Positions 1 to 64,000 of a stretch of 64,000 nucleotides of DNA are shown piece by piece. Source of the stretch: an uncultured Flavobacteriaceae bacterium. GTDB lineage: Bacteria > Bacteroidota > Bacteroidia > Flavobacteriales > Flavobacteriaceae. The stretch lies in assembly GCA_947497145.1 (NCBI GenBank), contig CANMFQ010000012.1, forward strand, positions 62,001 through 126,000, read 5' to 3'. The first letter of the stretch is position 1. Every line of letters starts with the position of its first letter. Position numbers and translations under genes: made by a program. The notes beneath the pieces were generated by a model. That model was not told the origin of the DNA, searched no databases, and was given only the letters and a program-made list of their open reading frames with translations.

Positions 1-624
1 TTTTTTCATATTCTAGTTGTGTACAAAATCAGAAATAAAAATGTTAACCCGATTTTGTTTTTTGTTTAAATATTCAAATTGATATCTTGTCTCATAAATA
101 TCATTCAAATACAACAACAATTATTCTCATAAAATGTCATTTGCCCTGTAAAAGACTAACATAGCATTTGTAAGTTTCAAGTAAACACTGAAATTATTAT
201 GTCAATGCATGCTTTTACTAATTAAAAATGTACAACTAGATTAAGAACTGAATAGGTAAGATAAGGCTTGGGTACCAAATACTCTTTCAAAATTATCATA
301 TTGATGGTAATAAGACAGCTAATTGTTGTGTAATCATCGTTTTTTGTTGTGAAACGCAAGAACTAGTACAGGTAGTATGTAGATATCAAATTTTTACGTG
401 TTTAATAAGCCATTATTAATTTTTGGCAGCATCTTATACTGGAGCTTTAATGGCTATATTTTGATGTTGTCTATTTCTGATATATGAAAGTTAAAACCGA
501 TAAAACCTCAATTTTAAGATTGATTGCTATAGCTACACAATTATTTACTGAGATATCTTTTAAAATTTTAGGAATCGCTGTAAGGGTATTGAATTTATCC
601 TGTACCTTGACTTGTCTAACCAAA
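1..624. other. AT-rich stretch with no gene
   Basis: This stretch lies beyond the stop of the phosphopantetheinyl transferase gene at the left edge of the biosynthetic locus. It is very AT-rich and frequently interrupted by stops in all frames. I saw no convincing short gene, RNA gene, hairpin terminator or repeat in it. The minus-strand biosynthetic block therefore seems to end at 625 without an obvious intrinsic terminator. Confidence 0.6.
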
Positions 625-1377
625 TTAGGTTTTTAAGTCCTTATATTGTTTTAGTAATGCCATTGCAGTAACATCATTAATACATATTATTTTTTTGGGT
701 ATACCCAATGTTGTAATAGCTGCAATATAATTTTTAAACGGCGTAAATGTATGTAAAGACCATTTTTGAGAAGATTTATTCTCATTGTTTGGTGATATTC
801 TTGTGAATTTTGCCACTTCATCAGAATCCATGGTGACAGCAAAAGTCTTTAAAGGGTAAGACAAACCCTCACCTACTGCTTTAATAAAAGACTCTTTACG
901 AGTCCAACACCTATAAAAAGCTTGGTATTGTTTTTTTTCATCAAAACTAGCAAGTGCCCTAATTTCTTCATCAGCAAAAAAATGTGTAGCAAGCGCTAAG
1001 GGATTAAAATCTCGCTTTATTTTTTCTACATCAACTCCTATGTCATTGGTATAAAAACCTATAATTATTATAGTTCCAGAATGTGATACGTTAAACTTAA
1101 TTTTAGGATGGTTTCTATAAAAGGGCTTTCCTTTATTATTATAGCTAAAGATAACTTCTTCTGGATTTTCCTGCAATACTAAACCAGATAAGGCTCTAAG
1201 CACCCAGCGGCAGGTTATATAGGTAGCATAATCTTTATGAAAACGAAACGTATTAGCTCTTTTTAGCTCCCCAATTGATAGTGTTTTTTTAAACGCTAAT
1301 AGTTTTTGGTCATCAAACTCCACAAAAAAAGACCAAATAATTGCGCTATCTTGCTTCAGCATATTTACAGCATGCAT
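625..1377 (-). CDS. Sfp-type 4'-phosphopantetheinyl transferase
   Basis: This 250-residue protein would move the phosphopantetheine arm of CoA onto the conserved serine of carrier domains, turning apo-NRPS and apo-PCP into the active holo forms. The family marks are visible: an N-terminal half containing CRWVLRAL, then FNVSHSG near residue 95, the metal-binding IGVDVEKI near 112, and the helix CWTRKESFIKAVGEGLS near 157, where WxxKES supplies the glutamate and lysine. The length is normal for the Sfp/AcpT superfamily. The chosen ATG overlaps the 3' end of the upstream NRPS gene by 13 bases, so the two are probably translationally coupled and it is the last gene of the minus-strand block. Its natural targets are the carrier domains encoded on both strands of this locus. 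The family call is secure; exclusive service to this locus is inference. Confidence 0.93.
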   Translation of the reverse strand: MHAVNMLKQDSAIIWSFFVEFDDQKLLAFKKTLSIGELKRANTFRFHKDYATYITCRWVLRALSGLVLQENPEEVIFSYNNKGKPFYRNHPKIKFNVSHSGTIIIIGFYTNDIGVDVEKIKRDFNPLALATHFFADEEIRALASFDEKKQYQAFYRCWTRKESFIKAVGEGLSYPLKTFAVTMDSDEVAKFTRISPNNENKSSQKWSLHTFTPFKNYIAAITTLGIPKKIICINDVTAMALLKQYKDLKT

Positions 1378-3764
1378 TCGTTAAGTTTTTCAGAGACAAA
1401 CCTAACATCTGGTTCTTCAAAAAGGGTTCTATGATTGCCTTTGGTATATAAGAGCTGTATTCCTCCTTTTGCTAATTTTTCCCAAGATTTAATAGTTTCT
1501 TTTTGTAGTAACTCATGCGGTTTTTCAGATAAAATTAATGTAATAGCACCGTCAAAAGACTGCCAGTTATAGGCGTTATAAAGCGTAATTAAATTGCCTT
1601 TTATAAGCGCATTATTCTTTTCTTGCTCGCTACCAATAAACGTATAAATAAAGGGCAGAATATATTTATGATAGCGATCATAAACCATAATACTAACAAC
1701 TTTTATTGGGTGTTTTACAAATCGTTTTACAAATCCAAAAACCCTCATTTTAAATCTTGCCTTGGTTAAATTTTCTTGCTCGGCCATAGTATCCATCACA
1801 ATTAACTTAGCCATATGCCCTTTGATTTTAAGCAATTTAATCATTTCTATCCCTACTGCTGTACTAAAACAATATACCATAAGGTTATAAGGCCCTTGGG
1901 GTTGTACACGCTGTATTTCGGTAGTATACGCTAAGGCCATATCTGCAATACTTTTATGCAATTTAGAACCATCAAAAATTCCTGTGGGTTGTAACGCAAA
2001 AATGGGTCTGTCTTGATCGATATATTTGGTTAGCTTGTTGTAAAAAAACACGTGTCCACCTCCCGCATGTATACAAAATAATGCTGGTTTAGTACCTGTT
2101 GTTTTTATAGGCACCACATTTTTCCATGGTACTGCAAAGGTACTCCTAGTATTATTTATTTTTGCTGCCAATGTTTCAATTGTAGCATGCTCTAATAAAG
2201 TGGTAGGTGCCAGTTTTATCCCAAATGCTTTATTAATTAGGTTTATCATTTGAGCAGCCAACAAAGACTTACCTCCTATTTCAAAAAAATTTGATTTTAT
2301 GCTAATGCCGTTAAGACCAAAAATAGTTTCCCAAATTGCAGCCAATTTTAATTCCGTTTCGTTTCTAGGAGGACTGTATACTTCTTTTTCAATTGCAGCA
2401 CTACCCTTGTTAAAATTCTTTGCCTTAGGAGCTGGGACTAGCTCTTTAACTACGTTAAAACCTCCCTTATCATTAGGTAAATTTACGAGTATTGTTTTCC
2501 AAGCATTTACTATCCATTGTAAGGTGTTTGAATTGGCATTAGTCGAATCAGTTAAGCTTACTGAAAGCACAAAACGCAACTCCTCATTGGGAAGCGCAAC
2601 CATTGTTACAGGATACGTAGATGTAATTCCACTTTTAAAATCACTTAGTTGCACTGTTCTCTCTTCTGTAGTTATTTTGGCTTGCGGAAAACTTTCAACT
2701 ATTAAAATGCTATCAAACATAGGTTTTGCCGTTGGCCAATGGCAAAATGAAGCAATATCTTTTAAACTTATATGCTCAAACAACTTTGCCTTTTGCTGAT
2801 TTTCTTGTAAGTTTTGAAACCATTTTTCAGGAGTAGCATTAGCATTAAAAACAGCTCTAAGTGGTTGCACATTCATAAACATACCCGCCAATAAATGTAG
2901 GTTTGGGAAGGTGCCCGACCTGCCAGACACCACCCCTCCAAAAGCAACATCATCGGTGTCAAAATAACAACTTAACAAAATAGACCACGAGCCTTGAAGT
3001 ATGGTATTTAAAGTAACTTTATATTGTTTAGCTAAACTCCTTAAATTATCAGACGCTGCTTTGGATAGGATTATTTCTTTTGTAGCCGGCACTACTTCAC
3101 TAATAACATTAGATTTTTTTTGAAAAATAGGTGCGTCCTTAAAATCTTTAAAATAGGATTTCCAAAAATCTGCCGCCTCACTAGTGTTTGTGTTTTTAAG
3201 CCAACTTAAATAAGATTTATATTGTGGTATTGGTGTTAATACTGCATTGCCTCCAGTTTTTAAAGCCTCATAAAAAGTAATAACATCAGTAAGTATAATT
3301 TGTGAAGACCAACCGTCTAGTAATAAATGATGATTTGGCCATAAAACGTGAAATTCATCTTTTAAAAACTTAACAACAGTAAGCTGTAACAACGCCCCAT
3401 TTGTAAAATCGACACCTCTTTTTTTGGTCTCTAGTTTAAGCGCTTCCCACTGGGCTACTTTTTCAGAAACCGAGGCTGCTGTCCAATCTAAAAAAGTAAG
3501 GTTTATTTTCTTTGATAAATGCGTTACCAGTACTGGATTAGCTAATTCAAGCCAATGTGTCGTTGTTCTCAGTATTGCATGGCGGTCAATGGTTTTATTC
3601 CAAGCTTGTTCAAACAATTTTAAATTTAAATTGCCTTTTAAAATAAAAGTAACATTTAAATACCCTTGATCTTCTTTATTAGACAGGTGATGAAACAACA
3701 GACCTTGCTGCATATAGTTGAGTGGAAAAATACCTTCTATTGTTGTTTTTTTTACTGCTTCCAT
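1365..3764 (-). CDS. NRPS termination module, C-T-TE, lacking an A domain
   Basis: The 799 residues read as condensation domain (about 10-430), thiolation domain (about 470-535) and type I thioesterase (about 555-799). The C domain has HHLLLDG at 145-151 and RHAILRT at 61-67. The carrier motif FFEIGGKSLLAAQ places the phosphopantetheine serine at 500. There is no adenylation domain, so the carrier must be loaded in trans, or the module only accepts and releases the chain. In the TE the nucleophile elbow reads VYCFST: Cys632 stands where Ser is expected and the flanking glycines are changed. Candidate Asp658 (in VMDT) and His778 (in GNHRT) complete a triad. The gene follows the C-A-T-E NRPS with a single base between them, so this is probably the last assembly station and releases the peptide. 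Because the previous protein ends in an epimerase, the C domain should accept a D-configured donor. Domain calls are firm; chemistry is inferred. Confidence 0.92.
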   Translation of the reverse strand: MEAVKKTTIEGIFPLNYMQQGLLFHHLSNKEDQGYLNVTFILKGNLNLKLFEQAWNKTIDRHAILRTTTHWLELANPVLVTHLSKKINLTFLDWTAASVSEKVAQWEALKLETKKRGVDFTNGALLQLTVVKFLKDEFHVLWPNHHLLLDGWSSQIILTDVITFYEALKTGGNAVLTPIPQYKSYLSWLKNTNTSEAADFWKSYFKDFKDAPIFQKKSNVISEVVPATKEIILSKAASDNLRSLAKQYKVTLNTILQGSWSILLSCYFDTDDVAFGGVVSGRSGTFPNLHLLAGMFMNVQPLRAVFNANATPEKWFQNLQENQQKAKLFEHISLKDIASFCHWPTAKPMFDSILIVESFPQAKITTEERTVQLSDFKSGITSTYPVTMVALPNEELRFVLSVSLTDSTNANSNTLQWIVNAWKTILVNLPNDKGGFNVVKELVPAPKAKNFNKGSAAIEKEVYSPPRNETELKLAAIWETIFGLNGISIKSNFFEIGGKSLLAAQMINLINKAFGIKLAPTTLLEHATIETLAAKINNTRSTFAVPWKNVVPIKTTGTKPALFCIHAGGGHVFFYNKLTKYIDQDRPIFALQPTGIFDGSKLHKSIADMALAYTTEIQRVQPQGPYNLMVYCFSTAVGIEMIKLLKIKGHMAKLIVMDTMAEQENLTKARFKMRVFGFVKRFVKHPIKVVSIMVYDRYHKYILPFIYTFIGSEQEKNNALIKGNLITLYNAYNWQSFDGAITLILSEKPHELLQKETIKSWEKLAKGGIQLLYTKGNHRTLFEEPDVRFVSEKLNECML

Positions 3765-3765
3765 A

Positions 3766-6700
3766 TCAATTAAATAAGTCCATTAATCCATCTAACTCAT
3801 CCTGGCTCATATCGACGTCTGGAAAATCTGATGGAGTAAAATTTTCAGTATTCCTTTGTAGACAAAAATTTATAAGTCCAACTAAATTAACTTCAAAACT
3901 AGCTGCTAAAGTTTGTATGGTTTCCGTATTAAATACATCAGTACTATAACTCCAATACATACACAATTGCTTATCTTTAATAAGGGAATTAATTTCTAAC
4001 CAATAATTTCTTTCACTCAATGGATGACGTGCCCCATCCCAAATAAAATTAAAATTTATTGGACTTTCAGTAGGGGAATTATTCCCTAAATAATTAAAAA
4101 TCACTTTAGGGTTTTGTCTGCTTACGAATTCCTCTTTATGAGATGTTAAATAATTTAAAACACCGTACCCTATACCACTATTAGGTACCGCTCTAAGTTG
4201 CTCTTTTACACCCTTTATCAGATTATCTAAACCTGTAAAATTATTGTTTACCATAAAAGGAAAAAATGAAGTAAACCAACCTATGGTACTTGTTACATCT
4301 GTATTTAACCACTGTGTATTACGTCCGTGGCGTTCTAATCCTAAGAACAGAGCAGTGCTTTCAGACCATTCACAAATTGTTTGTACTAAGGCTGCTAACA
4401 ATACGTCTTCAACGGTGGTATTGAAGCTGGTATGCACATCATTTATTAAATGATTGGTTTCTTTAATACCAAATCTTATTTCATGAAGTTTAACTGTGTT
4501 TTCTAGCACTATTTCTGGCCCTTTTTTGTCTGAAGGGATAGTATTTTTACCTGCTATATGTTTCATCCAAAAAGCCATCTCTGCTTCTAGCTGTGATGAT
4601 GAGGCGTAGTTCTTCAAAACGCTAGCCCATTGCGCTATGGTAGTTGTTTTGGGGCTAAATTTAACTTCTTTTTTTTGCATTAATTGTTGTATCCCTGCTC
4701 TAAAATCTTCAAAAATTGAATTCCACGACGCCGCATCAATAACCAAGTGGTGCGCTATTAAAAATACCTTACGTAGCTGAATGGCACCACAATTAAAAAT
4801 AATAGCTCTAAAAAGATTATCTTTTTCCAAATCACAAGTCATTTGGTGGGTTGTTAATTGCCTTTTAATAAAAATATCTTGTTCAATCGCTGTATTTAGG
4901 TGGCTTGCATCAATTTCAATACTAAGTGACGGCCCAAAATTCTCAGCTACTTCTGCAAACCAACTTCCATCAACACATTTAAAGCGCAACCTTAGAGCAT
5001 CATGGTAATCCACTATTTGCTCAAGTAACTGAGCTATAGTATTTGTAGCAACAGTTGCCACACCTGTAACTTCTATAATTTGATTCCAAAACGCTGGTGC
5101 TGTTTTGTGTACATCAAAAAACCAATGTTGTATAGGTGTTAATGCCACTTGCCCAACTACTTTAGCTAAACTAGAGCGAGTTATTTCTTGTACTTGATTT
5201 GTTAACATAGCCAAATCACCAATGGTTTGTTGCTCAAACAATTGATTAGGCTTTAAGAGCAATCCCATCTTTCTTGCCCTAGCCACAATCTGAATACTTA
5301 AAATGGAGTCTCCTCCTATTTCAAAAAAATTATCATTCCTGTAAATTACAGGAATCCCTAAGACAGCCTGCCAAATTTCTGCTAACTTTTGCTCTATTTC
5401 TGTTTGCGGTAATATTAAATTCTCTTGCTTTTCAACCAGCAAAGCTGCTTCATTAAACAGTTGATTTTTATCTATTTTTCCGTTTGGTAATTTTGGGATA
5501 CCTGAAACGCTATACACCTTCTTGGGCACCATATAATCTGGTACTATTTTGTTTAAATGCATTTTAATTGTGCAACTTTGTAACATTGTATTTGGCGTAA
5601 CTACAAAAGCTGAAAGTTGTTTGGCATCTAAATCATCTAAAGACTCAAAAATTACTGCTGTTTCTGTTACATCGTGGTGTTCTAAAATAGCCTGTTCTAT
5701 TTCGCTCAACTCAACACGGTATCCCCGTATTTTAATTTGATTGTCTGCCCGTCCTAAAAATTCTAAATCTCCTGTGTTATTATAACGGACTAAATCTCCT
5801 GTTTTATATAACTTTTGGGTAGTATTGAATGGGTTTTGAATAAAAGCTTGAGCTGTAAGTTCCGGTTGATTTATGTATCCTTTTGACACTCCTAAACCAC
5901 CAATATAAAGCTCTCCAATAGCACCAAAAGGCACTTCTTTAAGACTACTATTAAGCACATATACTACCGCACCAGCAACAGCTTTTCCGATAGGTATTTT
6001 TGACAAACTTTCTTGCCAATTAATTTTATGAGCAACACACCATACAGTAGCCTCTGTCGGTCCGTATTCATTATATAAATTGGTATTTGGCAATAGCTTA
6101 AAATGTGCTTTACAAACGTCAGGTAAACAAGCTTCTCCTGCAACAATTACAGTGGTTAGCGAACTTAAAAGTTCCTTTTTACAGTGCTTTAAAATTAAGT
6201 GATATAAAGACGGTAACATAAGGGTATGCGTAACCTTGTGTGCCGCAATAGTATTTGCCAATTGATTCATATCTTGCGCTAGTCGAGGTTCAGAAATAAC
6301 CAGATTGCCACCCGTAGCTAACGTCCAAAAAATTCCTGCTTTAGCGCTATCAAAAGCAATAGATGACAATAATAAAAACGACTTTGGTGATGTTTCATAA
6401 AATTGGTTACGCCCTTCTGTAGAATTTACAATATTTTGATGTGTTATTGCCACCCCTTTTGGTTTTCCAGAGCTGCCTGAAGTATATATGATATAAGCTA
6501 AACTTGATGCCTTTATTTCTGGCAACTTTTGTTTTACGCTACTCGTTACAATGGTAACGATAGTGTTAAAATAATCTCCTATTAACGGCATGGTTTCGGC
6601 GTTGGTCAACACTAGCAATGCCTGCGCATCTTGTACCATAAATTTTAGTCGCTCTTTAGGGTATGCAGGATCTAGCGGCAAATAAGCGCAACCTGCCTTT

Positions 6701-8364
6701 AAAATTCCCCATAAAGTAACAATCATGTCCACCGAGCGGTCAATACACAAACCAATTACCTTAGCTTCTCCCCCTGTTTTTTCTAAAATTTGATAAGCTA
6801 TGTTATTAGCCTGTTCATCTAATTGTTTGTATGTTATGCTTTTGCCTCTACATGTTATAGCAATAGCAGTAGCATTGGCCGCAATACTACTATTTAGTAG
6901 AGCTACGAGCGTGTTGTTTGTGTTTACCGAAACAGTTAATGGCACTCCTTTTGACTTAAAACTAGTTTGTAAAGGAATATCAGCTATTAGAATAGACGGA
7001 TTACTAACAATCGCTCTTAAAAGTAATAAAAACTGCTTTTGAAAACGGGCTATGGTTGCTTCTTTAAAAATTGAGGTTGCATATTCAAAAATAGTAGTGA
7101 GTTGACCCTTATCTTCTGCAACGTATAGGGTAAGTTTAAACTTAGCTGCTTTTGTATCTATTGTTTTTTGAGTACACCTTAAATCAGGCCCAAACGAAAC
7201 AGCATTAGGTGTTTTATGATACAAAAACATGACACTAAAAAACGGATTTTCATTTGCTACTCTACTGGGTTTAATTGCATTTACCACGGCATCAAAAGAC
7301 ACCTCTTTATTTTCAAATGCAGCTATTGTAGTAGTACGCACATTGGCAACAGCTTCTCTGAAAGACTGGCCCCCAGTAATCGTTGTTCGCAATACAACGG
7401 TATTATTAAAAAAACCAATTACATCTTCTAATTTTTTTTGATCTCTATTGGATATTGGTGTTCCTATTAAAATATCATTTTGATTACTATAGCGATACAA
7501 TAACAAATAATATACGGTTAACAAGAGTACATACGGCGTTGTTTTTAAGGTTAGCGCTAAATCTAAAATTTCAGTTGACAAATCCTTGGGTAATTGCTGT
7601 TTATTAAAAGCACCCTCGTACGTATTTGCAGTGGTAGGAATAGTGTCTTGCGGTAATGCTAAAACTGGGATTTCTCCTGACAATTTGGATTTCCAATAAG
7701 CTAACTGAGTTGTATTTATAGGCTCCTTAATTTGCCAAGCTGCATAATCTTGATATTGTACCTCTGGTTTCTGGACAACTAAAGTCTCTCCTTTAGTTAA
7801 GGTGGTGTAATATGTTGCTAATTGATCTCTAAAAACTCCCATAGACCACTTATCAGTAACCATATGATGAAAGACAAGAACCAATGAATGTGTTTCATTA
7901 CCTCTCTTAAATAATGTACATCTCACTACTGGACCTTTTTCAATAGTAAAAGGTTGTTTAGCTTCATCAAAAAACAAGCTTTTTGTAAAATTAGTATCGG
8001 CCACCTTTGGGTGATTACTAATGTCTTTAAACGTAACAGTAATTTTTACATCAGTATTTACCACGGCTTGCGGCACACCTGCTACGGTTGTAAAATTGGT
8101 TCTTAAAACGTCATGTGCCTCATAAATTAGCTGTAAAGATTTTGTCAGGTTATCCACATCTAAATCACCTGTAAAATCATACTGTTCTGCATAATTATAA
8201 AAAGGGTTTAAAGGTTGTAATTGTTGTAATAACCACAGACGCTTTTGTCCATGAGATAACGGAATAATAGTTCCTTCAACTAATTTTGGAATCCTATTAT
8301 AAACTGGGTTGTTTTTATTCTTACTCTTCCACTTACTAAGTAAAGAGTTCCTATTATCCGACAT
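3766..8364 (-). CDS. NRPS elongation module, C-A-T-E
   Basis: This 1532-residue synthetase has a condensation domain (about 30-460, HHMVTDKWS at 166-174), an adenylation domain (about 485-975), a carrier domain (about 985-1055, GGDS with Ser1020) and an epimerization domain (about 1072-1505). The E assignment rests on LTPIQHWFF, HHLVIDAASW at 1205-1214, LERHGRN near 1343, GWFTSFFP near 1362, GYGVLNYL near 1399 and IFNYLG near 1422. The A domain keeps YTSGSSGKPKG (627-637), NEYGPTEATV, YKTGD and LPNGKID. By motif alignment its ten-residue specificity code reads D-S-A-L-I-A-E-V-W-K (672, 673, 676, 720, 740, 742, 766, 774, 775, 963). I do not recognise this code, so the amino acid is unassigned. 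It lies 29 bases after the HupE-like gene and 1 base before the C-T-TE gene, and would add one residue and invert it to D. Confidence 0.95.
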   Translation of the reverse strand: MSDNRNSLLSKWKSKNKNNPVYNRIPKLVEGTIIPLSHGQKRLWLLQQLQPLNPFYNYAEQYDFTGDLDVDNLTKSLQLIYEAHDVLRTNFTTVAGVPQAVVNTDVKITVTFKDISNHPKVADTNFTKSLFFDEAKQPFTIEKGPVVRCTLFKRGNETHSLVLVFHHMVTDKWSMGVFRDQLATYYTTLTKGETLVVQKPEVQYQDYAAWQIKEPINTTQLAYWKSKLSGEIPVLALPQDTIPTTANTYEGAFNKQQLPKDLSTEILDLALTLKTTPYVLLLTVYYLLLYRYSNQNDILIGTPISNRDQKKLEDVIGFFNNTVVLRTTITGGQSFREAVANVRTTTIAAFENKEVSFDAVVNAIKPSRVANENPFFSVMFLYHKTPNAVSFGPDLRCTQKTIDTKAAKFKLTLYVAEDKGQLTTIFEYATSIFKEATIARFQKQFLLLLRAIVSNPSILIADIPLQTSFKSKGVPLTVSVNTNNTLVALLNSSIAANATAIAITCRGKSITYKQLDEQANNIAYQILEKTGGEAKVIGLCIDRSVDMIVTLWGILKAGCAYLPLDPAYPKERLKFMVQDAQALLVLTNAETMPLIGDYFNTIVTIVTSSVKQKLPEIKASSLAYIIYTSGSSGKPKGVAITHQNIVNSTEGRNQFYETSPKSFLLLSSIAFDSAKAGIFWTLATGGNLVISEPRLAQDMNQLANTIAAHKVTHTLMLPSLYHLILKHCKKELLSSLTTVIVAGEACLPDVCKAHFKLLPNTNLYNEYGPTEATVWCVAHKINWQESLSKIPIGKAVAGAVVYVLNSSLKEVPFGAIGELYIGGLGVSKGYINQPELTAQAFIQNPFNTTQKLYKTGDLVRYNNTGDLEFLGRADNQIKIRGYRVELSEIEQAILEHHDVTETAVIFESLDDLDAKQLSAFVVTPNTMLQSCTIKMHLNKIVPDYMVPKKVYSVSGIPKLPNGKIDKNQLFNEAALLVEKQENLILPQTEIEQKLAEIWQAVLGIPVIYRNDNFFEIGGDSILSIQIVARARKMGLLLKPNQLFEQQTIGDLAMLTNQVQEITRSSLAKVVGQVALTPIQHWFFDVHKTAPAFWNQIIEVTGVATVATNTIAQLLEQIVDYHDALRLRFKCVDGSWFAEVAENFGPSLSIEIDASHLNTAIEQDIFIKRQLTTHQMTCDLEKDNLFRAIIFNCGAIQLRKVFLIAHHLVIDAASWNSIFEDFRAGIQQLMQKKEVKFSPKTTTIAQWASVLKNYASSSQLEAEMAFWMKHIAGKNTIPSDKKGPEIVLENTVKLHEIRFGIKETNHLINDVHTSFNTTVEDVLLAALVQTICEWSESTALFLGLERHGRNTQWLNTDVTSTIGWFTSFFPFMVNNNFTGLDNLIKGVKEQLRAVPNSGIGYGVLNYLTSHKEEFVSRQNPKVIFNYLGNNSPTESPINFNFIWDGARHPLSERNYWLEINSLIKDKQLCMYWSYSTDVFNTETIQTLAASFEVNLVGLINFCLQRNTENFTPSDFPDVDMSQDELDGLMDLFN

Positions 8365-8393
8365 TTAACTTGTTTTTGTTAGCACTTAAATTT

Positions 8394-9683
8394 CTACTCT
8401 AAATAATCGGGTATTGGAGGCAAGACTCCAATCCAACGCAACAATTTACCCAGCCACATTCGTAAATTCTCATCCCATCTGATATCAATATCAAAAGCTC
8501 TTTCTACAAACCAATAAATTGAAATAAGGATAAGCAACAGGGAGCAATACACCAATAATTTAGGATATAACTTACGTTTACGCAGGAAAAATAAAACAGG
8601 AAAAATCATTAAAATAATAACCAATTGACCAATTTCTACGCCAACATTAAATCCTAATAAAGACAAGGTTAAATATTCTGATGTTAGTCCTAAATCTGCT
8701 AAAACACTAGCAAATCCAAACCCGTGAAACAATCCAAAAACAAAGGCGATTACCCAATCTTTACCTTTAAAAATAGGGCGAATATTATGATATGCTGCCA
8801 AACCAATAGACAAGGCTATAATGGCCTCTACCATACGTGATGGTAAATTAATAATTTGTAACGAAGCTAAACTTAAGGTTATGGTATGCGCCAAGGTGAA
8901 AAAAGTAATTACCTTGACAATGTATAACAAAGCTGGTTTAAAACGTGCCACTGGAAACCAATCCCAAGTAATAAAACCTGCATTCGCTTTAGGTGCTGTT
9001 CGAGTTCCTTTTTCTCCTTTGGTTGCAGTACTCCACCTGCGTACGACAGCAGGGAGTATTAGAGCAAACAAAAACAAAATATGATCTAGACCAATCCAAA
9101 TATGCCAAATACCTTGCTTAACCATGGCTACAAAGCCTTTCCAGACAGATACGTCTGTGAGTGACAATACATCTGTGGTTTGGTTCTTTGAAAATCGTAA
9201 GGATATGTTTGCTTCGTTATTAATTACACCTGCTCTCCAATTATATTCCATCATTAAAAAACCAGCATGCGTATTATCCCTATCAAAAATTACACTATAA
9301 CTTACATTTAAATTATCAGGAAGCTCAACCGTGTTTTCTAACACAAATTTTACTTTCAAAAAAGATCCTAATCCTACATCCGCTTTAGTCGTTTCTAAAA
9401 ATGTAATATCATGCACCCCATTGGTAGAACTAAATTTAGCGTGTTCTAACAAATACGCCTGTAACTTTTTTATATAGGGTTGCATATCTTCAAAAGAGGC
9501 TTTCTTGTCTAAATTACTGCCGTAAATTTTATTAATATCAAGTGCCGTAATCTCAAACCTACCTTCTATATTTTGCCCCTCATAAATTCTAAGATAAATA
9601 TAGCTTTGGTTGGGTGCATGCGCTAATGCTGTTGACGGAAAAACGAATAATAAAAAAACAACTATGCGTACAAAACTGGACAT
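8394..9683 (-). CDS. HupE/UreJ-family membrane protein
   Basis: This 429-residue protein has a cleavable signal peptide ending in ALA, so the mature protein starts with His. A periplasmic domain of about 180 residues follows, then a C-terminal bundle of about six or seven hydrophobic helices. The helix with WHIWIGLDHILFLFAL carries the HxxxGxDH pattern of HupE/UreJ proteins, and GFGFASVLADLGL lies further on. HupE and UreJ are linked to nickel uptake next to hydrogenase or urease genes, but no such genes are nearby. Bacteroidota carry many relatives of this longer two-part form whose substrate is unknown. It is the first gene of the minus-strand biosynthetic block, 29 bases ahead of the C-A-T-E NRPS. 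A role in moving a metal or a metal complex is inferred from family and context only. Confidence 0.85.
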   Translation of the reverse strand: MSSFVRIVVFLLFVFPSTALAHAPNQSYIYLRIYEGQNIEGRFEITALDINKIYGSNLDKKASFEDMQPYIKKLQAYLLEHAKFSSTNGVHDITFLETTKADVGLGSFLKVKFVLENTVELPDNLNVSYSVIFDRDNTHAGFLMMEYNWRAGVINNEANISLRFSKNQTTDVLSLTDVSVWKGFVAMVKQGIWHIWIGLDHILFLFALILPAVVRRWSTATKGEKGTRTAPKANAGFITWDWFPVARFKPALLYIVKVITFFTLAHTITLSLASLQIINLPSRMVEAIIALSIGLAAYHNIRPIFKGKDWVIAFVFGLFHGFGFASVLADLGLTSEYLTLSLLGFNVGVEIGQLVIILMIFPVLFFLRKRKLYPKLLVYCSLLLILISIYWFVERAFDIDIRWDENLRMWLGKLLRWIGVLPPIPDYLE

Positions 9684-9842
9684 TACTATTTGGTTTTAAA
9701 TTTTTGAGACAAAAACAGTTTATCTCACTTTTTGGTGGGTATTAAGATATCACTTTTAAATTTAAACTTCACAATTTCAATATACTATGAAAAAAATATG
9801 TACTTTTTAACTTTCAATATTTTTTTTAATAAAAAATTACAT
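9684..9842. promoter_or_regulatory. Divergent intergenic region of the NRPS locus
   Basis: This stretch of about 160 bases separates the two divergent biosynthetic blocks and must hold the start signals for both. It is strongly AT-rich. I could not find a clean TTTG-N19-TAnnTTTG promoter on either strand, nor a clear palindromic operator. An upstream in-frame extension of the cyclodeaminase gene crosses this region, but its translation is low-complexity and looks non-coding. Confidence 0.5.
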
Positions 9843-10913
9843 ATGAATACTCTTAAAAACAAAACTATTGTTTTAACAAAAAAACACGTAAATCATATCT
9901 TAGAAAATATTGGGTTAGATGATATAATGGATCAACTAATTGAACATATAGAAGCCGCCTTCATAGCTTTTAACCCTGAGCTAACTAGCATACCAATACG
10001 ATCTGGCTTTAATTACGCCAATGAAAACCCTGGATTAATAGAATTAATGCCACTCTATCAAAAAAATAAAGCGGTAACCTTAAAAGTAGTAGGATACCAC
10101 CCTAAAAACCCATCAAAATATAATTTACCCACAATTCTATCTACAATATCTAACTACGACACCCAAACAGGGCACTTAAAAGGATTAGTAGATGGTGTGT
10201 TACTAACAGCTTTAAGAACAGGTGCTACATCGGCTCTTGCCAGTAAATATTTGGCGCATCCAGCTAGTGAAACACTGGGTTTAATAGGATGCGGTGCACA
10301 AGCAGTAACCCAATTACATGGCATATCAAGACTTTTTAACTTAAAAAAAGTGCTGTTGTATGATACCGATTATACGGCTATTAAATCTTTTAAAGAACGT
10401 TGTGAGATACTCAATTTACCGATTTTATTTAAAAGTGCATCCCTATCAGAAATTGTAGCAACTAGCGATATCATATGCACGGCAACATCTATAAATATTG
10501 GCGAAGGCCCGCTTTTTAATAACATGACCAACAAACCTCACACTCATATTAATGCCGTTGGTGCCGATTTTCCTGGAAAAACAGAGATTCCAATTGCTCT
10601 ATTAAGAAAGAGCTTAGTAGTGCCTGATTTTTTAGAGCAGGCGGTAATTGAAGGGGAATGCCAACAATTAAATTCAACCGAAATTGGCCCTACATTGGCA
10701 ACAATAATAAAAAATAGTGACAACTACCAGCATGCTAAAGTACAATCAACGGTCTTTGATTCTACTGGCTGGGCCTTAGAAGATCAGGTAGCTATGGATT
10801 TATTCATGACACATGCTGCTCATTTAAATATTGGCCTTAAATTAGACATTGAAAACACCGCCAAAGACACCAAAAACCCCTATCATTATTTAGTAGAAAC
10901 GGTTGAAATTTAA
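9843..10913 (+). CDS. Ornithine cyclodeaminase/mu-crystallin family protein
   Basis: The family uses NAD(P)H-type chemistry. Ornithine cyclodeaminase turns L-ornithine into L-proline plus ammonia with NAD recycling, while relatives make or reduce other imino acids. From the ATG at 9843 the protein has 356 residues, close to family length. Visible marks are LRTGATSALASKYLA near the substrate pocket, the dinucleotide loop GLIGCGAQA, the NAVGADFPGKTE segment carrying the catalytic Asp, and FDSTGWALEDQVA near the C-terminus. An upstream in-frame start at 9732 would add 37 low-complexity residues and is less likely. It opens the plus-strand operon of proline-type starter genes, so supplying proline for the next enzymes is the simplest role. 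A SbnB-like role in making diaminopropionate is less likely because no SbnA-like partner is present. Confidence 0.82.
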   Translation: MNTLKNKTIVLTKKHVNHILENIGLDDIMDQLIEHIEAAFIAFNPELTSIPIRSGFNYANENPGLIELMPLYQKNKAVTLKVVGYHPKNPSKYNLPTILSTISNYDTQTGHLKGLVDGVLLTALRTGATSALASKYLAHPASETLGLIGCGAQAVTQLHGISRLFNLKKVLLYDTDYTAIKSFKERCEILNLPILFKSASLSEIVATSDIICTATSINIGEGPLFNNMTNKPHTHINAVGADFPGKTEIPIALLRKSLVVPDFLEQAVIEGECQQLNSTEIGPTLATIIKNSDNYQHAKVQSTVFDSTGWALEDQVAMDLFMTHAAHLNIGLKLDIENTAKDTKNPYHYLVETVEI

Positions 10914-10949
10914 CCGTGACTATCATTCAATATACCAAAAAATTTTCCT

Positions 10950-12101
10950 ATGGACTTTTCATGGAGTACAACACAACTAGCCTACAAAGCTAAAATCATT
11001 TCATTTGCAGAAGCTAACTTTTCAGAATCATTTATAAAAGAAGACCAAGAAGCTACTTTTACCAGAGCAAACTGGGAAAAATGTGCCGCTTTTGGACTTT
11101 TAGGTTTATCCACAACCACCGCATATGGAGGAGCCACTGACAAGGTAGATATTTTAACCTCCACAATAGCTATGGAAGGTCTGGGGTATGCTTGTAAGGA
11201 TAACGGGTTACCCTTTGCCTTAAATGCACAAATGTGGACGGTACAATATCCTATTTTAGAGTTTGGAAGCGAAGCGCAAAAGAAAAAATATTTACCAAAA
11301 ATGTGTAGCGGAGAATGGATTGGTTGCCATGGGCTAACAGAACCAAATGCAGGATCTGACGTGTTTAGCATGGAAATGACCGCCACAAAAGTAAACGGAG
11401 GCTACCTTTTAAATGGCACAAAACAACATATTACCATGGCACCCGTTGCTGATGTCTTTTTAATATTTGCTAAAACAAATCCAAAATTGGGTGCTTGGGG
11501 AATTTCAGTATTTATAGTAGATAAGAATACAAAAGGCCTAACTATAGGTAAAAACAGACCCAAAATGGGCCTTAGAACGGTGCCTTTTGGGAACCTTACT
11601 TTTAAAGATTGCTTTATTGCAGATACCAACAGATTAGGAAAAGAAGGTGCTGGCTGGGCCATTACAAACAGTTCATTAGAATATGATCGTTGTACTATTT
11701 TGGCAGGGCAATTGGGAGCCATGGAAAAGCAATTAGAAGACACTATTGCCTTTGTTAAAAACAGAAAACAATATAACAAACCCATAAGCCAATTTCAAGC
11801 CATTTCACATAGAGTTGCTGATATGAGATTGCGCTTAGAAACATCTAGGTTGTTGCTACAAAAAGTAGCATGGCTAAAAAGTGAAGGCAAACCAGCAACG
11901 TTAGAGTCGGCAATGCTAAAACTACAGCTTAGCGAGAGCTTTGTTGCCTCTAGTTTAGATGCTATACGTTGTAATGGTGGCCGTGGCTACATCACAGAAC
12001 ACGGAGTAGAAAGAGACCTTAGAGATGCCGTAGGTAGTATTATCTATGCGGGAACATCAGATATTCAAAAAAATATTATTGCTAAATTATTAGGGTTATA
12101 A
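10950..12101 (+). CDS. Acyl-CoA dehydrogenase family flavoprotein, probable carrier-bound prolyl oxidase
   Basis: This 383-residue protein has the full acyl-CoA dehydrogenase fold: an N-terminal helical domain, LTEPNAGSD in the flavin-binding middle domain, NGTKQHI, and a C-terminal helical domain with NRKQYNKPISQFQA and GGRGYITEHGVERDLRD. In pyrrole-forming pathways such as pyoluteorin (PltE) and prodiginine (RedW), family members oxidise L-prolyl-S-PCP to pyrrole-2-carboxyl-S-PCP. That role is suggested here by the carrier and ligase genes directly downstream. The catalytic Glu of the common YEGTS site is Ala here (YAGTS), as expected for members that use a base on another helix. The alternative base position, just before Arg in EYDRCTILAG, is Asp rather than Glu. 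It lies 36 bases after the cyclodeaminase and 1 base before the ligase. The family is sure; the exact substrate is inferred. Confidence 0.85.
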   Translation: MDFSWSTTQLAYKAKIISFAEANFSESFIKEDQEATFTRANWEKCAAFGLLGLSTTTAYGGATDKVDILTSTIAMEGLGYACKDNGLPFALNAQMWTVQYPILEFGSEAQKKKYLPKMCSGEWIGCHGLTEPNAGSDVFSMEMTATKVNGGYLLNGTKQHITMAPVADVFLIFAKTNPKLGAWGISVFIVDKNTKGLTIGKNRPKMGLRTVPFGNLTFKDCFIADTNRLGKEGAGWAITNSSLEYDRCTILAGQLGAMEKQLEDTIAFVKNRKQYNKPISQFQAISHRVADMRLRLETSRLLLQKVAWLKSEGKPATLESAMLKLQLSESFVASSLDAIRCNGGRGYITEHGVERDLRDAVGSIIYAGTSDIQKNIIAKLLGL

Positions 12102-12102
12102 C

Positions 12103-13644
12103 ATGCCAAATACACTAGTACAATCACTACATAATGCTACTAAAAATACACCAGAAAACAGCGCCTTTACCTTTGGTAAAGAAACACTTACCTACACCCA
12201 ATTAGCAACTAAAACAGATCAATTAGCAGCGCACCTTGTTGCCAGTGGGCTAAGAAAAGGAGATCGCGTGGGTGTTTATATGTTTCGTTGTTTAGAAACA
12301 GCAATAGCAATTTATGGTGTACTAAAAGCAGGGTGTACCTATGTACCCTTAGACCCGTCGTTGCCCATGCAACGCATAGCATACCTATTAAATAATTGTG
12401 GTATACACCATTTGGTTTCTCACCCAAACCTGCGCAAAAAGCTGTTAAAAATAGTAGAGCTAAAAACTCCTTTAACTTCAATAATTGGGCTATCAGACAT
12501 TGACAGTATTGCAACCTTTTCTTGGGATATCATATATAGCAAAGACAACAATTTTAAACCAATATCAATACTAGAAAATGACGTTGCTTATATTATGTTT
12601 ACCTCTGGCTCCACAGGCCACCCAAAAGGTATAGTACATACCCATGCTAGCGGTTTAAGTTATGCCAAGTTAGCCGTAAAAACATTTAACATAACACCCA
12701 AAGACCGTATTGCCAACCATGCACCTTTGCATTTTGATATTTCAACTTTAGGATATCTTGCTGCTCCTTTAGCCTGTGCCACAACGGTAATTATTTCTGA
12801 TGCACATACCAAGTTACCAGCCAGTTTGGCGACTTTAATTAACGACGAAAAAATATCGATTTGGTATTCTGTACCCCTCGCATTAATTCAGTTACTACAA
12901 TCTAATGCTTTAAAAAATAAAAATTTAAATAGCTTACGATTAGTGCTCTTTGGAGGTGAAATATTTACTAATAAGTATTTAGCCCAGTTTATGACCTTAT
13001 ACCCAAAAGCAAAATACTATAATGTTTATGGCCCTGCAGAAGTAAACCAATGCACTTGCTATGAAATTAAATGTCCACCAACACTTGATGAAATCATTCC
13101 TATTGGAACGGTTTGGGATGAAACCCAATATAAAATTTTGGACAAAAAAGACAACATCGGAGAACTAGCCATACACAGCAGCACCATGATGCGTGAATAT
13201 TGGAAAAATCTAACCTTAACCAAAGCTTCCTTTTATTTAGATACCACTAGCAATCCGCCTAAAAAATTTTATAAAACTGGTGATGTAGTTAAACTAAATG
13301 AAGATGGAAATTTACTATTTCTAGGGCGGAATGATAGGCAACTAAAAATAAGAGGCTATAGAATAGAACTTGATGAAATTGAAGCTACACTCCTAACACA
13401 CAAAGACATACTAGAAGCCGCAGTGGTTAGCTTATCAATATCAGATAGTACTCAAGAAATTTTAGCAGCCATTTTAACACCCCATGATAATTCCCTCACA
13501 GCTAAAGAAATTCAAAAATATTGTGGTCTAAGCATGCCCAAATATGCTATTCCTAACAAGGTTGTTTTTATGGATGATTTACCAAGAACAGGCTCAGGAA
13601 AAATTAATAGAAAAGCTATTGCGCAAACCTATAAAACATACTAA
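12103..13644 (+). CDS. Free-standing adenylation enzyme, probable prolyl-AMP/PCP ligase
   Basis: This 513-residue member of the ANL family has a complete A domain and no attached carrier. It shows AGCTYVPLDPSLP near 76, YIMFTSGSTGHPKG at 163-176, the pocket segment FDISTLGYL from 211, YNVYGPAEVNQCT at 306-318, FYKTGD, FLGRNDRQLKIRGYRIEL, and the lysine of GSGKINRK near the end. The GPAEVNQCT stretch is like the GPxETNxCT segment I associate with prolyl-AMP ligases of pyrrole pathways. The aligned pocket residues (D212, I213, L216, L282, G284, V308, Q316, C317, Lys) share several positions with the PltF-type code. It would activate L-proline and load the carrier encoded 2 bases downstream. Proline preference is inference from context and partial code. 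Confidence 0.87.
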   Translation: MPNTLVQSLHNATKNTPENSAFTFGKETLTYTQLATKTDQLAAHLVASGLRKGDRVGVYMFRCLETAIAIYGVLKAGCTYVPLDPSLPMQRIAYLLNNCGIHHLVSHPNLRKKLLKIVELKTPLTSIIGLSDIDSIATFSWDIIYSKDNNFKPISILENDVAYIMFTSGSTGHPKGIVHTHASGLSYAKLAVKTFNITPKDRIANHAPLHFDISTLGYLAAPLACATTVIISDAHTKLPASLATLINDEKISIWYSVPLALIQLLQSNALKNKNLNSLRLVLFGGEIFTNKYLAQFMTLYPKAKYYNVYGPAEVNQCTCYEIKCPPTLDEIIPIGTVWDETQYKILDKKDNIGELAIHSSTMMREYWKNLTLTKASFYLDTTSNPPKKFYKTGDVVKLNEDGNLLFLGRNDRQLKIRGYRIELDEIEATLLTHKDILEAAVVSLSISDSTQEILAAILTPHDNSLTAKEIQKYCGLSMPKYAIPNKVVFMDDLPRTGSGKINRKAIAQTYKTY

Positions 13645-13646
13645 AA

Positions 13647-13877
13647 ATGGAAGCAGTACTCCTAAATTATATTACCCAACTAACACATGAACAGTTAGAT
13701 ACCCCATTAACGGTTGATGATGACTTACTAGGAAGTGGCATTTTAGACTCCATAGGGATGATGAAGTTGGTAAGCTTTATAGAAACAGAACTAAGCATGG
13801 TGATACCGCCTGAAGATATACTTATTGAAAATTTCATGACCGTTAAACATATTATAACGTATCTAAAAACAACATAA
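13647..13877 (+). CDS. Discrete peptidyl/acyl carrier protein
   Basis: This 76-residue protein is an isolated phosphopantetheine carrier. The motif GILDSIGMMKLV places the modified serine at residue 35, followed by the usual four-helix pattern with TELSMVIPPEDI and a C-terminal helix ending in YLKTT. It sits between the free-standing ligase and the large NRPS, with gaps of 2 bases on each side, so all three are surely cotranscribed. By analogy with PltL and RedO it would hold proline while the flavoprotein oxidises it to pyrrole, then offer the acyl group to the N-terminal C domain of the next NRPS. The carrier call is firm; the bound substrate is inferred. Confidence 0.9.
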   Translation: MEAVLLNYITQLTHEQLDTPLTVDDDLLGSGILDSIGMMKLVSFIETELSMVIPPEDILIENFMTVKHIITYLKTT

Positions 13878-13879
13878 AT

Positions 13880-16800
13880 TTGGCAAAAGAACCACAACAT
13901 AAAACTCTAACATCAAGCCAACTATCCATTTGGACAGGGCAACAAATGCACCCTAAGTCTCCAATGTATAATATGGCACATACCTTTACTTTGCCCATTT
14001 CAATAAACGTAAAAGTGTTTACCGCTGCCTTTAATGCCGTACTTAATAACGCTGATGTATTGCGCACAGTATTCTTAGAAAAAAACCATATACCATATCA
14101 AATTACAACCCAAAATTGGAACTACCCCATTGCTGTAGTTGATGTGTCTGACAAAAATACAGCAGAAATTGAGGCATGGATTAGCAACCGCACCCAACGT
14201 ATTTTTAACTTAAAAGAGTGTCTTTTTGATACTGTATTACTTAAATATAACCCTACAAATTATAGCTGGTTTTTAAACATTCACCACCTAATTACAGATG
14301 CATCTAGCTCTCCCATTTTATACAAAAACACCCTATCTCATTATTTCAATTTACTAAAAAAACCAGCGGCAGAGGTAAAGTCACTACCCCTTTATGAAGA
14401 TTATATTGCATTTGAAAGCAACTTTAAAACATTAGACGAAGCCCAACCTGCCATTGCGTTCTGGAAGAACAAAGCTATTGAATTACAAGGCATTCCAAAA
14501 TTATACGGAGCAACAAATATTTCGCAAAAAACAGCTAGCAAACGAGTAAAAATCAAATTAAACGCCACAAAATATGAGCAATTAAAAGCAATAGCTCAAA
14601 ACCCGCTAATTAGATCGTTTTCTCCCAATTTAACCATGTTCACCATATTTGCTACACTTTTACACACATTTATATACAGGGTAAGTGGCCAAAAAAAAAT
14701 AGCACTTGGAGCCCCAACAGCAAATAGGCTTACTCCAACTTTTAAAAACACACCTGGTCTATTTATTGAACTTTTTCCGGTAGCGGTTTTACTAACTGAT
14801 GACGATACATTTTTATCCGTTTTAAATAGGGTAAAAACAGAATCTATTAACTATTTAAGAAATGGTTTACCTGGCTTATCTAACGCAAAATTAGGAAATA
14901 GTTATAACGTTATTTTAAACTACATTACCGCAAATTTTGAGCCCCTAAATAATTTCACAACTAACGCTCAATGGATACATTCTGGCCATTGTGATCCAAA
15001 TCACCACATTCGCTGCCATATATATGATTTTAATGCTAGTGGTAAACTAGAACTCTATTTTGATATAAACACTCATGTTTTTACCGCAGAACAAGTAGCC
15101 AACATTCCCAATCATTTTTTAAAATTGTTTAATGCTTTCATAAACGATGTAAATACACCAATAGCTAAACCTAGCATTTTAAGCCCAACAGAAATTAACG
15201 CTTTAACCATAAACCCTATAAAAGTTGATACCGCTATTTCTGTAATAGAGCAATTTCATACACAGGTAAACAACAACCCTACTACAATTGCTTTACGGTA
15301 TAAGCATGAAACCTATACCTACGCTCAGGTCAACGAAAAAGCAGCAAATTATGCTGTAGTCTTAAACGAAAAAGGACTAGATTTTAATGCCGTAATAGGT
15401 GTTCATTTAATACGTTCTCCAGAGTATATTTTCAGTGTTCTCGCTATTTTAAAATTGGGTGCTACTTTTATTCCTTTAGCATCAGATCAACCTAAAGACC
15501 GTATTGCTCATATTGTAAAAAACGCCAACTGTATGGCTGTTATTTCCAGTGAAGCTTTAGCTAAAGATAAAATTGAAGTATCAAAAACAATCCTTGTAGA
15601 AACCTTAAATTTAGCAGATAAAGCTACGTCCTTTTCCACTCCCGCTACTTTTAACAATACGCAAGCCTATATTATGTACACCTCTGGTAGCACAGGTAAA
15701 CCAAAAGGTGTTTCTATTTCTAATACCGCATTATCCAATTATATTAATTGGGCTAAAAAAGCATACAAACATCAGGAAAAATACATATTTCCATTAGTAA
15801 CTTCTATTAGTTTTGACCTAACCATAACAGCTACATTTTTACCACTAATAACAGGAGGAGAAATTGTAATCTACCCAGAAGACACAAGTGGTCCAGATAT
15901 TTCAATAGTACAAGTCATTGAAGATAACCTTGTAAATAGTATTAAGCTGACACCTTCTCACCTTGCTTTACTTACTAATAACACTGTTAATCAAAGTAAT
16001 TTAAAACTAATGATTGTTGGCGGCGAAAACTTTAAAACCAGCCTTGCAAATACCGCACAAAAAACCTTTGGCAACCATGTTAAAATAATAAACGAATATG
16101 GCCCAACCGAGGCTACCGTAGGTTGTATTGTTAGCACATTTAACGCAGATTTACACAAATTAAATGCTATACCTATAGGAAAACCTATTGCTAATATGCA
16201 GGCTTATGTTTTAGATTCTTATTTAAACTTGGTACCCAAAGGGGTTATTGGCGAGCTCTATTTAAGCGGAAAAAGCTTGGCGTCAGAGTATATAAGTCAG
16301 CCAGCCCTCACGGCAACATATTTTGTAAAGAACCCTTTTAAGCAGGGGGATAAAATGTACAAAACTGGTGATTTGGCTCGTTGGAACACAACTGGTGAAT
16401 TAGAATATTTAGGCCGAACAGATGAGCAGATCAAACTTAATGGTTTCCGAATAGAATTAGCAGAAATAGAAAATAATATTAGCAGTTATCCCAAAATTAA
16501 AAAAGCCGCTGTAGTAGTAAATTCTAAAGAACCAATAAAAAACATTGTGAATTGTGCAGAATGTGGCTTGCCGTCCTCCTACCCCAATGTAGATTTCAAT
16601 GAATACAACGTATGTCATTTATGCACATCGTTTAAGGGATACAAAGAAAAGACCGCTAAATATTTTAAAACAGAAACGCAATTACAAGAATTGCTGACAT
16701 CTCACAAAAAAAGGGATTTAAAATACGATTGCTTAGCCTTACTCAGTGGCGGAAAAGACAGCACCTACGTTTTGGCTAGGTTGGTAAATATGGGCTTAAA

Positions 16801-17989
16801 AGTACTGGCCTTTACACTTGATAACGGCTATATTTCAAACCAAGCAAAAGAAAACATTACTAAAATTACCCAAAAACTGAATGTAGACCACATATACGGT
16901 CAAACGCCGCACATGAACAAAATATTTGTAGACAGTTTACACCGCCATAAAAATGTGTGCAACGGATGCTTTAAAACAATTTATACCTTAAGTACTCAAG
17001 TAGCCTTAGCCCATGGCATTCCTTTTATTGTTACTGGGCTTTCACGTGGTCAGTTTTTTGAAACGCGTTTAACAGAAGAACTCTTTTGGGATGAAACTGC
17101 TGATACCACAAGTATTGATGCCACAATATTAGAGGCACGTAAATTGTATCACCAAGAAGAAGATGCGGTAAAAAAACATTTAGACACCAGTATGTTTAAT
17201 GATCCGAATACTTTTAATAAGGTACAATATGTAGATTTTTATAGGTATAGTGATGTTAGTTTACATGAAATATTAAACTACTTAAAACAAAACGTAAATT
17301 GGGTACGCCCTACAGATACTGGTAGGTCTACTAATTGCTTAATTAACCAAGCTGGAATTCATGTTCACAAGCAAGAACGCGGGTATAGCAATTATTCTTT
17401 TCCCTATAGTTGGGATGTTCGCTTAGGCCATAAAAACCGAGACGAAGCCTTAGAAGAAATAAATGAACATATAGATATTGAAGAAGTAGGCAAAATACTT
17501 AATGAAATTGGGTACACTAAAATAGATACAAAACAACAACAATTGGTAGGGTATTTTACGGCAACAGACATTATTTCATCTGCCGATTTACGCAGATATT
17601 TACAAAAAAAACTACCAGAATACATGATTCCCGCTGGTTTTAAGCAACTTCCTCAATTACCACTTACCCCAAATGGTAAAACAGACAAAAATGCACTGCT
17701 AAGCAATAGTATTAATTTTGATGTAGCCACTGCCTTTGTTCCCCCTAGCAATGAAATTGAAGAACTAGTTGCCAATATTTGGAAAGAAGTTTTACAACTA
17801 AATATAATTGGGATTCATGATAATTTTACAGCGTTAGGCGGGCATTCACTGGCAGCAATACGTGTAACAGCTCGTATTAATGATGAGTTGCAAACTAGTT
17901 TTACATTAGGCAAAGTTTTTGAATTGCCTACTGTTTATAAATATGCTTTATATTTAGAGCAACAATTAACCAATATGTTAGGCGAATAA
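13880..17989 (+). CDS. NRPS, C-A-T with a PP-loop ATPase inserted in the A domain
   Basis: This 1369-residue synthetase starts at a TTG 2 bases after the carrier gene. No in-frame ATG fits, and the C-domain motif begins by residue 12. Domains: condensation (10-430, HHLITDA at 135-141); adenylation N-part (about 455-882: YTSGSTGKPKG 600-610, NEYGPTEATVG 738-748, YKTGD 827-831, LGRTDEQIKLNGFRIEL 844-860); an inserted PP-loop domain (about 884-1218); the A-domain tail (about 1220-1275, LPEYMIP and TPNGK); and a carrier (about 1285-1365, LGGHS with Ser1323). The specificity code reads D-L-T-S-I-G-E-V-G-K (646, 647, 650, 693, 712, 714, 739, 747, 748, 1267), close to the known asparagine code DLTKLGEVGK. 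The C domain would join the carrier-bound starter to this residue. The insert falls where methyltransferase inserts usually interrupt A domains. The chemistry of the insert is unknown. Confidence 0.95.
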   Translation: MAKEPQHKTLTSSQLSIWTGQQMHPKSPMYNMAHTFTLPISINVKVFTAAFNAVLNNADVLRTVFLEKNHIPYQITTQNWNYPIAVVDVSDKNTAEIEAWISNRTQRIFNLKECLFDTVLLKYNPTNYSWFLNIHHLITDASSSPILYKNTLSHYFNLLKKPAAEVKSLPLYEDYIAFESNFKTLDEAQPAIAFWKNKAIELQGIPKLYGATNISQKTASKRVKIKLNATKYEQLKAIAQNPLIRSFSPNLTMFTIFATLLHTFIYRVSGQKKIALGAPTANRLTPTFKNTPGLFIELFPVAVLLTDDDTFLSVLNRVKTESINYLRNGLPGLSNAKLGNSYNVILNYITANFEPLNNFTTNAQWIHSGHCDPNHHIRCHIYDFNASGKLELYFDINTHVFTAEQVANIPNHFLKLFNAFINDVNTPIAKPSILSPTEINALTINPIKVDTAISVIEQFHTQVNNNPTTIALRYKHETYTYAQVNEKAANYAVVLNEKGLDFNAVIGVHLIRSPEYIFSVLAILKLGATFIPLASDQPKDRIAHIVKNANCMAVISSEALAKDKIEVSKTILVETLNLADKATSFSTPATFNNTQAYIMYTSGSTGKPKGVSISNTALSNYINWAKKAYKHQEKYIFPLVTSISFDLTITATFLPLITGGEIVIYPEDTSGPDISIVQVIEDNLVNSIKLTPSHLALLTNNTVNQSNLKLMIVGGENFKTSLANTAQKTFGNHVKIINEYGPTEATVGCIVSTFNADLHKLNAIPIGKPIANMQAYVLDSYLNLVPKGVIGELYLSGKSLASEYISQPALTATYFVKNPFKQGDKMYKTGDLARWNTTGELEYLGRTDEQIKLNGFRIELAEIENNISSYPKIKKAAVVVNSKEPIKNIVNCAECGLPSSYPNVDFNEYNVCHLCTSFKGYKEKTAKYFKTETQLQELLTSHKKRDLKYDCLALLSGGKDSTYVLARLVNMGLKVLAFTLDNGYISNQAKENITKITQKLNVDHIYGQTPHMNKIFVDSLHRHKNVCNGCFKTIYTLSTQVALAHGIPFIVTGLSRGQFFETRLTEELFWDETADTTSIDATILEARKLYHQEEDAVKKHLDTSMFNDPNTFNKVQYVDFYRYSDVSLHEILNYLKQNVNWVRPTDTGRSTNCLINQAGIHVHKQERGYSNYSFPYSWDVRLGHKNRDEALEEINEHIDIEEVGKILNEIGYTKIDTKQQQLVGYFTATDIISSADLRRYLQKKLPEYMIPAGFKQLPQLPLTPNGKTDKNALLSNSINFDVATAFVPPSNEIEELVANIWKEVLQLNIIGIHDNFTALGGHSLAAIRVTARINDELQTSFTLGKVFELPTVYKYALYLEQQLTNMLGE
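16529..17533 (+). other. PP-loop (adenine nucleotide alpha hydrolase) domain embedded in the NRPS
   Basis: This is residues about 884-1218 of the surrounding NRPS, in frame and without stops. It opens with a four-cysteine ribbon (C892, C895, C912, C915) of the kind seen in N-acetyl sugar amidotransferases and in TtuA/NcsA. The ATP-binding SGGKDS at 956-961 follows. Next come CNGC (C1027, C1030), followed by FKTIYTLSTQVAL and IPFIVTGLSRG, and a lone cysteine in STNCLINQ (C1153). CxxC plus a distal Cys is the pattern that holds an iron-sulfur cluster in TtuA/TtcA-type thiolases. The A domain resumes exactly where expected with QLVGYFTA, so the insert occupies the hairpin between cores A8 and A9. 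Possible reactions are thionation, amidation, amidine or nitrile formation on the carrier-bound residue. No glutaminase partner gene is seen nearby. Confidence 0.9.
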
Positions 17990-17998
17990 GTAGTAGTT

Positions 17999-18439
17999 AT
18001 GAGCAAAAAAAGGTATCAAAAAACACAAATCCCTATTGCCAGCTATTTAGCAATTGGCATTGTTTTTTGTTGCCTTTTAAAACCTGTTCAAAACCCTATA
18101 AAAAACCTATTACATAACGTAGCATACTTACTAGAATCACCAAATGCTATTATTGACCACAATACTAAAAATACAATTCCTAAAGCGCACACCCATTTTA
18201 AAATGCAATTACCTAAAAGTCATGAGGTAATTGATATAATTGATCATTTATTTGGAGCTAAAAACAATATTCCAGTTAAACATGATTTAAAAAAAACCGT
18301 CTTAGACAAACATTTTATATGCCAAAAAACAGCATATAAAGGTTTATTTTTGTGGCAACCGCAGAACATATTAAAACAGCTTTGTCCGAAAATAAAAAAC
18401 GGATTTCCTAATTTATTTAAAGAACCACCCAGGCTCTAA
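17999..18439 (+). CDS. Small membrane-anchored protein of unknown function
   Basis: I do not recognise this 146-residue protein. It has a basic N-terminus, one hydrophobic segment at about 13-30 (SYLAIGIVFCCLL), and a soluble remainder rich in Lys and His (for example KAHTHFK, HEVIDIIDHLFG, KHDLKK, LDKHFIC). The ATG lies 9 bases after the stop of the large NRPS, so it is almost certainly in the same transcript. The TonB receptor gene follows after 287 bases. Its scattered His and Cys residues would suit a metal-related or receptor-linked accessory role, but that is speculation. Confidence 0.7.
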   Translation: MSKKRYQKTQIPIASYLAIGIVFCCLLKPVQNPIKNLLHNVAYLLESPNAIIDHNTKNTIPKAHTHFKMQLPKSHEVIDIIDHLFGAKNNIPVKHDLKKTVLDKHFICQKTAYKGLFLWQPQNILKQLCPKIKNGFPNLFKEPPRL

Positions 18440-18726
18440 GTATTGTCCTATGCCTATGTAATACCAAGAAGAATATAATCTTATTTTTAAGTTTAATACG
18501 TGCTTTAATCTGCATGACTTTAGCGGTAGAAATTAAAATTATAGTCATGCCAATTACGTTTGCAGAACTTACTTTAAACCTAATTTATGCATTAAGTCTC
18601 ATTACGACATACTAATGCATACAGGGGGTTAAAGCTATATTCAAAGTACATCCTAATCAAATTTTAAGCCTATTGCCTTTATAAAATATGTAAGGTACGA
18701 TAGCTATAACCAATAATAACACTAAC

Positions 18727-20961
18727 ATGAAAAAGTATATTATAATCTGCTGTACTTTTCTTTGCTCTTTCACGGCAGTACAAGCTCATGAATTAAGCGG
18801 CACAGTAACATCAGAAAACAACAAGCCTATTGAAGGCGTTGGCGTTTATAACAAAACTACAGGTGCCTATACCTATACCAATGTTTCTGGCTATTTTGAA
18901 ATTGATGACATTGCCATTGGTCACGAAGTATATTTTTACAGCCTAGGGTATAAAACCCAAATTTTAACTATTAAAGAAGAGCAATTAAACACTACTTTAA
19001 AAATAGTTTTAGTAGCGTCTGCGGTTTCTTTAGATCAAGTGGTACTAGTTTCCAAGGTAAACGCGCTAAGTAATTTTGTAAATGTTGATGTAAAAACAAA
19101 TCCTGTTCAATCATCTCAAGAAATTTTGCGCAAAGTACCCGGTTTAATAATTGGGCAACATGCCGGAGGTGGTAAAGCAGAACAGATATTTTTACGGGGT
19201 TTTGATATCGACCACGGTACAGATATTGCCATTAATGTAGATGGTTTACCTGTTAACATGGTTTCACACGCCCATGGTCAAGGCTATGCCGACATGCATT
19301 TTATAATTCCAGAAACCATTGATAATATAGATTTTGGAAAAGGAGCCTATTACGCTAACCAAGGTAATTTTAACACGGCAGGATACGTAAATTTACACAC
19401 CAAAAAGACTATCTCAAAAAATTCAATTGCTATGGAGGCAGGTATGTTTAACACCCTGCGCTCTGTTGGCTTGCTAAAACTAGCTGAAAACGATTTTAGT
19501 AATGCTTATGTGGCTACTGAATTGGTGCTTACAGACGGTGCTTTTGACTCCCCTCAAGATTTTAATCGCATTAATATTATGGGGAGATACAATTACAATA
19601 ACCATGAAAATCAAGATTTAAGTGTTACGCTATCTCATTTTCAGAGCAATTGGAATGCTTCTGGGCAAATACCACAACGTGCTGTAGAGCAAGGCATCAT
19701 TGGTCGATTTGGTGCTATTGATGATACCGAGGGTGGTAACACTAGCCGATCTAATATTTTAGTCAATTACACCCGTGAATTAGATGAACATTCGCGAGTA
19801 CGATCGAAAGCATTTGTGTCTATGTATGACTTTGAGTTGTTTTCTAATTTCACCTATTTTTTAGAAGACCCCTTAAATGGTGACCAAATACACCAACAAG
19901 AAGAACGTACAATAATTGGGGCAGAAAGTGTTTATGAGCATACTGCACATATAGACAATCATGACACTCAATTAAAATATGAAGCTGGCTTTGGTTTTAG
20001 ATATGATGATGTTAATAATGTGCAACTTTCTCATACCAAAAACCGTCAAGAATTAGTAGAGCGATTAGCCCATGGTAATATTGATGAAACCAATACCTAT
20101 ACTTTTTTTAATTTAACCTACAAAAAAAATGATTGGACTATTAACCCAGGTCTGCGTTTAGATTATTTTAAGTTTGATTATCAAAACTTACTTACCCCTA
20201 CATACGATTTTAAAAGTCAAGATAAATTATTTTTAGGTCCAAAACTAAATGTGATTTACGCAGCAACCACAAACTTGCAATTGTTTGCCAAATCGGGAAT
20301 TGGTTTTCACTCTAATGATACTCGGGTTGTAATTGCTAATGATGCAGATGCCATTTTACCCGCCGCATACTCGGCAGATTTGGGAGCAATATTTAAAGCT
20401 AGTAACAAACTGGTTTTGAATGCAGCGCTTTGGAATCTTTTTCTTGAACAAGAATTTGTATATGTTGGTGACGCTGGCGTTGTAGAACCAAGTGGTAAAA
20501 CACGTAGATATGGTGTAGATTTTGGCATGCGCTACCAACTTACTGATTGGCTTTATTTTAACGGAGATATTAATTATACCTACGCCAGAAGCACAGAAGA
20601 TTCAAATGGGCAAAACTACATTCCGTTAGCACCAGACCTTACATCGGCTGGAGGGCTATCGTTTAGAGAGATTAAGCACTTTTCTGGTAGTTTAAACTAT
20701 AAATTTGTTAAAAATAGACCAGCAAACGAAGACAATTCTATTATTGCAGAAGGCTATTTTGTATCCGATTTAAATTTAAATTACACTTTAAAAAACTGGG
20801 CTTTTGGTGTCATTATTGAAAACCTATTTGACACTCAATGGAATGAAACACAATTTGCAACCGAAAGTAGACTATTTAACGAGCCAGCTGGTATTGAAGA
20901 AATCCATTTTACACCTGGCACTCCTTTTTATTTGAGAGGAAAAGTAACCGTTAAATTTTAA
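18727..20961 (+). CDS. TonB-dependent outer-membrane receptor
   Basis: This 744-residue protein has a signal peptide ending in VQA, a CarboxypepD_reg-like beta-sandwich (about 22-95), a plug domain (about 115-230) with SSQEILRKVPGLIIG and FLRGFDIDHGTD, and a 22-strand-type barrel that ends in the terminal aromatic signature GKVTVKF. The plug has a His-containing stretch, NMVSHAHGQGYADMHF, that recurs in a branch of Bacteroidota receptors. Receptors of this class import metal chelates, cofactors or other large solutes with energy from TonB. It is the last plus-strand gene of the biosynthetic locus, 287 bases after the small unknown gene. Uptake of the metal-loaded product of this locus is the obvious proposal. 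The receptor class is certain; the ligand is not. Confidence 0.93.
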   Translation: MKKYIIICCTFLCSFTAVQAHELSGTVTSENNKPIEGVGVYNKTTGAYTYTNVSGYFEIDDIAIGHEVYFYSLGYKTQILTIKEEQLNTTLKIVLVASAVSLDQVVLVSKVNALSNFVNVDVKTNPVQSSQEILRKVPGLIIGQHAGGGKAEQIFLRGFDIDHGTDIAINVDGLPVNMVSHAHGQGYADMHFIIPETIDNIDFGKGAYYANQGNFNTAGYVNLHTKKTISKNSIAMEAGMFNTLRSVGLLKLAENDFSNAYVATELVLTDGAFDSPQDFNRINIMGRYNYNNHENQDLSVTLSHFQSNWNASGQIPQRAVEQGIIGRFGAIDDTEGGNTSRSNILVNYTRELDEHSRVRSKAFVSMYDFELFSNFTYFLEDPLNGDQIHQQEERTIIGAESVYEHTAHIDNHDTQLKYEAGFGFRYDDVNNVQLSHTKNRQELVERLAHGNIDETNTYTFFNLTYKKNDWTINPGLRLDYFKFDYQNLLTPTYDFKSQDKLFLGPKLNVIYAATTNLQLFAKSGIGFHSNDTRVVIANDADAILPAAYSADLGAIFKASNKLVLNAALWNLFLEQEFVYVGDAGVVEPSGKTRRYGVDFGMRYQLTDWLYFNGDINYTYARSTEDSNGQNYIPLAPDLTSAGGLSFREIKHFSGSLNYKFVKNRPANEDNSIIAEGYFVSDLNLNYTLKNWAFGVIIENLFDTQWNETQFATESRLFNEPAGIEEIHFTPGTPFYLRGKVTVKF

Positions 20962-21045
20962 GCTGCTGGATATCAATAAATTGAAAAGCATACAAAAACT
21001 GAAAAAACATTAGTTAATACGGGTAAAAAGTTAAACTAATAGCAA

Positions 21046-21070
21046 CAAAAAAGCGCACGGTAATGTGCGC
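21046..21070 (-). terminator. Intrinsic terminator after the LytTR regulator gene
   Basis: On the minus strand GCGCAC (21065-21070) and GTGCGC (21053-21058) form a 6 bp GC-rich stem around a 6-base loop, followed by a run of seven T residues with one C break. It lies 26 bases past the stop of the regulator gene and also separates it from the convergent TonB receptor gene. Confidence 0.75.
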
Positions 21071-21095
21071 CTTAATTATTTTTCTATAAACTTTT

Positions 21096-21851
21096 TTAAG
21101 AATTCATTGACGAAATAATAAATTCTTTAAAATCTTTTGATATTGGAATTAAGTTATTATTAATCATAATATCTTTTGAATTTATTGCGTCAATATGATC
21201 GACATTTACGATATATGATTTGTGCGCTCGATAAAATTTATTTTTAGGTAATTTTTCTAAATAATCCTTTAATGGCGAACGAACCAAAAACTTCTTATCT
21301 ACTGTATTTACTTCTAAATAAACATTATCTGCTTTAATAAATTGAATATCCCCAAATTGGATACGATAATATAAATGTTGTTTTTTTACAAAAATAGAGT
21401 CTTTCAATACCGAATTCGACATTGGCACGTCATCTTCCTGTAAAACATCTTCCTTCTTTTCTTGTCCTAAACCATAGGTGAAATTTGAAAGTGCTATCTC
21501 TATAGAGGTATATAAATCTTGTTGTTCAAAAGGTTTTACTAAATATCCATTAGGTTTTACCGTCTTTGCATTTTCAACGGTAGCTCTATCTGAGTTTGAA
21601 GTCACAAAAATAAATGGTATATCATAGTTCTCACGAATATGCTTTCCTAAATCAATACCCGTTTTATCAGATGCAAGTATAATATCAATCAAAACAAGGT
21701 CTACTTGCTGTGTTCTTAAAACTTCTTCTGCTTGCTCGTATACAATAACGTTATCAACGATTTCGTAGCCAATTTCTTCAAGCATTGACTGCATATCGTC
21801 TGCAATGATAACATTGTCTTCTACTATAAGAATTCTAATAGGTCGTTCCAA
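21096..21851 (-). CDS. LytTR-family response regulator
   Basis: This 251-residue two-domain regulator has a receiver domain (about 1-125) with EDN near the N-terminus, the phosphorylated Asp56 in LVLIDIILA, the Thr/Ser of FVTSNS and the Lys of YLVKPF. A linker and a C-terminal LytTR DNA-binding domain (about 155-250) follow, with FIKADNVYLEV and FYRAHKSYIVN. Such proteins act downstream of sensor kinases in Bacteroidota. No kinase gene is beside it. It follows menA by 39 bases on the same strand, so it may be read from the same transcript, with an independent stop signal at 21046-21070. The target genes are unknown. Confidence 0.92.
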   Translation of the reverse strand: MERPIRILIVEDNVIIADDMQSMLEEIGYEIVDNVIVYEQAEEVLRTQQVDLVLIDIILASDKTGIDLGKHIRENYDIPFIFVTSNSDRATVENAKTVKPNGYLVKPFEQQDLYTSIEIALSNFTYGLGQEKKEDVLQEDDVPMSNSVLKDSIFVKKQHLYYRIQFGDIQFIKADNVYLEVNTVDKKFLVRSPLKDYLEKLPKNKFYRAHKSYIVNVDHIDAINSKDIMINNNLIPISKDFKEFIISSMNS

Positions 21852-21890
21852 TATCTCTGTAGTTTAGGTTGTTAAACTGTAAAATTACAA

Positions 21891-22790
21891 TTATTTAAAT
21901 GTAAAATAAAATAATAAGGACAATACAAAGGTACTTAAAGCTAATTTCTTTAACTCAGGATCTAATAATACTGGTTTTTTGACTTTAATGACCTTGAGCA
22001 AATGAACCAATATAGGTACAAAAGCTAATAGCGGTAAAAACTGATGCCAATTCTCAAAATTATAAACAATAAAGCACAAAACACTAATAAAAGCAACTAA
22101 TAATAGTGTTAAATGATATATTTTTCCTTTTTCAAAACCCATTTTGACAATTAAGGTGTTTTTATTTGCCTTTTTATCTGATTCAAAATCACGTAAATTA
22201 TTCAAATTAAGCACTCCAGTACTTAAAGCTCCTATTGAAATAGCCGGCAGAACCGCCATTAGCGTTATAAATTTTGTGTACAGAAAAAATGACCCTAAAA
22301 CAGCTAGAAGCCCAAAAAACACAAAAACAAAAATATCGCCCAATCCTTTATAACCATATGCTGATTTACCTACAGTATATTTTATGGCCGCCCAAACACT
22401 AAGGCAACCTAAGCCAGTAAAAAGCATAAAATAGGTAATATACTCAGTTCCGAAAGCTACATATAGTAGTGCAATAACTAAAAGAAGGTCAATGATAACA
22501 GATACTATAATACCATTTTTTAGGGTTTTTCGCGATAATAATCCACTTTGCAAGGCTCTTTTAGGACCTATTCGGTCTTCATTATCGGTGCCCTTAACAC
22601 CATCGCCATAATCATTAGCAAAATTGGAAGTTACTTGAAAGCCTATTGTAGTTAATAATGCTAATGTAAAAAGTAGTACATCTGTTTGTCCGTAGAAACC
22701 CGCGAGAGCAGTGCCCATGAGTATTCCCGAAATAGATAATGGAAGTGTTCTTAATCTGGCTGCATTTAGCCAAGCCGAAATTTTACTCAA
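21891..22790 (-). CDS. menA: 1,4-dihydroxy-2-naphthoate polyprenyltransferase
   Basis: This 299-residue integral membrane UbiA-family enzyme would join a polyprenyl chain to 1,4-dihydroxy-2-naphthoate, the membrane step of menaquinone synthesis. The first metal and diphosphate-binding site is clear in NFANDYGDGVKGTDNEDR near residue 57 and the second in NNLRDFESDKKANK near 196. About eight hydrophobic segments are present. The start is 2 bases after the stop of the SPOR-like gene, so the two form one transcript. Other menaquinone genes (menD, menF and a thioesterase) lie a few kb upstream on the same strand, separated by genes of other functions. Confidence 0.93.
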   Translation of the reverse strand: MSKISAWLNAARLRTLPLSISGILMGTALAGFYGQTDVLLFTLALLTTIGFQVTSNFANDYGDGVKGTDNEDRIGPKRALQSGLLSRKTLKNGIIVSVIIDLLLVIALLYVAFGTEYITYFMLFTGLGCLSVWAAIKYTVGKSAYGYKGLGDIFVFVFFGLLAVLGSFFLYTKFITLMAVLPAISIGALSTGVLNLNNLRDFESDKKANKNTLIVKMGFEKGKIYHLTLLLVAFISVLCFIVYNFENWHQFLPLLAFVPILVHLLKVIKVKKPVLLDPELKKLALSTFVLSLLFYFTFK

Positions 22791-22792
22791 AA

Positions 22793-23404
22793 TTAATTTG
22801 CCTCTTCTATTTGAATTCTTTTCCCTTCTTTGTACGAAGCTACAAAAGCATCTGTAAAGCCTAAATCAACAAGTTGCTTCCTAAATTTCTGTGCTTCAGC
22901 TAAGGTCTCAAAATTACCAAGAGAATAGGAATAAAAAGGATTTGTTTTTACAAACAACGTATTTGTTAACGCCTCAGAAGCTAATGTTATATTATTTTCC
23001 ATGAAAGATTTTACCTGTACAGAATAAACCTTCTCTTTTTCTAGAAACTTTTTTGCTAAGTAAAATTCATTTACCAAACTAAGCTCTTTGTTTTTTTCTT
23101 TCAGGTTGTCAATTCGTGCTTTTATGGCATCAAGACTATCTATTGATACCAATAGATTATTGTTTTGATTATCCATATTGCTATTATTCACTCTATTGGT
23201 TACTCCAGCTGTATAAAAAAACAAAGCCAAGGTTCCAAACAAGAAAACACTAGTAATCGCCGCAAATATGTTGCGCTGAATTCTTCGTGCTCTTAATTCT
23301 TTGTTCTTAATTTTTATTTGATCTAAAAGACGTTCATTTATAATTTGCGCCTTGTCAATATCTTTATGTAATTCTAGTAAATCACTCTCTTCTATAAATG
23401 GCAT
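22793..23404 (-). CDS. Membrane-anchored coiled-coil protein with SPOR-like C-terminus
   Basis: This 203-residue protein has a charged N-terminal helix (about 1-42), one transmembrane segment (about 46-67, ending LALFFYTAG), a coiled coil (about 80-120, SIDSLDAIKARIDNLKEKN), and a C-terminal part that resembles a SPOR peptidoglycan-binding fold (YSVQVKSF near 127, then YSYSLGNFETLAEAQKFRKQL near 160). SPOR domains bind denuded peptidoglycan glycan strands. The gene overlaps the regulatory region of no other gene and leads directly into menA. A cell-envelope role is plausible; the SPOR call is by pattern only. Confidence 0.7.
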   Translation of the reverse strand: MPFIEESDLLELHKDIDKAQIINERLLDQIKIKNKELRARRIQRNIFAAITSVFLFGTLALFFYTAGVTNRVNNSNMDNQNNNLLVSIDSLDAIKARIDNLKEKNKELSLVNEFYLAKKFLEKEKVYSVQVKSFMENNITLASEALTNTLFVKTNPFYSYSLGNFETLAEAQKFRKQLVDLGFTDAFVASYKEGKRIQIEEAN

Positions 23405-23967
23405 GCTAAATAGGGTTTTTATGGTGCCTGTTGGTTAAAATTAATGAAATTCAGAAAAAAATGAAATTAAAAGTTGTGAAAATATAGATTTTAGTGGTTT
23501 AGCGACTAAAAAAAGATTGGATATTATACATACCCTAAATTTTCACCATCATACTGACTAAAAAACGCTTGATACTACATAAAATCATATACAGCAAAAA
23601 GCCTTAAATCACTCCTTCAAATTTCAAATCATCTCTATCTTGTTCTTAAAAAAGTAAAACTAAATTATCACGTAATTAAGAATTACTAAAAATTTGCTTT
23701 AGGCATGAGATCTTCATAATTTTTATAAGATTACAGCATTTCTAACACCTAAAGCGAACCAAAAACAAGATTAAAATTACAGATTTTGCTTCAATAAATA
23801 ATACAATTATGCAACTTTTTTGCGTATTAAAAACGAGCATGTTGTTAGTCTACAAATAGTTACCATTCAACGAGCTTCAGCGGCATGCATCTGTGCTAGA
23901 ATGCTAATTACGGACTATATCTTTGTAGCAAACTTGAGTGCAAAATTTACAACAAGGTTGTGATTTT
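23405..23967. other. Intergenic region without a recognised gene
   Basis: This gap of about 560 bases lies between the CvfB-like gene and the SPOR-like gene, both on the minus strand. It is AT-rich with frequent stops on both strands. The only signal I could pick out is an orphan plus-strand TAnnTTTG box near 23918. No RNA gene or repeat was recognised. Confidence 0.5.
23918..23925 (+). promoter_or_regulatory. Orphan -7 promoter box on the plus strand
   Basis: The sequence TATCTTTG followed by TAGC matches the Bacteroidota -7 element TAnnTTTG. It points toward the 3' end of the convergent CvfB-like gene, with no plus-strand gene downstream. No clear TTTG -33 element is present at the usual distance. 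It may be chance, a relic, or the start of an antisense or short RNA. Confidence 0.25.
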
Positions 23968-24798
23968 TTAAATCAGGTGAATACCGTCAGATTCAATTGT
24001 GATTTTTCTTGATTTATACAATGTACCAATCCCCTTTTTAAAGGTCTTTTTACTCATCTGTAATTCCGCTCTAATTTCTTCAGGATTAGACTTGTCATGT
24101 AGGGGTAAAAACCCCCCGTTTACCGTTAAAATCTCATATATTTTATTTGCGGCTGGTTCTAATATTTTCTCACCCAAAGGCTGTAAAGAAACATCTATTT
24201 TATGGTCACCACGAATAGCTTTTATAACACCGGGCATGGTGTCTCCGATAGCAATTTTTTTAAAAACTTCATTCTCATAAACCAACCCCTTGTGTTTGTT
24301 GTTTATGATAACTTCCCAGCCCAAATCTGTTTGCCTAGTTATGATAAGGTCTACTTTTTCACGAACCCTTACCGTAAGCTCATCATTACTTATAAACTTA
24401 TCGAGTTTATTGGAAGCTACCAAGCGGTTACTTTTTTCATCTACATAGCAATAAACAACATACCACTGCCCTTCTTGCATCTTATTTCTTTGCTCTCTAA
24501 ATGGTACTAACAAATGTTTTTCTAGGCCCCAATCTAAAAAAGCGCCAAATTCATTTACATCTACCACTTTAAGCAACTGAAATTCACCAACCACAATACC
24601 TGGCTCAAGGTTTGTTGCTACAGGTCTTTCATCATAGTCAAGATAACAAAACACTTCTATTTTATCCCCTATCTCGTAAGTTTCAGGTACATATTTATTA
24701 GGTAATAGAATGTCGTTATCTTCTTCATCACCTAAAAAAAGTCCTACACTAGTGTGTCTTAATATTTCGAGCGTATTAAATTTACCAAGTTCAATCAT
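23968..24798 (-). CDS. CvfB/YitL-like S1 RNA-binding protein
   Basis: The protein has about 276 residues with tandem S1-like OB folds and a C-terminal winged helix, as in CvfB. VGLFLGDEEDNDILLPNKYVP opens the first fold, and FGAFLDWGLEKHLLVPFREQ is the best S1 segment, near residue 85. The C-terminus (KKTFKKGIGTLYKSRKI) matches the family's winged helix. CvfB affects virulence and RNA processing in Gram-positive bacteria; in Bacteroidota its role is not settled. I prefer the ATG at 24798 (MIELG) over an upstream in-frame ATG at 24813, because a TATTTTTG -7 box occupies 24803-24810, between the two starts. Confidence 0.85.
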   Translation of the reverse strand: MIELGKFNTLEILRHTSVGLFLGDEEDNDILLPNKYVPETYEIGDKIEVFCYLDYDERPVATNLEPGIVVGEFQLLKVVDVNEFGAFLDWGLEKHLLVPFREQRNKMQEGQWYVVYCYVDEKSNRLVASNKLDKFISNDELTVRVREKVDLIITRQTDLGWEVIINNKHKGLVYENEVFKKIAIGDTMPGVIKAIRGDHKIDVSLQPLGEKILEPAANKIYEILTVNGGFLPLHDKSNPEEIRAELQMSKKTFKKGIGTLYKSRKITIESDGIHLI

Positions 24799-24802
24799 AG
24801 TA

Positions 24803-24810
24803 CAAAAATA
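24803..24810 (-). promoter_or_regulatory. -7 box of the CvfB-like gene, possible leaderless start
   Basis: Minus-strand TATTTTTG fits TAnnTTTG exactly and ends only 4 bases before the preferred ATG at 24798. Transcription would then begin at or next to the start codon. The -33 element is not clear. Confidence 0.5.
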
Positions 24811-25087
24811 CACTTAAACCCGCATAAAGCATTAAAAAATCTATTGCGAATTCTCATTAGATAATTCCACCCTACCACTTGTTAAAAACTGTATGCTATC
24901 ATAAGAATGTGTATTACGCTAGGTTAAGAGTCACTGCGCTACTAAAAAACAAGAATGTGCTCTTTCTAACAAATTGAAAAATTGCACATACTTCATTAAC
25001 CATTTTTCACAAAGCACCACATCAAAAGATACTAATTAACAATATGTTACGGCAAAAAAAATGTAATCAATTTTGGTTAAGATGTTC
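24811..25087. other. Intergenic region between the DUF2853 and CvfB-like genes
   Basis: Between the terminator beyond the DUF2853 gene and the promoter of the CvfB-like gene I see no open reading frame of note, no RNA gene and no repeat. The sequence is AT-rich. Confidence 0.5.
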
Positions 25088-25117
25088 AAAAAAAAGCTGT
25101 TCTTTTAAAGAACAGCT
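25088..25117 (-). terminator. Intrinsic terminator after the DUF2853 gene
   Basis: On the minus strand AGCTGTTC (25110-25117) pairs with GAACAGCT (25095-25102) across a short A/T loop, and the palindrome extends further into the loop. A run of eight T residues follows. It lies 30 bases past the DUF2853 stop and would end the menD-DUF2853 transcript. Confidence 0.85.
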
Positions 25118-25146
25118 CGTATCGTATTTTCAAGAATTACTTTAAA

Positions 25147-25488
25147 CTATGCGTACACAGATTCCTTCTTAAAATGCTTACATAGCTGATAATATACTAC
25201 AGCTCTATGCTTGTTTCTGTTAGAAGAACCATATTTTTCCATTACAGCATTGATACCTTCCATTAATTCTGGACTGTCACTCATGCCTAATTTTTTAATT
25301 AAATAATTGTTCTTAACTGTTTCTAATTCCTTCTCATCACCACCAGATACCTTTGAGGCATCTAAATTATAAATAGATGGTCCTAAACCAACGGTTACTT
25401 TCTTTAATAAATCCATATCTGGATTCTCGCCAAATTTGTCTTTGATGTCCGCTGCGTACTTTTCGATTAAATCATCTCGTTTGCTCAT
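25147..25488 (-). CDS. DUF2853 family protein
   Basis: This 113-residue soluble, helical protein fits the DUF2853 family in length and in sequence: MSKRDDLIEKYAADIK at the start, LKKVTVGLGPSIYN in the middle and RAVVYYQLCKHFKK at the end. No catalytic residues or function are known to me. It starts 40 bases after the menD stop and is followed by a strong terminator, so it is the last gene of that transcript. Its place next to menD is common in Flavobacteriaceae as far as I recall, but no link to menaquinone is shown. Confidence 0.85.
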   Translation of the reverse strand: MSKRDDLIEKYAADIKDKFGENPDMDLLKKVTVGLGPSIYNLDASKVSGGDEKELETVKNNYLIKKLGMSDSPELMEGINAVMEKYGSSNRNKHRAVVYYQLCKHFKKESVYA

Positions 25489-25528
25489 AATAGCTACTGT
25501 TCAATATGTTAATGGTTAATTAAAGACC

Positions 25529-27280
25529 CTAAGATATAAAATCAAAATAACCAATCAAAATTTTATCATTCAATAATCGTGGTGTAGATACCTCTAAGAG
25601 CCTTGGTTTTTCGGAAGGCCCGTAAAAATCGACCATTGCAGCTTTTAAATTTTCTTCATCATCAGAAAAGAAATATTCAATATCAAACAAATCACAGTAT
25701 TTTTTGATATTCAACGCTTGTTTTGTTTCAAAAAAGCGTTCAAAGTTTGGCGTATCCTCTTTTCCTGGCAATATTCTAAAGATACCTCCGCCATTATTAT
25801 TGATTACAATTATCCTAAAATCGGGTCTCAAATAATTATTCCAAAGGGCATTACTGTCATACAAGAAACTTAAATCGCCAGTAATAAATACCGTAGGAGT
25901 TTTTGAATAAATAGATGCTCCAATCGCTGTTGAAGTACTTCCATCAATACCACTAGTACCTCTATTACAATAAACAGCTAATGATGATTTGAGGTCAAAC
26001 AATTGCATATAGCGCACTGTTGAACTATTGGCCAATTGCAACTGATAGTTTTCAGGAATACACTTACTAATGTGATTAAAGGCTAACATATCTGAAAAAG
26101 GTATTTTGGTTATATACCTTTCTCGTTTCAAACGATAACGCTGTTTTACAGCATTCCAATACGAAAAATAATCGCTTTTTGAAGGCTGTATGTCCACTTC
26201 AAATTTTTCAAAAAACGTGTTGACGTCCATTTTAAAATGATGAGAAAGACAAAAAAAAGTATTATTAGCTTTTACCTTATCGATGTGCCAATGATGCTGG
26301 GGTTTATATTCACGTAAAAACGCTTTTATCTTTTTTGAAACTATTAGCCCTCCGAAGGTTAACAACACCTCTGGTTTCAATTTTGAAAAAAGAGCTTCCT
26401 TTTCTTCTGATTTTTCAATAGGCGCAACAATGCTGTCAATACTCGAAAAGAAATTTTCATGATGCAGGTTAGAGGTCGTTTCTGTAAGCACAATTACCGA
26501 CGGATCATTAGCCAAAATAGCAAGAAAGTCAGCCGCAACCGTATTGGGGTCATTTACCCCTACCAGTACCATTTTTTTAGTAGCTGCATTCCATATTTCA
26601 GCGTAGCTGGCAATATCAGCGATTCCCTCGGGTACAAAATCAATACTATTGCGAATATTCAAATCAACGGTTGGTGCTGGTAAACGATCATACAACGGCT
26701 CTTCAAAACGAACATTAATATGTACTGGTAACCCAGTTGTAATCGTTGTTTCTAATGCCGCATTAAGCTCAGCGTCATTAAAACTCTGAATTTTCTGTTG
26801 GCTTTCTTTTACAGTATTTTCTATATAATCAGGTGCATAACGCTCTATGCGATTTGTGGCATGGCTTACGTCTTGTTTTAAATTAGCAGCATAGCCAATA
26901 TGTCTATAAAAAACATTGTCTTGTCGAATGGTTTGCCCATCCCCCACGTCAATCTTATAACGAGGTCTATCAGCTGAAATAACCACCAAAGGAATGTCAC
27001 TGTAAAAGGCTTCGGCTACCGCTGGATAGTAATTCAATAAAGCGCTACCCGATGTACAAACAACAGCAACTGGCATTCTTAATTGCTGCGCAATACCTAA
27101 TGCGAAAAAGGCAGCGCACCGCTCATCAACGATACTGTAACATTTAAAATAAGGATCTTCTGTAAAGCCAATAGTGAGTGGTGCATTTCGTGAACCGGGA
27201 GATATAACGATGTTTTGAACACCTTTTGCTTTGCAATGTGCTATAACAGACTGTGCGGCTGGAATACTGGAGTACTTCAT
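25529..27280 (-). CDS. menD: 2-succinyl-5-enolpyruvyl-6-hydroxy-3-cyclohexene-1-carboxylate synthase
   Basis: This 583-residue thiamine-diphosphate enzyme would join isochorismate and 2-oxoglutarate with loss of CO2, an early step of menaquinone synthesis. The N-terminal pyrimidine-binding domain shows ISPGSRNAPLT and the cofactor Glu in SIVDERCAAFFALG. The C-terminal domain shows NRGTSGIDGSTSTAIG and the metal-binding GDLSFLYDSNALWN, then INNNGGGIF. Length and motif order are normal for MenD. A -7 box TATTTTTG lies 6 bases before the ATG. menF and a hotdog thioesterase lie just upstream on the same strand. The menB, menC and menE genes are not in this window. Confidence 0.96.
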   Translation of the reverse strand: MKYSSIPAAQSVIAHCKAKGVQNIVISPGSRNAPLTIGFTEDPYFKCYSIVDERCAAFFALGIAQQLRMPVAVVCTSGSALLNYYPAVAEAFYSDIPLVVISADRPRYKIDVGDGQTIRQDNVFYRHIGYAANLKQDVSHATNRIERYAPDYIENTVKESQQKIQSFNDAELNAALETTITTGLPVHINVRFEEPLYDRLPAPTVDLNIRNSIDFVPEGIADIASYAEIWNAATKKMVLVGVNDPNTVAADFLAILANDPSVIVLTETTSNLHHENFFSSIDSIVAPIEKSEEKEALFSKLKPEVLLTFGGLIVSKKIKAFLREYKPQHHWHIDKVKANNTFFCLSHHFKMDVNTFFEKFEVDIQPSKSDYFSYWNAVKQRYRLKRERYITKIPFSDMLAFNHISKCIPENYQLQLANSSTVRYMQLFDLKSSLAVYCNRGTSGIDGSTSTAIGASIYSKTPTVFITGDLSFLYDSNALWNNYLRPDFRIIVINNNGGGIFRILPGKEDTPNFERFFETKQALNIKKYCDLFDIEYFFSDDEENLKAAMVDFYGPSEKPRLLEVSTPRLLNDKILIGYFDFIS

Positions 27281-27286
27281 TGTTCA

Positions 27287-27294
27287 CAAAAATA
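27287..27294 (-). promoter_or_regulatory. -7 promoter box of menD
   Basis: Minus-strand TATTTTTG matches TAnnTTTG and ends 6 bases before the menD ATG, so the leader would be very short. A TTTG lies about 16 bases upstream of the box, somewhat nearer than the usual 19-21. Confidence 0.5.
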
Positions 27295-27448
27295 CAACGC
27301 AAACAGTTCTCAAACCCGAAACAAAAGCAAGAAAATGAAGACTACTTTCAATTTTTATAAAAAAAAGGTATTTCATGAGTCGCCTCATCGTACAACCCGT
27401 ATCAAAAAGAAATTGTAGGTTGCCGTACAAACATCCAAGAAGGCTGGT

Positions 27449-28561
27449 TTAGTTTGTATCAATTATGCGTAACATAGTATTGGATTTAGCTACGGTTTCT
27501 TCCCATTCTTTTTCAGCATCAGAATCTTGAGTAACCCCACCACCCACATAAATAAGTGCTTTATTTTCAACCAATTGCATGCATCGTAAATTAACAAAAA
27601 GTGTGGTGGTATTTTTTACAGTTCTGTAGGCTCTATTTTCAATATTTCGTGTACTCCTGGCCCTTCCCTTATCTTCTTTACAATTAATTTCACCCAAAAA
27701 ACCCGTATAGTACCCTCTGCTATAGGTTTCATTTTCTAAAATGAAGGTTTTTGCCGTTTTCGTGGGTAAACCACAAACGGCTGGTGTAGGATGCAAAGCT
27801 TTAACGATATTTGCTAATTTTTCTTTCGCTAAAGTAGCCGTTATTTTTGTTCGTAGGTGCCAAAGATTACCCGCCCTAACTGATTCTCTTTTTCCTATAA
27901 CTAAATTTGATACCGAAGTGCTTAAGGCATCCGAAATGTAATCAGTAACTAATTGCTGTTCTTCTATTTCCTTTTTTTTCCATTCAGGAACAACATTCTC
28001 AATATATTTTTGCGTACCCGCCAAAGACATTGTGGTTAATTGCCGATGTGCCACCTGTAACAAAATTTCAGGAGTAGCACCCATCCACATACCTATTTTT
28101 GGGTGATACCAAAGGTAGCAAAACGCTGAAAAATAAACATCGAGTAACCGTTGAAATAAAGCTAAAGGTGCCGTTGTACAATCAACCTCCACACTTCTTG
28201 ATAGCACCACTTTTTTAAACAAACCGCTTTGAATGTTATCGATTCCCTTGTTAACCAAATCAATATGAATTCCTTTTTTCAGTTCATGTGTAGTACGATA
28301 GGGGTTTACTTTTTTAGCAGCGAAATCTGTAGGTTTATAGGTAGCTTGAATTTTTTTTGACTCCATCAACAACACGGCCGGACTATTCGTATCAAATGGC
28401 GCAAAAACAAAGCCCGACTCTGTAAAATCACGAACCTGATGCACTTGCGTATCTTCTTGAAAAATAGCATACACTATAGCTTCATTTGGCTTTCTGTAAA
28501 TAACAAAAGGAAGTTTTTTTTCGTACTGATTTGCTACGCTGTCTATAAGTTCTGAAAACAT
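27449..28561 (-). CDS. menF: Isochorismate synthase
   Basis: This 370-residue chorismate-binding enzyme would isomerise chorismate to isochorismate, the first committed step of menaquinone synthesis. The C-terminal catalytic domain is clear: KVVLSRSVEVD near residue 135, MWMGATPEILLQV near 180, TMSLAGTQKYIE, HPTPAVCGLPTKTA near 270 and YSRGYYTGFLGEIN near 295, followed by NLRCMQL and IYVGGGVT. The hotdog thioesterase gene ends 1 base upstream. Isochorismate for a catechol siderophore is an alternative use, but no dihydroxybenzoate genes are near, and menD is next to it. Confidence 0.93.
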   Translation of the reverse strand: MFSELIDSVANQYEKKLPFVIYRKPNEAIVYAIFQEDTQVHQVRDFTESGFVFAPFDTNSPAVLLMESKKIQATYKPTDFAAKKVNPYRTTHELKKGIHIDLVNKGIDNIQSGLFKKVVLSRSVEVDCTTAPLALFQRLLDVYFSAFCYLWYHPKIGMWMGATPEILLQVAHRQLTTMSLAGTQKYIENVVPEWKKKEIEEQQLVTDYISDALSTSVSNLVIGKRESVRAGNLWHLRTKITATLAKEKLANIVKALHPTPAVCGLPTKTAKTFILENETYSRGYYTGFLGEINCKEDKGRARSTRNIENRAYRTVKNTTTLFVNLRCMQLVENKALIYVGGGVTQDSDAEKEWEETVAKSNTMLRIIDTN

Positions 28562-28562
28562 A

Positions 28563-28985
28563 CTATTTTCTTGGTAAAGAAATGGTGGTCAATTTACAAA
28601 TGGAGATTAAATGCCCCTCAACATCTGTGATTTTGATTTCCCATAACTGGGTAGTTCTTCCTTTGTGTACAATAGTAGCTCTAGCAAAAACATCACCCTC
28701 ACGTACACTTTTTACATGGTTAGCAGCAATCTCAATACCGCGAACAAAAACCTTTTGCCCATCTAAAAAAATATACGATGCAGTACTACCGACACTTTCG
28801 GCAAGAGCTACAGAAGCACCCCCATGCAACACACCGTCTGGCTGATGCACTCTGGAGTTTACAGGCATTTTCGCAACTAAAAAATCTTCTCCTACATCAA
28901 TATATTCAATTTGCAATGTTTCCATCAAGGTGTTTTTTGAAGAAGCATTACATATCTTCAGAATTTTTTCTTTATAATCGTTCAT
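28563..28985 (-). CDS. PaaI-type hotdog thioesterase, probable DHNA-CoA thioesterase
   Basis: This 140-residue protein has the single hotdog fold of the PaaI/YbgC-like thioesterases. The active-site stretch HQPDGVLHGGASVALAES near residue 47 carries the conserved HGG and the Glu of the helix. The C-terminal strand region has GRTTQLWEIKITD. It is the first gene of a set with menF (1 base apart) and menD, so hydrolysis of 1,4-dihydroxy-2-naphthoyl-CoA in menaquinone synthesis is the likely role. Its promoter must lie within the 72 bases shared with the divergent hydrolase gene. Confidence 0.85.
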   Translation of the reverse strand: MNDYKEKILKICNASSKNTLMETLQIEYIDVGEDFLVAKMPVNSRVHQPDGVLHGGASVALAESVGSTASYIFLDGQKVFVRGIEIAANHVKSVREGDVFARATIVHKGRTTQLWEIKITDVEGHLISICKLTTISLPRK

Positions 28986-29057
28986 GTATTTTTTTTGTAA
29001 AATTAAGCATTAACAAACCAAAAAAGACTTTCCTTTATATTGAATTAAAAAGATCGT

Positions 29058-29702
29058 ATGAATAAGCAAGAAAAACAAGTAGCCTACACGACTACAAATA
29101 CCTACAGCACCCTAAATACATTAACCAACGACACAAAAAATATTTGGATTGTTCTCCATGGTATCGGCTATCTCAGTAAATATTTCATCCACTATTTTGA
29201 CAGCCTCAACCCTACTGAAAATTATATTATCGCGCCACAGGCACCATCAAAATACTATTTAAAAAACCAATACAAGTATGTTGGTGCCAGCTGGCTAACC
29301 AAGGTAAATACCAAACTTGAAACCGTCAACGTACTGCACTATTTAGATGCAGTATTGGCTACCGAAAAGCTTCCTAAAAAATGTAAGTTACATATTTTTG
29401 GTTTTTCGCAAGGCGTATCAATTGCTACAAGATGGGTCGTATCAAGACAATTGGCTTGCCATCAATTGGTTTTGTATGCAGGTAAAATTCCTGAAGAACT
29501 TGTACCTGCAGATTTCAATTTTTTGATTGAACAAAAAACACAAGTAATCAGCATCATTGGAAATCAAGACCAATACCTTACTGAGGGCTTACTAAAAAAT
29601 GAGTCCGAAAAAATCAACATTTTATTTCAAAAACAAGCAAAACAAGTTATTTTTGAAGGAGGACATGAAATAAAAAAAGAATTGCTACCTAAATTGCTCT
29701 AA
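29058..29702 (+). CDS. Alpha/beta hydrolase, phospholipase/carboxylesterase type
   Basis: This 214-residue protein has the alpha/beta hydrolase pattern: WIVLHGIGYLS near residue 30 for the oxyanion region, the nucleophile elbow GFSQGVS near 115, the Asp in IGNQDQYLT near 172, and His in EGGHEIKKE near 202. This resembles the short carboxylesterase/YpfH branch. The substrate cannot be told. It diverges from the menaquinone genes across 72 bases and is followed by a GNAT gene after one base, so it is cotranscribed with that gene. No signal peptide, so probably cytoplasmic. Confidence 0.82.
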   Translation: MNKQEKQVAYTTTNTYSTLNTLTNDTKNIWIVLHGIGYLSKYFIHYFDSLNPTENYIIAPQAPSKYYLKNQYKYVGASWLTKVNTKLETVNVLHYLDAVLATEKLPKKCKLHIFGFSQGVSIATRWVVSRQLACHQLVLYAGKIPEELVPADFNFLIEQKTQVISIIGNQDQYLTEGLLKNESEKINILFQKQAKQVIFEGGHEIKKELLPKLL

Positions 29703-29703
29703 A

Positions 29704-30282
29704 ATGAATCACTTTCCAAAACTGACTAGTAATCGTCTTATTTTAGATCAATTGAAACATACTGATATTGAAACTATTACAGCGCATGCTAATAATACAA
29801 AAATAGTTGACAATACCCGTACTATGCCCTACCCCTATTTTGAAGAAGATGCTGTTTCATGGATAAATCTTGCCAACCAAGGCTATAAAAAGAAAGACCA
29901 TTTTATTTTTGCTATACGCCTAAAAGCCGACAAAAAACTGATTGGTGGAATTGGTCTTGATATAAACCTTCAAAATAACCGTGCAGAGCTTGGTTACTGG
30001 CTAGCAGAAACTTTTTGGAATAAAGGATACACCACAGAGGCAGTACAAGAGATAATACAGTTTGGATTTGAAAAACTACACCTAAATAAAATTATCGCTG
30101 TTCATTTAACCTCTAATATCGCATCAGGAAAAGTAATGATTAAAAATAAAATGATTAAAGAAGCAGAATTAGTTGATCATGATTTAAAAAGAGGTGCTAC
30201 TACGAATAATCCATCGTATGTGTCATTAATTCAATATCGATTAACCAAAAAAGAGTATCAATCTTTATTCTTATTTAAATGA
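29704..30282 (+). CDS. GNAT N-acetyltransferase, RimJ/RimL-like
   Basis: This 192-residue protein looks like the acetyltransferases that modify protein N-termini or small amines with acetyl-CoA. It begins with LTSNRLILDQLKHTD, typical of the RimJ/RimL-like branch, then has IGGIGLDINLQNNRAELGYWL near 80, the acetyl-CoA loop FWNKGYTTEAV near 108, and NLTSNI-like HLTSNIASGKVM near 140. The start ATG overlaps the end of the hydrolase gene region with 1 base between the stop and start. The substrate is unknown. Confidence 0.85.
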   Translation: MNHFPKLTSNRLILDQLKHTDIETITAHANNTKIVDNTRTMPYPYFEEDAVSWINLANQGYKKKDHFIFAIRLKADKKLIGGIGLDINLQNNRAELGYWLAETFWNKGYTTEAVQEIIQFGFEKLHLNKIIAVHLTSNIASGKVMIKNKMIKEAELVDHDLKRGATTNNPSYVSLIQYRLTKKEYQSLFLFK

Positions 30283-30710
30283 GCGTTTCTTAGAAAACAA
30301 CACTGTTAAATTAGTACTGTTTAAAATAACCGATACCGAAGTACTTTATCCTATAGTAAAGCAAATAGAAGTCTTCACCTATGGTTCCTCTGATATTTCT
30401 ACTATCTAAAAGTTAAAAGCCTACCTACAAAATGCGCTAAAACAAGCATCATAAGGAAAGGCTATGCCTATTGTAGGTTAACAATAAAACTATAGGAGCC
30501 CTCGCTATGGAAATATAGACACTAAAAATAAGGTATTACCTATTCGATGGATATCGATTGCTCCTCATATGCGAGGTACTGGTTTTAATCATCAAATGAA
30601 GTTTCTTAAGTTCGCTAATGCATTTGAAATATTGAGTTCTTTTAAGGTAGAATTTAGCATTGATAAAAGAAAAATAGTCGCTAGAAAAGCTGTTGAAAAA
30701 TCAGGTACTA
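30283..30710. other. Non-coding or decayed stretch
   Basis: This region after the GNAT gene holds only short plus-strand reading fragments broken by stops, such as one starting near 30310 and another near 30500-30717. None matches a family I can name. Together with the integrase fragment that follows, it looks like decayed mobile DNA. Confidence 0.4.
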
Positions 30711-30857
30711 CCTTATGAATTTTCAGAGAAAGAATGGTATTACACAAAAATAATATAAAGCGAAATTCCTGTTGCTACGGTATTAAAAAAAATGATAGGG
30801 CATAAAACAACCCATTTAAAAACAATGTTGCGATTAAAAGCATTTACGACCTTATAA
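30711..30857 (+). pseudogene. Remnant of a tyrosine recombinase C-terminus
   Basis: One frame reads YEFSEKEWYYTKII, a stop, then SEIPVATVLKKMIGHKTTHLKTM before the final stop. The part VATVLKKMIGHKTTHLKT resembles the C-terminal catalytic segment of phage-type integrases, where LGHKSIxTTxxY is typical, though the nucleophile Tyr is not present. No upstream integrase body is intact. It is best read as a short relic of a past integration. Confidence 0.4.
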
Positions 30858-30876
30858 TTCAGCCCATGACATCACT

Positions 30877-31800
30877 TTATTCGGGCTGTTTTTCAATATT
30901 TTCAATCTCATAATAAGTGATACTTCGGCTCTTATAAGTGTTGTCGGGAGTGATAATTTCTTTTACCCAATTTCCATTTTTGTCATATTGATATAAAAAG
31001 TTCTTCTCTACGGTAGTCGCTCCTTTCGTAGTACGTGTACTAGCAAGTTTATCTAATTCATCATAGGTATAGGTAATCATTTTTTCTTGCTCATATTGTT
31101 TCGTTTCCTCATTAAAAAAAAGCCATTTTTTTGAAAGTAACTTATCCATTAAACCATACACTACTTCTATTGCAGAGCTGGGTTCACCCTCTATAAACTT
31201 TTGCGTACGTACAACCTTTGTAAAAACACCATCTTCAAGTAACTGTATGGTAGTTTCTTCTAATTTTTGCAATACACCATTAACATGATAACTTTTTGAT
31301 TTTTTGTCATTGTCTTCAGCGTAGGTAATCAAGGTTTCATCAATACCGCTATTGTTAGAGCGTACAATTCGAACCAATGTGTCAGTCTTAAAATAATACT
31401 CAAACTGATCTAAAAAATCCTTTTGGTACGATATTATTTTCTCTGTGACCTTCAAATTTGATATTGAATCTCTAGTATAAAAATTTGCTATTGAAGAAGA
31501 AGCGTCAAGGGTTTTGTTTCTGTATATTTCGAGCCGCTTTTCTAATAAATGTGCTTTATCATAGGTATAATACGTAATATCATAATCTGATTCATTGTAG
31601 CGAGTAACAGATTTTGTCAGAAAGCCATTTTTATTAAAATCATATTCTTCTTTCCCATAATGAGCACTAACCATACACGATTTCACCTTTCCTACTAAAT
31701 CAAAATCTTCAGCGGTAAAAATTTTAATTTCTTGAGAAAGCAGTGCATCAGAAAAAAGAAAAAATGCGGCAATGAATAAAACAAAGTAGTTATTTTTCAT
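30877..31800 (-). CDS. Secreted protein with YD-repeat-like strands
   Basis: This 307-residue protein has a signal peptide (about 1-22, ending LLSQ) and a body of short beta-rich units with recurring Tyr-Asp-Lys or Tyr-Asp-Glu patterns, such as YTYDKAHLLEKR, YTYDELDKLAST and YQYDKNGNWVKE. These look like degenerate YD or RHS-type repeats found in many secreted Bacteroidota proteins of unknown role. No toxin domain is attached. It has a textbook Bacteroidota promoter (31805-31835) with the ATG only 4 bases after the -7 box. A function cannot be assigned. Confidence 0.75.
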   Translation of the reverse strand: MKNNYFVLFIAAFFLFSDALLSQEIKIFTAEDFDLVGKVKSCMVSAHYGKEEYDFNKNGFLTKSVTRYNESDYDITYYTYDKAHLLEKRLEIYRNKTLDASSSIANFYTRDSISNLKVTEKIISYQKDFLDQFEYYFKTDTLVRIVRSNNSGIDETLITYAEDNDKKSKSYHVNGVLQKLEETTIQLLEDGVFTKVVRTQKFIEGEPSSAIEVVYGLMDKLLSKKWLFFNEETKQYEQEKMITYTYDELDKLASTRTTKGATTVEKNFLYQYDKNGNWVKEIITPDNTYKSRSITYYEIENIEKQPE

Positions 31801-31804
31801 AATA

Positions 31805-31835
31805 CAAAATTACTCGTTATTATACTCTTAACAAA
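31805..31835 (-). promoter_or_regulatory. Canonical Bacteroidota promoter with near-leaderless start
   Basis: Minus-strand TTTG (31832-31835), a 19-base spacer and TAATTTTG (31805-31812) match the published Bacteroidota consensus of TTTG, 19-21 bases, TAnnTTTG. The start codon at 31800 follows 4 bases later, so the transcript would begin at or just before the ATG. Confidence 0.75.
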
Positions 31836-31941
31836 GGGAATACCCATTCACTCTGTAGTTTACAATTTCTTAAACTATTAAAAGCAACCTAAACTATATC
31901 TTTACGTACTACAAATTACAAAAACTTTTAGCTTATAAAGT

Positions 31942-32850
31942 ATGTTTAAATCAACCATCTTATTAATCACATTAACACTAACAAGCTGCAACTCCAAAAC
32001 TACCTCAACAACATACCCAGAATTTGAAATAGGCGTTGTTGCTGATTGTCAGTATTGCAATTGTGATGCCAGTAATACACGTTTTTATAAAAAGAGCGCT
32101 AAACGTTTACAAGATGCCGTACATGAACTAAACCAACATCATTTGGCGTATGCTATTCATTTGGGCGACTTCATTGATAGAGATTTTAAAAGTTTTGATA
32201 CCGTTGCTCCTATTTGGAACAAGTTAAAAGCGCCAAAATACCATGTGCTGGGCAATCATGATTTTAGTGTAACAGATTCTTTAAAACCGTTGGTTTTAAA
32301 AAAGATGTATTTACAAAACAGGTATTACAGTATTGTTAAAAATAACTGGCGTTTTATTGTGTTAGATGGCAATGACTTGAGCGTACATGGAGCCTTAAAT
32401 AAGAAGAAAAAACAGCAAACTGATTCATTATTTCAATTATTACAAAATAAAAACTTACCCAACGTGGTACACTGGAATGGAGGTTTGAGTAATACGCAAT
32501 TACAATGGGTAAAAAAGGAACTAGCTCTAGCTACGACGAATAACGAAAGTGTTGGCTTCTTTTGTCACTTTGCTGCCCTAGGAAAAGAGCAAACACACAA
32601 TTTATTAAATTACCAACAATTTCTTGATAGCATTAGACCATATGACTGCGTTAAATTCTACTTTAATGGTCATAATCATGCTGGTAGTTATGTTCAAAAA
32701 AATGGGGTTCATTTTTTAAATTTCAAAGGTATGGTTGACACGCAAGATTCTACCGCCTTTGCAACCGTTAAATTTCGTAAAGATTCTATTTTAGTACGTG
32801 GTTTTGGTCGAGAAATTTCACGAGGTCTAAAAATTAAAGTAGCGCATTAA
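31942..32850 (+). CDS. Lipoprotein metallophosphoesterase, ADPRibase-Mn-like
   Basis: This 302-residue protein starts with a lipoprotein signal (LTLTSC, Cys16). It has the calcineurin-like metal motifs: GVVADCQYCNCD near 33, GDFIDRD near 76, LGNHDF near 100, and GHNHAG near 246. The D-x-Q-Y form of the first motif and the following layout resemble the manganese-dependent ADP-ribose/CDP-alcohol diphosphatases rather than the common DxH type. It is predicted to act on the cell surface or in the periplasm on nucleotide-linked or choline-type diphosphates; the substrate is a guess. It converges with dnaK across a two-way terminator. Confidence 0.86.
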   Translation: MFKSTILLITLTLTSCNSKTTSTTYPEFEIGVVADCQYCNCDASNTRFYKKSAKRLQDAVHELNQHHLAYAIHLGDFIDRDFKSFDTVAPIWNKLKAPKYHVLGNHDFSVTDSLKPLVLKKMYLQNRYYSIVKNNWRFIVLDGNDLSVHGALNKKKKQQTDSLFQLLQNKNLPNVVHWNGGLSNTQLQWVKKELALATTNNESVGFFCHFAALGKEQTHNLLNYQQFLDSIRPYDCVKFYFNGHNHAGSYVQKNGVHFLNFKGMVDTQDSTAFATVKFRKDSILVRGFGREISRGLKIKVAH

Positions 32851-32952
32851 AATTGCGTTGAGGGTTTAAAAATATATTCCGCTCATAAATTGCTTTAAAA
32901 TATACCGCTAGGTTACATTAACTTTTATAAGTCGTGACAATTCTGCGCATTA

Positions 32953-32986
32953 AAAAACCCGCAAAGCTAGTAGCCTTGCGGGTTTT
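32953..32986. terminator. Bidirectional intrinsic terminator
   Basis: AAAACCCGCAA (32954-32964) pairs with TTGCGGGTTTT (32976-32986) around an 11-base loop. A/T runs flank both sides, so it can stop transcription of the metallophosphoesterase gene on the plus strand and dnaK on the minus strand. Confidence 0.85.
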
Positions 32987-33004
32987 AAATTCAATAGAAA
33001 ACTA

Positions 33005-34909
33005 TTATTTCACTTCTTCAAAATCAACATCTTCAACGTTGTCACCTTCTGCATTTGCATCAGCTGTTGCTTCTCCTTGAGGAGCAGCTCCACCTTGCTG
33101 TGCTTCTGCTTGTGCTTTATACATTTCTTCAGATGCTACTTTCCAAGCTTCATTAATTTTATCTAAAGCTGGCGTAACTAATGCCAAATCTTTTGTTTCG
33201 TATGCTTTTTTCAATTCTTCTAAAGCTTCTTCAATTGGTTTCTTCTTGTCATCAGACAATTTATCACCAAATTCTTTTAGTTGCTTTTCTGTTTGAAAAA
33301 TCATACCATCTGCCTCATTCAATTTATCGGCAGTTTCTCTCGCTTTTTTATCAGCCTCAGCATTTGCTTCAGCATCTGCTTTCATTTTTTGAATTTCTTC
33401 TTCTGTTAAACCTGAAGATGCTTCAATACGAATATCTTGAGACTTACCTGTGGCTTTATCTGTAGCAGATACTTTTATAATACCGTTGGCATCAATATCA
33501 AAAGTTACTTCAATTTGAGGTGTTCCTCGTGGTGCTGGTGGAATTCCGTCTAAATGAAAACGTCCAATTGTTTTGTTATCGGCTGCCATTTGACGCTCTC
33601 CTTGCAACACATGAATCTCAACCGATGGTTGATTATCTGCTGCTGTTGAAAACACCTGAGATTTTTTAGTTGGGATAGTTGTATTTGCTTCAATCAACTT
33701 GGTAAATACATTACCCATAGTTTCAATACCTAAAGATAGTGGCGTTACGTCAAGCAACAATACATCTTTCACATCTCCTGTTAAAACACCTCCTTGTATA
33801 GCGGCACCAATGGCAACAACCTCATCAGGGTTTACTCCTTTTGAAGGTTTTTTACCAAAGAATTTCTCTACAGCATCTTGTACCGCAGGTATACGTGTTG
33901 AACCACCTACTAAAATAATCTCGTCAATATCACTTTTTGATAATCCAGCAGATTTTAAAGCTGTTTCACAAGGCGCTATTGTACGGGCAACCAAATCAGC
34001 AATAAGTTGTTCAAATTTTGCTTTTGTCAACGTACGCACCAAGTGTTTTGGTCCTGTAGCTGTAGCCGTTACATAAGGTAAATTAATTTCTGTTTGCGCA
34101 GAAGATGATAATTCTATTTTTGCTTTTTCGGCAGCTTCTCTCAAACGCTGTAAAGCCATAGCATCATCACGAAGATCAATACTCTCTTCCTTTTTAAACT
34201 CATCAGCCAACCAGTCAATAATTTTTTGATCAACATCATCACCTCCTAAGTGTGTATCTCCATCTGTTGACAATACTTCAAAAACACCATCACCTAATTC
34301 TAAGATAGAAACATCATGTGTTCCACCTCCAAAGTCAAAAACAACTACTTTTTGATCGGTGTCTTTCTTGTCCATACCATAAGCCAAAGAAGCAGACGTT
34401 GGCTCGTTTATAATACGCTCTACCGTAAGACCTGCAATTTCACCTGCCTCTTTTGTAGCTTGTCTTTGTGCATCATTAAAATAAGCAGGTACTGTAATTA
34501 CCGCTCTAGAGACATCTTGACCTAAATAATCTTCGGCTGTTTTCTTCATTTTCTGAAGAATCATAGCAGACAATTCTTGTGGTGAATACAAACGACCATT
34601 GATATCAACCCTTGGCGTATCATTGTCACCTTTTACTACTTTGTAGGGTACACGTTCGGCTTCTTTCTTAGACTCCGAATACTTGTTACCCATAAATCTC
34701 TTAATTGAATATATGGTATTGTGAGGGTTAGTTACTGCTTGTCTTTTTGCAGGGTCACCAACTTTTATCTCTCCTCCTTCAACAAAGGCAATTACTGATG
34801 GTGTAGTTCGTTTGCCTTCTGCATTTGGAATCACCACTGGCTCATTACCCTCCATTACAGAGACGCAGGAGTTTGTAGTACCTAAATCTATTCCTATAAT
34901 CTTACTCAT
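33005..34909 (-). CDS. dnaK: Molecular chaperone DnaK (Hsp70)
   Basis: This 634-residue protein is a full-length Hsp70. The nucleotide-binding domain shows [15 protein letters not shown] at the start, [27 protein letters not shown] near 193 and [13 protein letters not shown] near 330. The substrate domain shows [33 protein letters not shown], and a helical lid that ends in an Ala/Gln/Gly-rich tail and [10 protein letters not shown]. It uses ATP cycles to bind and release unfolded proteins with DnaJ and GrpE, whose genes are not adjacent. It stands alone, with a terminator downstream and a possible sigma54-like promoter and palindrome upstream. Confidence 0.99.
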
Positions 34910-34959
34910 TCTATATGTTTTAAAATATTAGTCTTAAAGTTTTTACTCGGTCTCTAAAT

Positions 34960-34976
34960 GACAAACAATATGCCAA
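34960..34976 (-). promoter_or_regulatory. Candidate sigma54-like promoter of dnaK
   Basis: Minus-strand TTGGCATATTGTTTGTC has TGGCA and TTTGT spaced as the -24 and -12 elements of RpoN promoters (consensus TGGCAC-N5-TTGC), with one mismatch at the conserved C of the -12 GC. It lies about 50 bases before the dnaK ATG. It is a pattern match only. Confidence 0.4.
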
Positions 34977-34987
34977 GTACTCAAAAC

Positions 34988-35000
34988 TGACAGGTTGTCA
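34988..35000. promoter_or_regulatory. Palindromic site upstream of dnaK
   Basis: TGACA-GGT-TGTCA is an inverted repeat with 5-base arms, 12 bases upstream (for dnaK) of the candidate promoter. It would suit a dimeric regulator of the stress response. CIRCE, the usual HrcA operator, is not present. Confidence 0.4.
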
Positions 35001-35339
35001 TTTTTTTTATACAGACTGCCTGCTATGATAATTACAAAAATGTACCACTTTGTATGAGTCATAACCCTTGTCAAGAAACATTCTTTAGTACAAACAGTTG
35101 GCACTAAATAAGAACTAAGGTGCAGACAAGAGAAACCAGCACAATAACAAAAACTAAGAAACAGGAAAAGAAAATTTGTTTTATTATTGCAACGTAACCA
35201 TCATAATTGGAGCTGCCTTGTCAAAAGACAAGTTCAATACGCATTTGACGGAATGCAGTATAAAATTTTTATTATTCAAATTCAACCTACAAGTGTAACA
35301 AATGCATAAAATGCCACTCTTTTAAAAAAAAATAGATTA
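35001..35339. other. Intergenic region without a recognised gene
   Basis: This stretch, between the dnaK regulatory sites and the next plus-strand gene, has no open frame of note and no RNA gene I recognise. It presumably contains the promoter of the gene at 35340, but no clean -33/-7 pair was found. Confidence 0.5.
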
Positions 35340-36617
35340 ATGAGACAAACATTTACCATATTTTTAGTGCTCTTTGTGAACCTCCAAATGTACAGCCAGT
35401 CCAAAGAAAATTATTTAAAAAACAATCGATATAATGTCACCTCAGATTTTAATTTTCCTCAAAACGATTTCAAAATCATTGGATTTGGCGCCTATCATGG
35501 AAGTGCAAAAACCGAGCAAACAGAAATGGCATTGTTACGCTCGCTAACTAAAGACGGCACCTTAAAATATTACCTTCCAGAAACAGACTTTAGCATTGGA
35601 CATTACTTTAATGAATACCTAAAAACAGGTGACACCATACTTTTAAGAGATTTAGTTACCTACTATGGTATACGTGTACCGCAAGACAAAAGTATTGAAA
35701 CATATAACAAATGGAAGGAAATTAAACAATTGAACGACCAGCTACCCGCTTCAAACAAGCTGACTGTAGTTGGCATAGACCTTTTAGTAAGTTACAAACA
35801 TACGGTCAAGCATTTATTAGAAATTTTAGCTGCTAAAGCGCACACACAAAATACAGTGCAAGAAATAGTTACAATGATTGAAAAAGACACAACAGATTTT
35901 TCTCCAGACTATGACAGTTATGCTAAAAAAGTCTTGAAAAATTTTGTAGTCAACTATGAAAAAAAACCTGCGCTCTTAACACCATATATTCGTGACACAT
36001 TTGCTTTTAAGCATATTATTAAAAATATAAAAAGAACATTTGAGGAGTATGATAACGGCCAGTTTAGAGAAAATACCATCTATGAAAATTACACGCATTT
36101 GAGTTCCTTATATCAATTTACCGAAAAACCGCAGTTTGTACGATTTGGTTTTTTTCATCTTGAAAAGGAAAAAGAAGGCAATAATACCTCCTTTTTTGCC
36201 AAACTTATTGAAAATAACACCTACAAACGAGAAGAAATTATAACTGTAATTGGATTCCTGACCAAAAGTCGCGTATTATGGGATACTATTTATGACAAAC
36301 AAGGTAATTACGAAAGCTTTACCACGGAAGGAGATTATGGTATTGGCGATTATGAAAAAGAATGTTTTTTGGGGATTGAAAATTTAAAAAAAGCTAGCTT
36401 CTCTGACATCACACTTTTTCGTTTGAATAAAGATAATACACCATTTGCTGATGGTAAACCTGATTTGATAGAAATTGTAATGCCTGGAGAAAAATCTAAT
36501 GGAGATTTAGTCAAAGGAAAATCAACTACCGACTTTATGGATTATGCAGTATTAATCTCTAACTCAAAAGCAAATACGCCTATTGAAGAAATGGGAACTA
36601 AAAAAGCAATTGATTAG
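35340..36617 (+). CDS. Secreted protein, possibly erythromycin-esterase/ChaN-like fold
   Basis: This 425-residue protein has a signal peptide (about 1-20, ending MYSQ). The mature part starts with KIIGFGAYHGSAKTEQTEMALLRSL, where a His-Gly after a small-residue strand and a following Glu recall the erythromycin-esterase and ChaN-type folds, and VVGIDLL follows near 142. I cannot confirm the family, and the expected later motifs are not clear. It stands alone between dnaK and the serine dehydratase gene. Function unknown; a periplasmic or surface location is likely. Confidence 0.7.
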   Translation: MRQTFTIFLVLFVNLQMYSQSKENYLKNNRYNVTSDFNFPQNDFKIIGFGAYHGSAKTEQTEMALLRSLTKDGTLKYYLPETDFSIGHYFNEYLKTGDTILLRDLVTYYGIRVPQDKSIETYNKWKEIKQLNDQLPASNKLTVVGIDLLVSYKHTVKHLLEILAAKAHTQNTVQEIVTMIEKDTTDFSPDYDSYAKKVLKNFVVNYEKKPALLTPYIRDTFAFKHIIKNIKRTFEEYDNGQFRENTIYENYTHLSSLYQFTEKPQFVRFGFFHLEKEKEGNNTSFFAKLIENNTYKREEIITVIGFLTKSRVLWDTIYDKQGNYESFTTEGDYGIGDYEKECFLGIENLKKASFSDITLFRLNKDNTPFADGKPDLIEIVMPGEKSNGDLVKGKSTTDFMDYAVLISNSKANTPIEEMGTKKAID

Positions 36618-36735
36618 CATTGTTCAACCCGCTTTTAAAAAATAGCTATCAAAGCCATCAGCAGATATCGTAAAATTTCTATGTGCAGAAACCAATAATA
36701 CCCTTACCTTTATCCCTGTTAAAACAAGCTGTGTT

Positions 36736-38160
36736 ATGGAGTGTATCAGTGTTTTCGACATGCTAAAAATAGGTATTGGGCCATCTAGTTCACACACCCT
36801 AGGACCATGGCGAGCTGCTGAACGTTGGATTGCAGAACTAAAAGCTGCCAACTGTTTTGAAAAAGTAACAAAAATACGGGTTCATGTATATGGGTCTTTA
36901 TCATTGACAGGTAAAGGTCACGCTACTGATTATGCCATTTTATTAGGGCTATCGGGCACCGACCCTGAGTATATTCCTATTGAAGATATTCATAGCATTG
37001 TACACGAGGTACAACAATCAAAAAAACTCCTTTTTGGTAATGAAAGGCAACTAAATTTTGACCCCAAAGAAGCCATTCTGTTTCACAAAGAATTCTTACC
37101 GTTTCATGCAAATGGTATTGCATTTGAAGCTACTTTTAATGATAATACCCAAGAAACAAAAACGTATTATTCTATTGGTGGTGGCTTTGTAGTTGTAGAA
37201 GCATTAAAAAATGCTAAGCGTAATCAGGTTGCTTTTAACAGCTATCCTTTTCCTATTGAAAAGGGCACGCAACTTTTACAGTATTGTAAGGTTGAAAAAA
37301 AATCTATTTCAGCAATTGTTTTATGTAATGAACTGTCTTTACGAAGCGAAGTAGAAATAAATACGGAATTAAAACGTATATGGCATACCATGCTAGAGTG
37401 CATGTACACCGGTTGCCATACAGAAGGAAAATTGCCTGGTGGATTAAACGTACGGCGTAGGGCATTTGATATGCACAAAAACTTAATTGGTGAAACCAGT
37501 TATAGCTCTCCACAACAATGGCTTAATGCTATTCGGCAGACAGAAGTAAAATTTCGACAAATTTTTAAATGGGTCAGTTGTTTTGCCTTAGCCGTTAATG
37601 AAGTAAATGCATCATTGGGTCGTGTGGTTACTGCCCCTACCAATGGCAGCGCCGGTGTAATACCTGCTGTTTTAATGTACTATTTGGTAATTGAAAACCA
37701 TAAGGCCGATTTTGAACATGTCAAAAAATTTCTTTTAGTAGCTGGTGAAATTGGCAGTATCTTTAAAAAGGGAGCTACTATTTCTGCTGCTATGGGCGGT
37801 TGCCAAGCAGAGATTGGGGTTTCTTCTGCCATGGCTGCTGGAGCACTTACAGAGTTACTCGGTGGCACCCCAGAACAGGTATTAATGGCTGCCGAGATAG
37901 CCATGGAACATCATTTAGGATTAACATGCGACCCTATTGGTGGTCTGGTTCAAGTACCTTGTATTGAGCGAAACTCTATGGGTGCTATAAAGGCCATAAA
38001 CGCTGCCGAATTAGCATTAGACTCCAACCCCGAAGATGCTAAAGTTCCCCTAGATAAAGTGGTGCAAACCATGTGGGAAACTGCCAAAGACATGAACTCT
38101 AAATACAAAGAAACCTCAGAAGGTGGCTTGGCGGTAGGCGTGTTTTTAAGCGATTGTTAG
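36736..38160 (+). CDS. sdaA: L-serine ammonia-lyase, iron-sulfur type
   Basis: This 474-residue single-chain enzyme would convert L-serine to pyruvate and ammonia using a [4Fe-4S] cluster. The N-terminal part has the family start [19 protein letters not shown]. The catalytic part has [18 protein letters not shown] near 296. The cluster cysteines are visible in GGCQAEIG and in [13 protein letters not shown] followed by ERN near 395-410. Length and order match the fused alpha-beta (SdaA) form. It has its own spacing from both neighbours, so it is probably a single-gene transcript. Confidence 0.96.
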
Positions 38161-38399
38161 TTTTGCAAAAAAGTGGTAGGCGATGATGCGTTTTTAAGGC
38201 TCATTACAACCTTATACCATCACTTAAGATTTAAGTCCTAATTAACAATGATACCCAATACTAACAAACGCTTTTAAAAACAATAGAATTCTCTTAGCTT
38301 AGTAGTGTAGAAAGTTAATTATGTTTGTGGTACACCTATAATATTACCATATCAAAACATAAAACCGCCCACAAACAAGCAATTAATAAATGTAAAAAA

Positions 38400-38876
38400 A
38401 TGAAAAAATCAATTCTATTACTGCTCATTTTAGCCTCAACAGTTGTATTTTCTCAAGATGCTACATATAATGTCTCTTCTTTTCTTACAGAAGGAAAAAA
38501 AGCACCAAATACCCATTATATAGGTGAAGCTTGGTTAAACGCTATTATTCACAATGACAAAGAATTAGGCTATAATATTACAAAAGCAACCTTTAAAGCA
38601 AACTCAACTTTAGATTGGCATAAGCACAATTCTGCACAAGTCTTAATAATTGTTGATGGAGAAGGCTATTACCAAGAAAAAGGAAGTGAGCCATTAATTT
38701 TGAAAAAAGGAGATATCATTAAATGTGAGAAAGATATAGAACATTGGCATTCCTCAACCAAGTATAGTGATGTTACGTATTTAGCCTTATATGGTAGTAA
38801 ACAACCAACTACATGGACCGAAGTAGTAACACAAGAATATTATGATGCCGTAGCCAAAAAGCTAAAAAACAATTGA
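38400..38876 (+). CDS. Secreted cupin-domain protein
   Basis: From the ATG at 38400 the protein has 158 residues: a signal peptide (LLLILASTVVFSQ) and one cupin barrel. Cupin motif 1 is seen in LDWHKHNSAQVLIIVDGEGYYQEKG, with the His pair and Glu that would bind a metal, and motif 2 in KKGDIIKCEKDIEHWHS. An upstream in-frame start at 38325 would put 25 polar residues ahead of the signal peptide and is unlikely. Such small periplasmic cupins are common in Bacteroidota and often lack a known substrate. Confidence 0.85.
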   Translation: MKKSILLLLILASTVVFSQDATYNVSSFLTEGKKAPNTHYIGEAWLNAIIHNDKELGYNITKATFKANSTLDWHKHNSAQVLIIVDGEGYYQEKGSEPLILKKGDIIKCEKDIEHWHSSTKYSDVTYLALYGSKQPTTWTEVVTQEYYDAVAKKLKNN

Positions 38877-38918
38877 TACTCTATTCAAATCTTCTAAGCA
38901 AATAACATGAAGAAGACT

Positions 38919-39305
38919 TTATATTAGGCCAATTTCTTTAGAGATATTTCGCTTGTAATATGCTTCAAAAAGGTCATTATCCTTCATATAATCAGTAATT
39001 ATTTGTTTAACATCCGCTTTTTGTAATAACTCACTCTCTTTCAAAGAAATTTGGCCAGAAGCAGTATTAAATATATCATTCCAGATATTAATGCTTGGAT
39101 TCTTACCAATCCTATACTGCCTGATTAAATTATGAACTGTTATTAATCTTACTTCCACAGTATACCTACTTCCTAAAGTCAATACTTGTAAATATTCGTT
39201 ATCACCCTTGTTTAGGATTAAAAAATCATTTTCTAATCTTTCTAGTTCTAGCATCATCGCATAAACCGTAATATTGGACTTGTTTAGATTGTATTCCATT
39301 GACAC
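38919..39305 (-). CDS. Hypothetical protein, helical
   Basis: I do not recognise this 128-residue protein. It is predicted to be mainly helical and soluble, with no signal peptide, membrane segment or clear motif (for example MMLELERLENDFLILNKGD and VKQIITDYMKDNDLFEAYY). It lies near two other small minus-strand genes of unknown role, separated by about 200 bases. These may be accessory genes. Confidence 0.55.
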   Translation of the reverse strand: MSMEYNLNKSNITVYAMMLELERLENDFLILNKGDNEYLQVLTLGSRYTVEVRLITVHNLIRQYRIGKNPSINIWNDIFNTASGQISLKESELLQKADVKQIITDYMKDNDLFEAYYKRNISKEIGLI

Positions 39306-39504
39306 TTCTTATTGTTAATCTCCCATTTCACCTAGATCTTCAAGAAGTGCACCCCAAACCCTTTCGAAGAAATTCTTTTTTATTAAAGCTTTTTTTAAAA
39401 TTATTTAAGAACATTGTACTAGTTCTCGATACATACAAAATATGACAATATTGGTATTAAAAACAAGAAAGAAGCATTTTACGCTTGCTCAATGAGTAAC
39501 TAGC

Positions 39505-39756
39505 CTATATTTTATCCTTAGTTACAACCAGAATAAAAAATAATAAGCCTAAAGCAAAAATAAAAAAAGCTTCTCTCTTATGTTTTTTCAATTTCCTTTT
39601 ATCTTTTTCAGTCAAACCATATATACCATTTAATTGAAGATCGTTCTCAACAAACATTCGATAAATAGAATCTTTACTTTCCGTTATCTTAAAAATCATT
39701 TTTATCATTAGTATTCCAATAATAGCTCCTAAAACCCAAATTATATAATTTATCAT
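39505..39756 (-). CDS. Small protein with two membrane segments
   Basis: This 83-residue protein has hydrophobic segments at about 4-23 (IWVLGAIIGILMI) and 64-81 (FFIFALGLLFFILVV), with a charged stretch between them. No family is recognised. Its start overlaps the stop of the upstream lipoprotein gene by 4 bases, so the two are cotranscribed and may work together. Confidence 0.6.
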   Translation of the reverse strand: MINYIIWVLGAIIGILMIKMIFKITESKDSIYRMFVENDLQLNGIYGLTEKDKRKLKKHKREAFFIFALGLLFFILVVTKDKI

Positions 39757-40160
39757 AATTCCAATTTAAAACACCAATACCTCATTTCAATTTTTGGTAG
39801 TAATAATTCATATCTTTCCAAATAATAATTTTTTTGTTTAAAAATACCTTCGGCATTCAAAAACGCCTTTAAGGATAAATTATTAATACCACTATCAAAT
39901 AAAATATCATCTTTGTTTGATCTAAAATTATTTAATACAACCCTTCCTTCATCCAATTCCCAAGAGCTACTATTACTAATGATTAAATCGCCAGTAGTCT
40001 TGTTGTAAACTTTATGTTCACAAAAATTCTCTTCTTTAAGAATTAGCGTGTCTACAGTTCTTCCGAATTTTTTTGCCATGTATGTGCCGTAAAGATCGTT
40101 TTCATTTACGCAAGAAAAACACAAAAGACATAATATAATTAGACTACCAATTCGAATCAT
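39753..40160 (-). CDS. Small lipoprotein of unknown function
   Basis: This 135-residue protein has a short lipoprotein signal (IILCLLCFSC) with the lipid-bearing Cys at about 17, followed by a beta-rich soluble domain (for example LYGTYMAKKFGRTVDTLIL and SSSWELDEGRVVLNNF). That pattern recalls small lipocalin-like domains seen in Bacteroidota lipoproteins, but I cannot confirm it. It overlaps the next gene by 4 bases. Confidence 0.6.
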   Translation of the reverse strand: MIRIGSLIILCLLCFSCVNENDLYGTYMAKKFGRTVDTLILKEENFCEHKVYNKTTGDLIISNSSSWELDEGRVVLNNFRSNKDDILFDSGINNLSLKAFLNAEGIFKQKNYYLERYELLLPKIEMRYWCFKLEL

Positions 40161-40468
40161 ATCTCATATGATATAAATATTGATTTTGACTTCATTGTTT
40201 CATAGGTTCAAAAACTACGAAAACCATAACAAATACTGCTGCGGTTTTAGTTATTCACTATTGTTTCTTACTCGCATGGCTTACTGTTAACGGTACGAAG
40301 CTGCATACGCTTCGGGGAATTTGGTCATATTCCCATTGGCACCATACGAATATTAAGTAAGACCATATATGCCGTCTGTAAACTAGTAGTACGATTTATA
40401 GAATTAGCGAGATATTAATTATCATTTCTTTTTAATTAAGCATCATATTCAAGTTTTAATAATGCGGT
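40161..40468. other. Intergenic region without a recognised gene
   Basis: This stretch of about 310 bases separates the small lipoprotein gene from the 3' end of the metallophosphoesterase gene. I see no open frame of note. A GC-richer patch around 40280-40360 stands out from its AT-rich surroundings, but I could not tie it to an RNA gene or mobile element. Confidence 0.45.
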
Positions 40469-41491
40469 TCAAATCAATTTCGCATCCTTCTCTTCTAGTG
40501 GTAAAAAATCAATATCTAAGTAACCGCCACTAGCATTATCATCAGTAACTATTTGTGGTTTCCCATTAATAATTTCAATAGAATTTTGATGTATATGCCC
40601 TGAGAAAACACTTAATAGATTGGGGGCATTAAACACTGTTTTATAAAAATCAAAGGTTGTTTGTGTATGTCCACTTTCGGGCCATTTTGGGCGTTTTTCT
40701 AATTCAAAATTAGTATCTGTAGCTGCACCCCAATTAGGATTTCCACAACCAAAGTAAATACTCTTTCCAGGAGCGTACATTGGAATATGAACCAATAAAA
40801 CCAAGGGGGTTCCGCTGGCAACTTGTTCTTTAAAAAATGTCAATTGCTCCTCATTAATTTGATAGATAGAATTATCAATTGCCAAAAATCGAACCTCTTT
40901 TATATCATAAGCCGCCATTAAAGGGTTGTTGCCTTGGTATAATGGCAGGAGTCGTTTTTCAATCCAAGTATTACGTAAGCTGGCTAAATCTCCTTCCATA
41001 CCTTCATAATGCCAATCATGATTCCCTGCCGTATAGATGAACGGAATACCCGTTTCCTTTAATTTCAATTGTACCCATTCTATAGCTGCTTCTGACGGAA
41101 AACTAAAAATATCTCCGATCAGTGCAATTACATCAGCGTGCTCCTCTTTGGCATATGTTAAAGCTTGCTCAAATGCCTCTTCTGGGTTTGTGGCTTCGCC
41201 TGTTTTAAAATGTACGGTTTCATTATAGGCTTTCGCCATTCTGCCACTGTATTGTTGATAAGGAATACCTCTTTCATCATCTTTAAACAAATGAGTATCG
41301 GCAATATGAACTACTTTTATCGGGACTTTAATTTCCTTCGCATAAATGTTCACCTTATTTTCAACTATGGTGGCACAAACTTTAAAACCTTTTTCTGCTT
41401 CAATTTTTGTGGTTTTTGCACAAGAACTTGCCGTAAGGCCTATACCTGCAACGGCTGTAGAAGTTTTTTTAAAAAATGACCTGCGTTTCAT
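40469..41491 (-). CDS. Exported metallophosphoesterase
   Basis: This 340-residue protein starts with a twin-arginine-like signal (MKRRSFFKKT followed by a hydrophobic stretch and SSC, which could also be lipidated). Calcineurin-like motifs follow: HIADTHLF near 65, GDIFSFP near 125, AGNHDWHYE near 155, LVHIPMY near 232 and FSGHIHQNS near 300. These are the metal ligands of the purple-phosphatase/nuclease superfamily. It lies 72 bases after an FAH-family gene on the same strand in a region of catabolic genes, so release of phosphate from an imported or surface-bound substrate is possible. The substrate is unknown. Confidence 0.87.
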   Translation of the reverse strand: MKRRSFFKKTSTAVAGIGLTASSCAKTTKIEAEKGFKVCATIVENKVNIYAKEIKVPIKVVHIADTHLFKDDERGIPYQQYSGRMAKAYNETVHFKTGEATNPEEAFEQALTYAKEEHADVIALIGDIFSFPSEAAIEWVQLKLKETGIPFIYTAGNHDWHYEGMEGDLASLRNTWIEKRLLPLYQGNNPLMAAYDIKEVRFLAIDNSIYQINEEQLTFFKEQVASGTPLVLLVHIPMYAPGKSIYFGCGNPNWGAATDTNFELEKRPKWPESGHTQTTFDFYKTVFNAPNLLSVFSGHIHQNSIEIINGKPQIVTDDNASGGYLDIDFLPLEEKDAKLI

Positions 41492-41563
41492 AAAGTAAAA
41501 ATTACGGAGTCCTCTATTATATTAGTAAGCTATATTATTACAATTAGTACAAAAACAACAGTA

Positions 41564-42397
41564 TCACGAACCCACAAAATTGACCAAAGTACCAATACCT
41601 TCAATAGAAATACGGGTCTCATCCCCCACTGCTAGGGTAAAATCGTCTGGTGGAATTATGCCTGTTCCTGTCATTAGAAAACAACCTTGTGGAAAATTAC
41701 ATTCTCGAAACAGGTAATCTACCAAATCTTGATGTTTACGTTTCATGGTGCTAAGTGCTACTTCTCCACTAAAAACGGTTGAACCATTTCTATGAATATC
41801 TAACGTAATTATAGTGCATGGGTCAATGACTTCTTTTGTTACATAAATACAAGGTCCTAAAGCAGCGCAACCTTCATAGGTTTTTGCCTGCGGAAGGTAT
41901 AAAGGATTTTCACCTTCAATACTTCTCGAACTCATATCATTACCAACGGTATATCCCTCTATTGTACCTGCTGAACTTATCAAAAGCGTCAATTCGGGTT
42001 CCGGAACATTCCAATTAGAATCTTTTCTAATACGCACCGTTCCCAAATGACCAACACTTCGAGCTGTAGTAGATTTAAAAAACAATTCAGGGCGTTCGGC
42101 ATCATAAACACGATCATAAAAAGTGCCTCCTCCGGCGTCTTTAGATTCTTCCATACGCGCCTCTTTACTCCGCATATAGGTTACCCCTGAAGCCCATATT
42201 TCTTGCGTTCCCATTGGGATATCTAAAGTATTTTTATCATCAAAATTTGTTGTTTGTTCCCAATCCTTTATTTCGTTTAGTAAAACATCATATAAATTCA
42301 CTCGATTCAAAAAATGATCCCAATCAGAAATTTGCTTCTTGTAACTAATATCGTCATGAACAATTACTGCTTCATTTGCCGTTTTATAAATTTTCAT
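41564..42397 (-). CDS. Fumarylacetoacetate-hydrolase family protein
   Basis: This 277-residue protein has an FAH catalytic domain: WASGVTYMRSK near 69, the metal-binding EPELTLLIS near 131, GYTVGNDMSSR near 149, LPQAKTYEGCAALGP near 166 and MTGTGIIPPDDF near 250. Members split C-C bonds or dehydrate 2-keto-3-deoxy sugar acids. The 2-keto-3-deoxy-arabinonate dehydratase branch makes 2-oxoglutarate semialdehyde, which would feed the dehydrogenase encoded 9 kb away. It lies 51 bases after a sulfatase gene and near a GH88 gene, which suits a sugar-acid role. The exact reaction is inference. Confidence 0.85.
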   Translation of the reverse strand: MKIYKTANEAVIVHDDISYKKQISDWDHFLNRVNLYDVLLNEIKDWEQTTNFDDKNTLDIPMGTQEIWASGVTYMRSKEARMEESKDAGGGTFYDRVYDAERPELFFKSTTARSVGHLGTVRIRKDSNWNVPEPELTLLISSAGTIEGYTVGNDMSSRSIEGENPLYLPQAKTYEGCAALGPCIYVTKEVIDPCTIITLDIHRNGSTVFSGEVALSTMKRKHQDLVDYLFRECNFPQGCFLMTGTGIIPPDDFTLAVGDETRISIEGIGTLVNFVGS

Positions 42398-42448
42398 TCG
42401 CTATACTATTTGTAACTATTGCTTAGGTAGCAACCTACCTCTTAAATT

Positions 42449-44020
42449 CTAAAATTCTGTTGCCAAAATAGCTTGCATCACGTCGTACCGTTGATCCAAA
42501 TCGTTGTATTTCTTTCGCTCTTTCACTAGGGCTAGTTTCATTTCTCTTATTATACTAGCATATTTGTCATCAGCAATAGCATTATGCATTTCTTTGGGGT
42601 CTTCTTCCAAATCATAAAATTCCCATGCAGGGGCTGTAGTTTCTTTTGAGGTGCCTTTTTTACCCAAATCTTGACCGTAAAAAAATGCCAGTTTGTACCG
42701 TTCATTACGAATACCAAAATGAGCAGGTCGATTGGGGTGATGTAACCAATACCGATAATAGAGTTGTTTACGCCAACTGCTAGGTGTATTTCCTTTTAAA
42801 TTTTCTCTAAAGCTTTCACCTTGAATATAATCGGGTTTTTTTATACCTGCATAATCGGCGAGTAAGGCAGCAAAATCAATATTTAGAATAATATCATCAA
42901 TACGTTTTCCACCCTGTATTTCTTTAGGATATCGAATAACAAAAGGCATCCGTAGTGACTCCTCATAAATCATACGCTTGTCAAAAAAACCATGCTCCCC
43001 TAGAAAATAACCCTGATCGGCGGTGTAAATAACAATCGTATTATCAGCAATACCAGCTGTTTCTAAATAATCTAAAAGCTTACCAATATTGTCATCAATA
43101 GCGGCACCACAGCGCATAAAATCTTTGACCAATTTTTGATAGATTTTTTTTCGCTTTTGCACCGAATCTAAACCGGTTAGCGGATACGGTAGCCCTGGGT
43201 AGGTAGTCCACCAATTATCAGGATCTCTTGTAGCATTATCCCATCGTTGGCCTAAGTTTTCAAGTTTTTGCCCTACAAAGGTTCTGCCTGTTGTTTCGGG
43301 ACCAAAATCATAAAGCGAAGCTGGTTCAGGAATATGTTCGTCTTTATACAGTTTTTCAAATCGCTTTGGGTAATCAAAAGGTTCGTGGGTTGCTTTAAAA
43401 TTACAAAACATCAAAAAAGGCTTGTTAACATCGCGTTCTTTTAAATGTTTAATGGTTAAATCTGTAATAACATCTGTTGAAAACCCTTTGTATTCCGTAC
43501 CTTTTTCTGCATCATAACCATCACGCCAATTGGCGTTGGTTTTTAAAATAGGATCCCAATACCTACCCTGCCCTGGCAATACATTAAAATAATCAAAACC
43601 TTCAGGTTTTCCTACCAAATGCCATTTACCAATAATAGCCGTTTGATAACCGTTTTCACCAAAGGTTTTTGCGATATTTGGATGTCCTTTTGGTAGCGGC
43701 TCTGAGAGGGTATACACCTGATTTACATGACTGTATTGCCCAGTAAGAATGCTGCCTCTACTCGGTGTACATATACTATTGGTACAAAAGGCATTGTTCA
43801 ACACAACCCCTTCATTTGCCAAGCGTTTTATATTGGCATTCTTTACATAATCAGCTAGTACCCCTCCATAAATACCCCAAGCTTGTGAAGTGTGATCATC
43901 TGATAAAATAAAGAGAATATTGGGCTTTTCAGTATTCGATGTGTTTTTTTGTGCTATCGAAACATGCGAAACAAATACGATAAAAACATATACGAACAGA
44001 TACTTTGTAGCAATGGACAT
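42449..44020 (-). CDS. Type I sulfatase, S1 family
   Basis: This 523-residue exported enzyme has a signal peptide ending in SIAQ and the arylsulfatase fold. The metal-binding DD pair is at 41-42 in ILSDDHTSQ. The active-site sequence ICTPSRGS has Cys84, which anaerobic or aerobic maturases convert to formylglycine. Later landmarks are GKWHLVGKP, TADQGYFLGEHGFFDK and a C-terminal YDLEEDPKEMHN. It would remove sulfate esters from a glycan. The FAH-family and phosphoesterase genes follow on the same strand, and a GH88 gene is 2.8 kb away, so a sulfated uronate-containing polysaccharide is the likely target. Confidence 0.94.
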   Translation of the reverse strand: MSIATKYLFVYVFIVFVSHVSIAQKNTSNTEKPNILFILSDDHTSQAWGIYGGVLADYVKNANIKRLANEGVVLNNAFCTNSICTPSRGSILTGQYSHVNQVYTLSEPLPKGHPNIAKTFGENGYQTAIIGKWHLVGKPEGFDYFNVLPGQGRYWDPILKTNANWRDGYDAEKGTEYKGFSTDVITDLTIKHLKERDVNKPFLMFCNFKATHEPFDYPKRFEKLYKDEHIPEPASLYDFGPETTGRTFVGQKLENLGQRWDNATRDPDNWWTTYPGLPYPLTGLDSVQKRKKIYQKLVKDFMRCGAAIDDNIGKLLDYLETAGIADNTIVIYTADQGYFLGEHGFFDKRMIYEESLRMPFVIRYPKEIQGGKRIDDIILNIDFAALLADYAGIKKPDYIQGESFRENLKGNTPSSWRKQLYYRYWLHHPNRPAHFGIRNERYKLAFFYGQDLGKKGTSKETTAPAWEFYDLEEDPKEMHNAIADDKYASIIREMKLALVKERKKYNDLDQRYDVMQAILATEF

Positions 44021-44278
44021 ATTTTGGTGATTTAATTTAAGCTGTTACCTAGGTTAAAATTTTTAACCCAACATCAAGATTTAACGCAAACAAGATAACA
44101 AAGAAATCTATACCAAACCATCGTTTTTTTGTTATACTCCTACCCCTTTTTCATCTGCATTTAAGTATTAACAAATTGATACAGAACAAAAAAGGAGGTT
44201 ATTCACCTAGTAAGTGTTTATTTTTTATAATAAATTTAGTAGCTTGTAGTTTATATCAAACCTATAAACAACATTTAC

Positions 44279-44986
44279 ATGGAAAATTCACAACTTTCAA
44301 CAGCTCCAATGGTAAGTCAGCTTACTGATGAAGCCCGTGTCACCTTTTACAAAAAAACCTATACGCACCTTGCTGGCGCAGTACTCTTATTTGTGTTGGT
44401 TGAAACGCTTTTCTTTCAAGTCGATTTCATTGTCAATTTTGCCTTATCACTTACAGGCGGTTTCAGTTGGCTATTACTTTTAGGCGGTTTTATGCTAGTG
44501 ACCAATTATGCCGAAAAAATGGCCATTAAAAGTACTGATACCAATATGCATTATGCAGGGCTTATACTCTATGTGGTAGCCGAAGCTTTTATTTTTATAC
44601 CACTTATTTTCATAGCTATGGCGGTAGCAGAAGATGGTAATTTTAGCATTTTGAACCAGGCTGCTATTTTAACCTTATCATTATTTACAGGACTTTCAGC
44701 CATTGTTTTTATGACTAAAAAAGATTTCTCATTCTTAAAGTCGGCGCTTACCATAGGCTTTTTTATTGCCATAGGATTAATAGTTGCAGGAACCATATTT
44801 GGCTTTAATCTTGGACTTTGGTTTAGTGCTGGTATGATTGTTTTAGCATCGGGTTCAATCTTATACCAAACCTCTAACATGATTCATAAATACCAAGAAA
44901 ATCAATATGTAGCCGCCTCTTTGGGGCTATTTGCTTCTTTAATGTTACTTTTTTGGTATATTTTGAGCATACTTTCTAACGATTAG
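44279..44986 (+). CDS. Bax inhibitor-1/YccA-family membrane protein
   Basis: This 235-residue integral membrane protein has seven hydrophobic segments and the family layout: an early YKKTYTHLAGA stretch, the middle AGLILYVVAEAFIFIPL, the FTGLSAIVFMTKKDFSFL segment, and a C-terminal YQTSNMIHKYQENQYVAASLGLFASL with its conserved polar residues. Relatives act as leak or calcium channels or as protease regulators; in bacteria the function is poorly known. It stands alone on the plus strand and is followed by a strong terminator. Confidence 0.9.
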   Translation: MENSQLSTAPMVSQLTDEARVTFYKKTYTHLAGAVLLFVLVETLFFQVDFIVNFALSLTGGFSWLLLLGGFMLVTNYAEKMAIKSTDTNMHYAGLILYVVAEAFIFIPLIFIAMAVAEDGNFSILNQAAILTLSLFTGLSAIVFMTKKDFSFLKSALTIGFFIAIGLIVAGTIFGFNLGLWFSAGMIVLASGSILYQTSNMIHKYQENQYVAASLGLFASLMLLFWYILSILSND

Positions 44987-45011
44987 TGGCATACAAAACG
45001 TAAACAAAATT

Positions 45012-45043
45012 AAAAAGCACTAACACCTTGGTTGGTGCTTTTT
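45012..45043 (+). terminator. Intrinsic terminator after the Bax-inhibitor-like gene
   Basis: AAAAAGCACTAAC (45012-45024) pairs with GTTGGTGCTTTTT (45031-45043), with one U-G pair, around a 6-base loop and with a T-rich tail. It lies 25 bases after the stop. The longer plus-strand frame that starts at 45032 would begin inside this hairpin, which supports the later start for the next gene. Confidence 0.85.
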
Positions 45044-45073
45044 CTTTTATCTTTATACGCAAAACACATCACT

Positions 45074-45508
45074 ATGAAAAAAGCACTGCCTATTGTATTA
45101 TTATTTTTAGTTTTTTCATGTAAAACCACAAAGCCCACTGCTATGGATGATGTTGCGGAAATACGTAATATCCTCAACCAACAGCAAGAAGCTTGGTCTA
45201 ATAATGACATGGAAGGATTTATGGGTGGCTACTGGCAATCAGATAAACTCACCTATTATAGTGGAGGTAAAATCACTAAAGGCTGGCATACTACCTTAGC
45301 AAATTACAAAAGAAAATATCCCTCAAAAAAAGAAACGGGAAAACTTAATTTTGAAATTGCCGATATTACCAAAATAAACAAAGATGCGTATTGGGTAATG
45401 GGTAGTTATTTTTTAACTAGAGACGCTGGGAATGCGAACGGTACTTTTATGATTATTTTTAAACGCATTAATGGGAAATGGAAGATTATTGGCGATTCTT
45501 CGTGTTAA
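45074..45508 (+). CDS. Lipoprotein with SnoaL/DUF4440-like domain
   Basis: From the ATG at 45074 the protein has 144 residues: a lipoprotein signal (LFLVFSCK, Cys about 15) and a small NTF2-like domain. EIRNILNQQQEAWSNNDMEGFMGGYWQSDKL is the usual start of DUF4440/SnoaL-type proteins, and FKRINGKWKIIGDSSC ends the barrel. Catalytic or binding function is unknown. An in-frame start at 45032 would lie within the terminator and put non-signal residues first, so it was not chosen. It converges with the FAD oxidase gene with a 9-base gap. Confidence 0.82.
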   Translation: MKKALPIVLLFLVFSCKTTKPTAMDDVAEIRNILNQQQEAWSNNDMEGFMGGYWQSDKLTYYSGGKITKGWHTTLANYKRKYPSKKETGKLNFEIADITKINKDAYWVMGSYFLTRDAGNANGTFMIIFKRINGKWKIIGDSSC

Positions 45509-45517
45509 CCCATTAAT

Positions 45518-46768
45518 TCAAAATTTTCTGTCGGGGTGAAAGGGCGTAATTTCCATGGTCGTTTTTTTGTTATCAATAACCTCAGCGACCAATTTCCCCG
45601 TTGCAGGCCCTAGGCTCCATCCCATCATCGCATGACCTGTAGCAAAAGTAAGGTTAGCATAACGCGCTGACCTACCTATATAAGGAAGCCCATCAGGAGA
45701 AACTGGGCGCATACCTGTTTTTGCAGCAGCCATTTCATCAACAGTAATATCTAAATCAGGATAAAAACGTTTTGCTCCATTTGCTATTGCTGCTACACGT
45801 TCTTTTCGAATATAATCATTAATACCTGAAAACTCCATAGTACCTGCAAAACGAGTAAAACCCTTCATGGGAGTCACCGCCATTTTTGCCTCCATTAAAA
45901 TTGCTGGCATGCTTATGCCCGTTGGTCGAGATACATTAATACGGTATCCTTTTCCTGCCTGAATGGGCAGTTTTATCTCCAGCTTTTTAGACAAATTGCC
46001 ACTCCAAGAACCTGCTGCCAAAACTACCTCATCTGGCGTATAGGTTGCTTTTGTTGTAGCTACCGTTGTAATAACACCCTTATTAACCGTTAAATCTAAA
46101 ACTTCTTCGTTGGCTTTCAACACCACGCCTACCTTTTTTAAATAAGCTATCATTTTGGGCATCATCTCAGAAGGCGTCATATGACAATCACATTTATAAT
46201 GAATTGCCCCTAGTGCATCTATTCTAATAATGGGCTCTAGTTCATCAAGCTGTGCTTTATTCAGCTCGCTCACTTCCAAGCCCAAAAAACCAGCCTTTTG
46301 CGCAACTTCCATTTCATGTTCATAAGATGCCTGTGTTTGATAAAGCATCAACAGCCCCTTTCTTTCTAAATGAAAATCACCCAAATCACCTGAAGCCTTC
46401 ATATCCTCATAAAGTGTTCTACTTAAGATATTAATATCTTTAATAACCGGAATTGCCTTTGCCACCTTTGCCTTGGTTGATGATTTATGAAAATACCATG
46501 ACCATTTCAAAAAATCAATATCCAACCGAGGTTTCATATAAAACGGACTAGCCGAATTAAACATCATCTTTAATCCCTGTGTTATCATACCAGGGGACGC
46601 CAATGGAATAATATGACTTGGCGTAATATAACCCGCATTAACAAATGAGGCTCCTGAAGTATAATCTGATTTATCAATCACCGTAACTTGGTGCCCTTCT
46701 TTCTGTAAATAATAGGCGGTACTTAAACCTACAATACCTCCTCCAATGATCACAATTTGCTTTCCCAT
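45518..46768 (-). CDS. FAD-dependent D-amino-acid oxidase/dehydrogenase, probable cis-4-hydroxy-D-proline oxidase
   Basis: This 416-residue DAO-fold enzyme has the FAD-binding start VIIGGGIVGLSTAYYLQ, the later LAAGSWSGNL, and a C-terminal GMRPVSPDGLPYIGRS and ATGHAMMGWSLGPATGKLV, as in DadA-type dehydrogenases. In known hydroxyproline pathways such an enzyme oxidises cis-4-hydroxy-D-proline to 1-pyrroline-4-hydroxy-2-carboxylate. That job is assigned here because the epimerase, deaminase and semialdehyde dehydrogenase genes are in the same minus-strand run. It lies 7 bases after the GH88 gene. A general D-amino-acid dehydrogenase is the alternative. Confidence 0.88.
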   Translation of the reverse strand: MGKQIVIIGGGIVGLSTAYYLQKEGHQVTVIDKSDYTSGASFVNAGYITPSHIIPLASPGMITQGLKMMFNSASPFYMKPRLDIDFLKWSWYFHKSSTKAKVAKAIPVIKDINILSRTLYEDMKASGDLGDFHLERKGLLMLYQTQASYEHEMEVAQKAGFLGLEVSELNKAQLDELEPIIRIDALGAIHYKCDCHMTPSEMMPKMIAYLKKVGVVLKANEEVLDLTVNKGVITTVATTKATYTPDEVVLAAGSWSGNLSKKLEIKLPIQAGKGYRINVSRPTGISMPAILMEAKMAVTPMKGFTRFAGTMEFSGINDYIRKERVAAIANGAKRFYPDLDITVDEMAAAKTGMRPVSPDGLPYIGRSARYANLTFATGHAMMGWSLGPATGKLVAEVIDNKKTTMEITPFHPDRKF

Positions 46769-46775
46769 ACTATTA

Positions 46776-47969
46776 CTATTTACCCATGTTTTCTTTGCGC
46801 ATTAAAGCCTCAATGAAATAATAATCGGCGTAATTTAAAGGCACATCAATCTCTGAATTATGGGGAATACTACCCACAGAATGTTTTAGAAGTAGCCCTT
46901 CATTAGTACCCACCTCTGCTAAATAATTATCACTACTTAAGGTTGCTAGCATTTTATCTGCTAAACTCTGATAAGCTGCTTTTTTTGTATCAGTTGAAAA
47001 CGTACTTAGCTCGTATAGGGCTGAAGCCGCAATGGCGGCTGCAGAAGCATCTCTTTTTGTATCTGGTGTAATAGGTGCATCATAATCCCAATACGGTATC
47101 TTATCATCAGGTAAATTTGGATGATTCATTATAAAATCGGCTATTTTTTGAGCCTGTTCTAAATATATTTTATTGCCAGTTTCACGAAACATCACGGTAT
47201 AACCATACAAACCCCATGATTGCCCTCTTGACCATGCAGATGCATCAGCATAACCTTGCGCCGTATTTCGTTGTAAAACCTCACCTGTTTCTTTATCGTA
47301 ATCTAAAACATGAAACGAACTATTATCTGCTCGAAAGTGATTTTTCATAGTTGTATTCGCATGAGTAACCGCTATATCATAAAAAGTAGAATCACCCGAT
47401 ATTTTTGTCGCTTCAAATAGTAATTCTAAATTCATCATATTATCAATAATCACAGGACATTGCCATCTTTTATTAGCTTCCCAAGATTGCAGTACTCCTG
47501 CCTTAGGTCTAAAGCGTGCTGAGAGCGATTTAGCTGTTTGTACGATAACCTTTTCATACGATTTAGATTTCATGTATTTTAAGCCATTACCATAACTGCA
47601 GCCTATCATAAAACCCACATCGTGATTGCCTTCCCAATACTGGATAGTATCGAGTTTTTCGGTATATCGAATTGCCCGTTCTTTCCACTTCTCGTCTTTA
47701 GATATTCCGTAAATATACCAAAGCGAGCTAGGGTAAAAACCACTGGTCCATTCGTAAATATCTACCAATCGTAATTTGTCATCGGTAATACTCTTGGGCA
47801 TTAACTTTGGTGTAGCTATATGCGGTAGTGCTTTTTTAAACAATACCTCATGTTGCGCAACTACATGCTCTAAAACAGATTGCGGTTTGTTTTCTTCCGT
47901 TTTTTTTGGTGTCTCTTTGCAACAAAAAAGAAAACTTAAAACAAGTGCAGCTAGTGTGAAATTTTTCAT
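46776..47969 (-). CDS. GH88-type unsaturated uronyl hydrolase, lipoprotein
   Basis: This 397-residue protein has a lipoprotein signal (LSFLFCCK) and the alpha/alpha-barrel of glycoside hydrolase family 88. Markers are WTSGFYPSSLWYIYG near 74, HDVGF with Asp117, VIIDNMMNLELL with Asp176, and RGQSWGLYGYTVMFRETGN near 250. The two Asp residues fit the acid pair of unsaturated glucuronyl hydrolases, which remove the unsaturated uronate that polysaccharide lyases leave at the end of glycosaminoglycan or ulvan fragments. It sits within the hydroxyproline gene run, 7 bases before the oxidase gene and 217 bases after the epimerase gene, an unexpected place for a glycan enzyme. Confidence 0.9.
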   Translation of the reverse strand: MKNFTLAALVLSFLFCCKETPKKTEENKPQSVLEHVVAQHEVLFKKALPHIATPKLMPKSITDDKLRLVDIYEWTSGFYPSSLWYIYGISKDEKWKERAIRYTEKLDTIQYWEGNHDVGFMIGCSYGNGLKYMKSKSYEKVIVQTAKSLSARFRPKAGVLQSWEANKRWQCPVIIDNMMNLELLFEATKISGDSTFYDIAVTHANTTMKNHFRADNSSFHVLDYDKETGEVLQRNTAQGYADASAWSRGQSWGLYGYTVMFRETGNKIYLEQAQKIADFIMNHPNLPDDKIPYWDYDAPITPDTKRDASAAAIAASALYELSTFSTDTKKAAYQSLADKMLATLSSDNYLAEVGTNEGLLLKHSVGSIPHNSEIDVPLNYADYYFIEALMRKENMGK

Positions 47970-48186
47970 TGTATTTTCTATTATTCAGAATTATTCATTA
48001 AAACTCATCATGATATCGTAGCGTGTTCTAAAATTAGGTGTTTTATTCATTGCAACATAGCCCTACTGTAATAAAAACCTGCAAAGCGATTAGTTTTGAA
48101 ACACTAATTGATTATTAAGGATTATAACTCTCTAGGCTAAATAATTTGAGCTATCACTCTTTATTAAATAGTAAACAATTAACAAT

Positions 48187-49200
48187 CTAAATCACTTGAA
48201 AACCATGTGCATAAGGGTCATCATCATCAATGGTGATGGTATTGTGTCCGTAAATTTTTGCCCAACCTTGAATACTCGGAATAATTGCTTTTTTTCCATT
48301 CAAAGTTGTTTCTTCTTCTATGCGACCAATAAACTTAGAACCAATAAAACTTTCGTGAATAAAAGCCTCTCCTGCGCCAAGTTTTCCTTTTGCATGCCAC
48401 TGCGCCATACGAGCTGAAGTACCTGTACCACAGGGTGATCGATCGATAGCTTTGTCCCCGTAAAAAACTGCATTTCTGGCAGTAGCTTCATCCGAAATAG
48501 TATCACCTGTCCATAAAATATGACTCACATCTCTAATGGTAGTATTCTCTGGATGTATAAAAGCATCTTTGTATTTTTTATTGATCTTCTCACGAATTTC
48601 TTGACTAAACTGTACCAAGTTATTTGCTGAAAAATCTTGAATACCTGCGAAATTTTCCTGCGGATCTATAATGGCATAAAAATTACCCCCATAAGAAACG
48701 TCAAAAACCAATGTTCCTAGAGCATCACATGTAACAGTAAGTTCTGTCGCAGCTACATAGGCTTTTACATTTATCAATTTCACCCAATCTACCTTATTTC
48801 CTGTTTGTTGGTATTCAATTTCCACAAGGCCAGCTGGCGTTTCCATCCGTACTTTTCCTGGCGTTTTTGGTTGAATTAGCCCCTCTTCTATACCAATGGT
48901 AATGGCGCCAATAGTTCCGTGACCACACATGGGTAAACAACCGCTAGTTTCAATAAAAAGAATACCAAAATCATTTTCTGGTTGTGCAGGCGGATAAAAA
49001 ATACTCCCGCTCATCATATCATGCCCACGAGGCTCAAACATAAGTCCTTTACGAATCCAATCATATTCTTTAAGAAAATGTTGCCTTTTTTCACTCATGG
49101 TGTGCCCTTTTAAAACTGGTCCACCCTGCTTTACCACCCGTACTGGATTACCACAAGTATGGGCATCAATACAAACGAAGGTACTACTACTCATTTTCAA
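48187..49200 (-). CDS. 4-hydroxyproline 2-epimerase, proline racemase family
   Basis: This 337-residue member of the proline racemase family has both active-site cysteines: Cys92 in LPMCGHGTIG and Cys257 in DRSPCGTGTS. Two Cys bases exclude the dehydratase branch, in which one is Thr. Epimerases of this kind turn trans-4-hydroxy-L-proline into cis-4-hydroxy-D-proline, the first catabolic step. Proline or hydroxyproline preference cannot be read directly, but the neighbouring deaminase, oxidase and semialdehyde dehydrogenase point to hydroxyproline. Its start overlaps the DUF885 stop by 14 bases; a second ATG two codons in is possible. Confidence 0.93.
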   Translation of the reverse strand: MKMSSSTFVCIDAHTCGNPVRVVKQGGPVLKGHTMSEKRQHFLKEYDWIRKGLMFEPRGHDMMSGSIFYPPAQPENDFGILFIETSGCLPMCGHGTIGAITIGIEEGLIQPKTPGKVRMETPAGLVEIEYQQTGNKVDWVKLINVKAYVAATELTVTCDALGTLVFDVSYGGNFYAIIDPQENFAGIQDFSANNLVQFSQEIREKINKKYKDAFIHPENTTIRDVSHILWTGDTISDEATARNAVFYGDKAIDRSPCGTGTSARMAQWHAKGKLGAGEAFIHESFIGSKFIGRIEEETTLNGKKAIIPSIQGWAKIYGHNTITIDDDDPYAHGFQVI

Positions 49201-50917
49201 CCTTTTTTATATATGCATTTGTTCTATCTTCTAATATAGCTAAGGTTACCGTCCCTTGCTCAAGAATAAGCTCATGAAACTCACGAATATCAAATTTATC
49301 TTCTAAAGCCGCTTCTGCCCTTTTACGAAGTTCTCTAATTTTTAATTCCCCTATTTTGTATGATAATGCCTGCCCTGGCCACGATATATAGCGGTCTGTT
49401 TCGGTTTGTATTTCATGTAATGACAATGCAGTATTTGAAGCCATATAATCCACCACCTGATCACGTGTCCAACCTTTTGCATGAATACCTGTATCTACCA
49501 CCAAACGGCATGCACGCCACATTTCATAAGTGAGCTGCCCAAATTTCTCATAAGGGGTTGTATACATCCCCATTTCTGCAGCTAAAAACTCAGAATATAA
49601 ACCCCAACCTTCACCATAAGCAGACAAATACAAGTTTTTTCTAAACTGTGGAATACTATCACCCAATTCTGCATTTAATGCACCTTGTAAATGATGACCA
49701 GGCACCGCCTCATGCACTGTTAAAGCTGGAATAGTATACAATGTTCTACTAGGTAAATCATAGGTGTTAACCCAATAATACCCCGGATCTGTACTGTTTT
49801 TTGCAGTACCTACATATCTACCCCCCGTATATTTTGGAGCAATAGCATCGGGTACTGGGGCAACGCCATAGGGTTTGCGTGGTAAGGTCTTAAAAAAACG
49901 GGGTAATTGCTCATCAGCACGTTTGGCTATATCACGTGCAAACATCAAAAGTTCCTTTGGCGTTTTAGCGTAAAACTGTTCATCGGTTCTAAGAAACTGA
50001 AAAAAATCAGCAAAACTACCCTTAAACTTTAAGTCCTTAATAATCTTTTCCATCTCTGCTTTGATGCGTGCAACTTCATCTAACCCTAGTTGATGAATTT
50101 TTTCTGCCGTATACCCCGTACTTGTTGTATAATAGTTTATTCTATTTTGATAATATTCTGTACCACCAGGAGTTTCAGAAACCCCTAATGTTGTTCTGGT
50201 TGTAGGTAGGTATTCTGTTTCAAAAAAAGTTTTAATTCTCTTAAATTGAGGGGTTACTTTAGTTTCAATGACCTCCTTAGCGGCACGAAGCAGCGAATCT
50301 CTTTGCGCAGTATTCAAACGCTTTGGCAGTTTTTTAAATGGGGAATAGAAGTAACTATCTTTAAAATCAGTCACAATATGGTCATTGTAAGTACTTTCAT
50401 AGCCGTTGAAAATAACTAGAGGTTGTGATACTCCTTTTTTAAGTCCTTCACGTAGATTAACAACATGCTGGTCAACAAAATTGGGGATGGCATTAAGCGC
50501 ATTTAAATAATCTTTAGCTTGTTTATAGCTAGTTAGAGGCCGTAACTTATAATTTAAATTGTTATGAAAACCAGCATCAGAAAGTAAAGGATTTAAATAA
50601 CGCTCAAAATCATAAAAATCAATTTTATCTTGAAGTACAAACTGTAATAATGCTAGTGAAATTTGCTCCGTTTCTCCCAATTCATCGGGCACTATTTCTT
50701 TTAATTTAGCTAAAACGGATTTCGCAAATATGGCTTCTGATTCGTAATATTCTTTTGTAACCAAGCCTAACGGGTACGCTTTTTCATCGTACCCCTTATG
50801 GTCTTGATATTCTTTAATTACGCTATTTAAAACAGATGAAGCGGTTGTTGTTTCATCGGTTTTACATCCAACGAATAGTAAAAACACAAACAAGCAACAG
50901 GTTTTGAGTATTTGCAT
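49187..50917 (-). CDS. DUF885 family lipoprotein, probable metallopeptidase
   Basis: This 576-residue protein has a lipoprotein signal (LLFVGC, Cys about 18) and the long helical DUF885 fold. The signature LTVHEAVPGHHLQGAL carries HExxxxHH, which fits a zinc site, and a Glu-rich helix follows near SAYGEGWGLYSEFLA. Some members of this family have been described as peptidases. It lies 10 bases after the semialdehyde dehydrogenase gene and overlaps the epimerase gene, so it is in the hydroxyproline operon. Release of hydroxyproline from peptides at the cell surface is a reasonable idea, not shown. Confidence 0.88.
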   Translation of the reverse strand: MQILKTCCLFVFLLFVGCKTDETTTASSVLNSVIKEYQDHKGYDEKAYPLGLVTKEYYESEAIFAKSVLAKLKEIVPDELGETEQISLALLQFVLQDKIDFYDFERYLNPLLSDAGFHNNLNYKLRPLTSYKQAKDYLNALNAIPNFVDQHVVNLREGLKKGVSQPLVIFNGYESTYNDHIVTDFKDSYFYSPFKKLPKRLNTAQRDSLLRAAKEVIETKVTPQFKRIKTFFETEYLPTTRTTLGVSETPGGTEYYQNRINYYTTSTGYTAEKIHQLGLDEVARIKAEMEKIIKDLKFKGSFADFFQFLRTDEQFYAKTPKELLMFARDIAKRADEQLPRFFKTLPRKPYGVAPVPDAIAPKYTGGRYVGTAKNSTDPGYYWVNTYDLPSRTLYTIPALTVHEAVPGHHLQGALNAELGDSIPQFRKNLYLSAYGEGWGLYSEFLAAEMGMYTTPYEKFGQLTYEMWRACRLVVDTGIHAKGWTRDQVVDYMASNTALSLHEIQTETDRYISWPGQALSYKIGELKIRELRKRAEAALEDKFDIREFHELILEQGTVTLAILEDRTNAYIKKVENE

Positions 50918-50927
50918 TTTAATTTAT

Positions 50928-52511
50928 TTATATGGAAGCCCTTGTGTGCTCATTATTAACCAATCTATTTATTTTTAGTGGATTACCATTTTTTAACTCA
51001 TTAGGCAAAAGGTGATCAGGCCAATCTTGAAAGCTAAATGGACGTACCCATCTTTTTATAGATTGCGTACCCACAGCAGTAAAACGACTGTCAGTAGATG
51101 CTGGATAAGGTCCTCCGTGTTGCATGGATGGGCACACTTCTACACCAGTAGGCACGCCATTAAAAATGATACGCCCTACCCTAGTTTGCAAAGCGGCGAT
51201 TAATGAGTCATAGCTTGAAATTTCATCATTATCAGAAATTATAGTTCCGGTAAGCTGTCCTTCTAAATTGGCTACAATCTCTTCTAATTGGTCAATACTA
51301 TCACATTGTACTACCATTGAAAAAGGACCAAAAACCTCGTGATGTAAGGTGGTATTATTCAAAAAAGTTTCCCCTTTTACGGTTACTACAGCCTGTCTAG
51401 CATAATTTACGGCCACTTCTTCAGTATAATCTACAGCAACTACCAATCCTTCTTGATTGATGGCTGTTTCCTTATTTTTTTCATAAGCTCCAATAATATG
51501 CGGATGCAACATACAAGAAGGTTCTATTTTTACAATTTCTTGCGAAAGTTGTTCAATAAATGCAGTAAGCGCTTCTCCTTTAACACCTAATAATAACCCA
51601 GGGTTAGTACAGAACTGCCCTGCGCCAACAGTTATGGAGCCCGCATAGGTTTTTGCTAAATCAGCAGTTCTATTTTTCACAGCTTCTGGCAGCATAATTA
51701 CAGGGTTGATACTGCCCATTTCGGCAAAAACAGGAATGGGTTCTTTACGCTGTGCAGCCAAATCAAACAATGCTCGACCTCCTTTAATACTGCCTGTAAA
51801 GCCTACCGCTTTTATTTGCGGATGCTGCACCAAGGAAACACCAACTTCAATACCACTGCTATTTAGGTTAGAAAATACACCTTTAGGCATTCCCGTTTTT
51901 TGTGCTGCTTTGATTACTGCCGATGCCACTAATTCACCAGTACCTGCATGCATTGGGTGTGATTTCACTACTACAGGGCATCCTGCTGCCAAAGCGGCCG
52001 CTGTATCACCCCCAGCAGTAGAAAAGGCTAGCGGAAAATTACTTGCGCCAAAAACGACAACTGGCCCTAAAGGCACCATCATTTTTCTTAAATCTGGTTT
52101 TGGAACTGGCGTTCTATCTGGAATAGCGGTATCAATTGAAGCCTCTACCCATGAACCTTCTGCTACCAACGCTGCAAAAGCTCGCAATTGACCAATAGTT
52201 CTACCACGCTCGCCTTTTGCCCTACCTTCGGGCAAACCAGACTCTGAACAATAGACCTTTATAAGCGTTTCATCTAAAGCTAAAATTTCATCGGCTATAG
52301 CATTTAAAAAAGCTGCCTTATCCTCTCCTGATTTTTGATTATACGTAATATAGGCCTGTGAAGCTAAAGTAACTGCCTCGTTAATTTCTTCAGTATTAGC
52401 TTCAACAAAAGCTGTTTCGTTTTCGGTATTTGATAAAGGGTTAAAAGTTTTAAATGTCTTTTCTCCTTTTGCTGATAGGGTATCACCAATATAATTCTTT
52501 CCTGTAATCAT
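50928..52511 (-). CDS. 2-oxoglutarate semialdehyde (2,5-dioxovalerate) dehydrogenase
   Basis: This 527-residue aldehyde dehydrogenase carries Cys301 in GAGQFCTNPG, Glu264 in VFAEMGSINP, the cofactor-side GFTGSIKGGR near 237, and GPVVVFGASNFPLAFS near 149. The long length and the EMGSxNP and GQFCTNPG motifs fit the group that oxidises 2-oxoglutarate semialdehyde to 2-oxoglutarate, the last step of hydroxyproline and pentose-acid breakdown. It follows the deaminase gene after 141 bases and is followed by DUF885 after 10 bases. The same semialdehyde would come from the FAH-type dehydratase route. Confidence 0.93.
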   Translation of the reverse strand: MITGKNYIGDTLSAKGEKTFKTFNPLSNTENETAFVEANTEEINEAVTLASQAYITYNQKSGEDKAAFLNAIADEILALDETLIKVYCSESGLPEGRAKGERGRTIGQLRAFAALVAEGSWVEASIDTAIPDRTPVPKPDLRKMMVPLGPVVVFGASNFPLAFSTAGGDTAAALAAGCPVVVKSHPMHAGTGELVASAVIKAAQKTGMPKGVFSNLNSSGIEVGVSLVQHPQIKAVGFTGSIKGGRALFDLAAQRKEPIPVFAEMGSINPVIMLPEAVKNRTADLAKTYAGSITVGAGQFCTNPGLLLGVKGEALTAFIEQLSQEIVKIEPSCMLHPHIIGAYEKNKETAINQEGLVVAVDYTEEVAVNYARQAVVTVKGETFLNNTTLHHEVFGPFSMVVQCDSIDQLEEIVANLEGQLTGTIISDNDEISSYDSLIAALQTRVGRIIFNGVPTGVEVCPSMQHGGPYPASTDSRFTAVGTQSIKRWVRPFSFQDWPDHLLPNELKNGNPLKINRLVNNEHTRASI

Positions 52512-52652
52512 ACGTTTTTTGAATTGTTTTACACACTTTTATAGCTGCGGATTTTCCTTCAGCTTCTTTCATACTATAAATCGGCACCATGTTTATACTC
52601 TTGTCTTTTCAAGAATTAAAAAATTCACATCATATAGTATACAAAAGTGCCT

Positions 52653-53558
52653 CTAATATACGGGTAAAACTGGTCGTGTTCTTAAACCTTCTTCAATAAT
52701 ATTTTGCACTCTCGTACGTTCATCACCTTGTAAAGGTAATCGCGGCTCACGAACATATTCGGTTCCTATACCTGTGCCAACCTCTGCTAATTTTATATTT
52801 TGTACCAATTGCGGACTAATATCAAGTTCTAACAAAGGCATAAACCATCTGTAAATAGCTAAAGCTTCGGCTATTCTTCCTGCCTTTACCAAATTACAAA
52901 TTGCTACCGTTTCTTTAGGGAAAGCACAAACCAAACCAGCAACCCAGCCATCTGCACCAGCAGCAATACTCTCCAATGCTAAAGTATCTACGCCACATAA
53001 TATATTTAATCGGTCTCCAAATCTATTTCTAATACGTGTTATATTTGAAATATCTCTTGTTGATTCTTTTACCGCCTGAATATTGTCATGTACCAACAAT
53101 TCTTCAAACATATCTAAAGTCACCTCTATTTTGTAATCTACAGGATTATTATAAATCATAATTGGCAAATCAGTACTACTTGCAATTGTTTTGAAATAGT
53201 GTACCGTTTCATAATCGGTTGCCTTATATCGCATAGGAGGCAACATCATTAAACCATGGGCACCATAGGCTTCTGCATTATGTGCTGCTTCAACCGCCCC
53301 TTTGGTAGTTTGCTCTGCAATATTTATTATTACAGGCACCTTATCTCCTGCAATACGCACAGTTTCTTCAATCAAAATACGCTTTTCATCAGCCGTTAAG
53401 GTACTTGCTTCTCCAAGTGTACCTCCTAAAATAATGCCTTGAACTCCTGCCACTAACTGCGCTTCAATATTTTTTTCAAACATGTCCAGGTCTAAAGTAT
53501 CGTGCTCGGTAAATTTTGTTGTTACTGCTGGCATTACGCCTTCCCAAATTACTTTCAT
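52653..53558 (-). CDS. DapA-family lyase, probable 1-pyrroline-4-hydroxy-2-carboxylate deaminase
   Basis: This 301-residue protein is a class I aldolase-fold enzyme of the dihydrodipicolinate synthase/N-acetylneuraminate lyase family: GGTLGEASTLT near 45, Tyr136 in MIYNNPV, and the Schiff-base Lys164 in AVKESTRD. In hydroxyproline catabolism a member of this family removes water and ammonia from 1-pyrroline-4-hydroxy-2-carboxylate to give 2-oxoglutarate semialdehyde. It is the first gene of the minus-strand run and diverges from the AraC-type regulator over 137 bases, with a -7 box at 53583-53590. The specific reaction is inferred from its neighbours. Confidence 0.9.
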   Translation of the reverse strand: MKVIWEGVMPAVTTKFTEHDTLDLDMFEKNIEAQLVAGVQGIILGGTLGEASTLTADEKRILIEETVRIAGDKVPVIINIAEQTTKGAVEAAHNAEAYGAHGLMMLPPMRYKATDYETVHYFKTIASSTDLPIMIYNNPVDYKIEVTLDMFEELLVHDNIQAVKESTRDISNITRIRNRFGDRLNILCGVDTLALESIAAGADGWVAGLVCAFPKETVAICNLVKAGRIAEALAIYRWFMPLLELDISPQLVQNIKLAEVGTGIGTEYVREPRLPLQGDERTRVQNIIEEGLRTRPVLPVY

Positions 53559-53582
53559 TGTTTTTAACTTTTTGATTTGCTA

Positions 53583-53590
53583 CAAAAGTA
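53583..53590 (-). promoter_or_regulatory. -7 promoter box of the hydroxyproline operon
   Basis: Minus-strand TACTTTTG matches TAnnTTTG and is followed by TAGC. It lies 24 bases before the ATG of the DapA-family gene. A -33 TTTG at normal distance is not obvious, which would fit a promoter that depends on the divergent AraC-type activator. Confidence 0.5.
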
Positions 53591-53659
53591 AAAGGGAAAC
53601 CCATGTTGATGTTACTGCAATTTTATCTTAAATTGAGATTATATTACCCAATATAGCTG

Positions 53660-53667
53660 TAAATTTG
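53660..53667 (+). promoter_or_regulatory. -7 promoter box of the AraC-type regulator gene
   Basis: Plus-strand TAAATTTG matches TAnnTTTG and lies 28 bases before the ATG at 53696. It is back to back with the operon promoter, with 69 bases between the two boxes, enough space for shared operators. Confidence 0.45.
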
Positions 53668-53695
53668 ATATTTTTAGTCCAATATTGACGTATAT

Positions 53696-54562
53696 ATGAA
53701 AGTTCAACCTTTTCAAATACCCAAACCGCTTCATGAAAACTTGATTGTTCAGGTAGATCACGCAAAGGCCTTTTACAACCAACTTCATCAACACAATGAA
53801 ATGCAATTAAGTTTAATTGTGAAAGGTAGCGGCAAGTTATTGATTGGTGATAGTATTCATCAATTTACTACTGGAGACTTTTTTGGTATTGGTGCCAATA
53901 GCCCACACCTTTTTAAAACAGAACAAGACAAAGGAATGGTTCACATGATTTCTTTGTTTTTCACTCAAGACACTTTTGGTGAGCGTTTCTTTGAATTATC
54001 TGATTTGGACGAAATAAAACCTTTTTTCTCCCTTATTCCTGACGGTTTTCAATTATTATCTCATTTAGATAACGTAAATGATATGATGCACCAGTTTATC
54101 GAAGCTACCAAACTTGAGCGAGTACTGCTGTTCTTACAACTATTAAACCTGCTATGCAAAGCAGAAAAAAAACCACTCACTAATTTTATTTATCCGAAAG
54201 AAATTGGGCATTTGGCTGGAGAACGCATGCAAGTGGTATTTGATTATGTACTCCACAATTTTGATAACGAAATAAAGCTACATACGGTGTCAGACCTTGT
54301 TTATATGACCCCAAATGCTTTTTGCAGATTTTTCAAACAACGTACCAATAAGACCTTTTTTCAGTTTCTAATTGAACTACGTATCGAACATGCTTGTCAA
54401 CTGCTAAAAAATAATCCAGATCTTTCTATTGCAGAAATTTCAGAACTTTCTGGTTTTAAGTCGATTTCTAATTTTAATAGAAAATTCAAAAACTATAAAG
54501 GGGTTATACCATCAAGATACATAAAACAGATTACCCCTACTGCCATTGGTACTTTTGGTTAA
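53696..54562 (+). CDS. AraC-family transcriptional regulator
   Basis: This 288-residue regulator has an N-terminal cupin ligand domain (about 20-105: LHQHNEMQLSLIVKGSGKLLIGD and TTGDFFGIGANSPHLF) and a C-terminal double helix-turn-helix (about 188-284: DLVYMTPNAFCRFFKQRTNKTF and SELSGFKSISNFNRKFKNYKG). Both HTH units are intact. It diverges from the hydroxyproline operon and is therefore the likely local regulator, probably sensing hydroxyproline or a pathway intermediate. It converges with the mutarotase gene with a gap of 16 bases. Confidence 0.93.
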   Translation: MKVQPFQIPKPLHENLIVQVDHAKAFYNQLHQHNEMQLSLIVKGSGKLLIGDSIHQFTTGDFFGIGANSPHLFKTEQDKGMVHMISLFFTQDTFGERFFELSDLDEIKPFFSLIPDGFQLLSHLDNVNDMMHQFIEATKLERVLLFLQLLNLLCKAEKKPLTNFIYPKEIGHLAGERMQVVFDYVLHNFDNEIKLHTVSDLVYMTPNAFCRFFKQRTNKTFFQFLIELRIEHACQLLKNNPDLSIAEISELSGFKSISNFNRKFKNYKGVIPSRYIKQITPTAIGTFG

Positions 54563-54578
54563 TTTTTAAATTATATGC

Positions 54579-55757
54579 TTAGTTGGTAACCGTACCAAAC
54601 TTATAAACACAAGTAGAAGTATACGTTTCACCTGGTCGAATTACGGTTGTAGGAAACTGTGGTTTGTTTGGTGAATCAGGAAAATGTTGTGTTTCCAAAC
54701 AAAAAGAACCTCTAAAGGCATAGGGTTTTCCACGCTTACCCATAGTTTTTCCTGTTAAAAAGTTTCCACCGTAAAACTGCACACCGGGCTCATCAGTATA
54801 CACTTCAAGCGTTCTTCCGCTCTCAGGCTCTACCACTTTAGCGCAAAACACAAGGCCATCATCATTTTTAGGTGTATCATTTAAAACAAAATTATGGTCG
54901 TACCCATTGCCTATTTTCAGTTGTTCAAAATCTACACTTAAATCTGTTCCTATAGCTTTGGGTGTTGTAAAATCAAAAGGCGTGCCTGCTACTTTTGCTA
55001 TTTCGCCAGTTGGTATAAGGCCAGCATCTACAGGTGTGTAATGATTAGCGTTAATAGTAAGGATATGATCATTTATATCGCCCTCTCCTTCTCCTTTCAA
55101 ATTAAAAAAAGAATGATGCGTAAGATTAACTACTGTTGGCTTATCTGTTTCTGCCTTATAGCTTATTTTAAGTTCATTATCATCTGTCAACTCATAAGAT
55201 ACTTTGACCATTAAATTTCCTGGATACCCCTCTTCCATATCGGGTGATAATCTCGAAAAAACAATACGACTATCATTGTACTGCTTAACATCCCAAACCA
55301 CACTTTCAAAACCCTTATCACCTCCATGCAAATGGTTTTCATTGTTGTTTTTGGCTAGGGTATAAGTTTCATCATCAATTGAAAACTGCCCCTTCTTTAT
55401 GCGATTACCATATCTACCAATAACGGATCCAAAATATGATTTAGGGCCATCAACATACTCCTTCAAGGTATTGTGCCCTAAAACAATATCTTCAAACGCT
55501 CCATTTTTATCAGGGGTGTGTAATGCCACCAATCGCTGGCCATAATTGGTAAATGCCGCTGTTATTCCGTTTTTGTTGGATAGTACATATAGATTTACAG
55601 AGTCGCCATTTATAATGTCTTTAAAATTTTCTGGTGAAACAGTAGTTTTCATTGTTTTTGCGGAAGGTTTTATAGCCATATCTGCCGGTTTATCTTTTTT
55701 ATTCTTACAACTTACCATACTTAGTACTAGAATAACAGTGGCCAGAATAGCTCTCAT
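54579..55757 (-). CDS. galM: Aldose 1-epimerase (galactose mutarotase), lipoprotein
   Basis: This 392-residue protein has a lipoprotein signal (LVLSMVSCK, Cys about 17) and the GalM beta-sandwich. Visible marks are GQRLVALHTPDKNG near 74, GRYGNRIKKGQF near 114, NNENHLHGGDKGF near 137, VNLTHHSFFNL near 210 with the catalytic His, NGYDHNFVL near 283, and the Glu in CLETQHFPDSPN near 355. It interconverts alpha and beta anomers of free aldoses, here outside the cytoplasm. It lies beside the hydroxyproline regulator, not in an obvious sugar operon. Confidence 0.93.
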   Translation of the reverse strand: MRAILATVILVLSMVSCKNKKDKPADMAIKPSAKTMKTTVSPENFKDIINGDSVNLYVLSNKNGITAAFTNYGQRLVALHTPDKNGAFEDIVLGHNTLKEYVDGPKSYFGSVIGRYGNRIKKGQFSIDDETYTLAKNNNENHLHGGDKGFESVVWDVKQYNDSRIVFSRLSPDMEEGYPGNLMVKVSYELTDDNELKISYKAETDKPTVVNLTHHSFFNLKGEGEGDINDHILTINANHYTPVDAGLIPTGEIAKVAGTPFDFTTPKAIGTDLSVDFEQLKIGNGYDHNFVLNDTPKNDDGLVFCAKVVEPESGRTLEVYTDEPGVQFYGGNFLTGKTMGKRGKPYAFRGSFCLETQHFPDSPNKPQFPTTVIRPGETYTSTCVYKFGTVTN

Positions 55758-56029
55758 ATTTTTACTTTTTTTTAGCTGAATGTTTAATACTTTATTGCAA
55801 ACAACCCCACAGAATAATCACCTAACCTATTGAATAACAAGGTTTTTATCGCACTTATTTCATTTTTTTAATTACCTATAACCTTGAAGGCTAGTTACTA
55901 TTAATACGTGGTGTTGAAGTTTTTTTTGGTTATGCCAAGATAATGAAAAATGTGAAATTGATATCTATAATATATATTCCTTTTGTTTTAACTATTTTTA
56001 CCGCCTACTATAAACTCAACACGATTATA

Positions 56030-57589
56030 ATGAAAAAAACACTGTTTGCTTTATTAGTTTTAACCTTGGGGTGCAACTCCTCTCAAAAAACAGCATCAGA
56101 ATCTTCCACGACAAGCAATACTGCTAAAAATGCCACAAATTTTGCTGAGACAATAACAGAAGCAGAATTGAAAGAACATTTGTACGTTTATGCCTCTGAT
56201 GAATTTGAAGGTAGAGACACTGGTTCAGAAGGACAAAAAAAAGCGGTAGCTTACTTAAAAGCTCACTATGAGAAATTAGGAATTCCGGCAGCAAAAAAAG
56301 ATGGGGATTATTTTCAAAAAGTACCTATTGAAAGTATGAAAACGCCAAATGGAACCATTACTGTTGGAGACAAAACCTATACAATAGGCACTGATTTTGT
56401 TAGTTTATCGGCCATGAATGCTGATTTTGATGAAATAGTGTATGTAGGTTACGGTCTAGATGAAGAAACGTATTCTGATTATAAAGGACGAGATGTAAAA
56501 GGAAAATTAGTTTTAGTAAAAGCAGGAGAACCTAAAAATGCAGATGGCACCTACAAATTGTCAGGAACTAACGAAAAAGCATTTTGGAACACTCCTTCGG
56601 ACGCAATTGGCCTGAAAGCGAATATAGCCGAAGAAATGGGAGCTAAAGGCATGTTGTATTATGATGCTTCCTCGTACCCAGCATTTGTAAATTACTTTAA
56701 CCGTTTGAAAGAAAACCAAAATGGGCAAATGAGTTTAAAATCGAAAAATCCAGTTTTTTTTAAGGGGTATGTGAACAGTATAATGGCCAAGGCCATACTT
56801 GAAAATATAGATACAAATACCACACCGCAAGTAATTTCAATAAAAATTGCATCTCGGGTGACCGCTTCTGAAAATGAAATTGATTCTGAAAACGTAGTTG
56901 CCCTATTAAAAGGTTCAGAAAAGCCCGATGAATATCTAATTATTTCATCACATTTAGATCATATCGGCATTAATGAAGATGGTGCCATTAATAATGGTGC
57001 CGATGACGATGGCTCTGGTTCGGTTGCATTGCTTGAAATTGCTGAAGCTTTTAAAAAAGCTGCCGATGCGGGTGTAGGTCCTAAGCGATCTATTCTGTTT
57101 TTACATGTAACAGGAGAAGAAAAAGGTTTACTAGGTTCACAATATTATACTGACATGGACCCTATTGTGCCTTTAGAAAAGACAGTAGCAGATTTAAATA
57201 TTGATATGATAGGTCGTATTAACCCTAAAAGAGAAGGTGATAGAAACTATGTTTACCTTATCGGATCAGATAAATTAAGCACCGATTTACATGAGCTTTC
57301 AGAAAAAGTAAATGAAAAATTTATGAATATTGAACTTGATTACACCTACAATGATGAAAACGATCCTAATCGTTTTTACTACAGAAGTGATCACTACAAT
57401 TTTGCCAAAAACAATATTCCGGTTATTTTCTATTTTAATGGTACTCATGAAGATTATCACAGACCAGGTGACACCCCTGACAAAATTAATTATGATCTTT
57501 TAGAAAATAGAACACGACTCATTTTTTACACGGCTTGGGAAATTGCAAACCGTGACCAACGCGTGATTGTTGACAAACCAACTAATTAG
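56030..57589 (+). CDS. M28-family metallopeptidase with PA domain, lipoprotein
   Basis: From the ATG at 56030 the protein has 519 residues: a lipoprotein signal (LLVLTLGCN), a protease-associated domain in the first half (YVGYGLDEETYSDYKGRDVKGKLVL), and a zinc aminopeptidase domain. Zinc ligands are seen in ISSHLDHIG, NGADDDGSGSVAL, TGEEKGLLGS, LNIDMIGR and GTHEDYHRPGDTPDKI. The 29 codons before this ATG form a separate hydrophobic stretch and would spoil the lipoprotein signal. It would trim amino acids from peptides at the cell surface, in line with the nearby amino-acid catabolic genes. A strong terminator follows. Confidence 0.91.
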   Translation: MKKTLFALLVLTLGCNSSQKTASESSTTSNTAKNATNFAETITEAELKEHLYVYASDEFEGRDTGSEGQKKAVAYLKAHYEKLGIPAAKKDGDYFQKVPIESMKTPNGTITVGDKTYTIGTDFVSLSAMNADFDEIVYVGYGLDEETYSDYKGRDVKGKLVLVKAGEPKNADGTYKLSGTNEKAFWNTPSDAIGLKANIAEEMGAKGMLYYDASSYPAFVNYFNRLKENQNGQMSLKSKNPVFFKGYVNSIMAKAILENIDTNTTPQVISIKIASRVTASENEIDSENVVALLKGSEKPDEYLIISSHLDHIGINEDGAINNGADDDGSGSVALLEIAEAFKKAADAGVGPKRSILFLHVTGEEKGLLGSQYYTDMDPIVPLEKTVADLNIDMIGRINPKREGDRNYVYLIGSDKLSTDLHELSEKVNEKFMNIELDYTYNDENDPNRFYYRSDHYNFAKNNIPVIFYFNGTHEDYHRPGDTPDKINYDLLENRTRLIFYTAWEIANRDQRVIVDKPTN

Positions 57590-57677
57590 AGCATACTTAG
57601 TCTGTTACTAAGTTGGTTTTACTCCAACTTTTAAAATCGCTTTATAACACTATATATTTCACATTATTGCCTTTAAA

Positions 57678-57715
57678 AACATTCCTAACTATTTGATAGT
57701 TAGGAATGTTTTTTT
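57678..57715 (+). terminator. Strong intrinsic terminator after the M28 peptidase gene
   Basis: AACATTCCTAACTA (57678-57691) pairs perfectly with TAGTTAGGAATGTT (57697-57710) around a 5-base loop and is followed by TTTTT. The 14 bp stem makes it the clearest terminator in the window. Confidence 0.9.
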
Positions 57716-58187
57716 GTCAAAATAAGATTTTCACCTTTATCCTACTCACAGCTCCCCAAGGGTTTTAGCATAACCATATAGCGCATAAAAATAGTGACAG
57801 ACAATGAAGAACTAGGTTTTTACAAATGAGTAAAAAAAATAGAACGAAGTTTGCAGTAGCTATGCAGGGTTGTTATTACTTATATAAACAATAACTTCCA
57901 GATATGCCTTAAAACGGTATTGAAATGAATTGTTTTCTTAATTTCAATATTGAAATAAAATTAAAATGACATAAGATTGGGGGGTATTGAATACAACAAT
58001 ACAAAAAATATTTCTTATTTATCTCAGTATTAATGCTGAGCATAAATTTTCATAAAAATACATCTTTTACTTACATTATAATGTTATTTTATATTCAATT
58101 TACTAACGATAAAAATTACAGATAGCAGAATTACTTTATTATTTTTTAAAAATATTTCTATATATTTACCCACATCCTCGATTAAAA
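57716..58187. other. Intergenic region upstream of the sigma factor gene
   Basis: This gap of about 470 bases has no open frame of note. It must hold the promoter of the sigma/FecR/receptor unit. A TATATTTACCC stretch about 20 bases before the ATG at 58188 is one base off the TAnnTTTG box. No RNA gene or repeat was recognised. Confidence 0.5.
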
Positions 58188-58772
58188 ATGAACGAAGCTT
58201 CTGAAAAGATATTATGGAATTTATTTGTAGAAGGCGACCTCAAAGCATTTTCTTCCTTATTTAAAAACTACTACCCTCAGTTACATAATTACGGTTTAAA
58301 AATTTCTGCCAACGCAACACTTACTGAAGATTGCTTACAAAGTTTTTTTGTTTACCTCCACAAGAATAGAAAAAACTTAGGAGATATAAAGCACATTAAG
58401 TCGTATTTGTTTATCTCCTTTAGAAGAGCATTGTTGAAGAATTTAAAAAAAGAACGCGTATTTACATCTTATGATGAAGATACTCTTTTTGAAAAAGCAC
58501 CGGTTTTTGAATTTTCAAAAGAAGAACTACTAATACAACAAGAGTTTTCAAATATAAGAACTGCAACTTTATCAAAATTGTTAAATAACTTGTCAGTTAG
58601 AGAGCGAGAAGTTATCTATTTGAAATACTACAGCGACCTTTCAACACGCGAAATTGCTGAAGTTATGGATATTAGTTATCAAAGTGTATTGAACACACTT
58701 CAAAAGGCATTCAATAAACTACGAAATAGGATTGAAAACGGTCAAATAAGGCAAGTTTTTCAAAAAAGTTAA
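58188..58772 (+). CDS. ECF-type RNA polymerase sigma factor, FecI-like
   Basis: This 194-residue protein has sigma region 2 (about 15-85: FSSLFKNYYPQLHNYGLKI and LTEDCLQSFFVYLHKNRKNL) and sigma region 4 (about 125-180: LLNNLSVREREVIYLKYYSDLSTREIAEVMDISYQSVLNTLQKAFNKLR), the usual two-domain ECF layout. It is followed by a FecR gene after 65 bases and a TonB receptor, so it should be the sigma factor that, once freed by FecR, transcribes the receptor gene when the ligand is present. Confidence 0.94.
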   Translation: MNEASEKILWNLFVEGDLKAFSSLFKNYYPQLHNYGLKISANATLTEDCLQSFFVYLHKNRKNLGDIKHIKSYLFISFRRALLKNLKKERVFTSYDEDTLFEKAPVFEFSKEELLIQQEFSNIRTATLSKLLNNLSVREREVIYLKYYSDLSTREIAEVMDISYQSVLNTLQKAFNKLRNRIENGQIRQVFQKS

Positions 58773-58837
58773 AATTTCTTTAAAAAAATAGGGTATGCTT
58801 TCAAAGTGAAGGTCTCTTTACTTATGAAGTGCATAAT

Positions 58838-59848
58838 ATGAACAAGAAAAATAGATTCCTTTTTGAGCGTTTTTTAAATGATTCTTCATTTAAAAATTGG
58901 GCGAATAATCGTAATCAGAATGACATCGCATTCTGGGATGCGTGGATTCGTAATAATCCTGAAAATATTGCCCTTGTATACAATGCCAAGGCAGTCATAA
59001 CAGGTATTACTTTCAACAAAACCTTATTGCCAGAAGAGTTAATTGCTATGCATTTAGATGCTGTTTTGAATCGTATTACGGCAGAAGAGAAGAATACTAT
59101 TTTCACAAAAAGCACTTCAATTTCGCCGTTTAAAAAATATATGGCAACAGCAGCTGTAGGGCTTCTTTTTATACTAGTAGGCAGTTTGTTTTTTGCTGAA
59201 CCATCACATATTACACATAAAACAAGTTTTGGTGAAATTATCGATTTAAAACTCCCTGATGGTTCTTCTGTTGTACTCAATGGAAATTCAGAAATATCAT
59301 ACGACAAGAAAAATCCCAGAAACATCAGTCTTAATGGACAGGCTTATTTTAAGGTACAATCTATTCCGGCAACAAAGGCCAAATTTTGGGTAAACACAAA
59401 TGACCTTCAAGTAAGTGTGTATGGCACGCAATTTCATGTAAATACGAGAGAGCAAAAAACCGACGTAGTTCTTGATGAAGGTTCCGTTTATTTGCTATTA
59501 AAAAATGGCACCACCAAAGAAATGAAGCCCGGTGAGTATGTTTCATTTTCAAAAGACAATAACACCCTTACACACAAAAAAGTATCAGAAGAATCACCTT
59601 ATTCATTATGGAGAAAAGGCACTTATGTATTTAACAACGTCACCTTAAAAGAAGTGTTGAAAAATGTTGAAAATGCCTATGGAATTACCGTAGAATTTAT
59701 GGATAAGAATTTAGAATCTCAATTATTAACCGGGGGCATACCCAATCAAAATCTTAAAATTTGTTTGTCGGCAATTGAAAAATCGACAGGAACTCAAATT
59801 GTCAAAAAAGACAATAAATTATTAATATTTAAAAACTCAAATAACTAA
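58838..59848 (+). CDS. FecR-family anti-sigma regulator
   Basis: From the ATG at 58838 the protein has 336 residues (a GTG three codons upstream is possible). It has a short cytosolic N-terminal domain, one membrane segment (about 97-115, MATAAVGLLFILVGSLFF), and a periplasmic FecR domain: TSFGEIIDLKLPDGSSVVLNG, GQAYFKVQ, GTQFHVNT and LDEGSVYLL. A C-terminal secretin/TonB short-N domain follows (FNNVTLKEVLKNVENAYGI). It would sense the receptor and hold or release the sigma factor. A close paralog is encoded at 63074. Confidence 0.93.
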   Translation: MNKKNRFLFERFLNDSSFKNWANNRNQNDIAFWDAWIRNNPENIALVYNAKAVITGITFNKTLLPEELIAMHLDAVLNRITAEEKNTIFTKSTSISPFKKYMATAAVGLLFILVGSLFFAEPSHITHKTSFGEIIDLKLPDGSSVVLNGNSEISYDKKNPRNISLNGQAYFKVQSIPATKAKFWVNTNDLQVSVYGTQFHVNTREQKTDVVLDEGSVYLLLKNGTTKEMKPGEYVSFSKDNNTLTHKKVSEESPYSLWRKGTYVFNNVTLKEVLKNVENAYGITVEFMDKNLESQLLTGGIPNQNLKICLSAIEKSTGTQIVKKDNKLLIFKNSNN

Positions 59849-59858
59849 AATCAACATT

Positions 59859-62705
59859 ATGAAGAGAACAAACAATGTAAAAATGCTGTTTTTGACATTC
59901 CTTTCTGTAGGAATGATCAATACCCACGCAGCAGAAAAAGCGAAAACTACGGAGGCAACGAATTTTGACCTTGCAATCGTTCAAAGCACCGTAACAGGAA
60001 ATGTTACTGATCAAGATGGAAATCCTCTTCCAGGAGTTAACATCGTAGAAAAAGGTACTTCAAACGGCACCACAACAGACTTTGATGGTAATTATGAAAT
60101 TACAGCAGGTAGCGACGCTACATTGGTTTTTAGCTACATAGGGTTTGCTAAGGTAGAAGAAAAAGTAGCAGGCAGATCAGTAGTAAACGCAAAACTTTCT
60201 GAAGGTGTGCAATTGCAAGAATTTATAGCTGTAGGTTCAAGAACCGCTCCACGTAGTAATACAGACACCCCTTTACCTGTTGACGTTGTTGGCGTAAAGG
60301 AATTAACCTCTACCGGGCAAGCCACTTTCGACAAGGCGTTACAGTACAGAATTCCATCTTTTAACACGGTACAAACGCCTGTAAATGATGCTACTTCTTT
60401 ATTAGATCCGTACGAGATTCGTAATATGGGTCCGAGTAGAACGCTAATCTTGATTAATGGCAAACGTAAAAATTTAAGTGCCCTTTTATATACACAAACC
60501 TCACCGGGTCGTGGTGAAACTGGTGCTGATATTTCTGCAATTCCAACTGATGCCATCAAAAGAGTTGAAATTCTTCGTGATGGTGCTTCTGCACAATACG
60601 GTTCTGATGCCATTGCCGGTGTAATGAACATCATTTTAAAAGACTCACCAAACGAAGGTTCTGCAACAATAAGAACAGGTATTACTTCAGAAGGTGATGG
60701 CGAAATGTTTGGTGTTGCTGTAAACAATGGTTCTACTATTGGTGACGACAAAGGTTTTGTAAATTATACTGTTGATTTATCAAAAGTGAATTTATCAAAT
60801 AGACCTGGTACTGTTGATGCTGCTGGTGAAGCTGCCGATTTTGGCGCTGATATTGCTGATGTTCAATCATTTTTATCAAGAAGACCAGATGCAGGTAATA
60901 TTAATGGTTCTCCTGAAACTGCAGCAGCTAAATTTTCTGCAAATTTCGGATACGAATTGAGTGATAACACCTCTTTATATGGTAATGCTGCATATGTTTA
61001 TAAAGCGGTAAACAGTTTTGCAAATTACAGAACTCCATATTGGAGAACAGTGGAAGATTTTCCATACTTAGCAGATTTTTTCCCTGGAAACAATCCAAAT
61101 ACTCGTAATGGTTATGATGGTTACGTTCCTACGTTTGAAGGCTTGTTAAGTGATTATAATGGTACTGTAGGTTTTAAAAGTACCATTAACGATTGGAATG
61201 TTGATGCTAGTTTCACTACTGGTGGAAACTTACAAACCTATAAGGTAAATAACTCTCACAATAGAAATGTTGTATATTCTCCTTCAACTTGGGTAGATGC
61301 TAACAATAATGGAACTGTTGACGATGGTGAAATTACCGAAGGTTCTCAATTGTACAGAGAAAACAGCCAGCAATCATTTGATCCAGGAGGGACTAAATTC
61401 ACCCATAACGTTGGAAACATCGATATTTCAAGAATACTTTCAGACAAAATAAGTATTGGTGTTGGTGCAGAGTTTAGAACGGAGACTTTTGAAATAATAG
61501 AAGGTGAGTTAGCTTCTTATGACGGGGGTGGTGCCGATTCTTTTGCAGGTGCTTCGCCTCAAAACTCAGGCAAATTTAACCGTTACAATATTGGTGGTTA
61601 CTTAAGTTTAGATTATGATGTTAGTGACGCATTTTTGTTAAGTGGTACCATTAGAACAGAAAACTATTCTGATTTTGGTAATGCGTTTGTTTACAAATTT
61701 AGTTCACGTTACAAGGTAAGTGACGCTTTTACTTTAAGAGGTTCACTTTCTTCTGGCTTTAGAGCACCTACCCTACACCAAATATACACGCAAAAAGCAC
61801 AATATAGCTTTGTTCCTGGGCAAGGAATTCAAGTTGGTGGTTTAATCAACAACGTATCTACACAAGCAAAATTATTAGGTATAGATCAGTTAGATGCTGA
61901 AACGTCAACTAACTTTACTATCGGCGTTGGTGGTAAAATAAATAAATTTAGCTATACTTTTGACTACTATAATATAGCTGTAAAAGACAGAATTGTACTT
62001 GGTACAGAAATTGGAGCTAGTGGTGATGCAAACAACCCATTAGATATCCTTTTAGCAAATAATAATTTGAGTGATGTTAGTTTCTTCTCTAATGCTATCG
62101 ACACAAAAACATCAGGTATTGATGTTGTTCTTGGATACAGAGGCATTGAATTAGGGCAAGGGAAATTAGGATTAAATTTATCAGGAAACTATACCATTCA
62201 AAACGAGCTTGATGGTGAAGTACATGATATTGATCTTGTAAAAAACTCTGGACAATCTGTTTTTAACGATACGCAAAGTGCATTGTTATTCACTTCACGT
62301 CCAAAAACAAAATGGATTTTAGGTGCAAACTATGATATCAATAAATTTGGTTTCTCTTTAAACAATACGTTATTTGGAAAGACTACTTTCCAGCAACAAG
62401 GTTTGGATGAAAACTTATATACAGAATTCACTCCTAAGGTGGTTACTGATTTAGGTATCAACTATAGCGCTACAGATAAATTGACTATTGCACTAAACAT
62501 CAATAACCTATTGAATGTTTTACCAGAGTGGAACTTTAAATCTAAAAACGCTGCTGGAGATGCTATTTTAGCTGACGCTGCTCAGCTTAAAAATCAATCA
62601 AACCTAATTACCTTCAACCAAAGGTATTCACAAATGACTTATGATGGTTATCATTTTAGCCAATTAGGTACGATGTTTAACCTTTCACTTAATTACAAAT
62701 TTTAA
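59859..62705 (+). CDS. TonB-dependent receptor with CarboxypepD_reg domain
   Basis: This 948-residue outer-membrane protein has a signal peptide (about 1-25, ending NTHAA), a CarboxypepD_reg-like domain (about 45-125: VTGNVTDQDGNPLPGVNIVEKG, TTTDFDGNYEI), a plug domain (about 130-260: LINGKRKN, PTDAIKRVEILRDGASAQYGSDAIAGVMNI), and a barrel ending in LNYKF. It is the target of the upstream sigma/FecR pair and starts 10 bases after the FecR stop. No SusD-like partner follows, so it is not a classic SusCD glycan importer. The ligand is unknown. Confidence 0.94.
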   Translation: MKRTNNVKMLFLTFLSVGMINTHAAEKAKTTEATNFDLAIVQSTVTGNVTDQDGNPLPGVNIVEKGTSNGTTTDFDGNYEITAGSDATLVFSYIGFAKVEEKVAGRSVVNAKLSEGVQLQEFIAVGSRTAPRSNTDTPLPVDVVGVKELTSTGQATFDKALQYRIPSFNTVQTPVNDATSLLDPYEIRNMGPSRTLILINGKRKNLSALLYTQTSPGRGETGADISAIPTDAIKRVEILRDGASAQYGSDAIAGVMNIILKDSPNEGSATIRTGITSEGDGEMFGVAVNNGSTIGDDKGFVNYTVDLSKVNLSNRPGTVDAAGEAADFGADIADVQSFLSRRPDAGNINGSPETAAAKFSANFGYELSDNTSLYGNAAYVYKAVNSFANYRTPYWRTVEDFPYLADFFPGNNPNTRNGYDGYVPTFEGLLSDYNGTVGFKSTINDWNVDASFTTGGNLQTYKVNNSHNRNVVYSPSTWVDANNNGTVDDGEITEGSQLYRENSQQSFDPGGTKFTHNVGNIDISRILSDKISIGVGAEFRTETFEIIEGELASYDGGGADSFAGASPQNSGKFNRYNIGGYLSLDYDVSDAFLLSGTIRTENYSDFGNAFVYKFSSRYKVSDAFTLRGSLSSGFRAPTLHQIYTQKAQYSFVPGQGIQVGGLINNVSTQAKLLGIDQLDAETSTNFTIGVGGKINKFSYTFDYYNIAVKDRIVLGTEIGASGDANNPLDILLANNNLSDVSFFSNAIDTKTSGIDVVLGYRGIELGQGKLGLNLSGNYTIQNELDGEVHDIDLVKNSGQSVFNDTQSALLFTSRPKTKWILGANYDINKFGFSLNNTLFGKTTFQQQGLDENLYTEFTPKVVTDLGINYSATDKLTIALNINNLLNVLPEWNFKSKNAAGDAILADAAQLKNQSNLITFNQRYSQMTYDGYHFSQLGTMFNLSLNYKF

Positions 62706-62733
62706 GTTTGAGTTTTTTTATTAGCTTGAAAAG

Positions 62734-62760
62734 GCTGCTCAGCAATGAGCAGCTTTTTTT
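62734..62760 (+). terminator. Intrinsic terminator after the TonB receptor gene
   Basis: GCTGCTCA (62734-62741) pairs with TGAGCAGC (62746-62753) around a GCAA tetraloop and is followed by seven T residues. It ends the sigma/FecR/receptor transcript about 30 bases after the stop, so the second FecR gene needs its own promoter. Confidence 0.9.
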
Positions 62761-63073
62761 ATTTATTATAACTTCGTTATCCTAGTCAAAAATTCTACCT
62801 TTAAAATTAGCTGCATACATTTGAAAAGCTGTTGAGGTAATATACTTTCTTTGTCCATTTAAAATGCTATCCTTTAAAATTATGTCAAAAAGTACCGCTA
62901 CCCTATCGTATTTTTAGCGAACCAAATTGGCATCAACATATGAATTTTCATTTTCGTACATTTACAGTCTAAAATAGAAATTTGAAAAAGTACGATTTCA
63001 TTCAAGATACAATTGACTTAAAAAATACTATAACGAATGAAAAAAATTACTTTTCATTGTAATAATTAGTTAT
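62761..63073. other. Intergenic region before the second FecR gene
   Basis: I see no sigma factor gene, no other open frame of note and no RNA gene in this gap of about 310 bases. It should hold a promoter for the second FecR gene, but no exact TAnnTTTG box was found close to its ATG. Confidence 0.45.
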
Positions 63074-64000
63074 ATGGCCAATGCTAACCAGTCCCTTTTA
63101 GAAAGTTTGTTGAACGATTCTTCATTTAAAAATTGGGTAAATAAAGATAATGAAAATGATGTTATTTTTTGGGAATCATGGCTTAAGAACAACCCTGATA
63201 AAATAACTATCGCGCATACTGCTAGGGATATTATTACCGGAATTTCATTTACTCCTCCCTCCCTATCCGAGGAAAAAATACATAATGAATTGGAGGCCGT
63301 TTTAGGTCAAATTACATCGGAAGAAAACGAAAAAGATATTCCTACAAAAATTATTACAATGCAGCAATTCAAAAAATATATGGCTGTAGCTGCGGTAAGT
63401 TTACTTTTTATTTTTCTTGGCAATCTATTTTTCAATAATTCAACTCAAATCAGCCACAAAACAGCTTATGGAGAAATTATTGATTTAAAACTCTCAGATG
63501 GTACTACTGTTGTGCTTAACGGAAATTCAGAAATAAATTATGATTCAAAAAACCCCAGAAACATTGAACTCATAGGAGAAGCTTATTTTAAGGTCACGTC
63601 CATTCCTTCAACAAAAGCAAAATTTTGGGTAAACACCAATGATTTAAAAGTAACAGTTTACGGCACACAATTTCATGTCAGTACCCGAGAAGAAAAAACA
63701 GCTGTTGTGCTAGATGAAGGTACTATTCATTTGGTATTAAATGATGGAAGTACTGCTGAAATGCAGCCAGGCGAATTTGTATCTTATTCAAAGAACGAAA
63801 ATACCTTAACACGGACAAATGTAAGCGATAAAGAGCCGTTTGCCTTATGGCGAAAAGGCACTTATGTGTTCAATAATACTAGCCTACAAAATGTTTTGAA
63901 AAATATCGAAAAAACCTATGGAGTTGAAGTAAAATTTATAGATAAAGGCATTGCGCATCAATTACTAACAGGTGGCATCCCCAATGAAAACCTTAAAATT
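63074..64000 (+). CDS. FecR-family anti-sigma regulator, paralog, cut by the window end
   Basis: An open frame runs from the ATG at 63074 to the last base (309 codons, no stop). It is clearly related to the FecR at 58838 along its whole length: LLNDSSFKNWVNKDNENDV against FLNDSSFKNWANNRNQNDI, then GEIIDLKLSDGTTVVLNGNS, EAYFKVTSIPSTKAKFWVN, YGTQFHVST and LLTGGIPNENLKI. A membrane segment is present at about 112-130. No sigma factor gene precedes it. By analogy the next gene may be another TonB receptor, outside the window. Confidence 0.92.
   Translation, partial: MANANQSLLESLLNDSSFKNWVNKDNENDVIFWESWLKNNPDKITIAHTARDIITGISFTPPSLSEEKIHNELEAVLGQITSEENEKDIPTKIITMQQFKKYMAVAAVSLLFIFLGNLFFNNSTQISHKTAYGEIIDLKLSDGTTVVLNGNSEINYDSKNPRNIELIGEAYFKVTSIPSTKAKFWVNTNDLKVTVYGTQFHVSTREEKTAVVLDEGTIHLVLNDGSTAEMQPGEFVSYSKNENTLTRTNVSDKEPFALWRKGTYVFNNTSLQNVLKNIEKTYGVEVKFIDKGIAHQLLTGGIPNENLKI

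Follow-up and report, generated by a model that had tools for sequence, protein, structure and literature searches.

A PP-loop domain interrupting the adenylation domain of a nonribosomal peptide synthetase in a probable metallophore cluster of Bacteroidota

Several adenylation (A) domains of nonribosomal peptide synthetases (NRPSs), TioS and 5WMM among them, carry a tailoring domain between a8 and a9, the inserted enzyme being a SAM methyltransferase. The census of interrupted A domains by Lundy et al. in 2020 reportedly contains methyltransferase inserts only. M, Ox, KR and MOx inserts are named in a review. Among PP-loop enzymes, TtuA, NcsA, YcfA and LarE act on tRNA, a nucleotide or a cofactor, unlike the substrate proposed below. 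The N-acetyl sugar amidotransferases (NASATs, e.g. WbpG/WbuX) have a PP-loop and a CxxC-Xn-CxxC zinc site as hallmarks, the latter described as a zinc tetracysteine in LpNASAT (8WEX; PMC10607449). CtaC, the thioamide synthetase of closthioamide, is presented in its paper (PMC6772006) as the first NRP thioamide synthetase, NRP thioamides being termed 'exceedingly rare'; it has a PP-loop (D77/S78) and a cysteine triad (C154/C157/C284), does not turn over substrates off the carrier, loses activity with loss of its Fe-S cluster and has homologues mostly in anaerobes.

Here we describe an NRPS encoded within a 64,000-nucleotide stretch of flavobacterial DNA (the window). A single unbroken frame of 1369 aa with the domain order C-A-PCP contains the following features, for which conservation was counted over 29 distinct Bacteroidota NRPS proteins of the same architecture.

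13880..17989, + strand: NRPS subunit C-A(PP-loop insert)-A_C-PCP, 1369 aa (Pfam, core motifs)
16529..17533, + strand: PP-loop (NASAT/WbuX-type) domain, A8/A9 insert (TIGR03573, model, Foldseek)
16553..16624, + strand: two CxxC pairs (CAEC, CHLC) at NASAT zinc-site positions; Cys 29/29
16745..16762, + strand: PP-loop SGGKDS, insert residues 73-78; 29/29
16958..16969, + strand: CNGC (insert C144, C147), first and second Cys of the candidate Fe-S triad; 29/29
17327..17338, + strand: STNC (insert C270), third Cys of the candidate triad; 29/29

Pfam places Condensation at residues 6-442, AMP-binding at 459-804, QueC (PP-loop) at 951-1025, AMP-binding_C at 1216-1267 and PP-binding at 1296-1357. Cores A3 (residue 600) and A8 (845) stand ahead of the insert, whose Cys pairs lie at 892 and 912, SGGKDS at 956, CNGC at 1027 and STNC at 1150; A9 (LPEYMIP, 1245), A10 (NGKTDK, 1265) and the PCP motif LGGHSL (1319) come afterwards, so that intact A-domain cores flank the enclosed enzyme domain at either end. 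Frame, Pfam matches and core positions confirm the sequence-only reading, in which a PP-loop domain interrupted an A domain in one frame. That reading had cores A3 to A8 followed by the insert, as found, but only A10 and a carrier thereafter; A9 also lies downstream, which puts the break at the classical A8/A9 position.

By sequence, the insert is a member of the NASAT/WbuX lineage. TIGR03573 (N-acetyl sugar amidotransferase) matches it over nearly its full length (model positions 4-335 of 344) at 124-129 bits, below the curated cut-off of 203.2, and both NASAT hallmarks are present. The best Pfam match, QueC (PF06508), aligns over just 75 of the 210 positions in the profile. A structural model of the insert (pLDDT 84.3) has 8WEX as its best PDB match (Foldseek, E 2.7e-11), with a loose superposition (TM 0.57-0.60 by query, rmsd 9-11 A), and the fold neighbours that follow include TtuA, YcfA, AsnB, LarE and NcsA. 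TtuA, NcsA, YcfA and LarE share this fold at 12-18% identity in the alignments, and entries titled as Fe-S-bound (TtuA, NcsA, mmLarE) are among the matches. Domain search and fold prediction thus both returned PP-loop relatives, and the claim of a complete PP-loop domain holds, with NASATs (WbuX/WbpG) nearest by sequence. In a fold search with A, insert and PCP together, the top matches were ordinary NRPS modules, and 5WMM, an A domain interrupted by a methylase, came at rank 8; with a pTM of 0.51, this model is too weak to establish the domain geometry.

The insert occurs at an identity of at least 67% in 14 of 148 related genomes (its own included; open frames 1374-1417 aa). Distant NRPS copies were sought in part of each group (395 genomes, in overlapping order-level and phylum-level draws). 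The architecture recurs in the 29 distinct proteins, in four more beyond that set and on a Roseovarius plasmid. The PP-loop residues, all seven cysteines, the A-domain motif NEYGPTE and the PCP serine are kept in 29/29; together with the recurrence in 14 genomes, this retention of motifs excludes chance or an assembly error. Identity to the window protein is 59-80% (median 73) for the insert and 36-56% (median 51) for the preceding A domain, and the insert was the more conserved in all 28 relatives compared. That the insert has lost catalysis and serves only as a structural or docking element is very improbable given this excess of conservation and the invariant PP-loop and cysteines.

No NRPS with a PP-loop insert was described in the open-licence literature searched, a scope outside which the 2020 census falls, and to this extent the earlier remark that no characterized NRPS with this insert was known stands. 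Multi-domain flavobacterial relatives were, however, already listed in 2026: subcluster 1 of QueC-family Cluster 5, grouped with WbpG, comprises large proteins of 900-2603 aa, predominantly from Flavobacteria (PMC13329287). These are very probably the insert-bearing NRPSs, and the terms nonribosomal, NRPS, adenylation, AMP-binding and peptide synth are all absent from the main text of that paper.

Comparison with CtaC was made by published residue positions rather than sequences, and the shared numbers D77/S78 are an artefact of where numbering of the insert starts. From the PP-loop serine to the first triad cysteine there are 76 residues in CtaC and 66 in the insert, and from the second to the third cysteine 127 and 123, respectively. 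The CtaC/TtuA-type arrangement, a PP-loop and three cysteines in the same order and at similar spacing, is therefore present as C144/C147/C270 and, as the sequence-only reading led us to check, invariant (29/29). Superfamily, triad spacing and a thiotemplated peptide setting are common to both; in contrast, CtaC is a separate protein of an NRPS-independent pathway in an anaerobe, whereas the insert sits within an A domain. The insert differs from NASATs in this location, in scoring below the TIGR03573 cut-off, in lacking a HisH/HisF partner set and in carrying the triad, which is missing from 34 of 41 sampled non-NRPS relatives.

No dedicated HisH/HisF ammonia supply, the usual though not universal partner of the sampled NASATs, was found among the cluster genes of the window. 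Genome-wide, HisH has a single match over cut-off and PF00977 (HisA/HisF) has two; all three lie within ~3 kb of one contig, which indicates that there is no second ammonia-supply set; weaker, sub-cutoff HisH and HisA/HisF matches also exist. When the 41 distinct non-NRPS relatives were sorted by the triad, 2/7 proteins with it and 29/34 without it had an ammonia-donor partner (Fisher p 0.0055, a rough value). The relatives are not independent. This count drew on 37 of 64 listed non-NRPS places and four plasmid proteins, with three duplicate rows dropped, and scored L082 and L094, which have a partial Cys pattern, as triad-free. Flanks were ~1.5 kb for most loci and ~4-9 kb for five triad loci without partners, such that partners are less well excluded for the five unfused triad-free proteins without them. 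Partners were called by BLAST to the genome's own HisH and HisF, which means that some of the HisF calls may be HisA-like genes, and five ammonia-donor fusions (609-680 aa) were recognized, one through glutaminase-domain models and four through BLAST to its N-terminus. Two glycan-type NASATs, L064 and L083, have CWHC and a third Cys yet adjoin HisH and HisF. The triad is thus not specific for sulfur, and its value as an unambiguous indicator of sulfur chemistry is weakened.

The genes around the synthetase are as follows, with occurrence among the 29 loci including the window.

625..1377, - strand: 4'-phosphopantetheinyl transferase (PF01648)
1365..3764, - strand: NRPS C-PCP-TE without its own A domain (domain matches)
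3766..8364, - strand: NRPS C-A-PCP-E; code D-S-A-S-I-A-E-V-W, tenth position unread
8394..9683, - strand: HupE/UreJ_2 membrane protein (HX5DH, FHG motifs); 28/29 loci
9732..10913, + strand: ornithine cyclodeaminase-family protein (PF02423)
10950..12101, + strand: acyl-CoA dehydrogenase-like protein, PigA/RedW type (PigA 395 bits, cut-off 500)
12103..13644, + strand: stand-alone starter-unit A domain (domain and family matches)
13647..13877, + strand: stand-alone carrier protein, PCP (PF00550); 28/29 loci
17999..18439, + strand: small protein, 146 aa, without a Pfam or NCBIfam match; relative in 21 of the other 28 loci
18727..20961, + strand: TonB-dependent outer-membrane receptor (PF00593/PF07715); 28/29 loci

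The code of the insert-bearing A domain, D-L-T-S-I-G-E-V-G-K, is one that we take to be Asn-like, and that of the 3766..8364 NRPS presumably is His-like, both judged against reference codes. The Asn-like code is near constant across 30 insert-bearing A domains (21 identical), whereas the starter gene set varies. Within that set, the cyclodeaminase-family and PigA/RedW-type genes co-occur across loci; the latter's product, which scores 350 bits (cut-off 650) against an L-prolyl-PCP dehydrogenase model, is probably a prolyl-PCP oxidase to pyrrole, and the starter A domain probably selects Pro.

Synthetase, outer-membrane receptor and candidate metal transporter are found together: the single locus without a HupE or TonB receptor match is a 5.1-kb contig. 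Beyond the 29, Roseovarius L061 has HupE and no receptor match in the fetched stretch, and L109 has the receptor (30% identity) and no HupE match in its fetched stretch. The receptor scores 85 bits, below cut-off, against a siderophore-receptor model. HupE contains HX5DH and, in the second region, only FHGFGFA, which presumably falls short of the second nickel motif. The intergenic stretches ahead of HupE showed no perfect palindrome in common, and the window and seven loci gave no match to any Rfam family. The HupE and TonB receptor neighbours and the Asn-like and His-like codes suggest that the module is part of a widespread, probable metallophore cluster, a metallophore being the favoured, though not secure, product; the sequence-only reading did not mention this setting.

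We propose that the insert works as a PP-loop ATPase of NASAT descent, catalytically active and serving as the on-line tailoring domain of an Asn-selecting module. The A domain would load Asn or a close analogue onto the downstream PCP and the C domain would acylate it from the stand-alone PCP, the presumed donor; the insert would then adenylate an amide of this PCP-bound intermediate at its oxygen and replace that oxygen. The likeliest nucleophile would be a sulfide carried by a [4Fe-4S] cluster whose ligands are C144, C147 and C270, and the outcome, as with CtaC, would be a thioamide. The resulting acyl-(modified Asn)-His peptide would probably be secreted as a metallophore and imported through the neighbouring TonB receptor, and HupE would carry the metal over the inner membrane. 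Counted in favour are the strong conservation of the insert with its invariant PP-loop and cysteines, the CtaC-like triad spacing, the PP-loop fold neighbours, the absence of a second ammonia set, the triad-partner split, the HupE and TonB genes, the Asn- and His-like codes, and the NRPS modules and 5WMM returned by the fold search with A, insert and PCP. Taken whole, the proposal falls just short of an even chance. That the oxygen of a tethered amide is replaced at the expense of ATP is a good deal firmer and quite probable; of the built-in tailoring domain of the sequence-only reading, the location within the A domain held, while tailoring in cis on the tethered residue is what we infer. Sulfur in particular is a tentative choice, nitrogen being the other. 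Counted against the proposal are the triad of L064 and L083 beside HisH and HisF; the nearest sequence family, an amidotransferase and not a thiolase; the mostly anaerobic homologues of CtaC, unlike the hosts of insert-bearing NRPSs; asnB near a Streptomyces relative; the lack of a recognized sulfur-relay gene among the cluster genes scanned; the loose 8WEX superposition and the weak model of A, insert and PCP; and the presumably incomplete second nickel motif of HupE.

Alternatively, the insert may keep the NASAT reaction, with ammonia or the Asn side-chain nitrogen attacking the adenylated backbone amide to form an amidine; Asn as internal donor would give a six-membered cyclic amidine (dihydropyrimidinone) and would account for the lack of an encoded glutaminase partner. 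The NASAT affinity in sequence and fold, the near-constant Asn-like code beside varying starter genes, the genome without a second HisH/HisF set, the triad-bearing NASATs adjoining HisH/HisF, and asnB (a glutamine-using enzyme) near a free-standing copy of the domain in a Streptomyces NRPS cluster all fit this reading. We consider it rather unlikely, as 29 of the 31 sampled NASATs with an ammonia-donor partner are triad-free and the open-licence literature searched contained no intramolecular PP-loop precedent. We also know of no characterized PP-loop enzyme forming an amidine intramolecularly. Nitrile formation by dehydration of the amide in the Asn side chain, a reaction like the second step of QueC, would suit an amide side chain and the top Pfam match, but WbuX covers nearly the whole insert and QueC only the partial stretch noted above, which makes it improbable. 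Slightly more improbable still is an asparagine-type amide synthetase amidating Asp loaded by the A domain: AsnB is a fold neighbour, but no ammonia partner was found in the cluster and Glu at position 322 of the code presumably fits Asn, not Asp.

On the most far-reaching reading, the protein would represent a new type of two-ATP, bifunctional A domain that selects Asn and, through an embedded Fe-S PP-loop, makes a thioamide (or cyclic amidine), serving metallophores in flavobacteria and on Roseobacter plasmids and having a free-standing version in Streptomyces; we advance this picture with some reserve. If true, it would give peptide engineering a portable amide editor housed inside an A domain and would offer a handle to genome mining, and a thioamide would be notable given the rarity ascribed to such products in the CtaC paper (PMC6772006). 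The cluster would then represent an uncharacterized metal-uptake route of marine Bacteroidota.

The open reading frame at 13880-17989 (+) encodes a C-A-PCP protein of 1369 aa, the A domain of which is interrupted as follows (residues of the product, + strand):

Residue 845: A core A8, before the insert
Residues ~884-1218: complete PP-loop domain (the insert), between A cores A8 and A9
Residue 1245: A core A9, after the insert

A10 and the carrier serine both lie downstream of A9. Re-reading of the frame and core positions confirmed the insert coordinates of the sequence-only reading, which had correctly placed A8 before and A10 after the insert and had missed A9. Its assignment of the insert to the PP-loop enzymes was borne out by domain search and by predicted fold. 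TIGR03573 of NCBIfam (WbuX, N-acetyl sugar amidotransferase, NASAT) matches the insert over almost its full length at 129 bits, under the cut-off of 203, and the Pfam QueC match is confined to the nucleotide part. The best solved relative by sequence is 8WEX (LpNASAT; E 2.5e-4, with only insert residues 20-83 aligned). This structure also ranks first in a fold search (E 2.7e-11, TM 0.57-0.60 by query) with a model of the insert built from 29 sequences (pLDDT 84.3, pTM 0.85), followed by matches that include TtuA, YcfA, AsnB, LarE and NcsA. The zinc tetracysteine and PP-loop described for LpNASAT in PMC10607449 have matching patterns in the insert.

The insert was present at >=67% identity in 14/148 related genomes (own included; frames of 1374-1417 aa), namely 9 of the 14 listed same-genus genomes and 5 others of the family. 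Wider draws (E 1e-40) gave 4/395 genomes at order level and 2/395 at phylum level, each counting the own genome and hence adding four further carriers. A scan of genome contigs returned 36 pattern matches, from which 17 loci were obtained, among them Kriegella, Arenibacter, Maribacter, Pricia, Robiginitalea and one Saprospiraceae MAG; the proteins of loci L026 and L043 (Maribacter algarum) are identical. Genome finds, contig finds and the window made up 29 distinct proteins after removal of two duplicates, with a few near-copies among them (L049 and L055). All 29 retain the PP-loop and seven cysteines. Their identity to the window has a median of 73% in the insert, compared with 51% in the preceding A domain.

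A HupE/UreJ_2 protein, a free PCP and a TonB receptor each occur in 28/29 loci, the missing one being a 5.1-kb contig. Ornithine cyclodeaminase-family, acyl-CoA dehydrogenase-like and stand-alone A genes (the starter set) occur together in 10 loci, the A gene alone in 5 and none in 13, with one locus unassigned and the cyclodeaminase of L028 just a 96-aa piece. As the starter genes vary while the others persist, the constant parts are the insert module, receptor and HupE. Among regions taken later, L110 and L111 agree with this neighbourhood; in L109 the starter set is accompanied by a distant receptor, and no HupE match lies within the 19.9 kb taken. The free PCP lacks an adjoining starter A-domain match in 13/29 loci (L026, L032-L035, L042, L044, L046, L047, L049-L051, L055), and the two of these scanned for other genes, L026 and L035, have a glycosyltransferase in the cluster. 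In the window, the HupE/UreJ_2 protein (8394-9683) carries a ~185-aa N-terminal region, with no Pfam match, before its membrane domain.

Copies also occur outside Bacteroidota. A Roseovarius pelagicus plasmid NRPS, ordered C-A(insert)-PCP-C-A-PCP-TE, bears the insert at 52% identity; its neighbours are HupE and a starter set that includes an additional methyltransferase, and no receptor match was found within the 37 kb taken. A 53% match on a Pseudohalocynthiibacter plasmid, at the record end where no gene is annotated, adjoins the same genes. The plasmid that carries the cluster at locus L062 (NZ_CP049039.1) is classed by PLSDB as conjugative, and the cluster adjoins polysaccharide genes that include a separate NASAT, cyclase subunit and HisH. 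In Streptomyces sp. NBC_01216, a free-standing copy (40.5%) is joined to a condensation-like region and preceded by an A-PCP protein with asnB immediately upstream. The Streptomyces plasmid cluster with this free-standing form (L063:16190-22882) comprises asnB, A-PCP, the PP-loop-condensation fusion and an amino acid racemase.

The code of the insert A domain, read by alignment, is DLTSIGEVGK in 21/30 (9/30 differ at one or two positions) and that of the second A domain is DSA[ST][IM]AEVW in 23/23 recovered. Asn is specified by DLTKLGEVGK and His, in one form, by DSELTAEVCK; we read the codes of the two domains as Asn-like and His-like, respectively. The dehydrogenase of the starter set scores below cut-off against the models for PigA and prolyl-PCP dehydrogenase, which suggests from sequence a pyrrole-2-carboxyl starter unit. 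The product may be modelled as pyrrolyl-Asn*-D-His-X, where X would be the position of the terminal C-PCP-TE protein (1365-3764), which is without an A domain. L026 terminates in C-A-PCP-TE, unlike the window.

The insert probably replaces the oxygen on a tethered amide, and sulfur is our tentative choice for the replacing atom. CtaC, the closthioamide thioamide synthetase, depends on an Fe-S cluster and a carrier-bound substrate and has PP-loop residues D77/S78 and cysteines C154/C157/C284, according to PMC6772006. Compared with these published positions, PP-loop (residues 73-78) and candidate Fe-S triad (C144/C147/C270) follow each other in the insert as they do in CtaC, although its D77/S78 numbering equals that of CtaC only through the choice of counting start. 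Also counted for sulfur were the scarcity of an ammonia partner (e.g. HisH/HisF) near triad proteins (seen for 2/7, versus 29/34 NASATs without the triad, by rough count) and the absence of a second HisH/HisF set from the own genome. Alternatively, nitrogen may be the replacing atom; in its favour, the closest family is NASAT, two triad NASATs are accompanied by HisH/HisF, asnB lies near the Streptomyces copy and the Asn side chain could itself be the nitrogen donor, forming a ring.

The 10 NRPS-type copies included in an unrooted 51-row tree cluster together (support 100/100), and their group adjoins the glutaminase-fused NASATs and triad proteins L107 and L108 with weaker support (89/84); the remaining five triad proteins are placed elsewhere. 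The fusions (L065:646-2610 and L103-L106; 609-680 aa) join a glutaminase-like N-terminus, a built-in ammonia supply, to a triad-free NASAT domain. L080 and L085 are NASATs with CWHC and a third Cys, a PP-loop altered to SFGKDS and no HisH/HisF found within the 16-17 kb taken.

The sequence-only reading knew of no characterised NRPS with this insert, and we likewise found no recognisable case in the open-licence literature searched. The terms looked for were absent from the main text of a metallophore genome-mining paper (PMC12971057), and PMC13185837 concerns YcaO/TfuA thioamides. M, Ox, KR and MOx domains are given in PMC11355689 as actual or candidate interruptions of A domains. A QueC-family survey places large multi-domain flavobacterial proteins beside WbpG, with NRPS not named in its main text (PMC13329287). 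Given this mention and the lack of a described case, the PP-loop-interrupted A domain adds another form to the interrupted A domains, one that the survey very probably already includes and that, as far as could be seen, is otherwise undescribed.
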